Source of the DNA: a virus
Reading direction: 5' to 3' (one strand)
IMG/VR virus record: IMGVR_UViG_3300029267_001495
Coordinates: 1 to 37,737 of that record
DNA length: 37,737 nucleotides
Part shown: piece by piece, positions 1-37,737 of the stretch
Numbering within the stretch: position 1 is the stretch's first letter
Layout: each line of letters starts with the position of its first letter
Notes under the pieces: generated by a model
The model's input: the letters and a program-made list of their open reading frames with translations, nothing else
The model's database searches: none
Told to the model about the DNA's origin: nothing
Translations under genes and position numbers: made by a program

Positions 1-1156
1 CGCACGGGTTCGAGGCCCTGATCTTCCCAGCGTTCGGCGTCGGATTCCACTTGTTGATCGTGTCGTGGAACTGGATGCCAGGGTCGCCGCACTCCCAGAC
101 GGCCGACGCGATCTTGCGGAGCAGCTTCTTCGCGTCGAGCTTCGTGGCAACCTCGCCCGACGTGCGGAACCGTGTTGACCACTCATCGCCCTTCTCGGTC
201 GCGCGCATGAAGCCATCGGTTACCCGCACCGTGTTGTTCGCGTTCTGCCCAGAGACGGTCCTGTATGCCTCGCCGTCGATGCCGCCGGAGAACCCGGCAG
301 CAATGAGCGCCTTCGCCTTCCTCTCCTCTTGCACCTTCCAGTCGATGAACCGCTCGACGTCCGGGTGGTCGGCGTCGAGGATTACCATCTTCGCAGCCCG
401 GCGCGTTGCGCCGCCCGATTTGACCGATCCGGCCGCCGTATCGTACGCGCGCAAGAAGCTCATCACGCCCGACGAAGATCCGCCGCTGGAGAGCGGTTCC
501 CCGATCGCGCGCAGGCGGGAGAAATTGGTTCCAGTGCCGCTTCCGTATTTGAAGAGGCGCATCTCGGTCTTGATGCCCTCGGCGATTGACATGAGGTCGT
601 CCTCGACTGAGCGGATGAAGCAGGCCGAAGCCTGAGCGCGCGAGTAACCGTCGGTCGTCTGGACCGCCTCGCCCAGCGATTCGACCCAGGCCCAGTTGCC
701 AGCTGACTCGCCGGTGATGTTGTAGCTCTCGGCCAGTCCGACGTTGAACAGGACCGGCGAGTTGAAGCAGCCGACCTGGTTCACGAGGAGGTGCGCCAGC
801 TCGCGGTAGAAGATGCGGCCGGTCTCCGGTGTGAAGTAGCCCTGGTGCTGCCCGGCCGATGAGAGTGCATCGGCGATCCGGTGCACCACCTGGCGAACCG
901 ATGTCTCGGTCTTCGTCTTGGGCACGCCTCCCTTGCGGAAGTACTTCGAGACGACAATGTCGGTCGCGCGCTGGCTCCAGCTCGCGGGAACCTCCACGTC
1001 CTCCATCTCGAACACGACGGTCCCGTCCGCGTTCTGGATCACAGCTCGGCGACGATCCCACTCGATCCCCTCGAAGGGATCATCGGTCTTGGTGAAGTAG
1101 GGCTTGAGCTGTACGGCAGAAGTCTTATCACCAACAGCACTTACGGGTGACGACAT
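1..1156 (-). CDS. nrdJ: B12-dependent (class II) ribonucleotide reductase, N-terminal part, cut by window edge
   Basis: Reduces ribonucleotides to deoxyribonucleotides using adenosylcobalamin, supplying dNTPs for phage DNA synthesis. I read 385 codons from an ATG at 1156; the frame runs off the window at base 1. Diagnostic NrdJ segments are FNSPVLFNVG (about 131-140), QASACFI with the redox cysteine (about 176-181), LFKYGSGTGTNFSRLR (about 201-216), the SSGVMSFLRAYDTAAGSVKSG stretch (about 228-248), and an ending of ASNPC, where NrdJ proteins continue as SNPCSEY. A GGAG site lies about five bases before the ATG. The catalytic barrel's second half is outside the window. It follows the dNMP kinase gene after a 126-base gap holding a possible promoter, so it may have its own start of transcription. 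Family assignment is secure; whether the gene is intact is unknown. Confidence 0.95.
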   Translation of the reverse strand, partial: MSSPVSAVGDKTSAVQLKPYFTKTDDPFEGIEWDRRRAVIQNADGTVVFEMEDVEVPASWSQRATDIVVSKYFRKGGVPKTKTETSVRQVVHRIADALSSAGQHQGYFTPETGRIFYRELAHLLVNQVGCFNSPVLFNVGLAESYNITGESAGNWAWVESLGEAVQTTDGYSRAQASACFIRSVEDDLMSIAEGIKTEMRLFKYGSGTGTNFSRLRAIGEPLSSGGSSSGVMSFLRAYDTAAGSVKSGGATRRAAKMVILDADHPDVERFIDWKVQEERKAKALIAAGFSGGIDGEAYRTVSGQNANNTVRVTDGFMRATEKGDEWSTRFRTSGEVATKLDAKKLLRKIASAVWECGDPGIQFHDTINKWNPTPNAGKIRASNPC

Positions 1157-1204
1157 ACGGTCTCCATAGTTGGTAGAGGGACCGCCGGATGACCGGCAGG
1201 GCGT

Positions 1205-1210
1205 ATTCTA
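1205..1210 (-). promoter_or_regulatory. Possible -10 box (TAGAAT) upstream of nrdJ
   Basis: The 126-base gap between dNMP kinase and nrdJ holds TAGAAT on the minus strand about 49 bases before the nrdJ ATG. No convincing -35 hexamer stands 17 bases upstream. A short GC stem (GCCGG, loop TCAT, CCGGC) lies between the box and the ribosome binding site, with no T-run after it, so it is not a clear terminator. A weak promoter call only. Confidence 0.3.
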
Positions 1211-1261
1211 CCGAGGTCTTCCGAACATCGCTGCCCGCTCTACGGGGGCACCGGCCGTCCA

Positions 1262-1275
1262 AATCAGCGCTGATT
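1262..1275. repeat. Perfect 14-base palindrome AATCAGCGCTGATT upstream of nrdJ
   Basis: A perfect inverted repeat in the non-coding gap just after the dNMP kinase stop codon. Related cores (GTCAGCGCTGAC) occur at 2208-2221 and 11168-11179, but those are inside coding sequence. It could be an operator for nrdJ. It does not resemble the AT-rich NrdR boxes known from bacteria. Confidence 0.35.
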
Positions 1276-1282
1276 CGCTAAC

Positions 1283-2059
1283 TCAAACGATCTCGATCAG
1301 GTCGTAGCTGACCGGCTCGACGGTATGCTCGTCCTGGTAGCCGCACCCCGGGCACGGCATCATCGGCTGCGCGGCGGTGATCCTCGCCGTCTGCTCCAGT
1401 TCGATCGGCTCGGCCCGTCGCCCGCCCCTCGGGCACCGGATGATCCAGCCCTCCGGGGCCTTCTTCCGGCCGCCCGTCTTGGAGCGGAGCACGGCCAGGT
1501 CGGCGACCTGCTGGACCATCGCCCGTAAGTCCTCCAGAGTTCCATCGTTACGGACGATCACGTCGAACAGGGAGTCCGGGGCGTCGGCGATCTTGTCCTC
1601 GGAGGGGTGGCCACGGACGACGGGGACGCTCTGACGGACCACACGAACTGCCAGGACAAGCCCGTGGAAGCCCAGCGCGGCCCGTACACCAACGATCTCC
1701 TCGTTTGGGTGTCGTCCGTCACTGACGATCGTGCAGCGCTCCTGGGCGGCCCGTGTGCGTTCTACGAGCCGATCCATCCAGACGGTCGGGCCGATCCGCT
1801 CCCGGGCCTCCTGACCCTCGTCCTGCATGAGTTTACGCGGGGTCTGCCCGTAACGTCCGAACTTGGGGTCCTCCTTCACCGACTGCGGCCCATTGAGCAC
1901 GTCCATCGGGATCCCCGTCTTCAGGTGGACGCACACCTTCAGCGGAGCTGCGTAGGCATCCCGCCGCGCGTCCGGGAGCAGCTCGGCTAGCGCATCCGCC
2001 GTCACGTCCTTGCCATGTCCTTTGTTCCCCGCGACGACCACTAGAACCCGTGGACCCAC
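1283..2059 (-). CDS. Deoxynucleoside monophosphate kinase with C-terminal zinc ribbon
   Basis: Probably phosphorylates dNMPs to dNDPs, feeding phage DNA synthesis beside the ribonucleotide reductase. A P-loop GNKGHGKDVTADAL (about 11-24) with GKD in place of GKS/T is normal for the T4 gene 1 family, as is the later SDGRHPNEE motif. About 258 residues. I chose the GTG at 2059 because GGGAGAGAGG lies just upstream and the P-loop follows at once; an earlier in-frame start would add a low-complexity, shadow-like leader. The C-terminus carries CPRG and CPGCGYQDEH, a partial zinc ribbon not usual for the family. The first 227 bases overlap another cysteine-rich frame (1833-2243). Confidence 0.85.
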   Translation of the reverse strand: MGPRVLVVVAGNKGHGKDVTADALAELLPDARRDAYAAPLKVCVHLKTGIPMDVLNGPQSVKEDPKFGRYGQTPRKLMQDEGQEARERIGPTVWMDRLVERTRAAQERCTIVSDGRHPNEEIVGVRAALGFHGLVLAVRVVRQSVPVVRGHPSEDKIADAPDSLFDVIVRNDGTLEDLRAMVQQVADLAVLRSKTGGRKKAPEGWIIRCPRGGRRAEPIELEQTARITAAQPMMPCPGCGYQDEHTVEPVSYDLIEIV

Positions 2060-2243
2060 GTTGCCCTCTCTCCCGGTGCGCTCGGCACCGCTTCGCCGAG
2101 CCCTCCTGCCAGCACTCGATGCTGAGGGGCTCACCTGTGTCGAACTCGTACGTGTTACAGGCGCGCCCGCATCCACACAGGCACGCGATCGTGTTTCCGT
2201 TGCCATCGGTCAGCGCTGACCAGCCGCTCTTCCAGGGGGGCAC
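1833..2243 (-). CDS. Cysteine-rich small protein overlapping the dNMP kinase gene
   Basis: The frame starts with GTG at 2243, sharing one base with the TAG of the preceding gene, the same coupled junction used by the uracil-DNA glycosylase gene. The first 65 or so residues look coding: ALTDGNGNTIACLCGCGRAC, then ECWQEGSAKRC, a likely metal-binding cluster, with GC-rich third positions. After about residue 61 the frame continues to a TAA at 1833, inside the kinase gene, and composition becomes shadow-like (Arg/Gly/Ser rich). Either the two genes truly overlap by 227 bases or the original stop was lost. The function is unknown. No domain is recognised beyond the Cys cluster. Confidence 0.5.
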   Translation of the reverse strand: MPPWKSGWSALTDGNGNTIACLCGCGRACNTYEFDTGEPLSIECWQEGSAKRCRAHRERGQRGSTGSSGRRGEQRTWQGRDGGCASRAAPGRAAGCLRSSAEGVRPPEDGDPDGRAQWAAVGEGGPQVRTLRADPA

Positions 2244-2458
2244 TACGTGCAGCCCCTCACGAGGAAACCGAGCGCGAACCCCAAGACCAGCGCGATGGCG
2301 CCAGCGGTTAGCGCGCACCCCGCAACGTACTCGCTGGTGTGCCGGTGAGAGCGCCGTGGAACAGTCTCCCTCGGTATTGGCCTCCCGGCGCAGCGCGGGC
2401 ACTCTTCGCCCTCAGCCATGATCTCGTGACAGACCGGGCACCACGTAGGCTCGACCAT
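2243..2458 (-). CDS. Small membrane protein with N-terminal zinc ribbon
   Basis: 71 residues. The N-terminus has CPVC and CPRC pairs (residues 7-10 and 20-23), a classic four-cysteine zinc ribbon on the cytoplasmic side. A basic linker follows, then one hydrophobic segment (about 45-68, GCALTAGAIALVLGFALGFL) ending in RGCT. Architecture suggests a C-tail-anchored inner-membrane protein. The start is an ATG with only a weak GTGGG upstream. Its TAG overlaps the GTG of the next gene. Function unknown; a zinc-ribbon plus transmembrane layout is common among small phage and bacterial proteins with no assigned role. Confidence 0.75.
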   Translation of the reverse strand: MVEPTWCPVCHEIMAEGEECPRCAGRPIPRETVPRRSHRHTSEYVAGCALTAGAIALVLGFALGFLVRGCT

Positions 2459-2494
2459 GACCCACGTTCTACCCAGGACGAGCGACGAATCGAG

Positions 2495-3598
2495 CTACGA
2501 ACTGAGAGTCTTCAGTGGTCGGCGCTTGCCTTCGATCGCCAGCTGACGCATCCGCTCTCGCGTCTCGGCCCGCTGTTCCAACTCGCGCTGCCGCTTCGCC
2601 AGCAGCTCGGGCGTCATGTCCTTGCGGGTGACGATCGTGTTGGCAGGCGGGATCGTGTTCGACGGAGGCACGCGGTAGGGATGACGACCACCGGCGATCC
2701 GGCCGCCGATGCCGCCGTACTCCTCGAGCGACTCTGAGAGCTTCTCGCGGGCCGCCACCGTGACGTAGCGGTTCCGGGCGGCCTTCGACAGCTTCTTGTA
2801 GAACCTCTTGGCCGCCTTGAGATCCCGGCGTTCTAGCGCGTCAGCGAGGAGGGCAAGGCGCGCGCGCTCCATCCCCTTGAGCTTCGCAAGCTCCCGACGG
2901 AGCAATTGCGCCGCGCCTTCCTTCCAGTCTCCGCCCACGTGGTAGGGAACATCCAGCGGCGCCGCCCCGCCGGTGAACATGCCCCAGGCGGCCTCGCCGA
3001 GCGACTCCTTCTTGCCCTTGGGCCACAGCTCACCCTTCTTGACCCAGCCCTTGAACTTGCCGTTGCCGTAGAACACCGGCTCGCCGCGCTTCTTCTTGAG
3101 GCCGTCGATCAGCTTGCTGATGGTCACGTCGTCCATCGCCGCGATCTCGTCGGCAGTCGGGCTTCTGAGCTTCTGCTGCTTGGCGAGGTGCTGGGCGTAG
3201 CTGATCTGCGAGCTGGACGCGGCCTTGCCCTCGTCGATCCGCTTGCCTTGCTGACGGCGCTTCTTGCTGGCCGCCTTCTTGCCGTGTCGGCGCGGATGCC
3301 CCCACGTCCCACTGAGCTTCTTGGACGCTGCCGCGCCCCCCTGCTTCGACTCGCTCAGATCCTTCCGCTTGAGCCGCTTGATGAAGCGTGGGACCTTGTC
3401 GCCCGGCGAGAGCCCTAGCACCGCCTTCACACGCGGACAGTCGTACCAGGCGTTCTGGCCACGCTTCTCCCAGGATGGCTTGTTCCGCCACGCGTCCCAC
3501 GCACGAGCGAGCGCCCGCTTCTCATCGGAGGAGAGAGCGGCGAAACCAGCTGCCGCCGTCGCGGCGGCCTCGCCTAGCACCCGCTCGTAGAGGCTCAC
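2495..3598 (-). CDS. Lys-rich probable virion/internal protein with C-terminal RRPLKTL tag
   Basis: 367 residues from a GTG overlapping the upstream stop (GTGA). I do not recognise the full protein. Visible parts: an N-terminal RVLGEA (cut-site-like LGE before A at residue 10), a basic Lys/Arg stretch (about 73-125), a helical segment at about 128-170 (QISYAQHLAKQQKL...ISKLIDGLKKK) that resembles the short DUF3072-type motif, KESLGEA (about 198-203), LSESLEE, and a C-terminal RRPLKTLSS. The last motif is shared with the N-termini of the 95- and 96-residue proteins at 10683 and 20015. Neighbours on both sides carry similar LxE motifs, so a processed head or scaffold role is my inference. Confidence 0.75.
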   Translation of the reverse strand: MSLYERVLGEAAATAAAGFAALSSDEKRALARAWDAWRNKPSWEKRGQNAWYDCPRVKAVLGLSPGDKVPRFIKRLKRKDLSESKQGGAAASKKLSGTWGHPRRHGKKAASKKRRQQGKRIDEGKAASSSQISYAQHLAKQQKLRSPTADEIAAMDDVTISKLIDGLKKKRGEPVFYGNGKFKGWVKKGELWPKGKKESLGEAAWGMFTGGAAPLDVPYHVGGDWKEGAAQLLRRELAKLKGMERARLALLADALERRDLKAAKRFYKKLSKAARNRYVTVAAREKLSESLEEYGGIGGRIAGGRHPYRVPPSNTIPPANTIVTRKDMTPELLAKRQRELEQRAETRERMRQLAIEGKRRPLKTLSS

Positions 3599-4098
3599 TG
3601 CACCACCGAGTATCCGGTCTTGAGGTTGTAGTCGAGCCGACCCTGCGCCTGGAGCTTCTTGAGCGCCTTGGCTGCCGCCCTCACATCGCTGCCGATTGCC
3701 TTGGCGACCTCGCGCAGCTTCGCGCCCTTCTTCTTGCGGAGCAGGTCGATGATCGCGCTCGTCTCGGGAGCGGTCGCCTCCTCGATCGGCTCTTCCTGTT
3801 CCTCGATCGACACCCGAGCTGCCCGCGCGATGTCCTCGAGTCGGGAGACGGCCGCCTGAGCGATCCGGTCGTCACCCTGATCGAGGTCCACGCTGACGGC
3901 CCGCGCGCCGATGACGAGCGCCTCGCCCAGCGTGGCGGGCGTATCGTCGCTCTCCATCCGACTGAGCACGTAGTCCAGTACGGCCGTTGCGGCCTCGTCG
4001 ACCTGCTCCTCGGTGAGTACAGGCGGACCCGGCCCCGGGTCGGGGTCGGCCTCCACGAGGAAGCCAGCGAGATCCTCGGCCACATCCTTCAGGCCCAC
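3595..4098 (-). CDS. Winged-helix-type protein with acidic N-terminal half
   Basis: 167 residues from a GTG at 4098 with GGGAGG five to six bases upstream. The N-terminal half is acidic and carries AGFLVEADPD (a possible LVE/A cleavage site at residue 16) and TLGEAL. The C-terminal 55 residues (SAIIDLLRKKKGAKLREVAK then AAAKALKKLQAQGRL and a YNLKTGYSV wing) look like a winged helix of the kind that reads DNA in transcriptional regulators. It lies between two large structural-type genes, so it may bind packaged DNA or be a regulator. The stop overlaps the next gene's GTG. Function is not assigned. Confidence 0.75.
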   Translation of the reverse strand: MGLKDVAEDLAGFLVEADPDPGPGPPVLTEEQVDEAATAVLDYVLSRMESDDTPATLGEALVIGARAVSVDLDQGDDRIAQAAVSRLEDIARAARVSIEEQEEPIEEATAPETSAIIDLLRKKKGAKLREVAKAIGSDVRAAAKALKKLQAQGRLDYNLKTGYSVVQ

Positions 4099-4114
4099 GG
4101 TAGCCTCCCGCGAG

Positions 4115-4675
4115 CTACGGCCGCTTGTCGCGCTTGATCAGATCGTCCGGGTACTCCATGCCCTCGGCGAAGAGGTCGAGGTCGCGCGCGCTCTTGGGCT
4201 CGCGCCGCTCGGTGCGGACGTCCACCTCCTCGCGGCCATCAGGCGTGTAGCCCGGACCCGACACGCCAGCGGTACTGCGCGTGGCCGCCGCCTTCGCCTC
4301 GGGATCAGCGGGAGTCGACGCAGGCCCGTGCACGCCCTTGCCCGGCCCCTTGTAGGGCTGGCGGAACCTGCTCTTGGACTTCCCGCCCTTCACGGGGATG
4401 TTGGCCTCGAGCTGGGCCAGCCGACGATCCATCCCGGTCAAGGTCGGATCGTCGGTCAGCATGGCCTCGGCGAACTGCACGTCGCTCGCGTCGCCGAACG
4501 ACCCGAAGTCGTCGAGGGCCATGCCCTTCTCGCGCAGCTCGTTGAACGACTCGCCGTACTCGGGGGTGGCACCGCGCGCGTGGGATTCCGCCTGCGGCTC
4601 GGGCTTCGGCTCGGGCTTCGGCGCGGGCTCCTCGTCCTCGCCCCGGAAGCGCCGGATCGCATCACTCAGGTTCAT
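4115..4675 (-). other. Possible internal translation start giving a 186-residue C-terminal product
   Basis: Within the 738-residue frame, an ATG at 4675 is preceded by GGAGG with five bases spacing. The peptide that would start there (MNLSDAIRRFRGEDEE) matches the true N-terminus of the neighbouring 92-residue protein (MTLTEAVRRFREMDEA). This suggests either an internal start making a separate short product or an ancient in-frame fusion of two genes. Confidence 0.4.
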
Positions 4676-6331
4676 GACATCCTCCGTGTCTTCGTACTTC
4701 TTCTTGCGCCTGCCCCGCTTTGCGCGCGGCGGGCGCTTCGTCTGCCAATTCGGGGACGGCATTCCGAACTGACGGGCCTTCGGGTCATCGGCATCCGGCG
4801 GCCCGGTGGTCTCATCAAGCGACTCGTCCACCTCGCCGGGCGTGTCGTCCTTCGGCTGGTCTTCCTTGTTGCGCTCGACCTTGGGCACCGGGTTCAGGTC
4901 GGTCTGGGACTGGCCAGAGACCGTGATTCCGCCCGTGCGCAGCGCGCGTAGACATCCGGCGAGTCGACGGGCGCGCGTAGGCTTGGCGCCCTTGATGACC
5001 TTCTTTCGGATCTCCTTCATGGCGCCGTCGATGTCACCGGCCTCCATCTCGGCCAGGTTCGCCCGGTCCTCCGCGCTCTCCTCCTTGTGCTTGGAGACCG
5101 CTTTGCGGAGGCGATCGTACATGGCCTTCTGCTTCTGGATGCCAAGCGGGCTGTGCTTGATGACCTGGAGAAGCTGACCGGCCTCGAACGCGATGGCCGC
5201 GTGATGCTCCTGTTTGGCCGTCCGCCGAATGAACTGGATCGCGGGCATGTTCCAGTTGCCCTGGTGCTTCCAGGTCTTGTCGATCTCAGCCAGCGCGTCC
5301 TTGTAGGAGACCTGATCCTTCTTGCCCAGGTAGGTGACCTTGGTGACCGCCTCGGCCAGCTCGGCCAGCTCGTCCTCGCGCAACGGCTTGATGTGCCCGC
5401 TCTTGGTGAACTGCTGCCACTGCTTGAGCGAGATGCCGAACTGATTGCTCGGCACGTAGATCGAGAGCGCCTTGCCCTTCTTCTTGCCCTTGGAACCGAG
5501 GCGCGTCATCAGGATGTTCTGCTTGGGCGAGGAGCTGTCCATCCAGACCTCCCACGGCCCGCTGATCACACCGTCGATGCCCTTGACAGTGTACCGCTCG
5601 CCCTTCCTGGGACCGGCGGCCTCGACCAGCTCCTCGTCCTCCTCGAGCTTGAACGGGACGCCCTCGTACTCCGGCTCGCGGGGGTCGCCCGGCCCAGCTG
5701 AGAACGAGACCGACTGGATCATCTCGCAGTCGAGCGCCTCCTCGACGATCGGGTGATCGTCCGAGCGGTGCTCGGCTAACGTCATCGGCTGGGGGAAGTA
5801 GTGGGAGGTCTCGCCCTCCATCAGCGGCCGGGGGCCGGTCGGGGCGTCGTCACCGAACCAGGGGCCGGAGCTGGCGCCGCGATCGAGCCCCAGGAGCATC
5901 CGCTCCTCGGGAGTCAGGTGGTCGTCCACGCCCTCGGTCTTGGGCGCGCGCTTGAGGCCCTTGAGCATCACGGCCATGTCGCCCCAACCGGCGTTGACGT
6001 CCCCGTCCTTGAAGGTGTAGAGGGAGATGCGATGGAGCCGGGCACCCTTCTTCGGCTTCCCCTCCATCGGTAGGAGCGTCACGGACGTCATCCCCGACCG
6101 CTTGCTGTGCGACCGGCGACCGACCTTCCACGGATGGAACTTGCCGTCCATCTTGGGGTGCCGCCCCATGATGCTGGTCATGGCAACGAGGAGCGTCTCC
6201 TTGGGCTTCAGCGAGGCGAAGATCCGATTCCACTCCGCCTGGCTGTCCTCGGTCAGCGGCTCGTTCAGCGAGCAGTCGGCGAACGGACCCGCCATCGCCA
6301 TGTGGAGCAGCTTGTCGATCGAATCGCTCAT
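4115..6331 (-). CDS. Large multidomain protein of unknown function, structural block
   Basis: 738 residues, ATG at 6331. No full-length family recognised. An N-terminal segment (about 83-106, SVTLLPMEGKPKKG then HRISLYTF) resembles residues 19-40 of the 713-residue protein encoded upstream, so the two probably share a domain. The middle has PFKLEEDEELVEAAGP (LVE/A at 237) and a globular region (about 240-460). The tail is charged and disordered: SLDETTG, a KRGRRKKK basic patch, and EPAPKPEPKPEP. MNLSDAIRRFRGEDEE begins at residue 553 and matches the start of the 92-residue protein at 6379. A 47-base gap upstream holds TAAGAT, a possible -10 box. Role in the virion is inferred from context only. 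Confidence 0.75.
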   Translation of the reverse strand: MSDSIDKLLHMAMAGPFADCSLNEPLTEDSQAEWNRIFASLKPKETLLVAMTSIMGRHPKMDGKFHPWKVGRRSHSKRSGMTSVTLLPMEGKPKKGARLHRISLYTFKDGDVNAGWGDMAVMLKGLKRAPKTEGVDDHLTPEERMLLGLDRGASSGPWFGDDAPTGPRPLMEGETSHYFPQPMTLAEHRSDDHPIVEEALDCEMIQSVSFSAGPGDPREPEYEGVPFKLEEDEELVEAAGPRKGERYTVKGIDGVISGPWEVWMDSSSPKQNILMTRLGSKGKKKGKALSIYVPSNQFGISLKQWQQFTKSGHIKPLREDELAELAEAVTKVTYLGKKDQVSYKDALAEIDKTWKHQGNWNMPAIQFIRRTAKQEHHAAIAFEAGQLLQVIKHSPLGIQKQKAMYDRLRKAVSKHKEESAEDRANLAEMEAGDIDGAMKEIRKKVIKGAKPTRARRLAGCLRALRTGGITVSGQSQTDLNPVPKVERNKEDQPKDDTPGEVDESLDETTGPPDADDPKARQFGMPSPNWQTKRPPRAKRGRRKKKYEDTEDVMNLSDAIRRFRGEDEEPAPKPEPKPEPQAESHARGATPEYGESFNELREKGMALDDFGSFGDASDVQFAEAMLTDDPTLTGMDRRLAQLEANIPVKGGKSKSRFRQPYKGPGKGVHGPASTPADPEAKAAATRSTAGVSGPGYTPDGREEVDVRTERREPKSARDLDLFAEGMEYPDDLIKRDKRP

Positions 6332-6378
6332 AGGTGGCCTCGGCTCAACATCTTACCCGCTCTCCAGCTGCGGGTCGA

Positions 6379-6657
6379 TCAACTTGGCGATGGACTCGTC
6401 ACCGAGCTGCGCCGCAGGATCGCGACTCCGCCGACCGGCGCGGGCACCTCCCACTCCTTGTCACGGCACTTGGGGTCGTAGCCCTTGCACTTGCTCCGTC
6501 GCTGGCGCTTCATGCGCCGCTTGCGCTCGCGCTCGATGACTGCCAGCCCGCGACGGCCGTAGAACGGGAGGCCGCCGGTCGTACGTGCGCCGATGTTGGC
6601 CGTGGTCGTGGCCTCATCCATCTCGCGGAACCGCCGGACCGCCTCGGTCAGCGTCAC
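6379..6657 (-). CDS. Small basic protein with LTEAVRRFREMDE N-terminal tag
   Basis: 92 residues from a GTG that overlaps the upstream stop (GTGA). The N-terminus MTLTEAVRRFREMDEATTTA matches an internal segment of the 738-residue protein and the C-terminus of the 503-residue protein (ISAAVAEFRAMED). MDE followed by A at residue 15 looks like a prohead-protease type site. The middle is very basic (IERERKRRMKRQRRSKCKG), with two cysteines (KCKGYDPKC), consistent with nucleic-acid contact. The tail is Ser/Pro rich. No family is recognised. Its position among structural-type genes and the shared tag suggest a packaged or scaffold-associated protein. Confidence 0.7.
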   Translation of the reverse strand: MTLTEAVRRFREMDEATTTANIGARTTGGLPFYGRRGLAVIERERKRRMKRQRRSKCKGYDPKCRDKEWEVPAPVGGVAILRRSSVTSPSPS

Positions 6658-8795
6658 TTGTTGAGCTTCCTGAGCGTCTGCGCCAGTCGTGCCTGCTGAC
6701 CAGTGCGGCCGGGCTTCTTCGCGGCCTTCTTCAGCTCATCCGCCGGGATCGTCCCCTTCTTGGTGCGCTTCTCGATCTTCTTCTTCAGCGCACCAGGACG
6801 CTTGATCGCGCCCGCGATCCACTTCTCCTCGCCTTCCTTCTGGATGCCCTTGCCCTTGTGGTAGGGCTTCTCGCTGTCGTCGGAGTCGCCGACGTGCGCC
6901 TTGAAGGCCGGGCTGTTGATGTTGCCCTTCATCTTCGGGTGCGTCTTGGGGTTCGGCCGCGCCTCGCGAAGCACGGCAGCGCTGACCGGCGCCTCCTCGG
7001 CCTTCTTGGCCGCGTTCTCGGCGTACTTCTTGAACGACGCCATGAACGCCTTGGGGTCGAGCGTTCCGGCCTCGAGCTGCTTGCGGATCATCGCCTCGTT
7101 CTTCTTCACGAACGCGGCGGCGACCGAACTGAGCCAGATGACCTTGCTCGAGGGGAGCTTCCCCTTCATCGGGCCGGTCATGATGTGCATCGCCAGGCCC
7201 TTCGCGAACTTGGTCGGATTGAACCCCTCGACCAGCTCCTCGTCTTCCTTCACGTCCGGGTGGAACGGGGCGTCACCCTTCGTGGCCGCCTTCTCCTTCG
7301 GCGACATCTTGGCGAACCTGGCCTTGTTCTCGGCCGATCGCTGCTTGCGCGTCTTCTCCTCGTCCAGCCCCTCGTGCTTCTTGGCCTTCTTGGCCTTCTT
7401 GGCTTGGGCCTCCCTGCCCTTCTTCATCCACTTGGAGAGGAAGTCACCGGCTCGAGCGGCTCGCTCGGGCGTGAAGATCTCGCCGAGGGACGGCGCCTGG
7501 CCGTATGAGTCACGCGACTCGTCGAGATCGTCGTCCTCCTTCACGTCAGGATGGAACGGCTTGTCGCCCTTGGTCGCGGCCTTCTGCTCCGGGGAGAGCT
7601 TGGCGAAGCGCTTCTTGTTCTCGATCGAGCGCTGCTTGCGGGTCTTCTCCTCCATCATCCGGCCGCCCCAACGAACCTCGCCGACTCTGGCGTTTCCCCA
7701 GAACGTCTCAGCCTGGTTGAACTCCTTGCGAGCATCAGCCCCTTTGCCGTGCATTCCCGTGTTGGGATCGCTGATCGAGGCGATGTAGTCGCGATACGCC
7801 TTCATCCCCTTCGCGGCGGCGTTCATGGCCTTCCAGTACCCTGGGAACTTCTTCTTGAGGACTGCCTTCTGCTTCTCGCTGAGTGACTTCAGCATCTTGG
7901 GCGCGTTCTTGACCGCCAACTGGTCGTCCTTGGGATGGAATGCGGTCTTTCCGCCCCATGCCCAATCCACGCCCGGATCACCCCACTTCGACTTCTTCGG
8001 CGCCTTCGGCTTGTAGAACTTGGCGTACTCCATCTCGTCGATCGGCTCACCGGCCTGCTGCACATCCGACTTGATCACGCCTTGGCGGATGGCTTCCTTC
8101 TTGTAGGTCTCCTGCTGCTCCTTGTTGAGCTTCTTGAAGTTCGACGGCTTCATCCAGTGCCGCAGAAAGCTCTTCTGCTTCGCCGGTGGATCGTGGTGGA
8201 AGCCGAACGGAAGCTGCCCGCGCTCGGCCTTCTCCAGATCGTCGAGGTTGTACTCGTCGATCCGCATCATGTCGCGGACGCTGAACGGCTCGAACGCTGA
8301 AACCAGCGGTCCGGTCGTGACGGATGAGAGATCGTCGGTGTCAGTCTCCGCCCACTGGTTGTAGGGGATCATGGAGCGCGGACGCTGCATGAACGCCGAG
8401 CCGAGCTGCATGTGCGCGCCCATCGCTGCGCCGCCCATCGTGGCCTCGTCGAGATCGCTCACGTCTTCCTCTCCCTCTTGGACGGCTACCCGCTCGAACG
8501 TCATCTTCTGGCCGTAGTCAGCCCGAATGATGGCGTTGAGGAACGCCTTCAACATGCCATCGTCGTAGCTGTGCACGATCACCGAGGATCGCTGCTTGTC
8601 CTTGATCTTGATCTTCCCACCGAACGGCTTCCGCTTGGAGGTACCGACGATCATCTTGATGTCAGATGGGCTCGTGGACGAGATGCGGATGTTGGAGAAC
8701 GAGCCCTTCTTCGCGCCCTTCTCGACGGGCAACAAGCTGATGTTCCTGGGCCAGCCCTTGTACCAGTCCTCCTGCTGCTGCTGTCGAATCGTCAC
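6654..8795 (-). CDS. Large Lys-rich protein with two 45-residue repeats, structural block
   Basis: 713 residues. I chose GTG at 8795 because GGAGG sits six bases upstream and the preceding gene stops at 8797-8799; an earlier GTG would overlap that gene. The N-terminus (RNISLLPVEKGAKKG then IRISS, about 18-40) resembles the 738-residue protein. DLDEATMGG (LDE/A at 117) follows. Two near-identical repeats lie at about 381-425 and 477-522, each running KTRKQRS-N-RFAK-SP--KAATKGD-PFHPDVKED and ending in DLDE or ELVE. Later VLREARP (about 607) and a Lys-rich tail. No catalytic motif seen. Probably an internal or scaffold-like head protein cut into pieces; this is inference. Confidence 0.75.
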   Translation of the reverse strand: MTIRQQQQEDWYKGWPRNISLLPVEKGAKKGSFSNIRISSTSPSDIKMIVGTSKRKPFGGKIKIKDKQRSSVIVHSYDDGMLKAFLNAIIRADYGQKMTFERVAVQEGEEDVSDLDEATMGGAAMGAHMQLGSAFMQRPRSMIPYNQWAETDTDDLSSVTTGPLVSAFEPFSVRDMMRIDEYNLDDLEKAERGQLPFGFHHDPPAKQKSFLRHWMKPSNFKKLNKEQQETYKKEAIRQGVIKSDVQQAGEPIDEMEYAKFYKPKAPKKSKWGDPGVDWAWGGKTAFHPKDDQLAVKNAPKMLKSLSEKQKAVLKKKFPGYWKAMNAAAKGMKAYRDYIASISDPNTGMHGKGADARKEFNQAETFWGNARVGEVRWGGRMMEEKTRKQRSIENKKRFAKLSPEQKAATKGDKPFHPDVKEDDDLDESRDSYGQAPSLGEIFTPERAARAGDFLSKWMKKGREAQAKKAKKAKKHEGLDEEKTRKQRSAENKARFAKMSPKEKAATKGDAPFHPDVKEDEELVEGFNPTKFAKGLAMHIMTGPMKGKLPSSKVIWLSSVAAAFVKKNEAMIRKQLEAGTLDPKAFMASFKKYAENAAKKAEEAPVSAAVLREARPNPKTHPKMKGNINSPAFKAHVGDSDDSEKPYHKGKGIQKEGEEKWIAGAIKRPGALKKKIEKRTKKGTIPADELKKAAKKPGRTGQQARLAQTLRKLNK
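7231..7365 (-). repeat. Copy B of a 45-residue coding repeat
   Basis: Encodes KTRKQRSAENKARFAKMSP and onward to PFHPDVKEDEELVE. Paired with copy A at about 7521-7653. The two copies differ at scattered codons, including synonymous changes, so the duplication is not recent. Each copy ends in an LxE motif. Confidence 0.75.
7521..7653 (-). repeat. Copy A of a 45-residue coding repeat
   Basis: Encodes KTRKQRSIENKKRFAKLSP and onward to PFHPDVKEDDDLDE within the 713-residue protein. It is nearer the N-terminus than copy B and separated from it by about 50 residues that include a Lys/Ala stretch (KKAKKAKKHEGLDE). Confidence 0.75.
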
Positions 8796-8796
8796 G

Positions 8797-10308
8797 TCAG
8801 TCCTCCATCGCGCGGAACTCGGCAACGGCCGCCGAGATGCCGGTCTCCTCGGTCTTCGGCGCCTTGTACTTGGGCTTGCCGGGCTCCGGCTTGTAGTGCG
8901 GCTTCGCGCCCTTCTTGTGCATGTACCAGGCGAGCGCCCACGGGTTGTCGATGTCCTTCTTGTCGCCGCTCTCGGGCTCGTCGGCGTACTTCTTGAGCTT
9001 CTTGCCGCCCTCGCCCTTCATCGCCTTGACGGTGCCGGACCAGCCGGGAGGAGAGACCTCGTCCAGCCCGACGCTCTCCGCCATCGCCTTGAGCTTCTTG
9101 GGATCCACGCCGGGGAACTGGCTCTTCCGGTAGCGGTGCTTGAGGAACTGCTCGGGCGGCCCCCAGTTCACGAACTTGGCGCTTGGCCCGCGCAGGTACC
9201 AGACCTTCCCGTCGTAGAGCCACAGCGACCCGAGCGCGTTGAGCTTGTCCTTGCTGATCTCCTTGCCGTGCTGGCCGATCTTGTCTTGCAGGCTCTCGGA
9301 GAGGGCGTCCTCGACCAGACTGCCAGCCTCCATCGCAGGACCAGCCGCGTTGCGGTGCACCCGGTCCTCGGACAGCTCGCCGGAGAGCGAGTCGGCCAGC
9401 GCGTGGGCGGCGCTGGGCGCGCGGAGCGCGGTTGCCTGGCAGATGTCCTCGATCTCGGACCAGTCCTCGTCCTCCTGCTTGATCCGGCCGCCCTTCTCGT
9501 CGTAGCCGCGCCTCTTGAGCCAGCGGATCGCGCCTCCCCGGCTCTTGAAGGTCTTGCTGGCCGAGTGGGTCAGGGCAGTGAACCCCGAGCCGTCGCTGTT
9601 CGGGTGGAGGCCGAGCTGGCGCTCGTGGGTTGACTCCTCCAGATGGTCCTCGGCCAGGTCAGCTGGGATCGCACCAGCCGAGCCGTAGGCACAGCCGGGC
9701 GCCCGTCGCCGCTGGACGTCCTCGACCGCGATGTTGAGGATGTCGCCCGCGACGAAGTGGCGGACGGCCTTCGCATCCTCGCCCGCGAAGCCGTACTGGC
9801 GCAGGTCGGGCACGCGGCCCATCCGCATTGCGACCTCGGCCACGGCGAACACGAGCGCAGGGTCGTAGCCCCGGTCCTCGGCAAACGCCTCGATCTCGGT
9901 CATGCGGCTCTTGAGCACCAGCTCGCGGGTGCCAGGCGCCATCAGCTTGGCGTCGCGAGAGAAGCCAGACGACATCGACTGGCCGTGCTTCGTCGAACCC
10001 TCGGCTAACGACCCCTGGTAGCCGGAGAACGCGCCGCGCGACAGGTCAACCAGGTTGTCGAAGAGCGCGTCGTCGGCCTCGGCCACGGCCGTCGCCTTCT
10101 TGCCGTGCATCTTCTTGACGGTACCGTCCGGGGAGACGGTCGCCAGCACCTTGAACCGCTTGGGATCGCTGGGCGGCCCCTCGGCGAACATCGGGCGGCC
10201 CATCGCCGGGCTCCAGTAGACGTACAGCTTCTTGCCGCTGATCTTCGCCCACTTCTTCGCGTTCTTGAGCATCTGCGGCGGGAGCGTGGTCATGGACGGC
10301 TCGCTCAT
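8797..10308 (-). CDS. Unknown 503-residue protein, structural block
   Basis: I chose ATG at 10308: GAGGAA lies four bases upstream and the start overlaps the previous stop as ATGA; a longer frame starting at 10476 would overlap that gene deeply. No full-length family recognised. There is a Lys-rich N-terminus, a helical region (about 130-200, RELVLKSRMTEIEAFAEDRG), a segment GRIKQEDEDW, acidic linkers SLVEDALSESL, GLDEVSPPGW, and a C-terminal NPWALAWYMHKKGAKPHYK (about 453-471), a short motif type seen in mobile-element proteins. The end TGISAAVAEFRAMED matches the tag of the 92-residue protein next to it. Likely a virion or morphogenesis protein by context only. Confidence 0.7.
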   Translation of the reverse strand: MSEPSMTTLPPQMLKNAKKWAKISGKKLYVYWSPAMGRPMFAEGPPSDPKRFKVLATVSPDGTVKKMHGKKATAVAEADDALFDNLVDLSRGAFSGYQGSLAEGSTKHGQSMSSGFSRDAKLMAPGTRELVLKSRMTEIEAFAEDRGYDPALVFAVAEVAMRMGRVPDLRQYGFAGEDAKAVRHFVAGDILNIAVEDVQRRRAPGCAYGSAGAIPADLAEDHLEESTHERQLGLHPNSDGSGFTALTHSASKTFKSRGGAIRWLKRRGYDEKGGRIKQEDEDWSEIEDICQATALRAPSAAHALADSLSGELSEDRVHRNAAGPAMEAGSLVEDALSESLQDKIGQHGKEISKDKLNALGSLWLYDGKVWYLRGPSAKFVNWGPPEQFLKHRYRKSQFPGVDPKKLKAMAESVGLDEVSPPGWSGTVKAMKGEGGKKLKKYADEPESGDKKDIDNPWALAWYMHKKGAKPHYKPEPGKPKYKAPKTEETGISAAVAEFRAMED

Positions 10309-10646
10309 GGGATTCCTCGTCTCGCTCGATCGGGCGGGTTCTGGAACACGATCCGGCGGATCGAGATCGACGGATCGACGGAGGTGAGGGCGTTGCTCCC
10401 CTGGGTGCGCTCGCCCTCGGAGCGAAAACGGAACTTCACGCGGTTCTCGTCGGGGCGAACGATGGAACGCTGCCATACCTCCACATCGGGGAGAGCCTCG
10501 CGGATGGCTAACGAGAGCTGATCGACCGGGCCGGGCGCGAAGAACGGGTCGTTGCGAGAGTACTCGACCACCATCGCATACGGGTAAAGCTCCGGGCAGT
10601 CCGCAACGGACCGACCCGGAGCCAGGTTGTCAGACAGATAGCCCAC
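10305..10646 (-). CDS. Small unknown protein (113 residues)
   Basis: GTG start at 10646 with GGAGG eight bases upstream. The sequence (MGYLSDNLAPGRSVADCPEL, then YPYAMVVEYSRNDPFF, and VKFRFRSEGERTQGSNALTS) predicts a compact alpha/beta fold with several strands, like small head-tail connector or tail-completion proteins, but I do not recognise a family. It precedes the 503-residue gene with an ATGA overlap. A 36-base gap separates it from the tagged 95-residue gene. Assignment to the virion block rests on position. Confidence 0.65.
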   Translation of the reverse strand: MGYLSDNLAPGRSVADCPELYPYAMVVEYSRNDPFFAPGPVDQLSLAIREALPDVEVWQRSIVRPDENRVKFRFRSEGERTQGSNALTSVDPSISIRRIVFQNPPDRARRGIP

Positions 10647-10682
10647 TAGCGCGACCTCCAGACGCGGTTGGGAGGAGCGGCG

Positions 10683-10970
10683 CTACTCCTTCCGCACGGG
10701 GATCGGCTGGCGCGGCGACGGGGTCTTCCCGGTGCGGAGCTGGCGCGCCTTGACGGGGAACGCGGGCGCAGTCCCGATCGGCGACTTCGGCATCGGCCGA
10801 TAGGCGCTGTTGGGAGTGCCCAGCTTGGTGGGCGGCGCCTTGTCACCGTAGTCGGTCGTCGCGGCGGTCGTGACCTTCTTGCCGCCACCGGCCTCGTCGA
10901 GGGTCTTGAGCGGGCGACGCGTGAGGGTCACGCCCTCATCGATGCCAGCCAGCTTATCGAAGTTGCTCAT
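10683..10970 (-). CDS. Small basic Pro-rich protein with TRRPLKTLDE tag
   Basis: 95 residues. ATG at 10970 is preferred because GGAGGAAGCG precedes it; two further in-frame ATGs lie upstream, at 10982 and 10985. The N-terminus reads MSNFDKLAGIDEGV then TLTRRPLKTLDEAGGG, containing IDE and LDE/A, both resembling prohead-protease cleavage sites, and the RRPLKTL motif shared with the proteins at 2495 and 20015. The rest is disordered, Pro, Lys and Thr rich (KARQLRTGKTPSPRQPIPVR). It probably acts as a packaged or scaffold-linked peptide; function unproved. Confidence 0.65.
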   Translation of the reverse strand: MSNFDKLAGIDEGVTLTRRPLKTLDEAGGGKKVTTAATTDYGDKAPPTKLGTPNSAYRPMPKSPIGTAPAFPVKARQLRTGKTPSPRQPIPVRKE

Positions 10971-11004
10971 CGCTTCCTCCATCATGTATGGGAGGCCCTA
11001 GTGA

Positions 11005-11382
11005 CTAGATGCCCGAGTCCACTTGCTTCAGGTACGTCGAGAACTCGCCCGGCGACGAGATGTGCACGAAGACGCTCCCCTGGGTGAGGGAGATCTTCGT
11101 GACCTGATCGATTGGCGTAGTGCCACCGCCGGGAAGGTCGAACTTGGTGAGGCCACCGGCGGGCAGGGTCAGCGCTGACACGCCTACGGCCGGAATGGTT
11201 GCTGTCTCCACGGCCTCCCGATCGGCCGCCGACCGGATCTCGACCGTGGATTCCTCGTGCGCGCCGATGTAGAGCACCGCGTTGATGGCCATCTGGTTGC
11301 GGTGCACGATCATCAGCTCGTCGTTGATCGAGATCAGCGGCCAATCGCTGGTCCTGACGCTGAAGTGGTGCTGGTGAGCCAT
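11005..11382 (-). CDS. Small beta-rich protein, probable virion component
   Basis: 125 residues, ATG at 11382 with GAGGAG seven bases upstream. Alternating hydrophobic strands (AVLYIGAHEESTVEIRS, KISLTQGSVFVHISS) and Gly-rich turns suggest a beta-sandwich, as in decoration, head-fibre or tail proteins. It starts with a His cluster (MAHQHHF). It pairs with the next gene upstream (119 residues), also beta-rich, 15 bases away. No specific family is recognised. No catalytic motif. Confidence 0.65.
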   Translation of the reverse strand: MAHQHHFSVRTSDWPLISINDELMIVHRNQMAINAVLYIGAHEESTVEIRSAADREAVETATIPAVGVSALTLPAGGLTKFDLPGGGTTPIDQVTKISLTQGSVFVHISSPGEFSTYLKQVDSGI

Positions 11383-11397
11383 GCTCTATCTCCTCGC

Positions 11398-11757
11398 TCA
11401 GTCGCCGGTGACCACGGCCTCGAACTCGGTCTCGCTCCCGCCAGTCGTGACGTAGAGCGCGGTGATCCCGGTGTAGCTGGTGAGGTAGCCATCGCCAGGA
11501 CCGAACGGGAAGCCGATGTCCCCGAGGTTGTTGATCTTGAGCGTGACCTCCTGGTTCGACCGGAGGAAGACGCGCTTGCCGTTGGTGACCCCGGAGAACT
11601 GGACCGGATGATCGACCGTGGTGGCCGGGATCTTCTCCGGGAAGACTCCTGTGCCCTCCTCGATGGTGACCTCGTCCCGGGTGACCCGGTTGATGGCCTG
11701 GGTGCCGTCAGCGTCGATCACCTGGAACTGGGCTTGGATCTTGACGGTCTTCGACAC
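11398..11757 (-). CDS. Small beta-rich protein, probable virion component
   Basis: 119 residues, GTG at 11757 with GGAGG eight bases upstream. MSKTVKIQAQFQVIDADGTQ, then TVDHPVQFSGVTNGKRVFLR, NQEVTLKINNLGDIGFPF and TALYVTTGGSETEFEAVVTG predict a beta-sandwich of the kind seen in tail, decoration or baseplate proteins. TAGAAT lies in the 60-base gap before it, a possible -10 box without a clear -35 partner. The pairing with the 125-residue gene suggests two related virion surface proteins; this is inferred from fold impression and position. Confidence 0.65.
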   Translation of the reverse strand: MSKTVKIQAQFQVIDADGTQAINRVTRDEVTIEEGTGVFPEKIPATTVDHPVQFSGVTNGKRVFLRSNQEVTLKINNLGDIGFPFGPGDGYLTSYTGITALYVTTGGSETEFEAVVTGD

Positions 11758-11817
11758 AGGCGCGACCTCCGCTACTGACCGTGGATTCTAACTACTTGAG
11801 CCTAATCGCGGTATGCG
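11758..11817 (-). promoter_or_regulatory. 60-base gap with possible -10 box (TAGAAT)
   Basis: AT-richer than its surroundings. The minus strand reads AAGTAGTTAGAATCCACGG upstream of the 119-residue gene's GGAGG site. No -35 match is evident at 16-19 bases and no hairpin is seen. It could serve as a separate promoter for the small virion proteins. Confidence 0.25.
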
Positions 11818-12765
11818 CTACCCGTTCTCGTCCTTCGGCTTGTCGGCGGGCGGCGGAGGCGGCGGCGCGGCCTCCTTCTTGATCCGGCTCGACGTCTTCT
11901 TCTTGGTGACCTTCTTCTTGGCGACCTTCGGCTCGACCTTCGGCTCGGGCTTCGGCTCGGGCTTCGGCTCGGGCCTGGGCGGAGTCGGCTTCGGCGCAGG
12001 CGGCTTCGCTGGCGGAGGCGGAGGCTTGGGCGCGGCCTTGGGAGCCGGAGCAGGCGGAGGCACAGGCTTCGGCTTTGGGGTCAGCTTCTTCGCGGTCAGC
12101 TTCGCCGACCCGCCGATCCGGTAGAGCACCCGGCCCTGAGCGCGACCGTCCGTCTGCATCCCGGACTCGGTGCCCAGCTGATCCAGCAGCTCGGCCCACG
12201 TGCCCTCGGTCGGCCGGAACGCGTTGAGCGGCGGCTCGGTCTTGGTGTGCTCGCCGTGGGCGACCTCGACACACAGGATCCCGTCTGGCCGGAGGCACTT
12301 GAGCAGCTTCTCGAGGGAACCGGCGGGGTCCTGGCACTCCTCGAGCCCCTCGGGCCAGAGGATCACATCGAACGGGCCGACGCTGGACTTCGGGCTCGGC
12401 CAGCCGAGGTAGGTCTTGACATCGACCCGGTCGTGGGTCTCCCGCAGAAGGGTGCACACCCGATCGATCGCCTGGTGGAAGCGGACACGCGGCTCGATCG
12501 CGACAGCCTGCTCGGCTCCGGCCAGGAGCACCTCGGCTACCAGACCACCGTTGCCGGGGCAAACGACCGCAACGCTGTCGTCCTCGCCCACGATGAGCCC
12601 GAGCTTGTTCTTGATGACCTGGAGGTACTTCTTGGGGTCGGCTGGACCCGGCAGCTCCGCCACGTGTCGGAGGAACGTCACGGAGAACGTGCTGGCGTCC
12701 CCGTGCCGGAACGCGGACGAACTGGCGAGGGTCGCCACGGCGTCGGTCAGTTGCTTCTCGTCCAT
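11818..12765 (-). CDS. SAM-methyltransferase-fold protein with Pro/Lys-rich tail
   Basis: 315 residues. Residues about 1-215 look like a class I (Rossmann) methyltransferase: a motif I position SVAVVCPGNGGLVAEVLL, an acidic strand end AVAIEP, and a motif IV-V region PFDVILWPEGLEECQDPAGS followed by LLKCLRPDGILCVEV. The glycine loop (CPGNGG) departs from the usual ExGxGxG, so activity is uncertain. The last 95 residues are low complexity, PKPKPVPPPAPAPKAAP then KPEPKPEPK and a basic KKKVTKKK patch. It shares one base with the previous gene (TGATG). A methyltransferase-like protein within the structural block could modify virion or host components, or be a non-catalytic structural use of the fold. 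Confidence 0.65.
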   Translation of the reverse strand: MDEKQLTDAVATLASSSAFRHGDASTFSVTFLRHVAELPGPADPKKYLQVIKNKLGLIVGEDDSVAVVCPGNGGLVAEVLLAGAEQAVAIEPRVRFHQAIDRVCTLLRETHDRVDVKTYLGWPSPKSSVGPFDVILWPEGLEECQDPAGSLEKLLKCLRPDGILCVEVAHGEHTKTEPPLNAFRPTEGTWAELLDQLGTESGMQTDGRAQGRVLYRIGGSAKLTAKKLTPKPKPVPPPAPAPKAAPKPPPPPAKPPAPKPTPPRPEPKPEPKPEPKVEPKVAKKKVTKKKTSSRIKKEAAPPPPPPADKPKDENG

Positions 12766-13502
12766 CAGAAGAGACTCCTTCCTGTCTGCTCGTAGTGCTC
12801 CTTCGCGATCTGGTACTTGGCGCGCTCCAGCGCCTCCTCTAGCGAAGCAGCCTTGATCGATGTGGGCTCCGAGAACATCTCATCCCGGCCGGATGCCTGG
12901 TTGATGTCTCGCAGGAAACCCTCGGGAACGAACGTGTAGCGGGTCTCCCAGAAGTGCGCATCCGCCTCGGAACCACCAAAACTGTCGACAGCCAGCCCGC
13001 TCTGGTCGGACTTGACGGCCACAGCACCGGCGGGCGTCCACCCGTCCTCGGTCAGCACGCTCCATCGGACGTAGTCGAACGCCGAGAGCTGGGAGGGCTC
13101 GGGCGGCGCGGGCCTGGCCGCCAGGTCAGCGAAGACCTCCTTGGCCGCTTCCAAGACCTCATCCTCGACATCATCGTAAACGTCGTGCTCCCTGTCCCAC
13201 AGCTCGATGTCCTCGGGCGATTCGAGCTTCCGCAACCGCCAGGTGGTCACAGGCCAGTCGATGGCCTCGGTCACGAGCGCTCCGCCGTTGGTCGACATCA
13301 CCTCGAATGCGCTGAAGCCGTATGACCGGCACGGCTCGCCGGACCCGGCGGTTGGGCTCGCGAGCACCACGACATCGCGCCTTTTGACGAGGATATCGAA
13401 CACGTTGCCGAGCAACTCATCCTCCCGCCCGATCTCCGGGTACGCGCGGATCAGGGAGAACTTGCCCGTGTGCAGCAGCTCGGGAAGATCGGCCAGCTTC
13501 AT
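12765..13502 (-). CDS. Unknown 245-residue protein next to the giant gene
   Basis: ATG at 13502 overlaps the giant gene's stop (ATGA). Sequence is acidic and mixed alpha/beta, with RAYPEIGREDELLGNVFDIL, a long acidic helix (DDVEDEVLEAAKEVFADLAA) and a C-terminal LEEALERAKYQIAKEHYEQT. I do not recognise a family. No signal peptide or membrane segment. The tight overlap with the 2086-residue gene suggests co-production, for example as a partner, chaperone or antidote, but nothing in the sequence proves this. Confidence 0.65.
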   Translation of the reverse strand: MKLADLPELLHTGKFSLIRAYPEIGREDELLGNVFDILVKRRDVVVLASPTAGSGEPCRSYGFSAFEVMSTNGGALVTEAIDWPVTTWRLRKLESPEDIELWDREHDVYDDVEDEVLEAAKEVFADLAARPAPPEPSQLSAFDYVRWSVLTEDGWTPAGAVAVKSDQSGLAVDSFGGSEADAHFWETRYTFVPEGFLRDINQASGRDEMFSEPTSIKAASLEEALERAKYQIAKEHYEQTGRSLF

Positions 13503-16500
13503 GCGGTCGCCCAGTCCTTCGCGTCAGCGCTCTTGTCGAGAAGCTTGTTCACCATGCTCTTGGTGATGCTCTTCTTGATGACCTGCTTGCACGGCCTCTT
13601 CGGCATCCCGATCTTCTTGATCCCAGCCTCGGCCAGCGCGGCGCACAGCTTCCCCGGCTCATCGTCCTTGTAGAACATCGCGTACTCGAAGACGTCCAGT
13701 CCACCCTCGACCATCAGCTCCGCCGTCGAACTGTGCGCACCGAGGATCTCCACCAGCGTCGCCTCAGCGAGCGTCTTGTGACGGTAGCCACTCTTCTTCG
13801 AGCCGAACGTGTCGCCAGCGGCCGAGAAGTTGTTGGTTCGGAGCAGGATGGCCGGGTGAACCACCATGCGGACCGGGTGCTGCGTCTTGACGTTCCCCTT
13901 CTGGTGGAGCCGGTCCGTCTCCCGGTTGTAGAGGAAGGCGGCCATGCCTCCACCGGAGGCCAGGTCTCCGCTCTCTGACGCGCCGAGCTGCTTCTCGATC
14001 CCGCTCAGGTGCCTGTCGCGCGTGGACAGGAACATGCCCTGAAGGATCTTGGACTTCCGCGCCGCGCCGGAGTGCTGAGTGAATACCTGACGGCCCGCCT
14101 TCATCATGTGGACCATCTCTTCGTCGGTGAAGTCCGGTCGGCGATGCGAGACCTGACCACCAGAGTGGGCCGCGATCGGCTGGTAGTAGGGGTTCGGCAC
14201 CGGACCACCGTCCGGCCCCTCTTTCATGATGACCTTACCGTGAGAGCCTGGCACGGTCTTGGGGCGCCCGTAATCGTCCAGCTCCGGGGCATGGCGAGGA
14301 TCGTAACCGAGGTGGCTCTTGAGCTTCTTCAGCCAGAAGTCGGTCCGCTCCTTCCTGGTACCACCGGACGGTTCGACCACGTGCCACCGGGCGTCGTCGG
14401 TTGCGGCGGTTCCCGAGGCCCCCTCGACCCCGAGCAGCCACGCCATCTTGCGCACGTAGTTCAGCTCATGGTCCTCGGCCGACGCCGGTCGCGCGTCGAT
14501 ACCCAAGACCTCGAACGCCTTCTTGAGCATCGCCTTGTTCTGCTCGGTTGTTGATCCCTTTGGGAATTGGACGAACGTCGTGCCGTCGAGCCCGGTGTGC
14601 TTGCCCGACTTCCCAGAAGACTGGGTACCGGGGGAGTAGACGATCTTGAACCGGCTGTCCTTCTCGCCGGTGGCCACGGCACCCAGCTGAGACACGACGT
14701 CGGTCAGGTCGATCTCCCACGACGCCTGGTGGTTGCCGGGCGCGCCGTACCACTTAGTCCACGATCCATCCCAGTCCGCGCCCATCGAAGCGGTCTTGTT
14801 GTCCGCCGCGTGGTGCTTCGCGTTCCCGGGTTGCATCACACCGGCCATCTTCTTCGCGATAGTAAGTGTTGATGTCGGACCCTGCTCCTCCTCGAATTTC
14901 TTCATGGCCGTCTGCCAGTTGGCGAGGGCCTTCTCGTGATCCGCCTTGATCTTCTCGACCTGCTTGTCGTGCGCCACCTTGGCATCCGCGACGGCCTTCT
15001 TGTGGGCCGCTTCGACGTTGGCCTTCGCAGCCTCCTGGGCGGCCTTCTGCTCCTCGGTCGGCTCGAACGGCTTGATGAGCCGCTCCTCCTCAGGAACAGT
15101 GGCGGGGTCGGCGAACGTGAACCCGTCCGGTCCCCCCTCGGCTCCGAACTTGAGCAGCTCCTTCTCGTAGTGGGCACCGGCCGCCGCGACGATCGGATCG
15201 GCATCGGTCTTCATCTTCCGGCTGGCTTCGAGACCGCGCACCCAGTACTTCGAGCCCTTCGGCGGAGACAGCTTTCCATCGCGCCACTTGTTGACGTACT
15301 TCTCGATCTTCGTCAGGCGATCCCCGGCCAGACCCTTGAGCGCAATGCCGGTGAAATTGTGCGGGTCGTCGCCGGTCAGAGCGGTAGTCGCCAGGGATTC
15401 CGGCGACTGACTGAACGACGGGACCGGCGGCTCCTTGAACGTCGGAATCGCGGGGTCGGCGGGCTTGGGCGGGGGCTGAGGGCCGGTTCCGCCGAAACCC
15501 GGGAGACGCGCCTCGAGCGTCGCGCGCGCCGGACCATCCAGCATGAACTGGGCGATCGGTACCTCCCCCAGCTGACGGAATGTCACCGCGCCGCCCTTGA
15601 TCGCGTCGCCGCCGACGCTCATGTCGTAGCCCTTGACGCCCCACTTGGCGATCGTCTCCGACGTCGGCATATGCGACGACTCGGGCAGCTTCGACTCGTC
15701 CCAGCCGGGGGCCTCGGCACCGGCCGCGATCTCCTCGGCAGACGGCGACATCTTGTCGGCCTGCTTGTCGGTGATCGCGCCGCCACCGGCTGCGAACCTG
15801 TCCAGACCGAGCTGCTCGCGGACCTCCGCCTCGATCTCTGGCAGCGGGCGCGTGTCCCCGTGCGCGGCAAGCGCCTGAGCACGTTTCTTCGCCAGCATCG
15901 AGAACAGGTCGGCGACCTGCTTGCGGATCGTCTTGCGCCGCTGCTGCATCCCATCGATGAAGCCCTCGACGGTCCGGTCCTTCGGGTTGTGCGAGTATCG
16001 CGCGAGCCGCTGCTCGCCGTCGCGCGACTTCGCCGCGTCCGCGCCCTCCGCATACGGCCGCCACATCTTGTCGTAGACGTCGTCCGGGATACCCTCGGCG
16101 CGCTGGATCATCTTCTCGAACGCCGGATCCGTCAGCGCCAGGAGAGGAATCTCGGTCTTGTCGGGACCCAGGTCAGCGCCAGCCGCCCAGTCCATCAGCA
16201 TCCGCTTCGGCCAGCCCTTGTTGGACTCGAGCGTAGCCTTGCTGTCCTTGTTGGCGATCTTGCCGGTAGACCAGTCCCAGTGGGAGAGCAGGGTCCCGCC
16301 AGAGTCGAAGAACTTGCAGCTCTGCCCGTGGTCGATCCCGGTGACCTGGTCGTTCTCGTCGAACGTGTAGTTGCCACCGTGGTCGTCCTTATCGTCGACC
16401 AGCCAGTTGCTCACGAGCGCGAGCTGGAGACCTTGCGCCAGTCGCTTTCGCTCGTCCTCGGGAGAACCGGCCATGCCCGATCCCGGAAGACCCAGCCAGG

Positions 16501-19500
16501 GCTTGCTGTGATGGCCGTACCGGCGGCGGAGGTTCTTGGTGACGCGGAAGAACTGCATGAAGCCGGTCTTGCCGCCGCGCGACATGACGTAGCCGTCCGT
16601 GCCGACACCGCCCAAGCCGAGAAGAGCCTGAGTCCGGTTGGCTGCCGCCTCGCCGAGCGCCCTGTAGCCGTCGTGCTTGAAGAGGAACTGGGCCGGAGCC
16701 TTGCCAGCTCCGGTGTGCTGCTTGCCGTCGAGAGTCGCCGACAAGAACTTCTTGGTGCTCCCCTCGGAACCGCCGCTGTCGTCAAGATCCGAGCTGGAGC
16801 TGGTCCACCCCTTGCCGATGGCAGGCGCCATCGTCGTACCGGCCACGGGACCAAGACCGGCGTACTCGTCCAGGTCCGGCTTGCTCATGCCGAACAGCTC
16901 GACCACGGACAGCGAGCTTCCGTGGACCTCGCCACCTGGTCCGGCCACCGCTTCCAGTTCGACCGGAGCCGACGCGACCGCTTCGCATTTGGAGATCAGC
17001 TCGTTGAAGTACTGCTTCTGCTTCTTGTTCTCGAACGGCCCGCCGTAGTAGCCGCCGCCCTTCTTCTTCTGGTGGGTCTCCTGAAGGAAGCACTCGCTGA
17101 TCATCGACTGGAGCGCGTTGAGCTGGGACGTGGTCAGCGCTTGCGCGATAGCTTCATCCGGGAGCGCCTTGTAGGTCTGGTAGGACATCCAGTCGGAGTG
17201 CTTGATCCCGGTAAGACCCTTCTTGAGTGTCTCCAGCACGAGCGGCTTGCCGATCGCGAGCTTGGTCCCGACCGCGAGGTGCGCATCCTTGAACTGCTTG
17301 GCGATGGTCCCGGCCACCCCGCCCAGCTGACTCTTGAGCTTCCCGGTTTTCGAGAACGGCGCGCCGCTCCCGATAGCCGATGCGACCAGCGTGGCAAGCA
17401 GCTTCTTCTGCTCTCCGGTCAGGTGATGCGCCTTGGAGATCTTCGTGACCTTCGTCTTGCCCGAGACGGTCGGCAGAGCTGGTGTCGTTGGGAGCGGCTT
17501 CGGCTCGGTATCGCCAGTCTCGGTCGCGTTGATCGAGATGCTGGCTGCGCCAAGCTCCTCCTCCGAGGAGGTATCGATCGTCGCCTTCGCGCTCTTCGCG
17601 AGGAGCGCATCGACGATCGCGTTCGTGTCCCCATCGAGATGATCGGCGGCCCACGCCTTGACCTTCGCGTGGAGCGCGGTACCGCTGGGGATGACGCCCG
17701 GCGACAGGAACTGCGGGTCGGCCATCACCTCATCAGTGAAGGCGTCGATCTCCTCCTTCGATGCCAGATTCTTGTGCTCCTGGTCCCACTTCTCGCTCCA
17801 AGGGGGCCAGGGAACATCACCGACCCATACCGTGAAGTGCTTGTCGGTGAGCGCCTTGATCGCCTCGGGCCAGCCCCCCGCCTTGGTAACCCCCGGACTG
17901 GGGAGCGGGCTGAAGAGACTCGAGATCGAGGAGATCGCAACCTCCTTGCTCGGCTTCGCCTTATGCTCGCCGTACATCCAGTCCCAGTTGTCCTGAACGA
18001 TCTTGGCGATCTTCTCGGGGCTCCACCTGCTCGAGACGACACCGATCGCCTTTGTCTTGATGAGACCTTCGAGCGGCGTGCTTTTGACCTTCGGAATGTG
18101 GTACTCGCTCATCAGCGCGATGAACGGCTTCTCGCCGAACTGATCAATGTGCGAGATGACGGCCTCGGGCTGGAAGGGGACGATGTCGTGGCCGGGGATG
18201 TCCTTCAGGTGCTTCTCGATCGCCTTCAGGAAGCCCGGCTCGTCGGCCTTGGCCGCAACCTTGTCGGCAACCTCCTTCATGCTGGCCGAATCGAGGTGCG
18301 CGATCTCGGCCTGCTGGAGCGCGCCCACGACGCTCTGCCCCTTGTCGGACGCCTTCTGCGCCACGGCCAGGATCGCCTGCTGCTTGTCTGCCGGAAGCGC
18401 GCCAAACGCCTTGTTCGTGTTCGCGTCGATGGTGGCAGCCGACAGTGTCATCGCAGCCGCAGAGGAGATCCCCAGGCCGTCAGCCGAGAGCTGCTGCTTG
18501 ATGAGAGTAGCGACATCCGGCACCTGCGGCACACCGGCAACGACGAACGCCTTCTTGATCGCCAGTGACTTCGCCTTGGCCTTGATCTTGGCCTGGTCTT
18601 CCGGTGTATAGGCGTTGTAGGGCTTCGGAACCGAGTACCACTTCTCGACCGCCTGGTCGACGAAGGTCTTCGCCACCTTCAGATTGAGCCGCTTGTCGCC
18701 GAGCGCGGCAACGCTAGCCGCTCGTAGCGCCTTGATGGTCGCGATCTTCTTGAACGTCCCGCCCGCAGCAACGTCCGCCTTCATCTGATCTGAGACAGCC
18801 TTGAACGCCGCCGAGACCAGCTTGGTCGCCTCCTCGATGTCGAGATCATCGAGCGATTTGACCGTGGCCTCATCCCTGACAGCGTAGTACAGCGCGCTCG
18901 CGTGCTGCTCGGCCACGGACACGCTCAGGGTTCCGGCCGGGGGCGGGATGACTCCCGCCTTCTCGAACACCTCCCCAGGCGTCCACTGGAAGTTTCCCTT
19001 GCTGGTGGCGGTGAGGAAAGCGGTCTTGAGATCGGCCTTGAGCTTGGCTGTTTCAGAGGCCGACAGGTCATCGACCGACTTCGGTCCAGCCACGACCGGC
19101 TCGGTCGCGGGCTCGAGCGATGGCTCAGGCGCGAGGGCCGTCATCACCGCATCGGTCTTTGCTTTCTCCTTCTCAGTCTCGAAACACGAGATAGGGTCGA
19201 ACTCGTTGCCGTCCGGCCCGAGCAGTTTGCTCTTGCCGTAGTTGTAGGAGATGCCGAGCATCGGCCCAGGCTTGAAGTCCTCGTTCCCGTGGTTGGCCAG
19301 GTGATCCTGGCCGTGGCTCGACGCACTACCGCCGAAATGCAGCCACGCCTCGATCTTCGCGATGGTCTCGTCCACGTGGTCCGTGGGCTTGCCCTTGGCG
19401 ATGAGGTTGGCCCGCGTCTCCTTCTCCTTCGCCAGGTTCTCCTTCGCCATCACCTCCAGGTTCTTCCACCTGTTGAGGGAGAACTCCAGGTCGGCCTCTC

Positions 19501-19759
19501 GCGCCTTCACGCGGAGCGCTTCGCAGGCCGCCGAGACCTCGGCCTTGTGCTTCGCCTTGTCCGTCTTCGCTTTGCCTACCTTCGCCTTGGCCTTAGCGAG
19601 CTTCGCGGCCTGAGCATCGACCCGCTGACGACCGCGCTCGATCGCGGCCGTGACCCGACCCAGGATGATCGGCGACGCCTGCACCTCGGGCTTGGGCGTC
19701 GGATCCTTGATCTTGATGTCCTTGTCGCATTCGACCTCGATCAGGGTTGCCCAGTTCAT
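13499..19759 (-). CDS. Giant multidomain protein with kinase-like and possible ART-like regions
   Basis: 2086 residues from ATG at 19759, seven bases after the previous stop. Order: LIEVEC and coiled Lys/Ala-rich helices (1-150); long helical regions with Pro/Lys linkers (230-800); a kinase-like region (about 1010-1290) with FLFKHDGYRALGEAAANRTQ, GFMQFFRVTK, the catalytic-loop pattern DDKDDHGGN (about 1120-1126) and GIDHGQS (about 1140), resembling HipA/PI3-PI4-kinase-like folds; a Lys/Ala/Glu coiled coil (about 1566-1625); and a C-terminal region (about 1880-2030) with GMFLSTRDRHLSG, DLASGGGMAAFLY and TAELMVEGGLDVFEY, faintly like ADP-ribosyltransferases. It sits two small genes downstream of terminase, where a portal or MuF-type gene is usual. 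Such chains recall the polyvalent proteins of large mobile elements. The kinase call is moderate; the ART call is weak. Confidence 0.7.
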   Translation of the reverse strand: MNWATLIEVECDKDIKIKDPTPKPEVQASPIILGRVTAAIERGRQRVDAQAAKLAKAKAKVGKAKTDKAKHKAEVSAACEALRVKAREADLEFSLNRWKNLEVMAKENLAKEKETRANLIAKGKPTDHVDETIAKIEAWLHFGGSASSHGQDHLANHGNEDFKPGPMLGISYNYGKSKLLGPDGNEFDPISCFETEKEKAKTDAVMTALAPEPSLEPATEPVVAGPKSVDDLSASETAKLKADLKTAFLTATSKGNFQWTPGEVFEKAGVIPPPAGTLSVSVAEQHASALYYAVRDEATVKSLDDLDIEEATKLVSAAFKAVSDQMKADVAAGGTFKKIATIKALRAASVAALGDKRLNLKVAKTFVDQAVEKWYSVPKPYNAYTPEDQAKIKAKAKSLAIKKAFVVAGVPQVPDVATLIKQQLSADGLGISSAAAMTLSAATIDANTNKAFGALPADKQQAILAVAQKASDKGQSVVGALQQAEIAHLDSASMKEVADKVAAKADEPGFLKAIEKHLKDIPGHDIVPFQPEAVISHIDQFGEKPFIALMSEYHIPKVKSTPLEGLIKTKAIGVVSSRWSPEKIAKIVQDNWDWMYGEHKAKPSKEVAISSISSLFSPLPSPGVTKAGGWPEAIKALTDKHFTVWVGDVPWPPWSEKWDQEHKNLASKEEIDAFTDEVMADPQFLSPGVIPSGTALHAKVKAWAADHLDGDTNAIVDALLAKSAKATIDTSSEEELGAASISINATETGDTEPKPLPTTPALPTVSGKTKVTKISKAHHLTGEQKKLLATLVASAIGSGAPFSKTGKLKSQLGGVAGTIAKQFKDAHLAVGTKLAIGKPLVLETLKKGLTGIKHSDWMSYQTYKALPDEAIAQALTTSQLNALQSMISECFLQETHQKKKGGGYYGGPFENKKQKQYFNELISKCEAVASAPVELEAVAGPGGEVHGSSLSVVELFGMSKPDLDEYAGLGPVAGTTMAPAIGKGWTSSSSDLDDSGGSEGSTKKFLSATLDGKQHTGAGKAPAQFLFKHDGYRALGEAAANRTQALLGLGGVGTDGYVMSRGGKTGFMQFFRVTKNLRRRYGHHSKPWLGLPGSGMAGSPEDERKRLAQGLQLALVSNWLVDDKDDHGGNYTFDENDQVTGIDHGQSCKFFDSGGTLLSHWDWSTGKIANKDSKATLESNKGWPKRMLMDWAAGADLGPDKTEIPLLALTDPAFEKMIQRAEGIPDDVYDKMWRPYAEGADAAKSRDGEQRLARYSHNPKDRTVEGFIDGMQQRRKTIRKQVADLFSMLAKKRAQALAAHGDTRPLPEIEAEVREQLGLDRFAAGGGAITDKQADKMSPSAEEIAAGAEAPGWDESKLPESSHMPTSETIAKWGVKGYDMSVGGDAIKGGAVTFRQLGEVPIAQFMLDGPARATLEARLPGFGGTGPQPPPKPADPAIPTFKEPPVPSFSQSPESLATTALTGDDPHNFTGIALKGLAGDRLTKIEKYVNKWRDGKLSPPKGSKYWVRGLEASRKMKTDADPIVAAAGAHYEKELLKFGAEGGPDGFTFADPATVPEEERLIKPFEPTEEQKAAQEAAKANVEAAHKKAVADAKVAHDKQVEKIKADHEKALANWQTAMKKFEEEQGPTSTLTIAKKMAGVMQPGNAKHHAADNKTASMGADWDGSWTKWYGAPGNHQASWEIDLTDVVSQLGAVATGEKDSRFKIVYSPGTQSSGKSGKHTGLDGTTFVQFPKGSTTEQNKAMLKKAFEVLGIDARPASAEDHELNYVRKMAWLLGVEGASGTAATDDARWHVVEPSGGTRKERTDFWLKKLKSHLGYDPRHAPELDDYGRPKTVPGSHGKVIMKEGPDGGPVPNPYYQPIAAHSGGQVSHRRPDFTDEEMVHMMKAGRQVFTQHSGAARKSKILQGMFLSTRDRHLSGIEKQLGASESGDLASGGGMAAFLYNRETDRLHQKGNVKTQHPVRMVVHPAILLRTNNFSAAGDTFGSKKSGYRHKTLAEATLVEILGAHSSTAELMVEGGLDVFEYAMFYKDDEPGKLCAALAEAGIKKIGMPKRPCKQVIKKSITKSMVNKLLDKSADAKDWATA

Positions 19760-19766
19760 GCTGCCC

Positions 19767-20018
19767 CTACACGTGCGACTTGCGGTACTTCGGCGTGCCC
19801 CCCGTTCGGAGCGACCGGCGGACAGGCTTACCCTCAGTAAGGGTGAGCATTCTACGAAACGCATCCTCATGGATCTCGTAGGTAAAGAACCGGCCCTTGC
19901 ACTCGTCGCACCGGCGCTCGCGCTTCTTCAGGGTGCCGAACTCGAACATGCCCTCATCGATCGGGCGCGTCGTCTTCGTCACCTTCGAGCCGTGGTGCTT
20001 GCAACGAGGGCATCTCAT
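19767..20018 (-). CDS. NrdR-like zinc-ribbon protein without ATP-cone
   Basis: 83 residues. MRCPRCKHHGSKVTKTTR, then KKRERRCDECKGRFFTYE match the N-terminal zinc ribbon of NrdR, the repressor of ribonucleotide reductase genes: C3, C6, C37, C40 and the RFxTYE motif. The ATP-cone that follows in NrdR (another 100 residues) is absent, replaced by a short basic tail. It therefore could bind DNA but not sense dATP as NrdR does. It overlaps the upstream gene as ATGA and precedes the giant gene. nrdJ is about 18 kb away. It could regulate phage or host genes, or be a generic zinc ribbon. Confidence 0.75.
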   Translation of the reverse strand: MRCPRCKHHGSKVTKTTRPIDEGMFEFGTLKKRERRCDECKGRFFTYEIHEDAFRRMLTLTEGKPVRRSLRTGGTPKYRKSHV

Positions 20019-20305
20019 CGACGGCGGAGCCTGCCCGCGCCGACGCGCTTCTCGGGCGCGACCCGCTTCTTGCCGGAGGTGTCAGCTGGGTGGAGCCGAC
20101 GCTTGTCCTGCGACTGAGGGATCCGCTTGTGGTAGTTCTCCCGCTCCTTGCGGTTGTAGCCAGCTCGGTTGAACCGCCTGGAGGCAAACTTGTCCACGAG
20201 CCGTCGAACTCGGTTGGTCAGACGGTCGGCCTTGTGGGGCTCGCGGCCCGTCGCGACCTCGCTCAGGGTCTTGAGCGGCCTACGAGTCAGCCGAGAATGA
20301 TCCAC
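20015..20305 (-). CDS. Small very basic protein with TRRPLKTLSE N-terminal tag
   Basis: 96 residues from GTG at 20305, overlapping the terminase gene's end by 19 bases. The N-terminus MDHSRLTRRPLKTLSEVATG contains the motif shared with the proteins at 10683 and 2495, with LSE/V at residue 16 as a possible cleavage point. The rest is extremely basic (RVRRLVDKFASRRFNRAGYN, KKRVAPEKRVGAGRLRRR), so the mature form would bind DNA or RNA strongly. A DNA-condensing internal head protein is one reading. No family recognised. Confidence 0.65.
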   Translation of the reverse strand: MDHSRLTRRPLKTLSEVATGREPHKADRLTNRVRRLVDKFASRRFNRAGYNRKERENYHKRIPQSQDKRRLHPADTSGKKRVAPEKRVGAGRLRRR

Positions 20306-22320
20306 GACGAGAACCCTCCACCATCACCGCCGGGGCCATCGGACGTAGGCGGAGGCGCATAATCGTACTCATCGTCGTCGCCCCAGTCGATATTCCCGCC
20401 GGAACTCCACTGCGGACCGCTTGGTCTCGCGCTCCCGGATACCCCCAGCGATGGCGCGAGGACAACCCCGGCCCGCATGTTCTCCGAGATGTAGTAGACC
20501 ACGCCGCATAGCGCATCCGCCAGATCCTTCGACCCCTTCGCGGGAACGATCACCTTCTTGCCGGACGGGTGCAACTCGAGCGACTTCAGCTCGTTCGACA
20601 GATTCTCGGACACAGGGGACATCACGCGCCCCTCGTAGAGAGCCTGCCTGGTCGTGATGTAAGGCTTGAGCTTGAAGCGCCGCTCGCCGATCTCCTCAGT
20701 CCTGAGTCCCTTGCGCTTGAACATCTGGAGGTTGGAGGGAGCTAGGTACTGGTCCATCGAGACCGACCGGATCGGGACCCCGCCCTTCATCAGCTTGTAG
20801 ACCAGGCCGCGAACCTCGCCGTGATCCACATCGCCGCCGTCCGGCGCCACGATCCGCAGGATGCAGTCGATGTGGATAACGACGGCATCCTCCCGCCGCT
20901 GCTCGTTCGTCTCCGGGTCGCGCCGGGTCACCTCGACAGAACCCGCCACGTGCCCCATACAGAAGCCAGTCGCGCACTGGTTCGTGCTCAGGTCGATGTG
21001 AACGTGTCGAACTGCGCCAGGGCAGCAGGCAGGGCAAGGTTCCTTGTCCGCACTCTCGCCCATGAAGAGCTTCCAGTTGAACCGCAGCATCCGGTCGGTC
21101 CTCCACTCAGAGGTACCGAACCACTGCGGCCGACCGTGATCGAACATCTCGTCGATCGCCTGGCGCCGGGTGATCCACAACTTGCCCGCGAAGTCGGTCG
21201 CGATACCGCCGAAGTCTCGGACCGCGCCGTCCGTGTCGTTGACGAACTCCTCGTGGTAGTCGTCGGGATACTCGAAGACGATCGTGTTCTCGTCTTCCTC
21301 AACGTCCTCATCTTCCTCGAGCAACCGGCTCTTGCCGCTCTTCGGCGACACCATGACCTTGTGCCACTTCTGGTCCTTGAAGGGCTCAGGATGCACATGC
21401 CAGGTGGCGTAGTCGCGGGCGAAGACCGTGGGATCGTCGTCCTTCATCGCCTGCTTCAGATGACGCTCGGTGAAATCTTCAGTAGACCTCTTGGACGAGA
21501 TGAGGAAGACCAGGCCGGAGACGCCGTGGCGCTCGTATCGCGACTTCACGCGCCGGGCGAGCGCGTTGTAGATCATTGTTGCTTTATCATACGCCTCACC
21601 ACTGGCGCTTCCTGTAGCAACTTTGCCTTCCCCCATGAAGTTCGATTCATCAACCAACGCACAAATTACGTTCAACCCGAGTGCGCTTGCATCCTGTGAC
21701 GCGCCGCCGACGATGTAGACGCCCTTGTCTCGGAACCGGACCTCCTCCATCGTCTCGACGAACTTGCCCCGGAACCAGTCGGCGAGGTTGAGCTTCTTGC
21801 AGAGGCCGCCGAAAACCACTCTCTTGGCTTGGGCAACTGTTCGCGAGATCGGGACAATGTGAATCGGCTCGCCCGCGCCCAGCCCTAACGTGTGCTGCGG
21901 ATTCTTCAGGCAGAGCACCTCGTAGAGCACCCGCATCGTGGCCGTGGTTGCGAAGTAATCCTTACCCCACCCAATAGCTCCCGTGAGTACGGCCTCCGCG
22001 TAGCCGCCCTTCTTGAGCGCGCCCGCGTGGAACAGCTCGCACATATCCTCGCGGAGGATCGGGTAGAGATCCTTGCCGGTCTCGCCGATGTGGTACTCAC
22101 TCTGGAGCCACTCATCGATCGGAAGCGGCGTCTCCTCCCACTCGAACTCGGCCGCCTCGTCGGCGGTCTCGCTATGGCCGGTGCCCTCGAACTCACCGAG
22201 GACGAGCCCTAACGCGGCGCGCTCCTCGTCAGTCAGCTGACGGACGGCCTCGAGTGCCGCGTTCAGCTTCTCGGTGTTAGTGCGAGATGACCGCCAGCGA
22301 CCGTGCTCGTAGCTGATCAC
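20287..22320 (-). CDS. Terminase large subunit
   Basis: The packaging motor ATPase and nuclease that cuts concatemers and drives DNA into the prohead. 677 residues from GTG at 22320, sharing one base with the previous TAG (TAGTG). ATPase domain: P-loop TGAIGWGKD (about 113-121), where the usual GKS/T is GKD; Walker B NVICALVDE (about 218-226). Nuclease domain (from about 430): HVHIDLSTNQCATGFCMGHV and VVIHIDCILRIVAPDGGDVD supply the conserved acidic residues of the RNase H-like fold. Next to it lie the probable small subunit and tagged small proteins. The identification is strong; the odd P-loop deserves checking. Confidence 0.9.
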   Translation of the reverse strand: MISYEHGRWRSSRTNTEKLNAALEAVRQLTDEERAALGLVLGEFEGTGHSETADEAAEFEWEETPLPIDEWLQSEYHIGETGKDLYPILREDMCELFHAGALKKGGYAEAVLTGAIGWGKDYFATTATMRVLYEVLCLKNPQHTLGLGAGEPIHIVPISRTVAQAKRVVFGGLCKKLNLADWFRGKFVETMEEVRFRDKGVYIVGGASQDASALGLNVICALVDESNFMGEGKVATGSASGEAYDKATMIYNALARRVKSRYERHGVSGLVFLISSKRSTEDFTERHLKQAMKDDDPTVFARDYATWHVHPEPFKDQKWHKVMVSPKSGKSRLLEEDEDVEEDENTIVFEYPDDYHEEFVNDTDGAVRDFGGIATDFAGKLWITRRQAIDEMFDHGRPQWFGTSEWRTDRMLRFNWKLFMGESADKEPCPACCPGAVRHVHIDLSTNQCATGFCMGHVAGSVEVTRRDPETNEQRREDAVVIHIDCILRIVAPDGGDVDHGEVRGLVYKLMKGGVPIRSVSMDQYLAPSNLQMFKRKGLRTEEIGERRFKLKPYITTRQALYEGRVMSPVSENLSNELKSLELHPSGKKVIVPAKGSKDLADALCGVVYYISENMRAGVVLAPSLGVSGSARPSGPQWSSGGNIDWGDDDEYDYAPPPTSDGPGGDGGGFSSWIILG

Positions 22321-23012
22321 TACGCCGCATCGTCAGCGTCAACGACCTGGCCCTCCACGGGCTTGGCCGCCGCCTGTTCGAGGAGCGCCTTGACCGGAAC
22401 ACCGGACCGCGCGCTCTCCTTGAGGATGGCCTCGGTCGCCTCAAGCACCCGACGCCGCTTCTTGTCGTCATCGAACACAGCCTGTGGCGCATCCTTGCCG
22501 AACCGCTGGGTGAAGGTGACCTTGACTTCTTCCTTCCACTCGTGGTCCTGGCCGACCTTCGGCAGGTAGCCCGCATCGGCGAGGATCTTGTGGCGGTTGA
22601 CGAGCGCGTTGTTCATCACCATCAGGAACTTGGCCTTGAGATGGCCGTTCGTAGCGCCCATGTACTCGACGTAAGCGTCCTCGGCGACCTTCTCGAGCTT
22701 GGCCGCCGTCATGCCGACGTCGATCGCTGCGTTCTTCGGATCCTTCAGCTCGTCGGTACGATAGCCGAGCCGGTCCTTCCACCACTTGATGTCACGCTCG
22801 ATGGTCCGCTCGGTGACTCCGTGGTCCTGGGCCATCTGGTAGTTCGGGACGCCCGCGCAGTGGGACTCCCAGACCGCGAGCCGCCGCTTCTCGACCAGCG
22901 AGCGATAGCGCCTCTTGTTCTTGCTGATCGCGGCCTGCTGCTTCGGAGTCAACAGAGATCGCTGCGGGTTGTTGCCCGAGTTGTTGCCCGAGTTGTTGCC
23001 CGAGTTGCTCAC
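22320..23012 (-). CDS. Probable terminase small subunit (HTH DNA-binding)
   Basis: 230 residues. GTG at 23012 overlaps the sigma gene's stop (GTGA). It begins with an Asn/Ser/Gly repeat, then a basic segment and a helix-turn-helix NYQMAQDHGVTERTIERDIK (about 75-95) followed by a long helical part (KLEKVAEDAYVEYMGATNGH). Immediately upstream of the large subunit and with this layout, a small terminase subunit that recognises packaging DNA is the best call. The C-terminus is acidic (EGQVVDADDAA). Family identity cannot be proven by eye; a different HTH regulator is possible. Confidence 0.65.
   Translation of the reverse strand: MSNSGNNSGNNSGNNPQRSLLTPKQQAAISKNKRRYRSLVEKRRLAVWESHCAGVPNYQMAQDHGVTERTIERDIKWWKDRLGYRTDELKDPKNAAIDVGMTAAKLEKVAEDAYVEYMGATNGHLKAKFLMVMNNALVNRHKILADAGYLPKVGQDHEWKEEVKVTFTQRFGKDAPQAVFDDDKKRRRVLEATEAILKESARSGVPVKALLEQAAAKPVEGQVVDADDAA
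22968..23006 (-). repeat. Tandem 12-base coding repeat (AACTCGGGCAAC x3)
   Basis: Three copies plus a partial fourth at the start of the small terminase gene, encoding Asn-Ser-Gly-Asn repeats. Copies are identical at the base level, so slippage is recent and copy number may vary between relatives. Confidence 0.8.
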
Positions 23013-23896
23013 TCCTCGGCGAGAACCTCCTGCAACCAGGATAGCACCAGCTCGCAAGCCGCGCCCTCATCTAAGTTTCCACCGTCCTCTGTCAGCGCCG
23101 ACGCAAACTCGACGATCTCGGACTCGACGCACGAACCGGCGACGCCCTGGCAAGCGTACTTGACGTTCTTGCGGACCCGGCCTGTGACGCCCTGGTGCGA
23201 CGGGAGCAGGTCGCAGAGCTGGCGATCGGTGCAGAGCGCCTTCAGGAACTTCTTCTTCACCCGCGAGGACCACGCCTCGATCGCGCGCTTCGTTCCCTTA
23301 CGGCCTGCGGCCTTGGCCGCGCCCTCAGCGTCGCCTTTGCTGGGCATCTTGAACTCGTCGTCGCCGCCGAACAGCGACATGATGAACGCCTTCTCGGCCT
23401 TGGTGAAGTGGCCGGTCATCGCGCGCGCGACGGCCCCTCGCACGACCTCGCGCTTGGTAGTGGACATCTTCTTCCGGGTGAGGCCGGAGGCGACCCCCCT
23501 CCCACCAGGCGCCACGTCCACAGAGATGCCGGTCATCCCCCGCCTGCCCTTGCTCTTCCGCAAGTTGATCGTCGCATTGATCACGGTCCGGTGCAGCCAG
23601 GGGACGATGCCGCCGGGGTCCTTCTCGAACTTCGCCAGCTGACCCGGCTCGAGGAGCTTGGTCAGCGCATCCTGCACGACATCTTCGACATCTTCGTTCG
23701 AGAGCGAGCCCCGGCCGCGCGCGCGAGCCGTCGCCTTGAGGTTCTTGTCGAGCTTCGTCACAAGATCGCCAAGCGCGCTCATGTCCCCGGCGATGGCCCT
23801 CTTGGCCAGCTTCTCGATCACACCGGAGCCCTCCACGAGGGGATAACGAGAGAAGAAGAGATGCGCATCGATCGCGTTCTCGGCGAGAGTGTTCAC
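23009..23896 (-). CDS. RNA polymerase sigma-70-like factor (ECF-like)
   Basis: 295 residues from GTG at 23896 with GGAGG four bases upstream and a GTGA overlap with the ParB-like gene. Region 2 is clear (about 35-115): GDMSALGDLVTKLDKNLKA, then LSNEDVEDVVQDALTKLLE and VPWLHRTVINATINLRKSKG. Region 4 is less typical (about 165-225, FTKAEKAFIMSLFGGDDEFK then KRAIEAWSSRVKKKFLKALC). A C-terminal extension with several cysteines follows. It lies directly before the terminase genes, so it may direct host polymerase to late phage promoters, though that is inference. An unusual insertion separates regions 2 and 4. Confidence 0.8.
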   Translation of the reverse strand: MNTLAENAIDAHLFFSRYPLVEGSGVIEKLAKRAIAGDMSALGDLVTKLDKNLKATARARGRGSLSNEDVEDVVQDALTKLLEPGQLAKFEKDPGGIVPWLHRTVINATINLRKSKGRRGMTGISVDVAPGGRGVASGLTRKKMSTTKREVVRGAVARAMTGHFTKAEKAFIMSLFGGDDEFKMPSKGDAEGAAKAAGRKGTKRAIEAWSSRVKKKFLKALCTDRQLCDLLPSHQGVTGRVRKNVKYACQGVAGSCVESEIVEFASALTEDGGNLDEGAACELVLSWLQEVLAEE

Positions 23897-24816
23897 TTGT
23901 CCTCCCACTCCTTCAGCTCCCGCGTTATGGCTGTCACGAGGAACTCGTCAATGTGCGCCGAGTTGCCCTTACAGGCGGCCACCATCCGCTTGACGAGCGG
24001 CGCGAGATACTGACTCGTGTCCACAACCACATGACACCTCTCGTCCCTCCCATCGGCGAGGACGAGGTAGCCATTCTCCACTGTGTCAGCGCTCTGCACG
24101 AGCACCTCTTCCCAGGCGGCTTTGAACGCCCGACCGAGGCTCTCGCGAGCGCGATAGGCATCGGCCTTGTCCTGGTCGCTGTCCTTCGCCGGACCGGATG
24201 GCGGCTGCGGCGTCTGCGGCGTCTGCGACCCCTGATCATCGGACGGGGAAGCTTGGTCAGCGCTGCCCCGCTTCCTGTTGGCCGCAGATCGCCTCCGCTC
24301 GTCCCGGTCGCCCTTGCCCTTCTCCAGGTTCCGCAGCGTCTCCTCGCGCAGTAGGGCGCGCTGGCGCACGATCTCTGCGCGCGTCTGGGTCTTGGTGGAG
24401 ATGTCGGCCTCGAGCTTCCGCCACTTCTGCTCGTTGACCTTCCCCCGGAGATTGTTCCGCTTCACCGACCAGAGCTTGACCTCGTGCTCCTCCTTCTCGG
24501 TGAGGTGCACCTTCAGCACGGCGGGCACGTGCGTCATCTCCAGAGCGATGGCGGCTCGGGCTCGGTGCTCGCCGGACGGCACGAGGTACTTACCAGCCTC
24601 GGCGGGAATCGGGATGACGCCGAGCGGCTCGTCGAACCCGCTCTCATCGACCTCGGCCACCAGCTCGCTGAACTCGGTATCCGACATCTCGTTCACGTTC
24701 CAGTCCGTGAACTCGAGGGCGTCGATGGGGATCACCCGCGCGTCGCACCAGACCGGGAACTTGTTGAAATCGTCGATGGCCTGTTGCTGGACCTCGCTCA
24801 GGGCGGCCTCGGACAT
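23893..24816 (-). CDS. ParB/Srx-fold protein
   Basis: 307 residues. I chose ATG at 24816 (GGAGG just upstream) over a longer frame that would overlap the preceding gene. Residues about 25-110 form a ParB-like nucleotide-binding domain: ARVIPIDALEF, then FDEPLGVIPI and the signature GEHRARAAIALE, the site that binds CTP in ParB proteins. A charged helical region follows (about 115-190), a Gln/Pro/Ser-rich linker, and a C-terminal domain (about 215-307). No centromere-like repeat array is visible nearby, so plasmid-type partition is unlikely; phage ParB-like proteins may act as nucleases or regulators. Its position between two sigma-like genes is notable. Confidence 0.8.
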   Translation of the reverse strand: MSEAALSEVQQQAIDDFNKFPVWCDARVIPIDALEFTDWNVNEMSDTEFSELVAEVDESGFDEPLGVIPIPAEAGKYLVPSGEHRARAAIALEMTHVPAVLKVHLTEKEEHEVKLWSVKRNNLRGKVNEQKWRKLEADISTKTQTRAEIVRQRALLREETLRNLEKGKGDRDERRRSAANRKRGSADQASPSDDQGSQTPQTPQPPSGPAKDSDQDKADAYRARESLGRAFKAAWEEVLVQSADTVENGYLVLADGRDERCHVVVDTSQYLAPLVKRMVAACKGNSAHIDEFLVTAITRELKEWEDK

Positions 24817-24850
24817 CGCGCCTCCAGGGTTGTCCCTAAAGGCTACCAGA

Positions 24851-25207
24851 TCACCCGGCCAGGTCCGCAAGTAGGTCTATCGCACTGGGTTCGGCCAGAT
24901 CGCACCGATCGGCTGTGAACGCCCAGCGCCGATCGAACGATCCGCGCTCGTTGGGCACCTCGACCGGGCGTAGAAGCCGGATGTGAACCGAGTCCCAGGG
25001 GCCGGGGCCTTCGGGGCGCGACACCCTGGCCAGGCGGTTGCCGTAGTCCACGGACCACCAGGTCACCAGATCGCCGCGCTTCCACGGGCAGGGCCAGTAG
25101 TGGTGGAAGAACGGCGGCTGACCAGCTGAGTCGAGGATGATGACCTTCGGCTTCTCGTCGGGCGGCGGCTTGAAGAACGGCTTGGCAGCGACGAACGAGT
25201 TGCTCAC
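24851..25207 (-). CDS. Unknown 118-residue protein
   Basis: GTG at 25207 overlaps the previous stop (GTGA). The sequence is rich in Trp and Pro with probable beta strands: PKVIILDSAGQPPFFHHYWP, then WKRGDLVTWWSVDYGNRLAR and SVHIRLLRPVEV. This suggests a small beta-barrel (SH3- or Tudor-like) domain, but no family is recognised. No membrane segment. It lies in the regulatory cluster between the two sigma-like genes. Confidence 0.65.
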   Translation of the reverse strand: MSNSFVAAKPFFKPPPDEKPKVIILDSAGQPPFFHHYWPCPWKRGDLVTWWSVDYGNRLARVSRPEGPGPWDSVHIRLLRPVEVPNERGSFDRRWAFTADRCDLAEPSAIDLLADLAG

Positions 25208-25662
25208 TGCTCGGGATCGGGGATCTCCCGGGCGGGGATGTCGAGATAGGTCTTGGGCGGCGAAGGCAGTCTGCCCCAGAGCTTCTGCCCCGCATCCTCC
25301 CCGATCACGCCGATGATCGCCTTGCGGGACACCTGGCGGTCGTTCTTCGTCTTCCACTTGATCGGCTGCCGATCTTCCATCTCGATCCGGTCGACCTCGG
25401 CCGACTTCATCGCCTCGGACAGCTCGGCCTTGAGCATCTTGGCCTTCGCGGCGGCTTCGCGCGACTCATCGGCCGCCTGCGCCGCACGCGAAGCGAGCGC
25501 CAGCACGCCCTGGGGAACGCCCGCGTTCCGCTCGACGAGCTTGCCCAGATCCTCGATTGCGTCGCCGCTCGATACGAGCGTGGGCTCGACGGGACCAGTG
25601 CCCGTCTTCTGCTGCCGCGCGCCGCCGAGCGCGTCCAGTGCGGCCTGTATGTTGTCGCTCAC
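25204..25662 (-). CDS. Unknown 152-residue helical protein
   Basis: GTG at 25662 overlaps the sigma-like gene's stop (GTGA), with AGGAGG seven bases upstream. A central long helix (ASRAAQAADESREAAAKAKM) is likely a coiled coil. The C-terminal part (RQVSRKAIIGVIGEDAGQKL then PSPPKTYLDIPAREIP) may be a small globular domain. I do not recognise it. Coupling to the sigma-like gene suggests a regulatory partner, such as an anti-sigma or appropriator factor, but that is a guess. Confidence 0.65.
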   Translation of the reverse strand: MSDNIQAALDALGGARQQKTGTGPVEPTLVSSGDAIEDLGKLVERNAGVPQGVLALASRAAQAADESREAAAKAKMLKAELSEAMKSAEVDRIEMEDRQPIKWKTKNDRQVSRKAIIGVIGEDAGQKLWGRLPSPPKTYLDIPAREIPDPEQ

Positions 25663-26966
25663 GAAAGCACCTCCTGCTGGTACGGCGCGAGCGCAGCCTG
25701 GAGCGTCTCCCTGATCGCGTTGGCGCGCTTGCGCAGGTCACCAACAGTCATACCCAGCTCCTGCGCCAGCCGGGTCGTCGATACGTCGGACATGAAGAGC
25801 CCCTCGGCGATCCGTCTGTCGACCTCGTCCAGCCCGGATAGCGCCGTTGTAACGTCCGACCGCACAGAGAGCTGACGGCTGCCCTCCCGCCGCTCCGTCG
25901 AGGAGCGGGGGACCGCGCCCGCCCCGGTCGAGTAGCTCTGGGCGTGGGGCACGAACACACCTTCATCCGCGACCGTGGGTGGAACGAGGACATCGAGCGA
26001 TACCGCGCCGCCGTGGAACCGACCGTCCGATCCCTTCCGAGCGGCAATCCTGTGGTCCTTCCGGCCGCGAAGCTGTAGCGACCGCTTGACCCGGTGACCG
26101 CAGTGGGTAACCAGCGCGGCGTGCGAAGGATGCAGCGGGTCCCACGTCCTCACACCATCGTAGATCCCATTCAGGAGCCGCGCCTCGGCCTCCTCGGTGT
26201 CGAGCAGCCCCGCCGCGATCATCTTCCTCGCGAACTTCCACATGCGGACGCGCACGCGATCGAGGATCGATGCCATCGCCTCCTCGGAGTGCTCGCCCCA
26301 CTCCCGGACGAGGGCAACGTCGATCACGTCTCGGGCGAGGCGAGCGAGAGGACTCTTGGGCAGGTTGGCGACGAGCTTGGGGATCGCATTCAGCATCGCG
26401 ATCTGTTCGCCTCCGAAGTGACCGAGGCGCGACGGCTTGATCTTCCGGTTCGCGCCCTCTTTGACCACCTTGATCGGAAGCACCCCCGCGTAGCAGACGC
26501 GAAGCGCGGCCTCGGGCTCTCTGGGGAGCACGGGCGCACCCTTCTTGTCCACGACAACCAGACCGGCGCGCGCGGCGGGCTCGAGCAGCAGCTCCCGGAC
26601 CTCGCGCGGCACCCGGCCGCGAATCTCGACGGTGTGGAAGAGCGAGTCGTGCTTGACGACCGCCGAGCTGTGCGGCTTGAGCTTCCTTCGCAGCTCGGTC
26701 ACCGCACGGCGCCGCCCCCGGCGCAGGTTGTCGCACTGGATGCAACGAGGCTGCACGCAGAGTACACGGTCGTTCGGCGCAGCAGCCTGGAGCACGGCTG
26801 CGCGCTTCTTCTTGGTGAGCCCCCGCGCGATACCGTAGGGATCGTCGGCGTAGCGGAGGCGATAGTGGGTTGATCGGGGTAACACGCGCCCACACTCGGA
26901 GCACGGCTTGTGAGTAGATGGGACTCGGCCCGTAGGCTGAGGAGCCCGGTATGCGACAGCTAGCAC
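25659..26966 (-). CDS. Sigma-70-like protein with N-terminal zinc finger
   Basis: 435 residues. GTG at 26966 is chosen because AGGAGG lies 11 bases upstream and the longer frame would run through the promoter. The N-terminus has CSEC (about 22-25) and CVQPRCIQCDN (about 70-80), a likely zinc finger. Around 260-320, LLNGIYDGVRTWDPLHPSHA and LVTHCGHRVKRSLQLRGRKD resemble sigma region 2. The C-terminus (about 372-425), with LSGLDEVDRRIAEGLFMSDV and STTRLAQELGMTVGDLRKRA, is a region 4 helix-turn-helix. A good promoter precedes it. It could redirect host RNA polymerase to phage genes. The zinc finger and long middle are not typical of ECF sigma factors. Confidence 0.7.
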   Translation of the reverse strand: MLAVAYRAPQPTGRVPSTHKPCSECGRVLPRSTHYRLRYADDPYGIARGLTKKKRAAVLQAAAPNDRVLCVQPRCIQCDNLRRGRRRAVTELRRKLKPHSSAVVKHDSLFHTVEIRGRVPREVRELLLEPAARAGLVVVDKKGAPVLPREPEAALRVCYAGVLPIKVVKEGANRKIKPSRLGHFGGEQIAMLNAIPKLVANLPKSPLARLARDVIDVALVREWGEHSEEAMASILDRVRVRMWKFARKMIAAGLLDTEEAEARLLNGIYDGVRTWDPLHPSHAALVTHCGHRVKRSLQLRGRKDHRIAARKGSDGRFHGGAVSLDVLVPPTVADEGVFVPHAQSYSTGAGAVPRSSTERREGSRQLSVRSDVTTALSGLDEVDRRIAEGLFMSDVSTTRLAQELGMTVGDLRKRANAIRETLQAALAPYQQEVLS

Positions 26967-27064
26967 GGTTCGGCGTTCCTCCTCGGGGTGGTTAGAGCTA
27001 CCCCTTAGAATACCGAAACGGCTCCGGCCTGTCACACCTATTTAGGGTTTTTCTCCTGAGTGGC
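26967..27064 (-). other. 98-base non-coding gap with promoter
   Basis: One of the AT-richer stretches in the window and the second-longest gap. It holds the promoter at 27007-27035 and the ribosome binding site of the sigma-like gene. The plus strand has a short T-run (TTTAGGGTTTTT) but no hairpin, so no terminator is called. Confidence 0.6.
27007..27035 (-). promoter_or_regulatory. Sigma-70-type promoter upstream of sigma-like gene
   Basis: On the minus strand GTGACA (27030-27035) is followed after exactly 17 bases by TATTCT (27007-27012). Both match the vegetative consensus (TTGACA, TATAAT) in four to five of six positions at ideal spacing, in a non-coding gap, 40 bases before the GTG start of the 435-residue sigma-like gene. 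This is the best promoter in the window and would be read by host housekeeping polymerase. Confidence 0.6.
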
Positions 27065-27328
27065 CTAACTATCGGTCACATCAGGAGTTGGGGGCGGCAA
27101 ATCGGGGAACAATTCAAGCTGGTCCAGGTCATCTGGTGCCGCCTCGTCGCAGTCCCGCAGCTCGGCCGCAAGGCGATCCCCCTCGAACCGGAGCAGGCCA
27201 GCGAGCGCGTAGCATAGCATGTCCAGCTTCGTTTCCACGCCCGCGCCTTCGGGTCCCGCCGCATCGAGCAGCAGGTCGTTGAGCTTCGCCAGCTCCTCCG
27301 CGTGTGCGCGCTTCTCGGCTGGCGTCAT
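27065..27328 (-). CDS. Small acidic helical protein (87 residues)
   Basis: ATG at 27328 overlaps the uracil-DNA glycosylase stop (ATGA). Mostly helical: KRAHAEELAKLNDLLLDAAG, then KLDMLCYALAGLLRFEGDRL and an acidic, Pro-rich end (DQLELFPDLPPPTPDVTDS). No family recognised. It is the last gene before the sigma gene's promoter, so it may end a transcription unit, although no terminator hairpin is visible after it. Confidence 0.65.
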   Translation of the reverse strand: MTPAEKRAHAEELAKLNDLLLDAAGPEGAGVETKLDMLCYALAGLLRFEGDRLAAELRDCDEAAPDDLDQLELFPDLPPPTPDVTDS

Positions 27329-28056
27329 GCCTCTGGCTCCGGGATCGGCTTCGGTGCACCGAACAAGCGGAACCGCTGCTGGTGCTGGACAAAACCAACG
27401 GGTCGGACCTCGTAGAGATCCTCCACCGGCGCCCCGCCGCCGCCTTGCTTGGAGGCGACGTACTCGAAGGCGCTTTCGATAGCGACCATGCACCGCTCCT
27501 CCTCGTAGGGGTTCTTGTTCCGCAGGATGTAGGCCGGGTGCCAGATTGGGTAGAAGCGGACCTCGCCGTAGAGATCGCGCCGCCGACAGACGCGGCCGAC
27601 CCACGGCCGAAACGGGTCGGCCATCTCGACCGACCCGTCGAGCAGAACGTGGTGAAGCGCGCGCTTTCCCGCGAGGATCACCGCCCACGGGTTGACCAGC
27701 TCCAGCTGGCGCACGAGCCACGGCATACAGCAATCGGTTGGCCCGCCGCGCTCGTAATCGGGAAAGCGGTTGTTCGGCGGTCTGCATTTCAAGCAATTGG
27801 TGATGAACAGGTGCTTGTGACGATCGAGGCCGACACGATCCAACCACGCGTCGAGCCGCTTTCCCGCCTTCCCGATGAACGGAGCACCGTCTCTGTCCTC
27901 GTAGTAGCCCGGCGCCTCTCCGACTAGCATGATCGGCGCGGATCTGCTCCCGTCCCCAGGCACGCGCTGCTTGCTCGTGTGCCGCAGATGGCAGCCCGTG
28001 CAGGCTTTGATCTCGAGCCGCAGCTCGAAGAGCGGATCCGCGTCAGCGCCGGTCAC
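27325..28056 (-). CDS. Uracil-DNA glycosylase, family 4 type (Fe-S)
   Basis: Removes uracil from DNA in base-excision repair. 243 residues from GTG at 28056, which shares one base with the previous TAG (TAGTG); a longer frame would overlap the 104-residue gene. Motif A GEAPGYYEDRDGAPFIGKAG (46-65) carries the catalytic acidic position of family 4; TNCLKCRPPNNR (87-97) and WHPAYIL (172-178) complete the active site. Cysteines C19, C22, C91 and C109/C110 match the 4Fe-4S ligands. The UDGX-specific KRRIH insertion is absent. The last 40 residues after the domain are an unrelated basic/Pro tail. It fits the neighbouring recombination and repair genes. Confidence 0.9.
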   Translation of the reverse strand: MTGADADPLFELRLEIKACTGCHLRHTSKQRVPGDGSRSAPIMLVGEAPGYYEDRDGAPFIGKAGKRLDAWLDRVGLDRHKHLFITNCLKCRPPNNRFPDYERGGPTDCCMPWLVRQLELVNPWAVILAGKRALHHVLLDGSVEMADPFRPWVGRVCRRRDLYGEVRFYPIWHPAYILRNKNPYEEERCMVAIESAFEYVASKQGGGGAPVEDLYEVRPVGFVQHQQRFRLFGAPKPIPEPEA

Positions 28057-28370
28057 TAGCCCTCGGTGATCTGGACCGTGCGAATGGTCTCTTCCTTGAT
28101 CTCGGCCCGGAACATGAACGGATCGGGATAAGACACGACGGTGAGCTGGCGCCCGTTGTAGAGCTTGACCCTCTCGCCGTCCTCGGCCGCCTCGAGCACG
28201 GCCCGCACGGCTCGCTTGTACTGATCCCGCCTCTTCGGGTCCTTCACGCCATCCGGTACCGGCAGCACATCGAAGTGCGTCGGCTCCCCGCCCTCGCCCA
28301 GCGAGACGGACACCAGCCGGTAGTGCAGCGGCGTGACGCTCCTTGTCTTCTTCGTCGCAGCTTCGCTCAT
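28056..28370 (-). CDS. Unknown 104-residue protein
   Basis: Starts at 28370, ATGA overlap with the previous gene; its TAG overlaps the glycosylase GTG. Beta-rich halves (HYRLVSVSLGEGGEPTHFDV and LTVVSYPDPFMFRAEIKEET) flank a helix (YKRAVRAVLEAAEDGE). No family recognised. Coupling to the glycosylase suggests a role in DNA metabolism, without direct evidence. Confidence 0.7.
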   Translation of the reverse strand: MSEAATKKTRSVTPLHYRLVSVSLGEGGEPTHFDVLPVPDGVKDPKRRDQYKRAVRAVLEAAEDGERVKLYNGRQLTVVSYPDPFMFRAEIKEETIRTVQITEG

Positions 28371-29176
28371 TCGTCATCCTCCAGTTCTTCGGTCGGTTCC
28401 CCGAACAGATCGGGGTGCTTCTCCATGTACTGCGCGAGCGCCTCGGCGGCCTTGTCATTCGGAATCCAGATGATCTTGCCGCCATAGACCCTCTCCAGGG
28501 TAGAGAGCATGTAGCGACACCTGGTGACCGGCTCTTCCTCCTTGGACATTCGGCTGGCGAGGAACTCAGTCGCGATGTTGGCAAGCGCCTCGTTCGGCGC
28601 CATCTCGTTCGGTTTACCGCGCGAGACCTCATCGAGCGCGGCCTGGACAACCTTCTGCTGCGACGGGTAGAGCTTGAAGCCCAGAGCAGTGCGCCCATCG
28701 GCCGCTGTCAGCGGCGTCGTGTCGTCAGCCGACTCGTCGTCCGTCGCCTTCGGCATATCGTCGGTAACGTCCTTGGGAGGCTCCTTCCACTTGGCGATCT
28801 TTCGGCGCAGCGCGCGCCAGCTGAGATCCTTCGCCGACTTGATCCGCCTCTTGACGTTGCTAGAGTCGGTCGCGCCGCGCAGCTCGTTAGCGCACGTGTA
28901 GCCGAGACCACTCAGCTCGGACGGCTTCAGCCCGCACTCCTTGATGAAGTGCGTCCAGATCAGCCGGACGCGCTCGGCCCGCTTCCGCGAGATCTTCATC
29001 TCGTTCTCAGCGAAGTCGTCGAACGTGTCGTGGCCCCACTGGACGAAGAGCCGCCGATGGTAGACCAGGTAGAGGTCCCGGCCCATCTGGATGTACGTCT
29101 CGTCGATCGCCCTCTTGCTGGCCCTGAGCCGCCTCCTGATCTCCTCTGGTTCGTCCTTGCTACGTCCCTGTGCCAT
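28367..29176 (-). CDS. Unknown 269-residue helical protein, possibly DNA-associated
   Basis: ATG at 29176, overlapping the upstream gene by 17 bases, with GAGGAAGG upstream. The N-terminal 120 residues are helical and basic (KRAIDETYIQMGRDLYLVYH, then FDDFAENEMKISRKRAERVR) and recall phage proteins of the DUF3102 kind that carry a helix-turn-helix, but I am not sure. An acidic linker (DDMPKATDDESADDTTPLT) leads to a second helical domain (KLYPSQQKVVQAALDEVSRG) and an acidic tail. Context between the HTH gene and the repair genes suggests DNA metabolism or regulation. Confidence 0.65.
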   Translation of the reverse strand: MAQGRSKDEPEEIRRRLRASKRAIDETYIQMGRDLYLVYHRRLFVQWGHDTFDDFAENEMKISRKRAERVRLIWTHFIKECGLKPSELSGLGYTCANELRGATDSSNVKRRIKSAKDLSWRALRRKIAKWKEPPKDVTDDMPKATDDESADDTTPLTAADGRTALGFKLYPSQQKVVQAALDEVSRGKPNEMAPNEALANIATEFLASRMSKEEEPVTRCRYMLSTLERVYGGKIIWIPNDKAAEALAQYMEKHPDLFGEPTEELEDDE

Positions 29177-29486
29177 CGTCGCCGCCTTCCTCCTCCGCTA
29201 GCCGTCGGAAGATCTCGTAGACCCGCTTGAGCTGGGCCTTCGTGACCCCCAGCTCTTGAGCCTGAGCGTTGAGAGGCGACAGACCACGCTGGTGTACGAA
29301 CCTGGAGAACGACCCGTAACCAAGCCACCCGACAGCAGCGCAGACGGGATCGCGAACGCTGTCAGAATCGACTCGCAGACCCTTCTCTCCGAGGGTAGCC
29401 CGGACAAGAGCCTCAGAGACTCTGTGTTCGGCCGCAAGGTCTCGACAGCTTCGTCCATCAACGAGGTACTCCCTCAGCAGTGACAT
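29160..29486 (-). CDS. Small protein with two helix-turn-helix-like segments
   Basis: 108 residues from ATG at 29486. Segment one (SCRDLAAEHRVSEALVRATL, about 13-32) and segment two (NAQAQELGVTKAQLKRVYEI, about 73-92) both look like helix-turn-helix units, suggesting a bipartite or resolvase/transposase-type DNA-binding protein. It has no catalytic domain. It lies just after a 28-base gap with a TATAAC box and could be the first gene of a new transcript. Target unknown. Confidence 0.7.
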   Translation of the reverse strand: MSLLREYLVDGRSCRDLAAEHRVSEALVRATLGEKGLRVDSDSVRDPVCAAVGWLGYGSFSRFVHQRGLSPLNAQAQELGVTKAQLKRVYEIFRRLAEEEGGDDGTGT

Positions 29487-29503
29487 GACAGTTTCCGTGC
29501 AGG

Positions 29504-29509
29504 GTTATA
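29504..29509 (-). promoter_or_regulatory. Possible -10 box (TATAAC) inside GGGTATAACCC
   Basis: In the 28-base gap before the HTH gene. TATAAC matches the -10 consensus at five of six positions. The best -35 at 17 bases (GTGGGA) is poor and lies inside the RuvC-like gene. The box is centred in a perfect 11-base inverted repeat GGGTATAACCC, so a repressor, perhaps the HTH protein itself, could bind there. Confidence 0.35.
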
Positions 29510-29514
29510 CCCGC

Positions 29515-30039
29515 CTAGTCCGACTCTCCCACCTCGTCGATTGCCCATCCCATGATGCCCAGCGCATCCGCCTCGTCGTCGCCATCCTTCTCGCTGTACT
29601 TCTTCGGCCTGCTGTAGTGGTCCCACCGCTCCTCGGCCGCCTCAACCATCATGTGCTTGTTCGCGTTCCCCTTGCCCGTCGCGTGCTTCTTGACCTGTAC
29701 CGGCGTTGGCGCAGCGTGGAGCAGCTCGCGCTCCTCCAGCTCGGGCAGGAGTGTGCCCACCAGGAGCTTCCCGACCTCGTTGCCCGATCGATGCTGGTTC
29801 TTCCCCCGGCCCGCGATAATCGGGCGCTCGTAGACCACGAACGCCTGCTCCGGGCCATCGGCCAAGAGGTGGTCGTCGAGCATCTCGCGGATCCACTTGC
29901 GGAACCGGAGCTGGCGCATCCCATGGCTCTCCCACCTGGTCAGCTCGAACGACTGCCTGCCGCTTGTGACGGTCCCGTTGCAGTCACGGAGCGACCACCC
30001 TGTGTATGTTCCCAGGTCCAGGGTGAGGATCGGGGTCAT
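29515..30039 (-). CDS. RuvC-like Holliday junction resolvase
   Basis: 174 residues, ATG at 30039 overlapping the nuclease gene's stop (ATGA). The RNase H-like acidic set is visible: D8 in ILTLDLGTYTGW, E71 in VVYERPIIAG, and D154/D155 plus D158 in GDDEADALGI. The sequence PTPVQVKKHATGKGNANKHM is the conserved lysine-containing helix of RuvC-like phage enzymes. It would cut four-way junctions before packaging or during recombination. The preceding gene group (RecA-like, Cas4-like, second resolvase-like) supports this. Length is typical of phage RuvC relatives. Confidence 0.85.
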   Translation of the reverse strand: MTPILTLDLGTYTGWSLRDCNGTVTSGRQSFELTRWESHGMRQLRFRKWIREMLDDHLLADGPEQAFVVYERPIIAGRGKNQHRSGNEVGKLLVGTLLPELEERELLHAAPTPVQVKKHATGKGNANKHMMVEAAEERWDHYSRPKKYSEKDGDDEADALGIMGWAIDEVGESD

Positions 30040-30953
30040 GGCGCCCTCCGAGAGAAGCAGTCATCTCTCGCCGGACAGATCCGCGCGAAGCTGCTCGTTG
30101 GAGAGGGACAGATCCTACACAGATCCTCCGGCGGAGCGCCATCCTTTGCTCGCCAGTAATCGAGGATGCGCCGCTCGATGTCTGCCCACAGCCCGTCATC
30201 GAACAGCACGTGGAAGACCTTCACGCGCGGAATGCCCACTGGCACAATCCGCCCGCCCATCACCTTCCACAATGTCTGCTTGCCCTTGTCCACGTACGTG
30301 ATGAGCGCCTCTCTCACGCCGAGCGGGCGCATGTACGCGTGCACCTGAATCCTGTGCTCGCCGTCAGGCTTCTTGAGCGTCTCGAACCCCTCCGGCTTCT
30401 TCGTCTTCAGCTCGAAGAGGAGCCGAGGCGGACCGGGCGCATCGACCAGGAGCCCGTCCGGGTGAGCGGTGTACTTGAGCCGCTCGTCCTTCAGGGACAG
30501 CTCCTCGTAGGTGAGCACCTTCTTGTAGCCCTGGTTGCAGCCTGGACACCGCTTTGGCATGAGGCCCTGGGTCACTACTTTGTCGCAACGCGCACAGAAC
30601 CAGTTGCCCCACAGCCGACCCATCGGCCCGAGGTATCGGTTCTGCCACCACCAGTGGAGCGCGTGGCCGACATCGAAGTTCATCCGCCTGCCGGGAGAGA
30701 ACGCCTCCACCACGCGCATTGCTGGCCGCTCCATGAGGAACGACTCTCGCCTGGCGCAGACCTTGTAGAGACCCGATGCGCGGAGGTAGCTCGGGTCATC
30801 CGCCTCGCGTCTCCGTTCGTCGGTCTCCATCCACTCGTAGAGATCCTCCAAGAACACGCTGGCCGTGTCCGTCGCGGGCGTCCGCACGAGCGAGGATGTC
30901 GGAGTGATGGCGTGCTCATCGAGCAGGGCCAGAACGTCAGCTATGTCGACCAT
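30036..30953 (-). CDS. Cas4/RecB-like PD-(D/E)XK nuclease with Fe-S cysteines and zinc knuckle
   Basis: 305 residues from ATG at 30953 (GGGAG eight bases upstream), overlapping the previous gene by 13 bases. The nuclease core reads HPDGLLVD (D166), LLFELKTK (E181, K183) and RIQVHAYM (Q203), the motif II, III and QxxxY series of Cas4 and AddB-type nucleases. One cysteine (C66) lies before the core and three or more lie at the C-terminus (CRICPSPTSSFARICPARDD), the usual arrangement of a 4Fe-4S cluster. An inserted zinc knuckle (C120, C123, C136, C139) is less common. It probably resects DNA ends for RecA-mediated recombination. Confidence 0.85.
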   Translation of the reverse strand: MVDIADVLALLDEHAITPTSSLVRTPATDTASVFLEDLYEWMETDERRREADDPSYLRASGLYKVCARRESFLMERPAMRVVEAFSPGRRMNFDVGHALHWWWQNRYLGPMGRLWGNWFCARCDKVVTQGLMPKRCPGCNQGYKKVLTYEELSLKDERLKYTAHPDGLLVDAPGPPRLLFELKTKKPEGFETLKKPDGEHRIQVHAYMRPLGVREALITYVDKGKQTLWKVMGGRIVPVGIPRVKVFHVLFDDGLWADIERRILDYWRAKDGAPPEDLCRICPSPTSSFARICPARDDCFSRRAP

Positions 30954-31342
30954 CCAGCGCGCTCCCGTAGGTCGTCGTAGTCGGCCGCAGGAATGAAGAC
31001 CCAATCGCGGGGCACAGGCGTCTCGGCCTTTGCGAGCCGAACCTCGAGGACCGGCCGCCTCCCCATGTTGAGAGCCTCGTCGATGAGCTTCCTGAGCCAG
31101 CTCGCCTTGATCGTGATCCCGGCCCCCTGCGACAGCTTGCCATCGCGGAGGCAGTCGGCCCCCATCGTATCGCCGGGGCGGCCCGGTTGGTTGCCGGACC
31201 CGCGCACTTGATGCTCGCCGGTGCGCTCGGCGATGTCCTTCTCGTGCTGCTTCCAGTCGCCGGTCTTCGGCTTGTTCGCCTTGCCGAAGTAGTCGGGACC
31301 CTCGGCACGGTGAACCTCATCGAAGTAGCGAGGCCCGCTCAC
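30941..31342 (-). CDS. Holliday-junction-resolvase-like PD-(D/E)XK protein
   Basis: 133 residues from GTG at 31342, overlapping the recA-like stop (GTGA). RGSGNQPGRPGDTMGADCLR, then DGK, GITIKASWLRKLIDEALNMG and RRPVLEVRLA follow the pattern of small phage resolvases, in which the text reads R--SG--- GD---D ---E-K-T, then IK--WL-K---EA---G--PVL. Here the catalytic E-x-K is read as D-G-K (about 67-69), so activity is plausible but should be tested. It sits between the recA-like and Cas4-like genes. Confidence 0.65.
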   Translation of the reverse strand: MSGPRYFDEVHRAEGPDYFGKANKPKTGDWKQHEKDIAERTGEHQVRGSGNQPGRPGDTMGADCLRDGKLSQGAGITIKASWLRKLIDEALNMGRRPVLEVRLAKAETPVPRDWVFIPAADYDDLRERAGWST

Positions 31343-32598
31343 GACAGCTCCGACAGCACCGACACGAGCGTGGACCACGCTTTCTCAACCGCGTCCGGGT
31401 CGTTGACGAACTGGTTCTTGAGCGCGTTCTGTGTGCTGGCCTCGATACCGAGGATACTGTAGTTCCGCCCGACCTTCTCCATGAGGTACTTCCGCGAGTA
31501 CTCCCACAGACGACCCATGTTGTCGGGGTCGCCGATCCGGCGCCCGTGCGTCGGCCGCAGCCAGTACTGGAACGAACCGTAGCGCCCGTTCGGGCAGACG
31601 CCGGACTTCGTCACGCGGTAGTTGATCTCCACGTAGTCCGGCGCCGCGTCAGGGTCAGGCTTCCACCCCTGGCCGCTCTTCGAGAACTTGGGGACCTTGT
31701 CCTCCCAGCCCTTCCCGTCCTTGGTGGGGACCACGTAGTGGTACTTCCCAGCCGACAGGCGCAGGTCCAGACTGGTCGCGTAGTCGAGCCCCTTGCCGCC
31801 GGTCTGAACCTCCGGCTTGAACTGGTCGGGCGACTGTCGCAGCTGGTTGACGAGGAGAATCGTCGGCTTCTTCTCACTGGAGATGCCCAGCGCGCAGACC
31901 GCCGCCGTCCACTTGCGCACGGCCCGGTTGATGAGCTGCGCGTTGACGGCCATCGTCCGGCCCTTCATGGTCGCCTTATCGATCTCCTCCTTCGACGTGA
32001 TGTGCGCGACCGAGTCGACGACCACGAGACCGATGTTCGCGCCCTTCTCCCGGATCGCCGAGTCGACGAAGTCGACGACGTGTTGTCCGGTCGGCGGTTG
32101 CTGCACGAGAATCCGGTCCAGGTCAATACCGTGATCGGCCACGCGCTTCCACATATCGGCGAGCCTGTGCTCGGCGTCGATGTAGAGAGCTGGCGCCTTC
32201 GGCCGGTCGACGCCGGACTCCTCCCCGTGCTCGCACGGACCCCGCTTGTAGCAGAGCGCACAGTGCTTCTGCCAGGCGAGGACCGAGTTGAGCATCGTGC
32301 CGGTCTTCCCCGCCTTCTCGAGCCCGTAGATCCGGTGAATGCGCCCACGCCGCCAGCCGCCGAACGTCGCGATGTCGAGGCCGATGTTGCCCGTCGAGAA
32401 GCAGGGAATCTCCTGCACGCCCTCGGACGCGACGATGATCGTGTCCGGCCACGCCTTCTTGGCTTGGGCCGTGAACGCAGCGAAGCCGTCTTCCTCGGCC
32501 TTCTTCTTCTTGGCCGCCTTCTTGGGAGCCGCCTTCTTAGCGGCGGCCTTCTTCGCAGTCTTCTTCTTCTTGGCGGCCTTCTTCTTGGCAGCCGCCAT
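31339..32598 (-). CDS. RecA-like recombinase with histone-like N-terminal tail and Cys insertion
   Basis: 419 residues, ATG at 32598 sharing one base with the previous stop (TGATG). Core: Walker A GLEKAGKT (92-99), YIDAEH with the catalytic acid (about 139-144), Walker B LVVVDSVA (191-198), and ILLVNQLRQSPDQF near loop L2. It should form filaments on single-stranded DNA for homologous recombination. Two oddities: residues 1-38 are almost only Lys and Ala (AAKKKAAKKKKTAKKAAAKK), like a histone H1 tail, and an insertion CALCYKRGPCEHGEESG (113-129) supplies a potential zinc site. Neither is usual in RecA or UvsX. C-terminal about 120 residues may be a separate DNA-contact region. Confidence 0.9.
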   Translation of the reverse strand: MAAAKKKAAKKKKTAKKAAAKKAAPKKAAKKKKAEEDGFAAFTAQAKKAWPDTIIVASEGVQEIPCFSTGNIGLDIATFGGWRRGRIHRIYGLEKAGKTGTMLNSVLAWQKHCALCYKRGPCEHGEESGVDRPKAPALYIDAEHRLADMWKRVADHGIDLDRILVQQPPTGQHVVDFVDSAIREKGANIGLVVVDSVAHITSKEEIDKATMKGRTMAVNAQLINRAVRKWTAAVCALGISSEKKPTILLVNQLRQSPDQFKPEVQTGGKGLDYATSLDLRLSAGKYHYVVPTKDGKGWEDKVPKFSKSGQGWKPDPDAAPDYVEINYRVTKSGVCPNGRYGSFQYWLRPTHGRRIGDPDNMGRLWEYSRKYLMEKVGRNYSILGIEASTQNALKNQFVNDPDAVEKAWSTLVSVLSELS

Positions 32599-32963
32599 CA
32601 GGACTTGGCCAGCTGATCCAGCGCCGCGAGCATCTTCGGCAGCTCGACCTGCATCCGCTCCTTGACCAGATCGTAGGCGACCTCGGCTCCCTGGGGAAGC
32701 TCCTCCATGTAGCAGGGACGGTCGACGCCGAGCGTGACCTCACCGGCAACCCAGTCGCCGCGCACGGTCTGCTTGCTCTTCCGCACGGACAGCCCGGCCT
32801 TGGCGATGGCGGGCTGCACGGCGAACTTGTGGACCTCGAGGGTCTCGGTCAGCTCGGACTCGCCGTCCGAGTCGTCGGTCCCCACCTTGACAGTGCGCAG
32901 GACCGTGATCGTGGTCGCTGCAACAATCGAGGGGGCAACAGGTTCAGTCGTCGTCTCGGCCAT
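32598..32963 (-). CDS. Unknown 121-residue protein
   Basis: ATG at 32963, GGAGGAACAAG upstream, overlapping the previous gene by 20 bases. Thr/Val-rich beta strands (PSIVAATTITVLRTVKVGTD, LEVHKFAVQPAIAKAGLSVR) and a helical C-terminus (ELPKMLAALDQLAKS). Position directly before the RecA-like gene suggests a recombination accessory such as a single-strand-binding or mediator protein, but no OB-fold signature is certain. Not recognised. Confidence 0.65.
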   Translation of the reverse strand: MAETTTEPVAPSIVAATTITVLRTVKVGTDDSDGESELTETLEVHKFAVQPAIAKAGLSVRKSKQTVRGDWVAGEVTLGVDRPCYMEELPQGAEVAYDLVKERMQVELPKMLAALDQLAKS

Positions 32964-33462
32964 CTTGTTCCTCCTTCAGGACGGGCATACCCTCGGCGAG
33001 CGCCTTTCCCCACTCCCGTTCTACCCGGGCCTTCAGACTCCAGTGCGGTTCCCTCTTCTGGGATTGGCCGATCAAGAGCGGCGCGAGCCAGTTTACGAAC
33101 TCCTTCGGGTACCAGCGCCGCCCGCGCTCGTCGATGATCCGGTTGATGGGGATAATCCCCTTGTCCTCGTAGCGCCGCAGGGTCGCCTTGCTGACGCCCG
33201 TCTCGTCGGAAAACTGGCCCAGCCCAACGAGGAGGATCACCCGACCCTGGTAGGGGTACGGGCGCGGCTTGTTTCGCCCCCGGCCGCTCCGCTTCTTCCG
33301 GCCCTTCGGCTTGTAGCGCGCCCGCGACGCAGCCTGCTTCGCCTTGCGATAAGCATCGTCGGTCCGGTAACGCCTGCGCTTTCGCGCGAGCGCCCGTTGT
33401 CGCTCCTCAGCCGAGTCGTAGCTGATGAACTGCGCCCAGTCGCCGCCGGTACCGCCGGTCAC
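32944..33462 (-). CDS. MerR-like HTH protein with basic N-terminal half
   Basis: 172 residues. GTG at 33462 overlaps the helicase stop (GTGA). The C-terminal half contains FSDETGVSKATLRRYEDKGI then RGRRWYPKEFVNWLAPLL, a MerR-type winged helix (T-vS--TLRrYe-kGli...R-yyp). The N-terminal half is very basic (RKRRRYRTDDAYRKAKQAAS, KPKGRKKRSGRGRNKPRPYP). No metal- or drug-binding domain follows, so it is probably a phage DNA-binding or excisionase-like factor rather than a classic MerR sensor. Its place between helicase and recombinase suggests a role in replication or recombination. Confidence 0.75.
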   Translation of the reverse strand: MTGGTGGDWAQFISYDSAEERQRALARKRRRYRTDDAYRKAKQAASRARYKPKGRKKRSGRGRNKPRPYPYQGRVILLVGLGQFSDETGVSKATLRRYEDKGIIPINRIIDERGRRWYPKEFVNWLAPLLIGQSQKREPHWSLKARVEREWGKALAEGMPVLKEEQDGRDDD

Positions 33463-34949
33463 TTGCGCCCCTTGCCCCGGGGAGGAACCCGGGTAACTTC
33501 CTGAACCTTGAACCCTCGCCTCCTGAACCAGTCTCGCCGCTTGCACCACTTGTCGCGCCCATACGGCGTGTCCTCGTAGACCTCGACAATCATCAGCGGC
33601 TTGCGGTCGTGCCCTTCGGCCTTCTCGCGCAACCGACCAGCTGGCTGCTCGGGATCGCCCGGCGGCGTCCCGAAGAACTCGGTATCGAGCTTGGGCGCGT
33701 CGAAGGCGTCTCGCGCCATCGCGAAGGTCGCGAAGATGATGTCCGCCTTGAGCACCCACGCGCGCTGGTTCACCTTCAGCCCCCTCTTCAGGTGGCCGGT
33801 CACTGGCATGTTCGGCGGCGGTGCGCGAAGCCGCGCCAGGCGCTCGATCGCTGTTAGAGGATCGAGGAGCCGGGAGAGCTTCTCTCGCATCTCCACCAGG
33901 TGGTCGACACGGGAGGAGAACACCAGAATCGACCGCTGCTTGACGGCCGCGTTCTTGATCTCCTCGACGAGCATGTCGGTACGGTCCTCGTCGCCAGCGA
34001 GCACGTTGTCGTACTTGGACGGGTGCCCCTCATCGCCCATCTCCCACTGGCCGGACGAGTCCTTCTCCCACTTGCAGTAGGAGCCCCACGGGTAGGTCTT
34101 CTTCCAGAAGATCGCCGTTACCGTTGGGGCCTGGACAGCCCCCGTACGGATGCGCTTGGCGGTGTAGCCGACCTCGCCGAACGTCCAGTTGATGATCTGG
34201 TCGAGCCCGTCCTTTCTGGTCGGATTGGCGGTAAGCCCGAGTCGGTATCGGGCCGGGAACAGCCCCACCGTGTCCTTCCACTCCGGGGCGCCGAAGTGCG
34301 GCGTCTCGTCGCCGATCAGGAACCCGATCTGCTCGTACAGCTCGTCCGGGTACCTGCGAGCGAGGAGGCTCTGGATCATCATGATCGTGACCGGCCTGCC
34401 CAGATCGCATCGGTCGCTCTGCACGATCCCGATGTCATCCTCGGAGAGACCGAGCACCTTCATCGCGTCCTCGGTCCAGTGATCGACCATGTGTCCGTTG
34501 TAGACCGGAATACCGATGAAGCTCTCGAACTGGGCGCCGATGACCAGCCCCGACACCGTCTTCCCGGTACCCGTGCCCGAGCAGAGCACGCCTGCGCCGT
34601 GGCGCTTGAGGTACTCGATCATTGCTGGTACGGCCTTGACCTGGCCGCGCTCGGGATCGAGCGTCGCCTTGACCCGGAACTGGTAGCGGCGGCCGGTGGT
34701 CCACGCCCACTCCTCGACCAGCTGCCACATCGACATCGGCTCGAAGTGGCGTGGGATCCAGAGGTAGCCGTCCTCCTCCCGGTAGCAGCGGACCGTCCTG
34801 GGCGGGTTGTCCCCCCAAGGCCGCGAGACCAGGGTGAGTTGCTGCTCGAGGAACTCCCGCTGGTCATCATCCAGCTCGTCGAGACGAATACCTAGTTCAC
34901 CCCGAATGATGGCGGCAGGCAGTGTCTCCTCAAGAGATGCGGAACTCAT
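33459..34949 (-). CDS. Superfamily 2 DNA helicase
   Basis: 496 residues, ATG at 34949, nine bases after the previous TAG. Motif I CSGTGTGKT (123-131), motif II GDETPH (213-218, a DExxH box), motif III-like GLTANPTR (238-245), motif V/VI region IIFATFAMARDAFDAPKLDT and PEQPAGRLREK (QxxGRxxR). The N-terminal 100 residues may be a DNA-recognition part. This is the UvsW/RecG-like type of phage ATPase that remodels branched DNA. It fits the downstream recombinase and resolvases. The ribosome binding site is weak (GGGGG too close), so coupling to the upstream gene is likely. Confidence 0.85.
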   Translation of the reverse strand: MSSASLEETLPAAIIRGELGIRLDELDDDQREFLEQQLTLVSRPWGDNPPRTVRCYREEDGYLWIPRHFEPMSMWQLVEEWAWTTGRRYQFRVKATLDPERGQVKAVPAMIEYLKRHGAGVLCSGTGTGKTVSGLVIGAQFESFIGIPVYNGHMVDHWTEDAMKVLGLSEDDIGIVQSDRCDLGRPVTIMMIQSLLARRYPDELYEQIGFLIGDETPHFGAPEWKDTVGLFPARYRLGLTANPTRKDGLDQIINWTFGEVGYTAKRIRTGAVQAPTVTAIFWKKTYPWGSYCKWEKDSSGQWEMGDEGHPSKYDNVLAGDEDRTDMLVEEIKNAAVKQRSILVFSSRVDHLVEMREKLSRLLDPLTAIERLARLRAPPPNMPVTGHLKRGLKVNQRAWVLKADIIFATFAMARDAFDAPKLDTEFFGTPPGDPEQPAGRLREKAEGHDRKPLMIVEVYEDTPYGRDKWCKRRDWFRRRGFKVQEVTRVPPRGKGRK

Positions 34950-34958
34950 ACCCCCGTT

Positions 34959-35621
34959 CTACCCTCTTGGATCGACAGAGGGTGTCACCGATTCTTCAAG
35001 ACTTACGTCACCCGGGTCGAAGTCGTTCCACCACGTCGTGTGGTCGCACTGGGAGCACACGAGAGGCTTGTCCTGGGCTCGGGCCGACTCCCAGATCGAA
35101 TCCGGGATTTCACGCCCGCAGACGCAGCGAGAGGGGCTCTGGAGGGCCAGGAGCATCACCTCTGCGACCTGATCTTGGATCCCAGGCGCCTTGCTCTCGC
35201 GCTGGCCAGCGACGTTCAGGTCCCGGGGCCGGACCTGGGCCAGCCAGGCGCGGATCGCCTTCGCGACCTGGGCGTTGGACTCCTTCGGGCGGTCCGGCTC
35301 TAGCCAGACGTGCATCGCCGGGCGGTGATACTGCTTCGCGAGCTTCAGGGTCAGCGCCGACCCCCCGCTCGCGTGCTCCTCCCGCGTGAACACGATCGTC
35401 GCGTCAGAGCACTCGACGTTCATGCGCGTCCGGTCCGGGTAGAGGCCCGACCCGCACGGCGTCATCGGGTAGCAGTCGGGGATCTTGCCGTCCTCGGCTT
35501 TCCGGTCGTCGGTACAGTAGCCACCGTGGAGGTAGCCGAGGATCGCGGCAGCGATCAGGCCACCACGATCGGCCCCCGTCTGACCCCCGCTCACGATCGA
35601 TTGCGGGTAATGAGCTTGCAT
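34959..35621 (-). CDS. SLOG-superfamily (cpYpsA-type) protein with C-terminal zinc ribbon
   Basis: 220 residues from ATG at 35621, overlapping the methylase gene by 31 bases; a GTG at the stop junction (GTGAGC) is an alternative but would remove the first beta strand. YPQSIVSGGQTGADRGGLIA (5-24) is the glycine-rich nucleotide-binding signature of the YpsA-like Rossmann family, and RDLNVAGQRESKAPGI is its second conserved motif. Members are annotated as putative molybdenum carriers; no substrate is proved for this type. The C-terminus adds CVCGREIP and LVCSQCDHTTWW, a zinc ribbon that is not part of the core family. Possibly binds a nucleotide-derived ligand. Confidence 0.8.
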   Translation of the reverse strand: MQAHYPQSIVSGGQTGADRGGLIAAAILGYLHGGYCTDDRKAEDGKIPDCYPMTPCGSGLYPDRTRMNVECSDATIVFTREEHASGGSALTLKLAKQYHRPAMHVWLEPDRPKESNAQVAKAIRAWLAQVRPRDLNVAGQRESKAPGIQDQVAEVMLLALQSPSRCVCGREIPDSIWESARAQDKPLVCSQCDHTTWWNDFDPGDVSLEESVTPSVDPRG

Positions 35622-36415
35622 GTCTCCTCGTTCAGTGGCAGGTACCGCACGCGCGAGCCGCAAGAGCACTCCCACGACGACCCGTTGAGGCGCATGAGCG
35701 CAGCGCACCCTGGACACCGCTCGCTCGCTTCCCACACCCCCTCCAGGTGCTTCTTGCCGGAGGCGTTCTGCGCATTCACCAGCGGTCGGAACGGTAGCCA
35801 GGTTGCCGAAGCGTACTCGCACACGATCACCTGGCCCCGGCGAGACCGACACCAGCGCGCGAGCCGCCTGTAGTCCATCGACGAGGCGTCACAACCGCGC
35901 GCGTATCCCATGCCCGCCGGGTTCGCCGCGCGAGACGCGGAGTCAGCTGGCACCTGGTAGGGCGGATCGATGAACCATGTCGCCTCATCGTTCGGCGCCC
36001 GCGTGTAGTCACCCTCGATGACCTCGACCCGGCCGCGTACAGCTCGCAGGATCCTCGCCACCCGCCGCCGCATCCTGCGGAACTCAGTCGCGGCACGCTC
36101 GGTCACCTTGAACGTCTTGCACTTCGCCAGAGCGTTGCTCGCGGCCGAGCACATGATGAAGTAGTCCGTGGTCCGATCACCGACGTCCGGTAGCGGGTAG
36201 CTCTCGACCTCCTCGGGGGACATCCCCAGCAGCCGCCGCCACAGCTCGGCGACGCGCGGGTCCTTCTCGACCAGCACCGCGCGCAGGCCACCATCCTGCT
36301 CCAGGTGACGCATGGCGTATCCGGCAGAGCCCGCGAACGGCTCCACGATCAGCGAGTGCTGCGGAGCCGGATAGCGCTTGGCGTAGCGGTTCTTCGCCCC
36401 GTAGTAGTAGAACAC
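35591..36415 (-). CDS. D12-class DNA adenine methyltransferase with zinc ribbon
   Basis: 274 residues from GTG at 36415, preceded by GAGAGAGG. FYYYGAKNRYAKRYPAP then VEPFAGSAGYAMRHLE (24-39) is motif I with its N-terminal FxGxK-like region, and FIDPPYQVP (148-156) is the DPPY catalytic motif of the Dam/D12 family. It would methylate the N6 of adenine in a short DNA site, either protecting phage DNA from restriction or marking it. The C-terminus carries CPGCAALMRLNGSSWECSCG, a zinc ribbon beyond the usual enzyme end. A 33-base gap upstream holds TAGAAC, of uncertain meaning. Confidence 0.9.
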   Translation of the reverse strand: MFYYYGAKNRYAKRYPAPQHSLIVEPFAGSAGYAMRHLEQDGGLRAVLVEKDPRVAELWRRLLGMSPEEVESYPLPDVGDRTTDYFIMCSAASNALAKCKTFKVTERAATEFRRMRRRVARILRAVRGRVEVIEGDYTRAPNDEATWFIDPPYQVPADSASRAANPAGMGYARGCDASSMDYRRLARWCRSRRGQVIVCEYASATWLPFRPLVNAQNASGKKHLEGVWEASERCPGCAALMRLNGSSWECSCGSRVRYLPLNEETCKLITRNRS

Positions 36416-36448
36416 CGGCCGACCTCTCTCGGACGCTATCGTTCTACC

Positions 36449-36676
36449 CTAGAGGTTCGTGCTCTCGACCGTCCCGTAGTAAGAACGGAACCGATCACAC
36501 CTCGCTACCCGCGCAGCGATCTCGGGATCCTCCAGTGCGGCCAGCCGCTCGACGGCGGAGGGCTCTCTCAACAACACGCGGAGCGGCTCCATCGCCTCGT
36601 TGTAGTGCTTAGAGATCGGCCCGTTCGGCCTGTCGACCTGGTGGAACTCGCCGGTCACCTCAAGCCGCGACGACAT
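36449..36676 (-). CDS. Small unknown protein (75 residues)
   Basis: Start at 36676, overlapping the preceding gene by 17 bases. MSSRLEVTGEFHQVDRPNGP then EPLRVLLREPSAVERLAALE and a basic end. Short and mostly helical. No family recognised. It sits between a beta-rich small protein and the adenine methylase. Confidence 0.55.
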   Translation of the reverse strand: MSSRLEVTGEFHQVDRPNGPISKHYNEAMEPLRVLLREPSAVERLAALEDPEIAARVARCDRFRSYYGTVESTNL

Positions 36677-36995
36677 ACTGCGCGCGGCGCGACGTGATGC
36701 CTGAACTCACGGTCGTGTCGATCGAGAGCAGACCCGTGATGAAGTCCACTTCGCCTGCGAGCGTCCCATCGGGCGCGATCAGCTCTCCGGTGGGCTGGGA
36801 CCACAGGTAGCCGTCCACGAAGACGGAACCCGGCTCGACCGGCGCGTCGGGGAGCTGGTAGCGCTGCGTGCCGCCTACCACAACGTCGTCGTCGAGCGGG
36901 TAGATCACGACGGTCTTGTCCCGCGTCGTGACGGTCGGGTTCTTGGACCAGAAGTAGCCTGGCGGCGGCCACAGCACGTGAGCCGGATTCGTCAT
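36660..36995 (-). CDS. Small beta-rich protein (111 residues)
   Basis: ATG at 36995. The sequence (TVTTRDKTVVIYPLDDDVVV, PGSVFVDGYLWSQPTGELIA, and DFITGLLSIDTTVSSGITS) is almost all beta strand with Gly/Asp turns, and recalls small tail-, baseplate- or fibre-associated phage proteins. Being among DNA-modification genes it might instead be an unrelated beta-barrel. Not identified. It starts four bases after the methyltransferase gene ends. Confidence 0.6.
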   Translation of the reverse strand: MTNPAHVLWPPPGYFWSKNPTVTTRDKTVVIYPLDDDVVVGGTQRYQLPDAPVEPGSVFVDGYLWSQPTGELIAPDGTLAGEVDFITGLLSIDTTVSSGITSRRAQYVVAA

Positions 36996-36999
36996 ACTC

Positions 37000-37617
37000 C
37001 TACTCTACCAGGCCGCCTTTGGAGGGCTGCGTGGCTGGCATGACCCGTGGGCCGGTCACCGGTGTTTCCGCCAGCAGGTGGTTCGCCTCTCGACAGAACG
37101 ACGGCGAACCATCGATGCCGATGAACCTCCGGCCGGTCCGCTTGGCCGCGACGCAGGTCGTCCCCCAGCCAGCGAACGGATCGAGGACGATGTCGCCGGG
37201 GTGCCCGTCCGTCTGCGCGAAGGTGTACATGCTGATCAGCCGGTTGGGCAGTGCCTCGGGGAACGGCGCCGGGTGCCCTGTTTTCCTGGCCACGTTGGCC
37301 GGGTAGATCCACCAGATCTGCTTGGTCAACTCCATCCACTCCTCGGACGTGAGCTTCGACGCTTCCTTGATCGCCGAGTCGTACTTGGGAGGCTTGCCGG
37401 GCTTGACGAACACGAGGATGAACTCGACGTAGTTCCGTTCGTAGAGGTTCGGCGGGAAGGGATAGCTGCCGAACATCTTCTCAGTGGTCTGCTTCTCCCA
37501 CGCGTAGAGACTGTAGTAGAGCAGGTCCGTGTCGGTCAGGATGTCAGTCTTCAGATCGCCGGGCAGGTCGAGCAGCAGCCGCGTGTGCGTCTTTGGCCAT
37601 CGCAGAACATCCCACAT
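37000..37617 (-). CDS. DNA N4/N6 methyltransferase, apparently lacking the N-terminal DPPY part
   Basis: 205 residues read from ATG at 37617. The C-terminal half is clear: ARKTGHPAPFPEALPNRLIS, then VLDPFAGWGTTCVAAKRTGR (SAM motif I) and FIGIDGSP, the order of beta-class enzymes. YAWEKQTTEKMFGSYPFPPN and NYVEFILVFVKPGKP correspond to the region after the catalytic motif. The SPPY/DPPY catalytic motif, which belongs about 80 residues before YAWEKQ, is absent: upstream in this frame there is a TGA within 13 codons of the ATG. No such motif is visible in the other frames up to the window edge. It is a truncated gene, a frameshift, or a split enzyme. Confidence 0.7.
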   Translation of the reverse strand: MWDVLRWPKTHTRLLLDLPGDLKTDILTDTDLLYYSLYAWEKQTTEKMFGSYPFPPNLYERNYVEFILVFVKPGKPPKYDSAIKEASKLTSEEWMELTKQIWWIYPANVARKTGHPAPFPEALPNRLISMYTFAQTDGHPGDIVLDPFAGWGTTCVAAKRTGRRFIGIDGSPSFCREANHLLAETPVTGPRVMPATQPSKGGLVE

Positions 37618-37737
37618 ACGTGCATCGGGTGCCAGGAGGGGATCAGGCTCCGGTCAATCCGGCGACCTGACCCCTCGCACGTCACGCCCTTCGCGTTCTT
37701 GTGCAACTCCATCGTCGCCCGTACCCTCTCGTCCACG
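37551..37737 (-). CDS. Small cysteine-containing protein, cut by or starting at window edge
   Basis: A frame of about 61 residues beginning with GTG at 37736 or outside the window. KNAKGVTCEGSGRRIDRSLI then PMHVCGMFCDGQRRTRG and CCSTCPAI, with six or so cysteines, resembles a zinc-binding peptide. Its end overlaps the methyltransferase frame by 67 bases, so either the overlap or the methyltransferase start is misjudged. No family recognised. Confidence 0.4.
   Translation of the reverse strand, partial: VDERVRATMELHKNAKGVTCEGSGRRIDRSLIPSWHPMHVCGMFCDGQRRTRGCCSTCPAI

Follow-up and report, generated by a model that had tools for sequence, protein, structure and literature searches.

The window, by which we mean the whole stretch of viral DNA analyzed (37,737 nucleotides, positions 1 to 37,737 of IMG/VR record IMGVR_UViG_3300029267_001495), carries on its minus strand seven neighboring proteins of 367, 167, 738, 92, 713, 503, and 95 residues, in which the tripeptide [LI]xE recurs (Table 1). 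The 367-aa protein has seven [LI]xE and the C-terminal sequence RRPLKTL. A 275,101-bp record that bears a 144-bp terminal repeat contains the whole window letter for letter. The open reading frame at 8797-10476 is better read as the 503-aa chain (8797-10308) plus a separate 113-aa gene (10305-10646), whose product has 94.7% identity in a related strain. The DUF1391 segment of the 503-aa chain (Pfam PF07151, E = 1.4e-12, computed on the longer reading of this frame) is the sole Pfam domain above cut-off in the window chains, and the C terminus of the 167-aa protein weakly resembles MarR-type and further phage families (best PHROG, phrog_142, E = 2.7e-4). AlphaFold models of the 367-aa protein (mean pLDDT 51, alignment of 2 sequences) and the 503-aa protein (mean pLDDT 48, alignment of 5 sequences) are too weak for function, and a PDB fold search gave no match at E <= 0.001.

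Table 1. Coordinates of the proteins, putative cleavage sites, and related features (window positions, except for the three G001 head genes; a slash marks a putative cut)
Feature	Position	Strand	Remarks
367-aa protein	2495..3598	-	starts with putative targeting tag; LxE at 83, 123, 202, 289, 293 separate the modules that follow
Double site LSE/SLEE/ in 367-aa protein	2720..2740	-	extra ~124-residue module here in strain 2
LGE/A, residues 200-202 of 367-aa protein	2993..3001	-	LDE/A in strain 2
Tag A, VSLYERVLGE (GTG start), of 367-aa protein	3569..3598	-	expected cut after E10, before A11
167-aa protein	3595..4098	-	LxE at 16, 30, 59, 100, 107, 130
738-aa chain	4115..6331	-	14 [LI]xE (15 including MxE); modules swapped in strain 2
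LAE/, residue 428 of 738-aa chain	5048..5056	-	strain 2 homology restarts at L[AS]E/MEAGD
LVE/A, residue 237 of 738-aa chain	5621..5629	-	inside stretch swapped in strain 2
92-aa protein	6379..6657	-	LTE/A at 5, MDE/A at 15, rest basic
713-aa chain	6654..8795	-	GTG start, start uncertain; 9 [LI]xE; partly repeated module KTRKQRS..ENK
LRE/A, residue 611 of 713-aa chain	6963..6971	-	strain 2: +58 residues, flanked on both sides by LRE
LVE/G, residue 523 of 713-aa chain	7227..7235	-	closes repeat module absent from strain 2
LDE/A, residue 117 of 713-aa chain	8445..8453	-	
503-aa chain	8797..10308	-	DUF1391-like segment; 7 [LI]xE
LDE/, residue 417 of 503-aa chain	9058..9066	-	past swapped stretch, clear homology restarts at L[DS]E/VSPPGW
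LAE/, residue 103 of 503-aa chain	10000..10008	-	strain 2: +76 residues, ends at LAE and LVE
95-aa protein	10683..10970	-	looser tag MSNFDKLAGIDE/, then RRPLKTLDE/A
96-aa protein	20015..20305	-	N-terminal RRPLKTLSE, second recurrent motif
Portal gene, G001	187810		first in order
Protease gene, G001	191916		second in order
Capsid protein gene, G001	194762		third in order

Across the seven proteins (2,675 aa), [LI]xE occurs 46 times against 20.9 expected, a count that none of 2,000 composition shuffles reached. In the comparison with shuffled sequence called for by the preliminary description, LxEA also lies far above the shuffles, with 11 [LM]xEA in the same proteins against 2.2 expected (0 of 2,000 as high). 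Ala is the residue after [LI]xE in 11 of 46 cases (background Ala, 10.9%). Other spacings and residue combinations were near expectation in these proteins (observed/expected: LE, 9/13.9; LxxE, 12/13.8; LxxxE, 16/14.0; LxxxxE, 14/14.0; ExL, 14/14.0; LxD, 13/11.9; LxK, 19/19.0). The nine LxE/A or MxE/A sites named in the preliminary description are all present, at residues 10 and 202 of the 367-aa protein, 16 and 59 of the 167-aa protein, 237 of the 738-aa chain, 117 and 611 of the 713-aa chain, 26 of the 95-aa protein, and 15 of the 92-aa protein; two further sites, LTE/A (residue 5, 92-aa protein) and LAE/A (residue 327, 738-aa chain), bring the total to 11. Its statement that five sites lie in the first 27 residues holds for all 11 (residues 5, 10, 15, 16, and 26) but not for the nine that it named, of which four do. 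If acidic, Leu-containing linkers simply included LxE by chance or composition, an excess might be seen elsewhere, and the remaining genome does have a mild one, with [LI]xE at 1.2 times expectation (848 versus 712; [LM]xEA, 80 versus 59). However, the shuffles and the flat adjacent spacings, together with a 2,086-aa protein of the same gene run in which [LI]xE is not in excess (12 versus 15 expected), make chance an extremely improbable explanation; the shuffle and spacing controls refute it for the seven proteins jointly, with individual proteins less certain.

A prohead protease had been predicted to lie outside the window, and a gp21/S77-type protease is indeed encoded elsewhere in the 275,101-bp record. 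This protein is a Peptidase_S77 of the T4 gp21 type with an intein (PF03420, 37.1 bits, cut-off 27; phrog_207, PHROG head maturation protease, E = 1.9e-23), and its gene sits between those for a gp20-type portal (E = 4.9e-51) and a gp23-type capsid protein (E = 3.4e-54). Natural homologues that lack the intein occur in L035, L037, L038, and L040 of this group. A PF03420 search of the window record alone found no match, but since its control search was equally silent, this absence was given no weight. Among the loci of 16 relatives, the Ser motif GMSSRG was found in 10, the pattern missing the other 6, and VDHPGDG was found in 9 of these 10 (the remaining locus is close to a contig end); we take the two to be the catalytic Ser and His motifs of Peptidase_S77. 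All 16 relatives, which include near-duplicates, keep RL[NTS]E/E in the capsid protein, and this site is the switch from a variable N terminus to a near-invariant part. The motif excess and the conservation pattern support predicted cleavage by the protease after [LI]xE. When the capsid protein was sought among bacterial and archaeal genomes in a search sensitive to close relatives only, none of 18 candidate stretches was confirmed.

The first seven residues of the 367-aa protein fit an N-terminal pattern, tag A, shared by otherwise unrelated proteins (fullest form, MSLYERVLGE/A). The strict pattern MSL[YF][DE]R[VLIMC] stands at the N terminus of 8 of 404 proteins, against 0.0002 expected from residue frequencies, and a looser pattern, partly derived from its own matches, at that of 12 of 404, against 0.003 expected. 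In 11 of the 12 tagged proteins, [LIM]xE ends at residues 9 to 17, while tagged protein 148804 has none before residue 32. Within the window, tag A is found in just two of the seven proteins, the 367-aa protein and, in its looser form, the 95-aa protein, and the 503-, 713-, and 738-aa chains show no clear tag. The register of tag A is that of T4 MKTYQEFIAE/A (T4 sequence from NC_000866), and the 367-aa protein resembles T4 IPI-IPIII and Alt in having a ten-residue N-terminal tag that ends in LxE/A. As in the IPII/IPIII register, this tag has an aromatic residue at 4, a hydrophobic residue at 7, L/I at 8, and E at 10; the full form thus fits the mapped positions of IPIII, of which 4 and 7 serve targeting and 8 and 10 processing (passages of PMC9026906). 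Unlike the T4 tag, the site ends at exactly residue 10 in only 4 of the 12 tagged proteins here. As DNA, a tight tag A pattern was found in one contig and a looser one in five stretches, spread over G001, G009, and two further contigs with sequence in common with the group. Since codons differ between copies, a reading of RRPLKTL and tag A as DNA elements overlapping start codons was dropped.

Comparison with a related strain (strain 2) located the borders of inserted, lost, or swapped stretches. Of 36 such edges, 20 lie within 6 residues of an LxE versus 6.4 expected (0 of 5,000 random placements), and [VA]xE is also raised at block edges (12 of 36 versus 4.2 expected). At the level of junctions, six of nine have at least two edges at a site, versus 1.6 expected (17 of 10,000); the third junction of the 738-aa chain fits at one edge only, and at the second junctions of the 503-aa and 713-aa chains every edge lies beyond the 6-aa limit, the one closest to an [LI]xE being 7 aa away. 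At LSE/..LEE of the 367-aa protein, 3 residues separate the edges, versus 127 in strain 2. Of ten related records searched with the 367- and 738-aa proteins, only G003 had matches, and it had them to both; the remaining nine contigs, all of them possibly fragments, had none.

The sites themselves change in a particular way between the strains. The seven proteins offer 32 LxE sites that can be aligned; L is kept (as L, I, or M) in all 32, E in 28, and the middle residue in 18. Control motifs of the same proteins, with K, D, A, R, or Q in place of E after [LI]x, preserve the middle residue in 66 of 75 cases (Fisher p = 0.0006; counts back-calculated from rounded fractions). Retention of the whole LxE (28 of 32) is not above that of LxR in the same proteins (17 of 19), so that the drift of the middle residue alone is distinctive. 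If LxE were a linker or recombination signature, with modules exchanged at short shared sequences that incidentally encode it, junctions would coincide with LxE, as they do, and the edges in other proteins are likewise mildly LxE-biased (28 of 144 versus 17.9 expected; 32 of 5,000). Yet sites whose L and E persist as the middle residue drifts are not what selection on DNA identity would yield. In addition, the tag codons vary between copies, and the genome encodes a protease from the same family as that of T4, which has LxE specificity (passages of PMC9026906); we regard this explanation as very unlikely. Many of the sites are module borders within long chains and not N-terminal propeptide sites, so "polyprotein" fits better than "propeptide." The large processed internal-protein system envisaged in the preliminary description is supported by the LxE excess, the S77 protease, and the capsid RLxE/E site, while its propeptide view is amended, many sites being intermodular.

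Several domains form a tag-headed protein in one phage and an internal part of a longer chain in another. Several of these relocated domains have no [LI]xE directly upstream in one context (e.g., 92715 and 150585 in G001); the 2H border of the strain 2 copy has RTE, and a G008 copy has VLE after the tag, in place of [LI]xE. A 1,750-aa protein of the same genome contains UvrD-like helicase and 2H phosphoesterase domains and a weak zincin match (E = 0.012, 15.4 bits versus a cut-off of 25.6). The PADLOC matches of this protein are to GajB-type helicases and do not point to a defense system; seven other proteins gave no PADLOC match.

Alternatively, the chains could belong to the prohead core or scaffold, as gp22, gp67, and gp68 do in T4; their protease fragments would then exit the head, and the sites would serve destruction and not cargo release. 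In T4, cleavage at this motif breaks the core proteins into many fragments (passages of PMC9026906), the chains here are charged and partly of low complexity, and family searches of the head module named no scaffold. However, many stretches between sites are 40 to 140 aa long and several are net positive, although short peptides also occur, and relatives carry related domains as tagged single proteins. In the 503-aa model, site 103 lies in a low-confidence stretch between the two somewhat more confident regions (approximately 10-78 and 116-193). A better scaffold candidate is an acidic 416-aa protein adjoining the protease ([LI]xE, 14 versus 8.1 expected). We consider it unlikely that the chains are scaffold.

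Several known systems resemble the one proposed here, in which modules would be cut apart in the head. Like T4, this genome encodes an S77 protease, a gp20 portal, and a gp23 capsid protein. The internal proteins of T4 are short and bear terminal propeptides, with Alt cleaved at both ends (passages of PMC9026906), whereas four chains here have 7 to 14 [LI]xE each, many at the borders of exchangeable modules. The ejection proteins of phiKZ and SPN3US (cut by gp175/gp245) offer a likeness in a jumbo phage with many internal proteins, a gp21-related protease, and a short motif ending in E. Of the 14 sites mapped in SPN3US, all with the motif AxE, 13 serve to remove N-terminal propeptides and one lies within the protease itself; in contrast, the cuts proposed here would fall between retained modules, of which the relevant passages of that source make no mention (PMC10052503). 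Polyvalent proteins (Iyer et al. 2017) likewise combine several disparate domains per chain, for which injection followed by separation is predicted, and the 1,750-aa protein resembles them in its helicase, 2H, and weak zincin match. There, a zincin-like peptidase within the chain is credited with the release (passages of PMC5512222), a role that would here fall to the head protease and LxE sites. The combination of several known effector-type domains with an embedded zincin, which marks polyvalent proteins, was not found in the window chains.

The explanation that we favor, and consider likely, is that these proteins are cargo polyproteins cut apart by the phage's own head protease. It starts from the observed motif excess, the conservation pattern, the many borders at sites, the protease, portal, and capsid genes, and the recurrence of the tag, and from the tag and sites we infer that the seven are head proteins; packaging, cutting, release, and injection would follow. 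The seven would be precursors of internal head cargo, some starting with a capsid-targeting tag that resembles that of T4 internal proteins, and the longer ones would consist of small, often basic modules strung on [LI]xE joints. The prohead would take up the chains, and the gp21/S77 prohead protease, matured by intein splicing, would cleave after LxE, stripping tags and liberating modules that would remain with the packed DNA and probably be injected alongside it. Modules could be gained, lost, and exchanged without harm to their neighbors because the joints would be cutting sites. In titles and abstract openings of the literature searched, which included few subscription papers, we found no description of a head protease that cuts chains into cargo modules.

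A broader reading, to which we give an even chance, is that of a cargo platform, in which effectors and DNA-binding domains would be carried as polyproteins, with prohead-protease sites as joints and the head as processing chamber. The arsenal would evolve by insertion, deletion, and swapping of modules at joints or behind the tag, and its cargo may include counter-defense or takeover enzymes (2H phosphoesterase, zeta-toxin/AAA_33-like kinase, and C39-like peptidase). If true, the tag and LxE joints would provide a sequence rule for cataloguing the packed, and probably injected, proteins of a jumbo phage, a list that otherwise requires virion mass spectrometry.

All nine LxE/A and MxE/A sites listed in the preliminary description as marks of proteolytic maturation of head proteins were found in the sequence; with further sites, the seven neighbouring proteins of 367, 167, 738, 92, 713, 503, and 95 aa contain 11 [LM]xEA. 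When we compared these proteins (2675 aa) with 2000 composition shuffles, a count that had been proposed as a check, their LxE content exceeded that of shuffled sequences, with 46 [LI]xE versus 20.9 expected and 11 [LM]xEA versus 2.2, and 0 of 2000 shuffles reached either value. LE, LxxE, LxxxE, LxxxxE, ExL, LxD, and LxK were close to expectation, and the excess is specific to the L-x-E spacing. Ala follows 11 of the 46 [LI]xE (Ala background, 10.9%). The remaining proteins of G001, the record that holds the window, contain 848 [LI]xE versus 712 expected, and no excess is seen in a 2086-aa protein encoded in the same gene run (12 versus 15). The longer, 2123-aa reading of that ORF had no match at E <= 0.01 in Pfam or PHROG and has a relative in the related record G013 at 32%.

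The window, a virus record of 37.7 kb, lies whole and letter for letter inside G001, a 275,101-bp IMG/VR record whose ends are a 144-bp direct repeat, as in a complete genome; we worked on 404 genes there, 403 from our own caller and one ORF added by hand. The prohead protease predicted to lie outside the window is present in the G001 head module, as a Peptidase_S77 (37.1 bits; cut-off, 27) with a Hint/LAGLIDADG intein. The module also encodes a portal (Portal_T4, E 4.9e-51), a capsid protein (Gp23, E 3.4e-54), and two unnamed proteins between portal and protease, the second very acidic. Among nine protease loci of relatives in which both the VDHPGDG and GMSSRG motifs were readable, four lack the intein and five have intein-type spacing, some of the five belonging to one strain; at loci with a split protease, head maturation would rest on protein splicing. 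Strain 2 (records G003 and G006) has intein-like insertions of >340 residues in its counterparts of G001 genes 187810 (portal), 81916, 33684, 40880, and 208921 (a tagged kinase), with two insertion places in that of 81916, which looks by eye like a ribonucleotide reductase; G001 has no inserts at these places.

Features, their positions, and their borders ("/", expected protease cut)
Feature	Position	G001 or named record	Strain 2
Window	G001 45335-83071	reverse complemented	
503-aa chain		single site SLAE/GSTKHG	76 residues more, LAE/...SLVE/GSTKHG
713-aa chain		VLRE/ARPN	58 residues more, LRE/...VLRE/ARPN
738-aa chain			homology with G001 resumes at L[AS]E/MEAGD
367-aa protein		LSE/SLEE/YGGI	about 124 residues more, LAE/...LTE/YGGI
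Head module	G001 187810-196195	portal, two unnamed proteins, protease, capsid protein	
Intein-split protease	L022:11916-14747 (G001 191916-194747)	split right behind VDHPGDGK	
RRPLKT proteins	window 10683-10970, 2495-3598, 20015-20305; G001 22501, 104725, 179839, 185194		
2123-aa ORF	window 13499-19870	or 2086 aa from later start	
1750-aa protein	L021:10537-15789 (G001 170537)		
C39-like peptidase	L123:12993-13835	G013	

The capsid protein provided an internal control for the T4 protease motif, L/I-X-E (PMC9026906). In 16 relatives with 69 to 100% identity, a set in which L031 and L032 correspond to G001 itself and others are near-duplicates, the N-terminal part is the most variable; behind it come RL[NTS]E/ETRAL and then sequence that hardly varies. 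All 16 have the L and E of RL[NTS]E, with N, T, or S between them, the pattern expected of a prohead-protease site whose P2 is free.

Counterparts of all seven proteins were found in strain 2, which has a DNA identity to G001 of about 83.5%. Of their LxE sites, 32 could be aligned; L, or I or M in its place, is present in all 32, E is kept in 28, and the middle residue is kept in 18 (56%). Among control motifs of these proteins, in which [LI]x precedes K, D, A, R, or Q, 66 of 75 keep the middle residue, as do 79% of 555 LxE in other proteins (Fisher P of 0.0006 and 0.007, respectively; the counts were reconstructed from rounded fractions). In retention of the whole motif, LxE does not stand out (28 of 32, versus 17 of 19 for LxR). 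The LxE sites appear to behave like protease sites.

We also found that four chains, each with 7 to 14 [LI]xE, have nine junctions at which G001 and strain 2 differ by insertion, loss, or exchange of stretches as long as 222 residues. Of the 36 edges of these junctions, set by alignment alone, 20 are within 6 residues of [LI]xE (6.4 expected), and none of 5000 random placements gave as many. The control motifs gave 4 versus 4.7 ([LI]xK), 1 versus 2.5 ([LI]xD), 1 versus 4.0 ([LI]xA), 2 versus 2.6 ([LI]E), and 1 versus 2.9 ([LI]xxE). Since edges are not independent, we repeated the test per junction, and at least two edges fall at a site in 6 of 9 (chance mean, 1.6; 17 of 10,000 placements). However, at two of the nine junctions every edge is more than 6 residues from [LI]xE (nearest, 7), and at a third a single edge is close enough; [VA]xE is also raised at block edges (12 versus 4.2), and there is a mild excess at 36 junctions in other proteins (28 of 144 edges versus 17.9). 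Apart from these 36, there were five junctions of intein-like type and five located in further proteins that are tagged or rich in LxE; the latter five gave 7 of 20 edges versus 2.5. Many LxE sites are, to judge from these alignments, borders of modules.

Several domains occur both inside chains and behind an N-terminal tag. A 2H phosphoesterase lies inside the G001 1750-aa protein after ..APLRE/ and inside a 1377-aa protein of the related record G009 after ..LDVLDE/, and in G008 it is the first domain of a 663-aa protein, preceded by the tag MSLFDRVV (GTG start); the closest E there belongs to VLE, not [LI]xE. The stretch behind MSHFDKLAGLTE/ in G001 gene 208607 matches one after ..ALTE/ inside a tagged G008 protein. 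The central domain of tagged gene 150585 recurs after ..SALTE/ in a 429-aa chain of G009, in which a tag-like motif occurs twice, as MGRFDEMSGLVE/A at the start and as SRFEKLAGLTE/A internally. The last domain of gene 92715 stands alone behind a tag in L035 (MSLHDRVVLQE/), whereas in strain 2 it comes after ..WLGE/. A 409-aa protein of G013 joins a module of the 503-aa chain to the final module of the 713-aa chain. In the 503-aa chain, the central domain starts about ten residues past LxE (G001, strain 2, G010, and G011) or MxE (G013), and the sequence ahead of the site differs in G010, G011, and G013. The upstream [LI]xE is missing at 92715 and 150585 in G001, and the strain 2 2H border has RTE.

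The tag emerged from peptides common to several proteins across the genome. Of the 404 proteins, 8 begin with MSL[YF][DE]R[VLIMC], for which residue frequencies predict 0.0002, and 12 begin with a looser form that was based in part on the hits themselves (0.003 expected), including the less certain hand-added ORF at 93662. In 11 of these 12, [LIM]xE ends at residue 9 to 17, and in 4 at residue 10. Because codons differ between copies, the peptide itself is under selection. The 367-aa protein starts MSLYERVLGE/A and T4 ipII and ipIII start MKTYQEFIAE/A (NC_000866), sharing an aromatic residue at 4, a hydrophobic one at 7, I or L at 8, E at 10, and A at 11; in T4, targeting is reported to depend on residues 4 and 7, and processing on 8 and 10 (PMC9026906). 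The tag is also found in strain 2, G008, G009, G013, and G014, on related and unrelated proteins, and the same search of G010 and G011 gave no convincing copy. A second motif, RRPLK[T], lies close to the N- or C-terminal end of seven proteins and continues into LxE in three.

The strongest rival explanation sees the chains as core proteins that are degraded and removed like T4 gp22, gp67, and gp68, but the size of the modules, their pattern of exchange, and the tagged single-domain versions oppose it. Most likely, the seven proteins are cargo chains that are cut into modules by the head protease and injected. The gp21 protease, L/I-X-E, and capsid-targeting sequences are known from T4 (PMC9026906), long propeptides and the cutting of propeptides at multiple sites from SPN3US (PMC5694885 and PMC10052503), and multidomain injected proteins whose splitting is ascribed to zincins (PMC5512222); in this literature, as far as available, we found no account of chains of exchangeable modules with head-protease sites as borders. 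The component parts are known, and what would be new is chains of swappable modules bordered by such sites.

Few modules are recognisable. The 503-aa chain contains DUF1391, the 167-aa protein has weak matches, and most of the tagged proteins searched had no match in Pfam. The AlphaFold models are weak: in the 503-aa chain, site 103 falls in a low-confidence stretch between better regions (about 10 to 78 and 116 to 193), and in the 367-aa protein all seven [LI]xE fall in stretches with pLDDT <50, which cover 177 of 367 residues. The 1750-aa protein contains a UvrD/GajB-like helicase, the 2H phosphoesterase, a weak zincin match, by eye a winged helix, and an internal tag-like TLFERVVGVLDE; it is apparently of polyvalent type. 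Among the tagged or chained proteins elsewhere in the group are a zeta-toxin/AAA_33-like kinase, 2H phosphoesterases, a UvrD-like helicase, and a C39-like peptidase. The C39-like domain (Pfam E 1.7e-9), in G013, starts at residue 17 and is preceded by the tag MSLFDRLLE (GTG start). The cargo chains would enter the prohead via the tag where present, and perhaps via co-assembly otherwise; the S77 protease would then cut them into modules, which would stay with the DNA and be injected, and the phage may use these enzymes on arrival in the cell.
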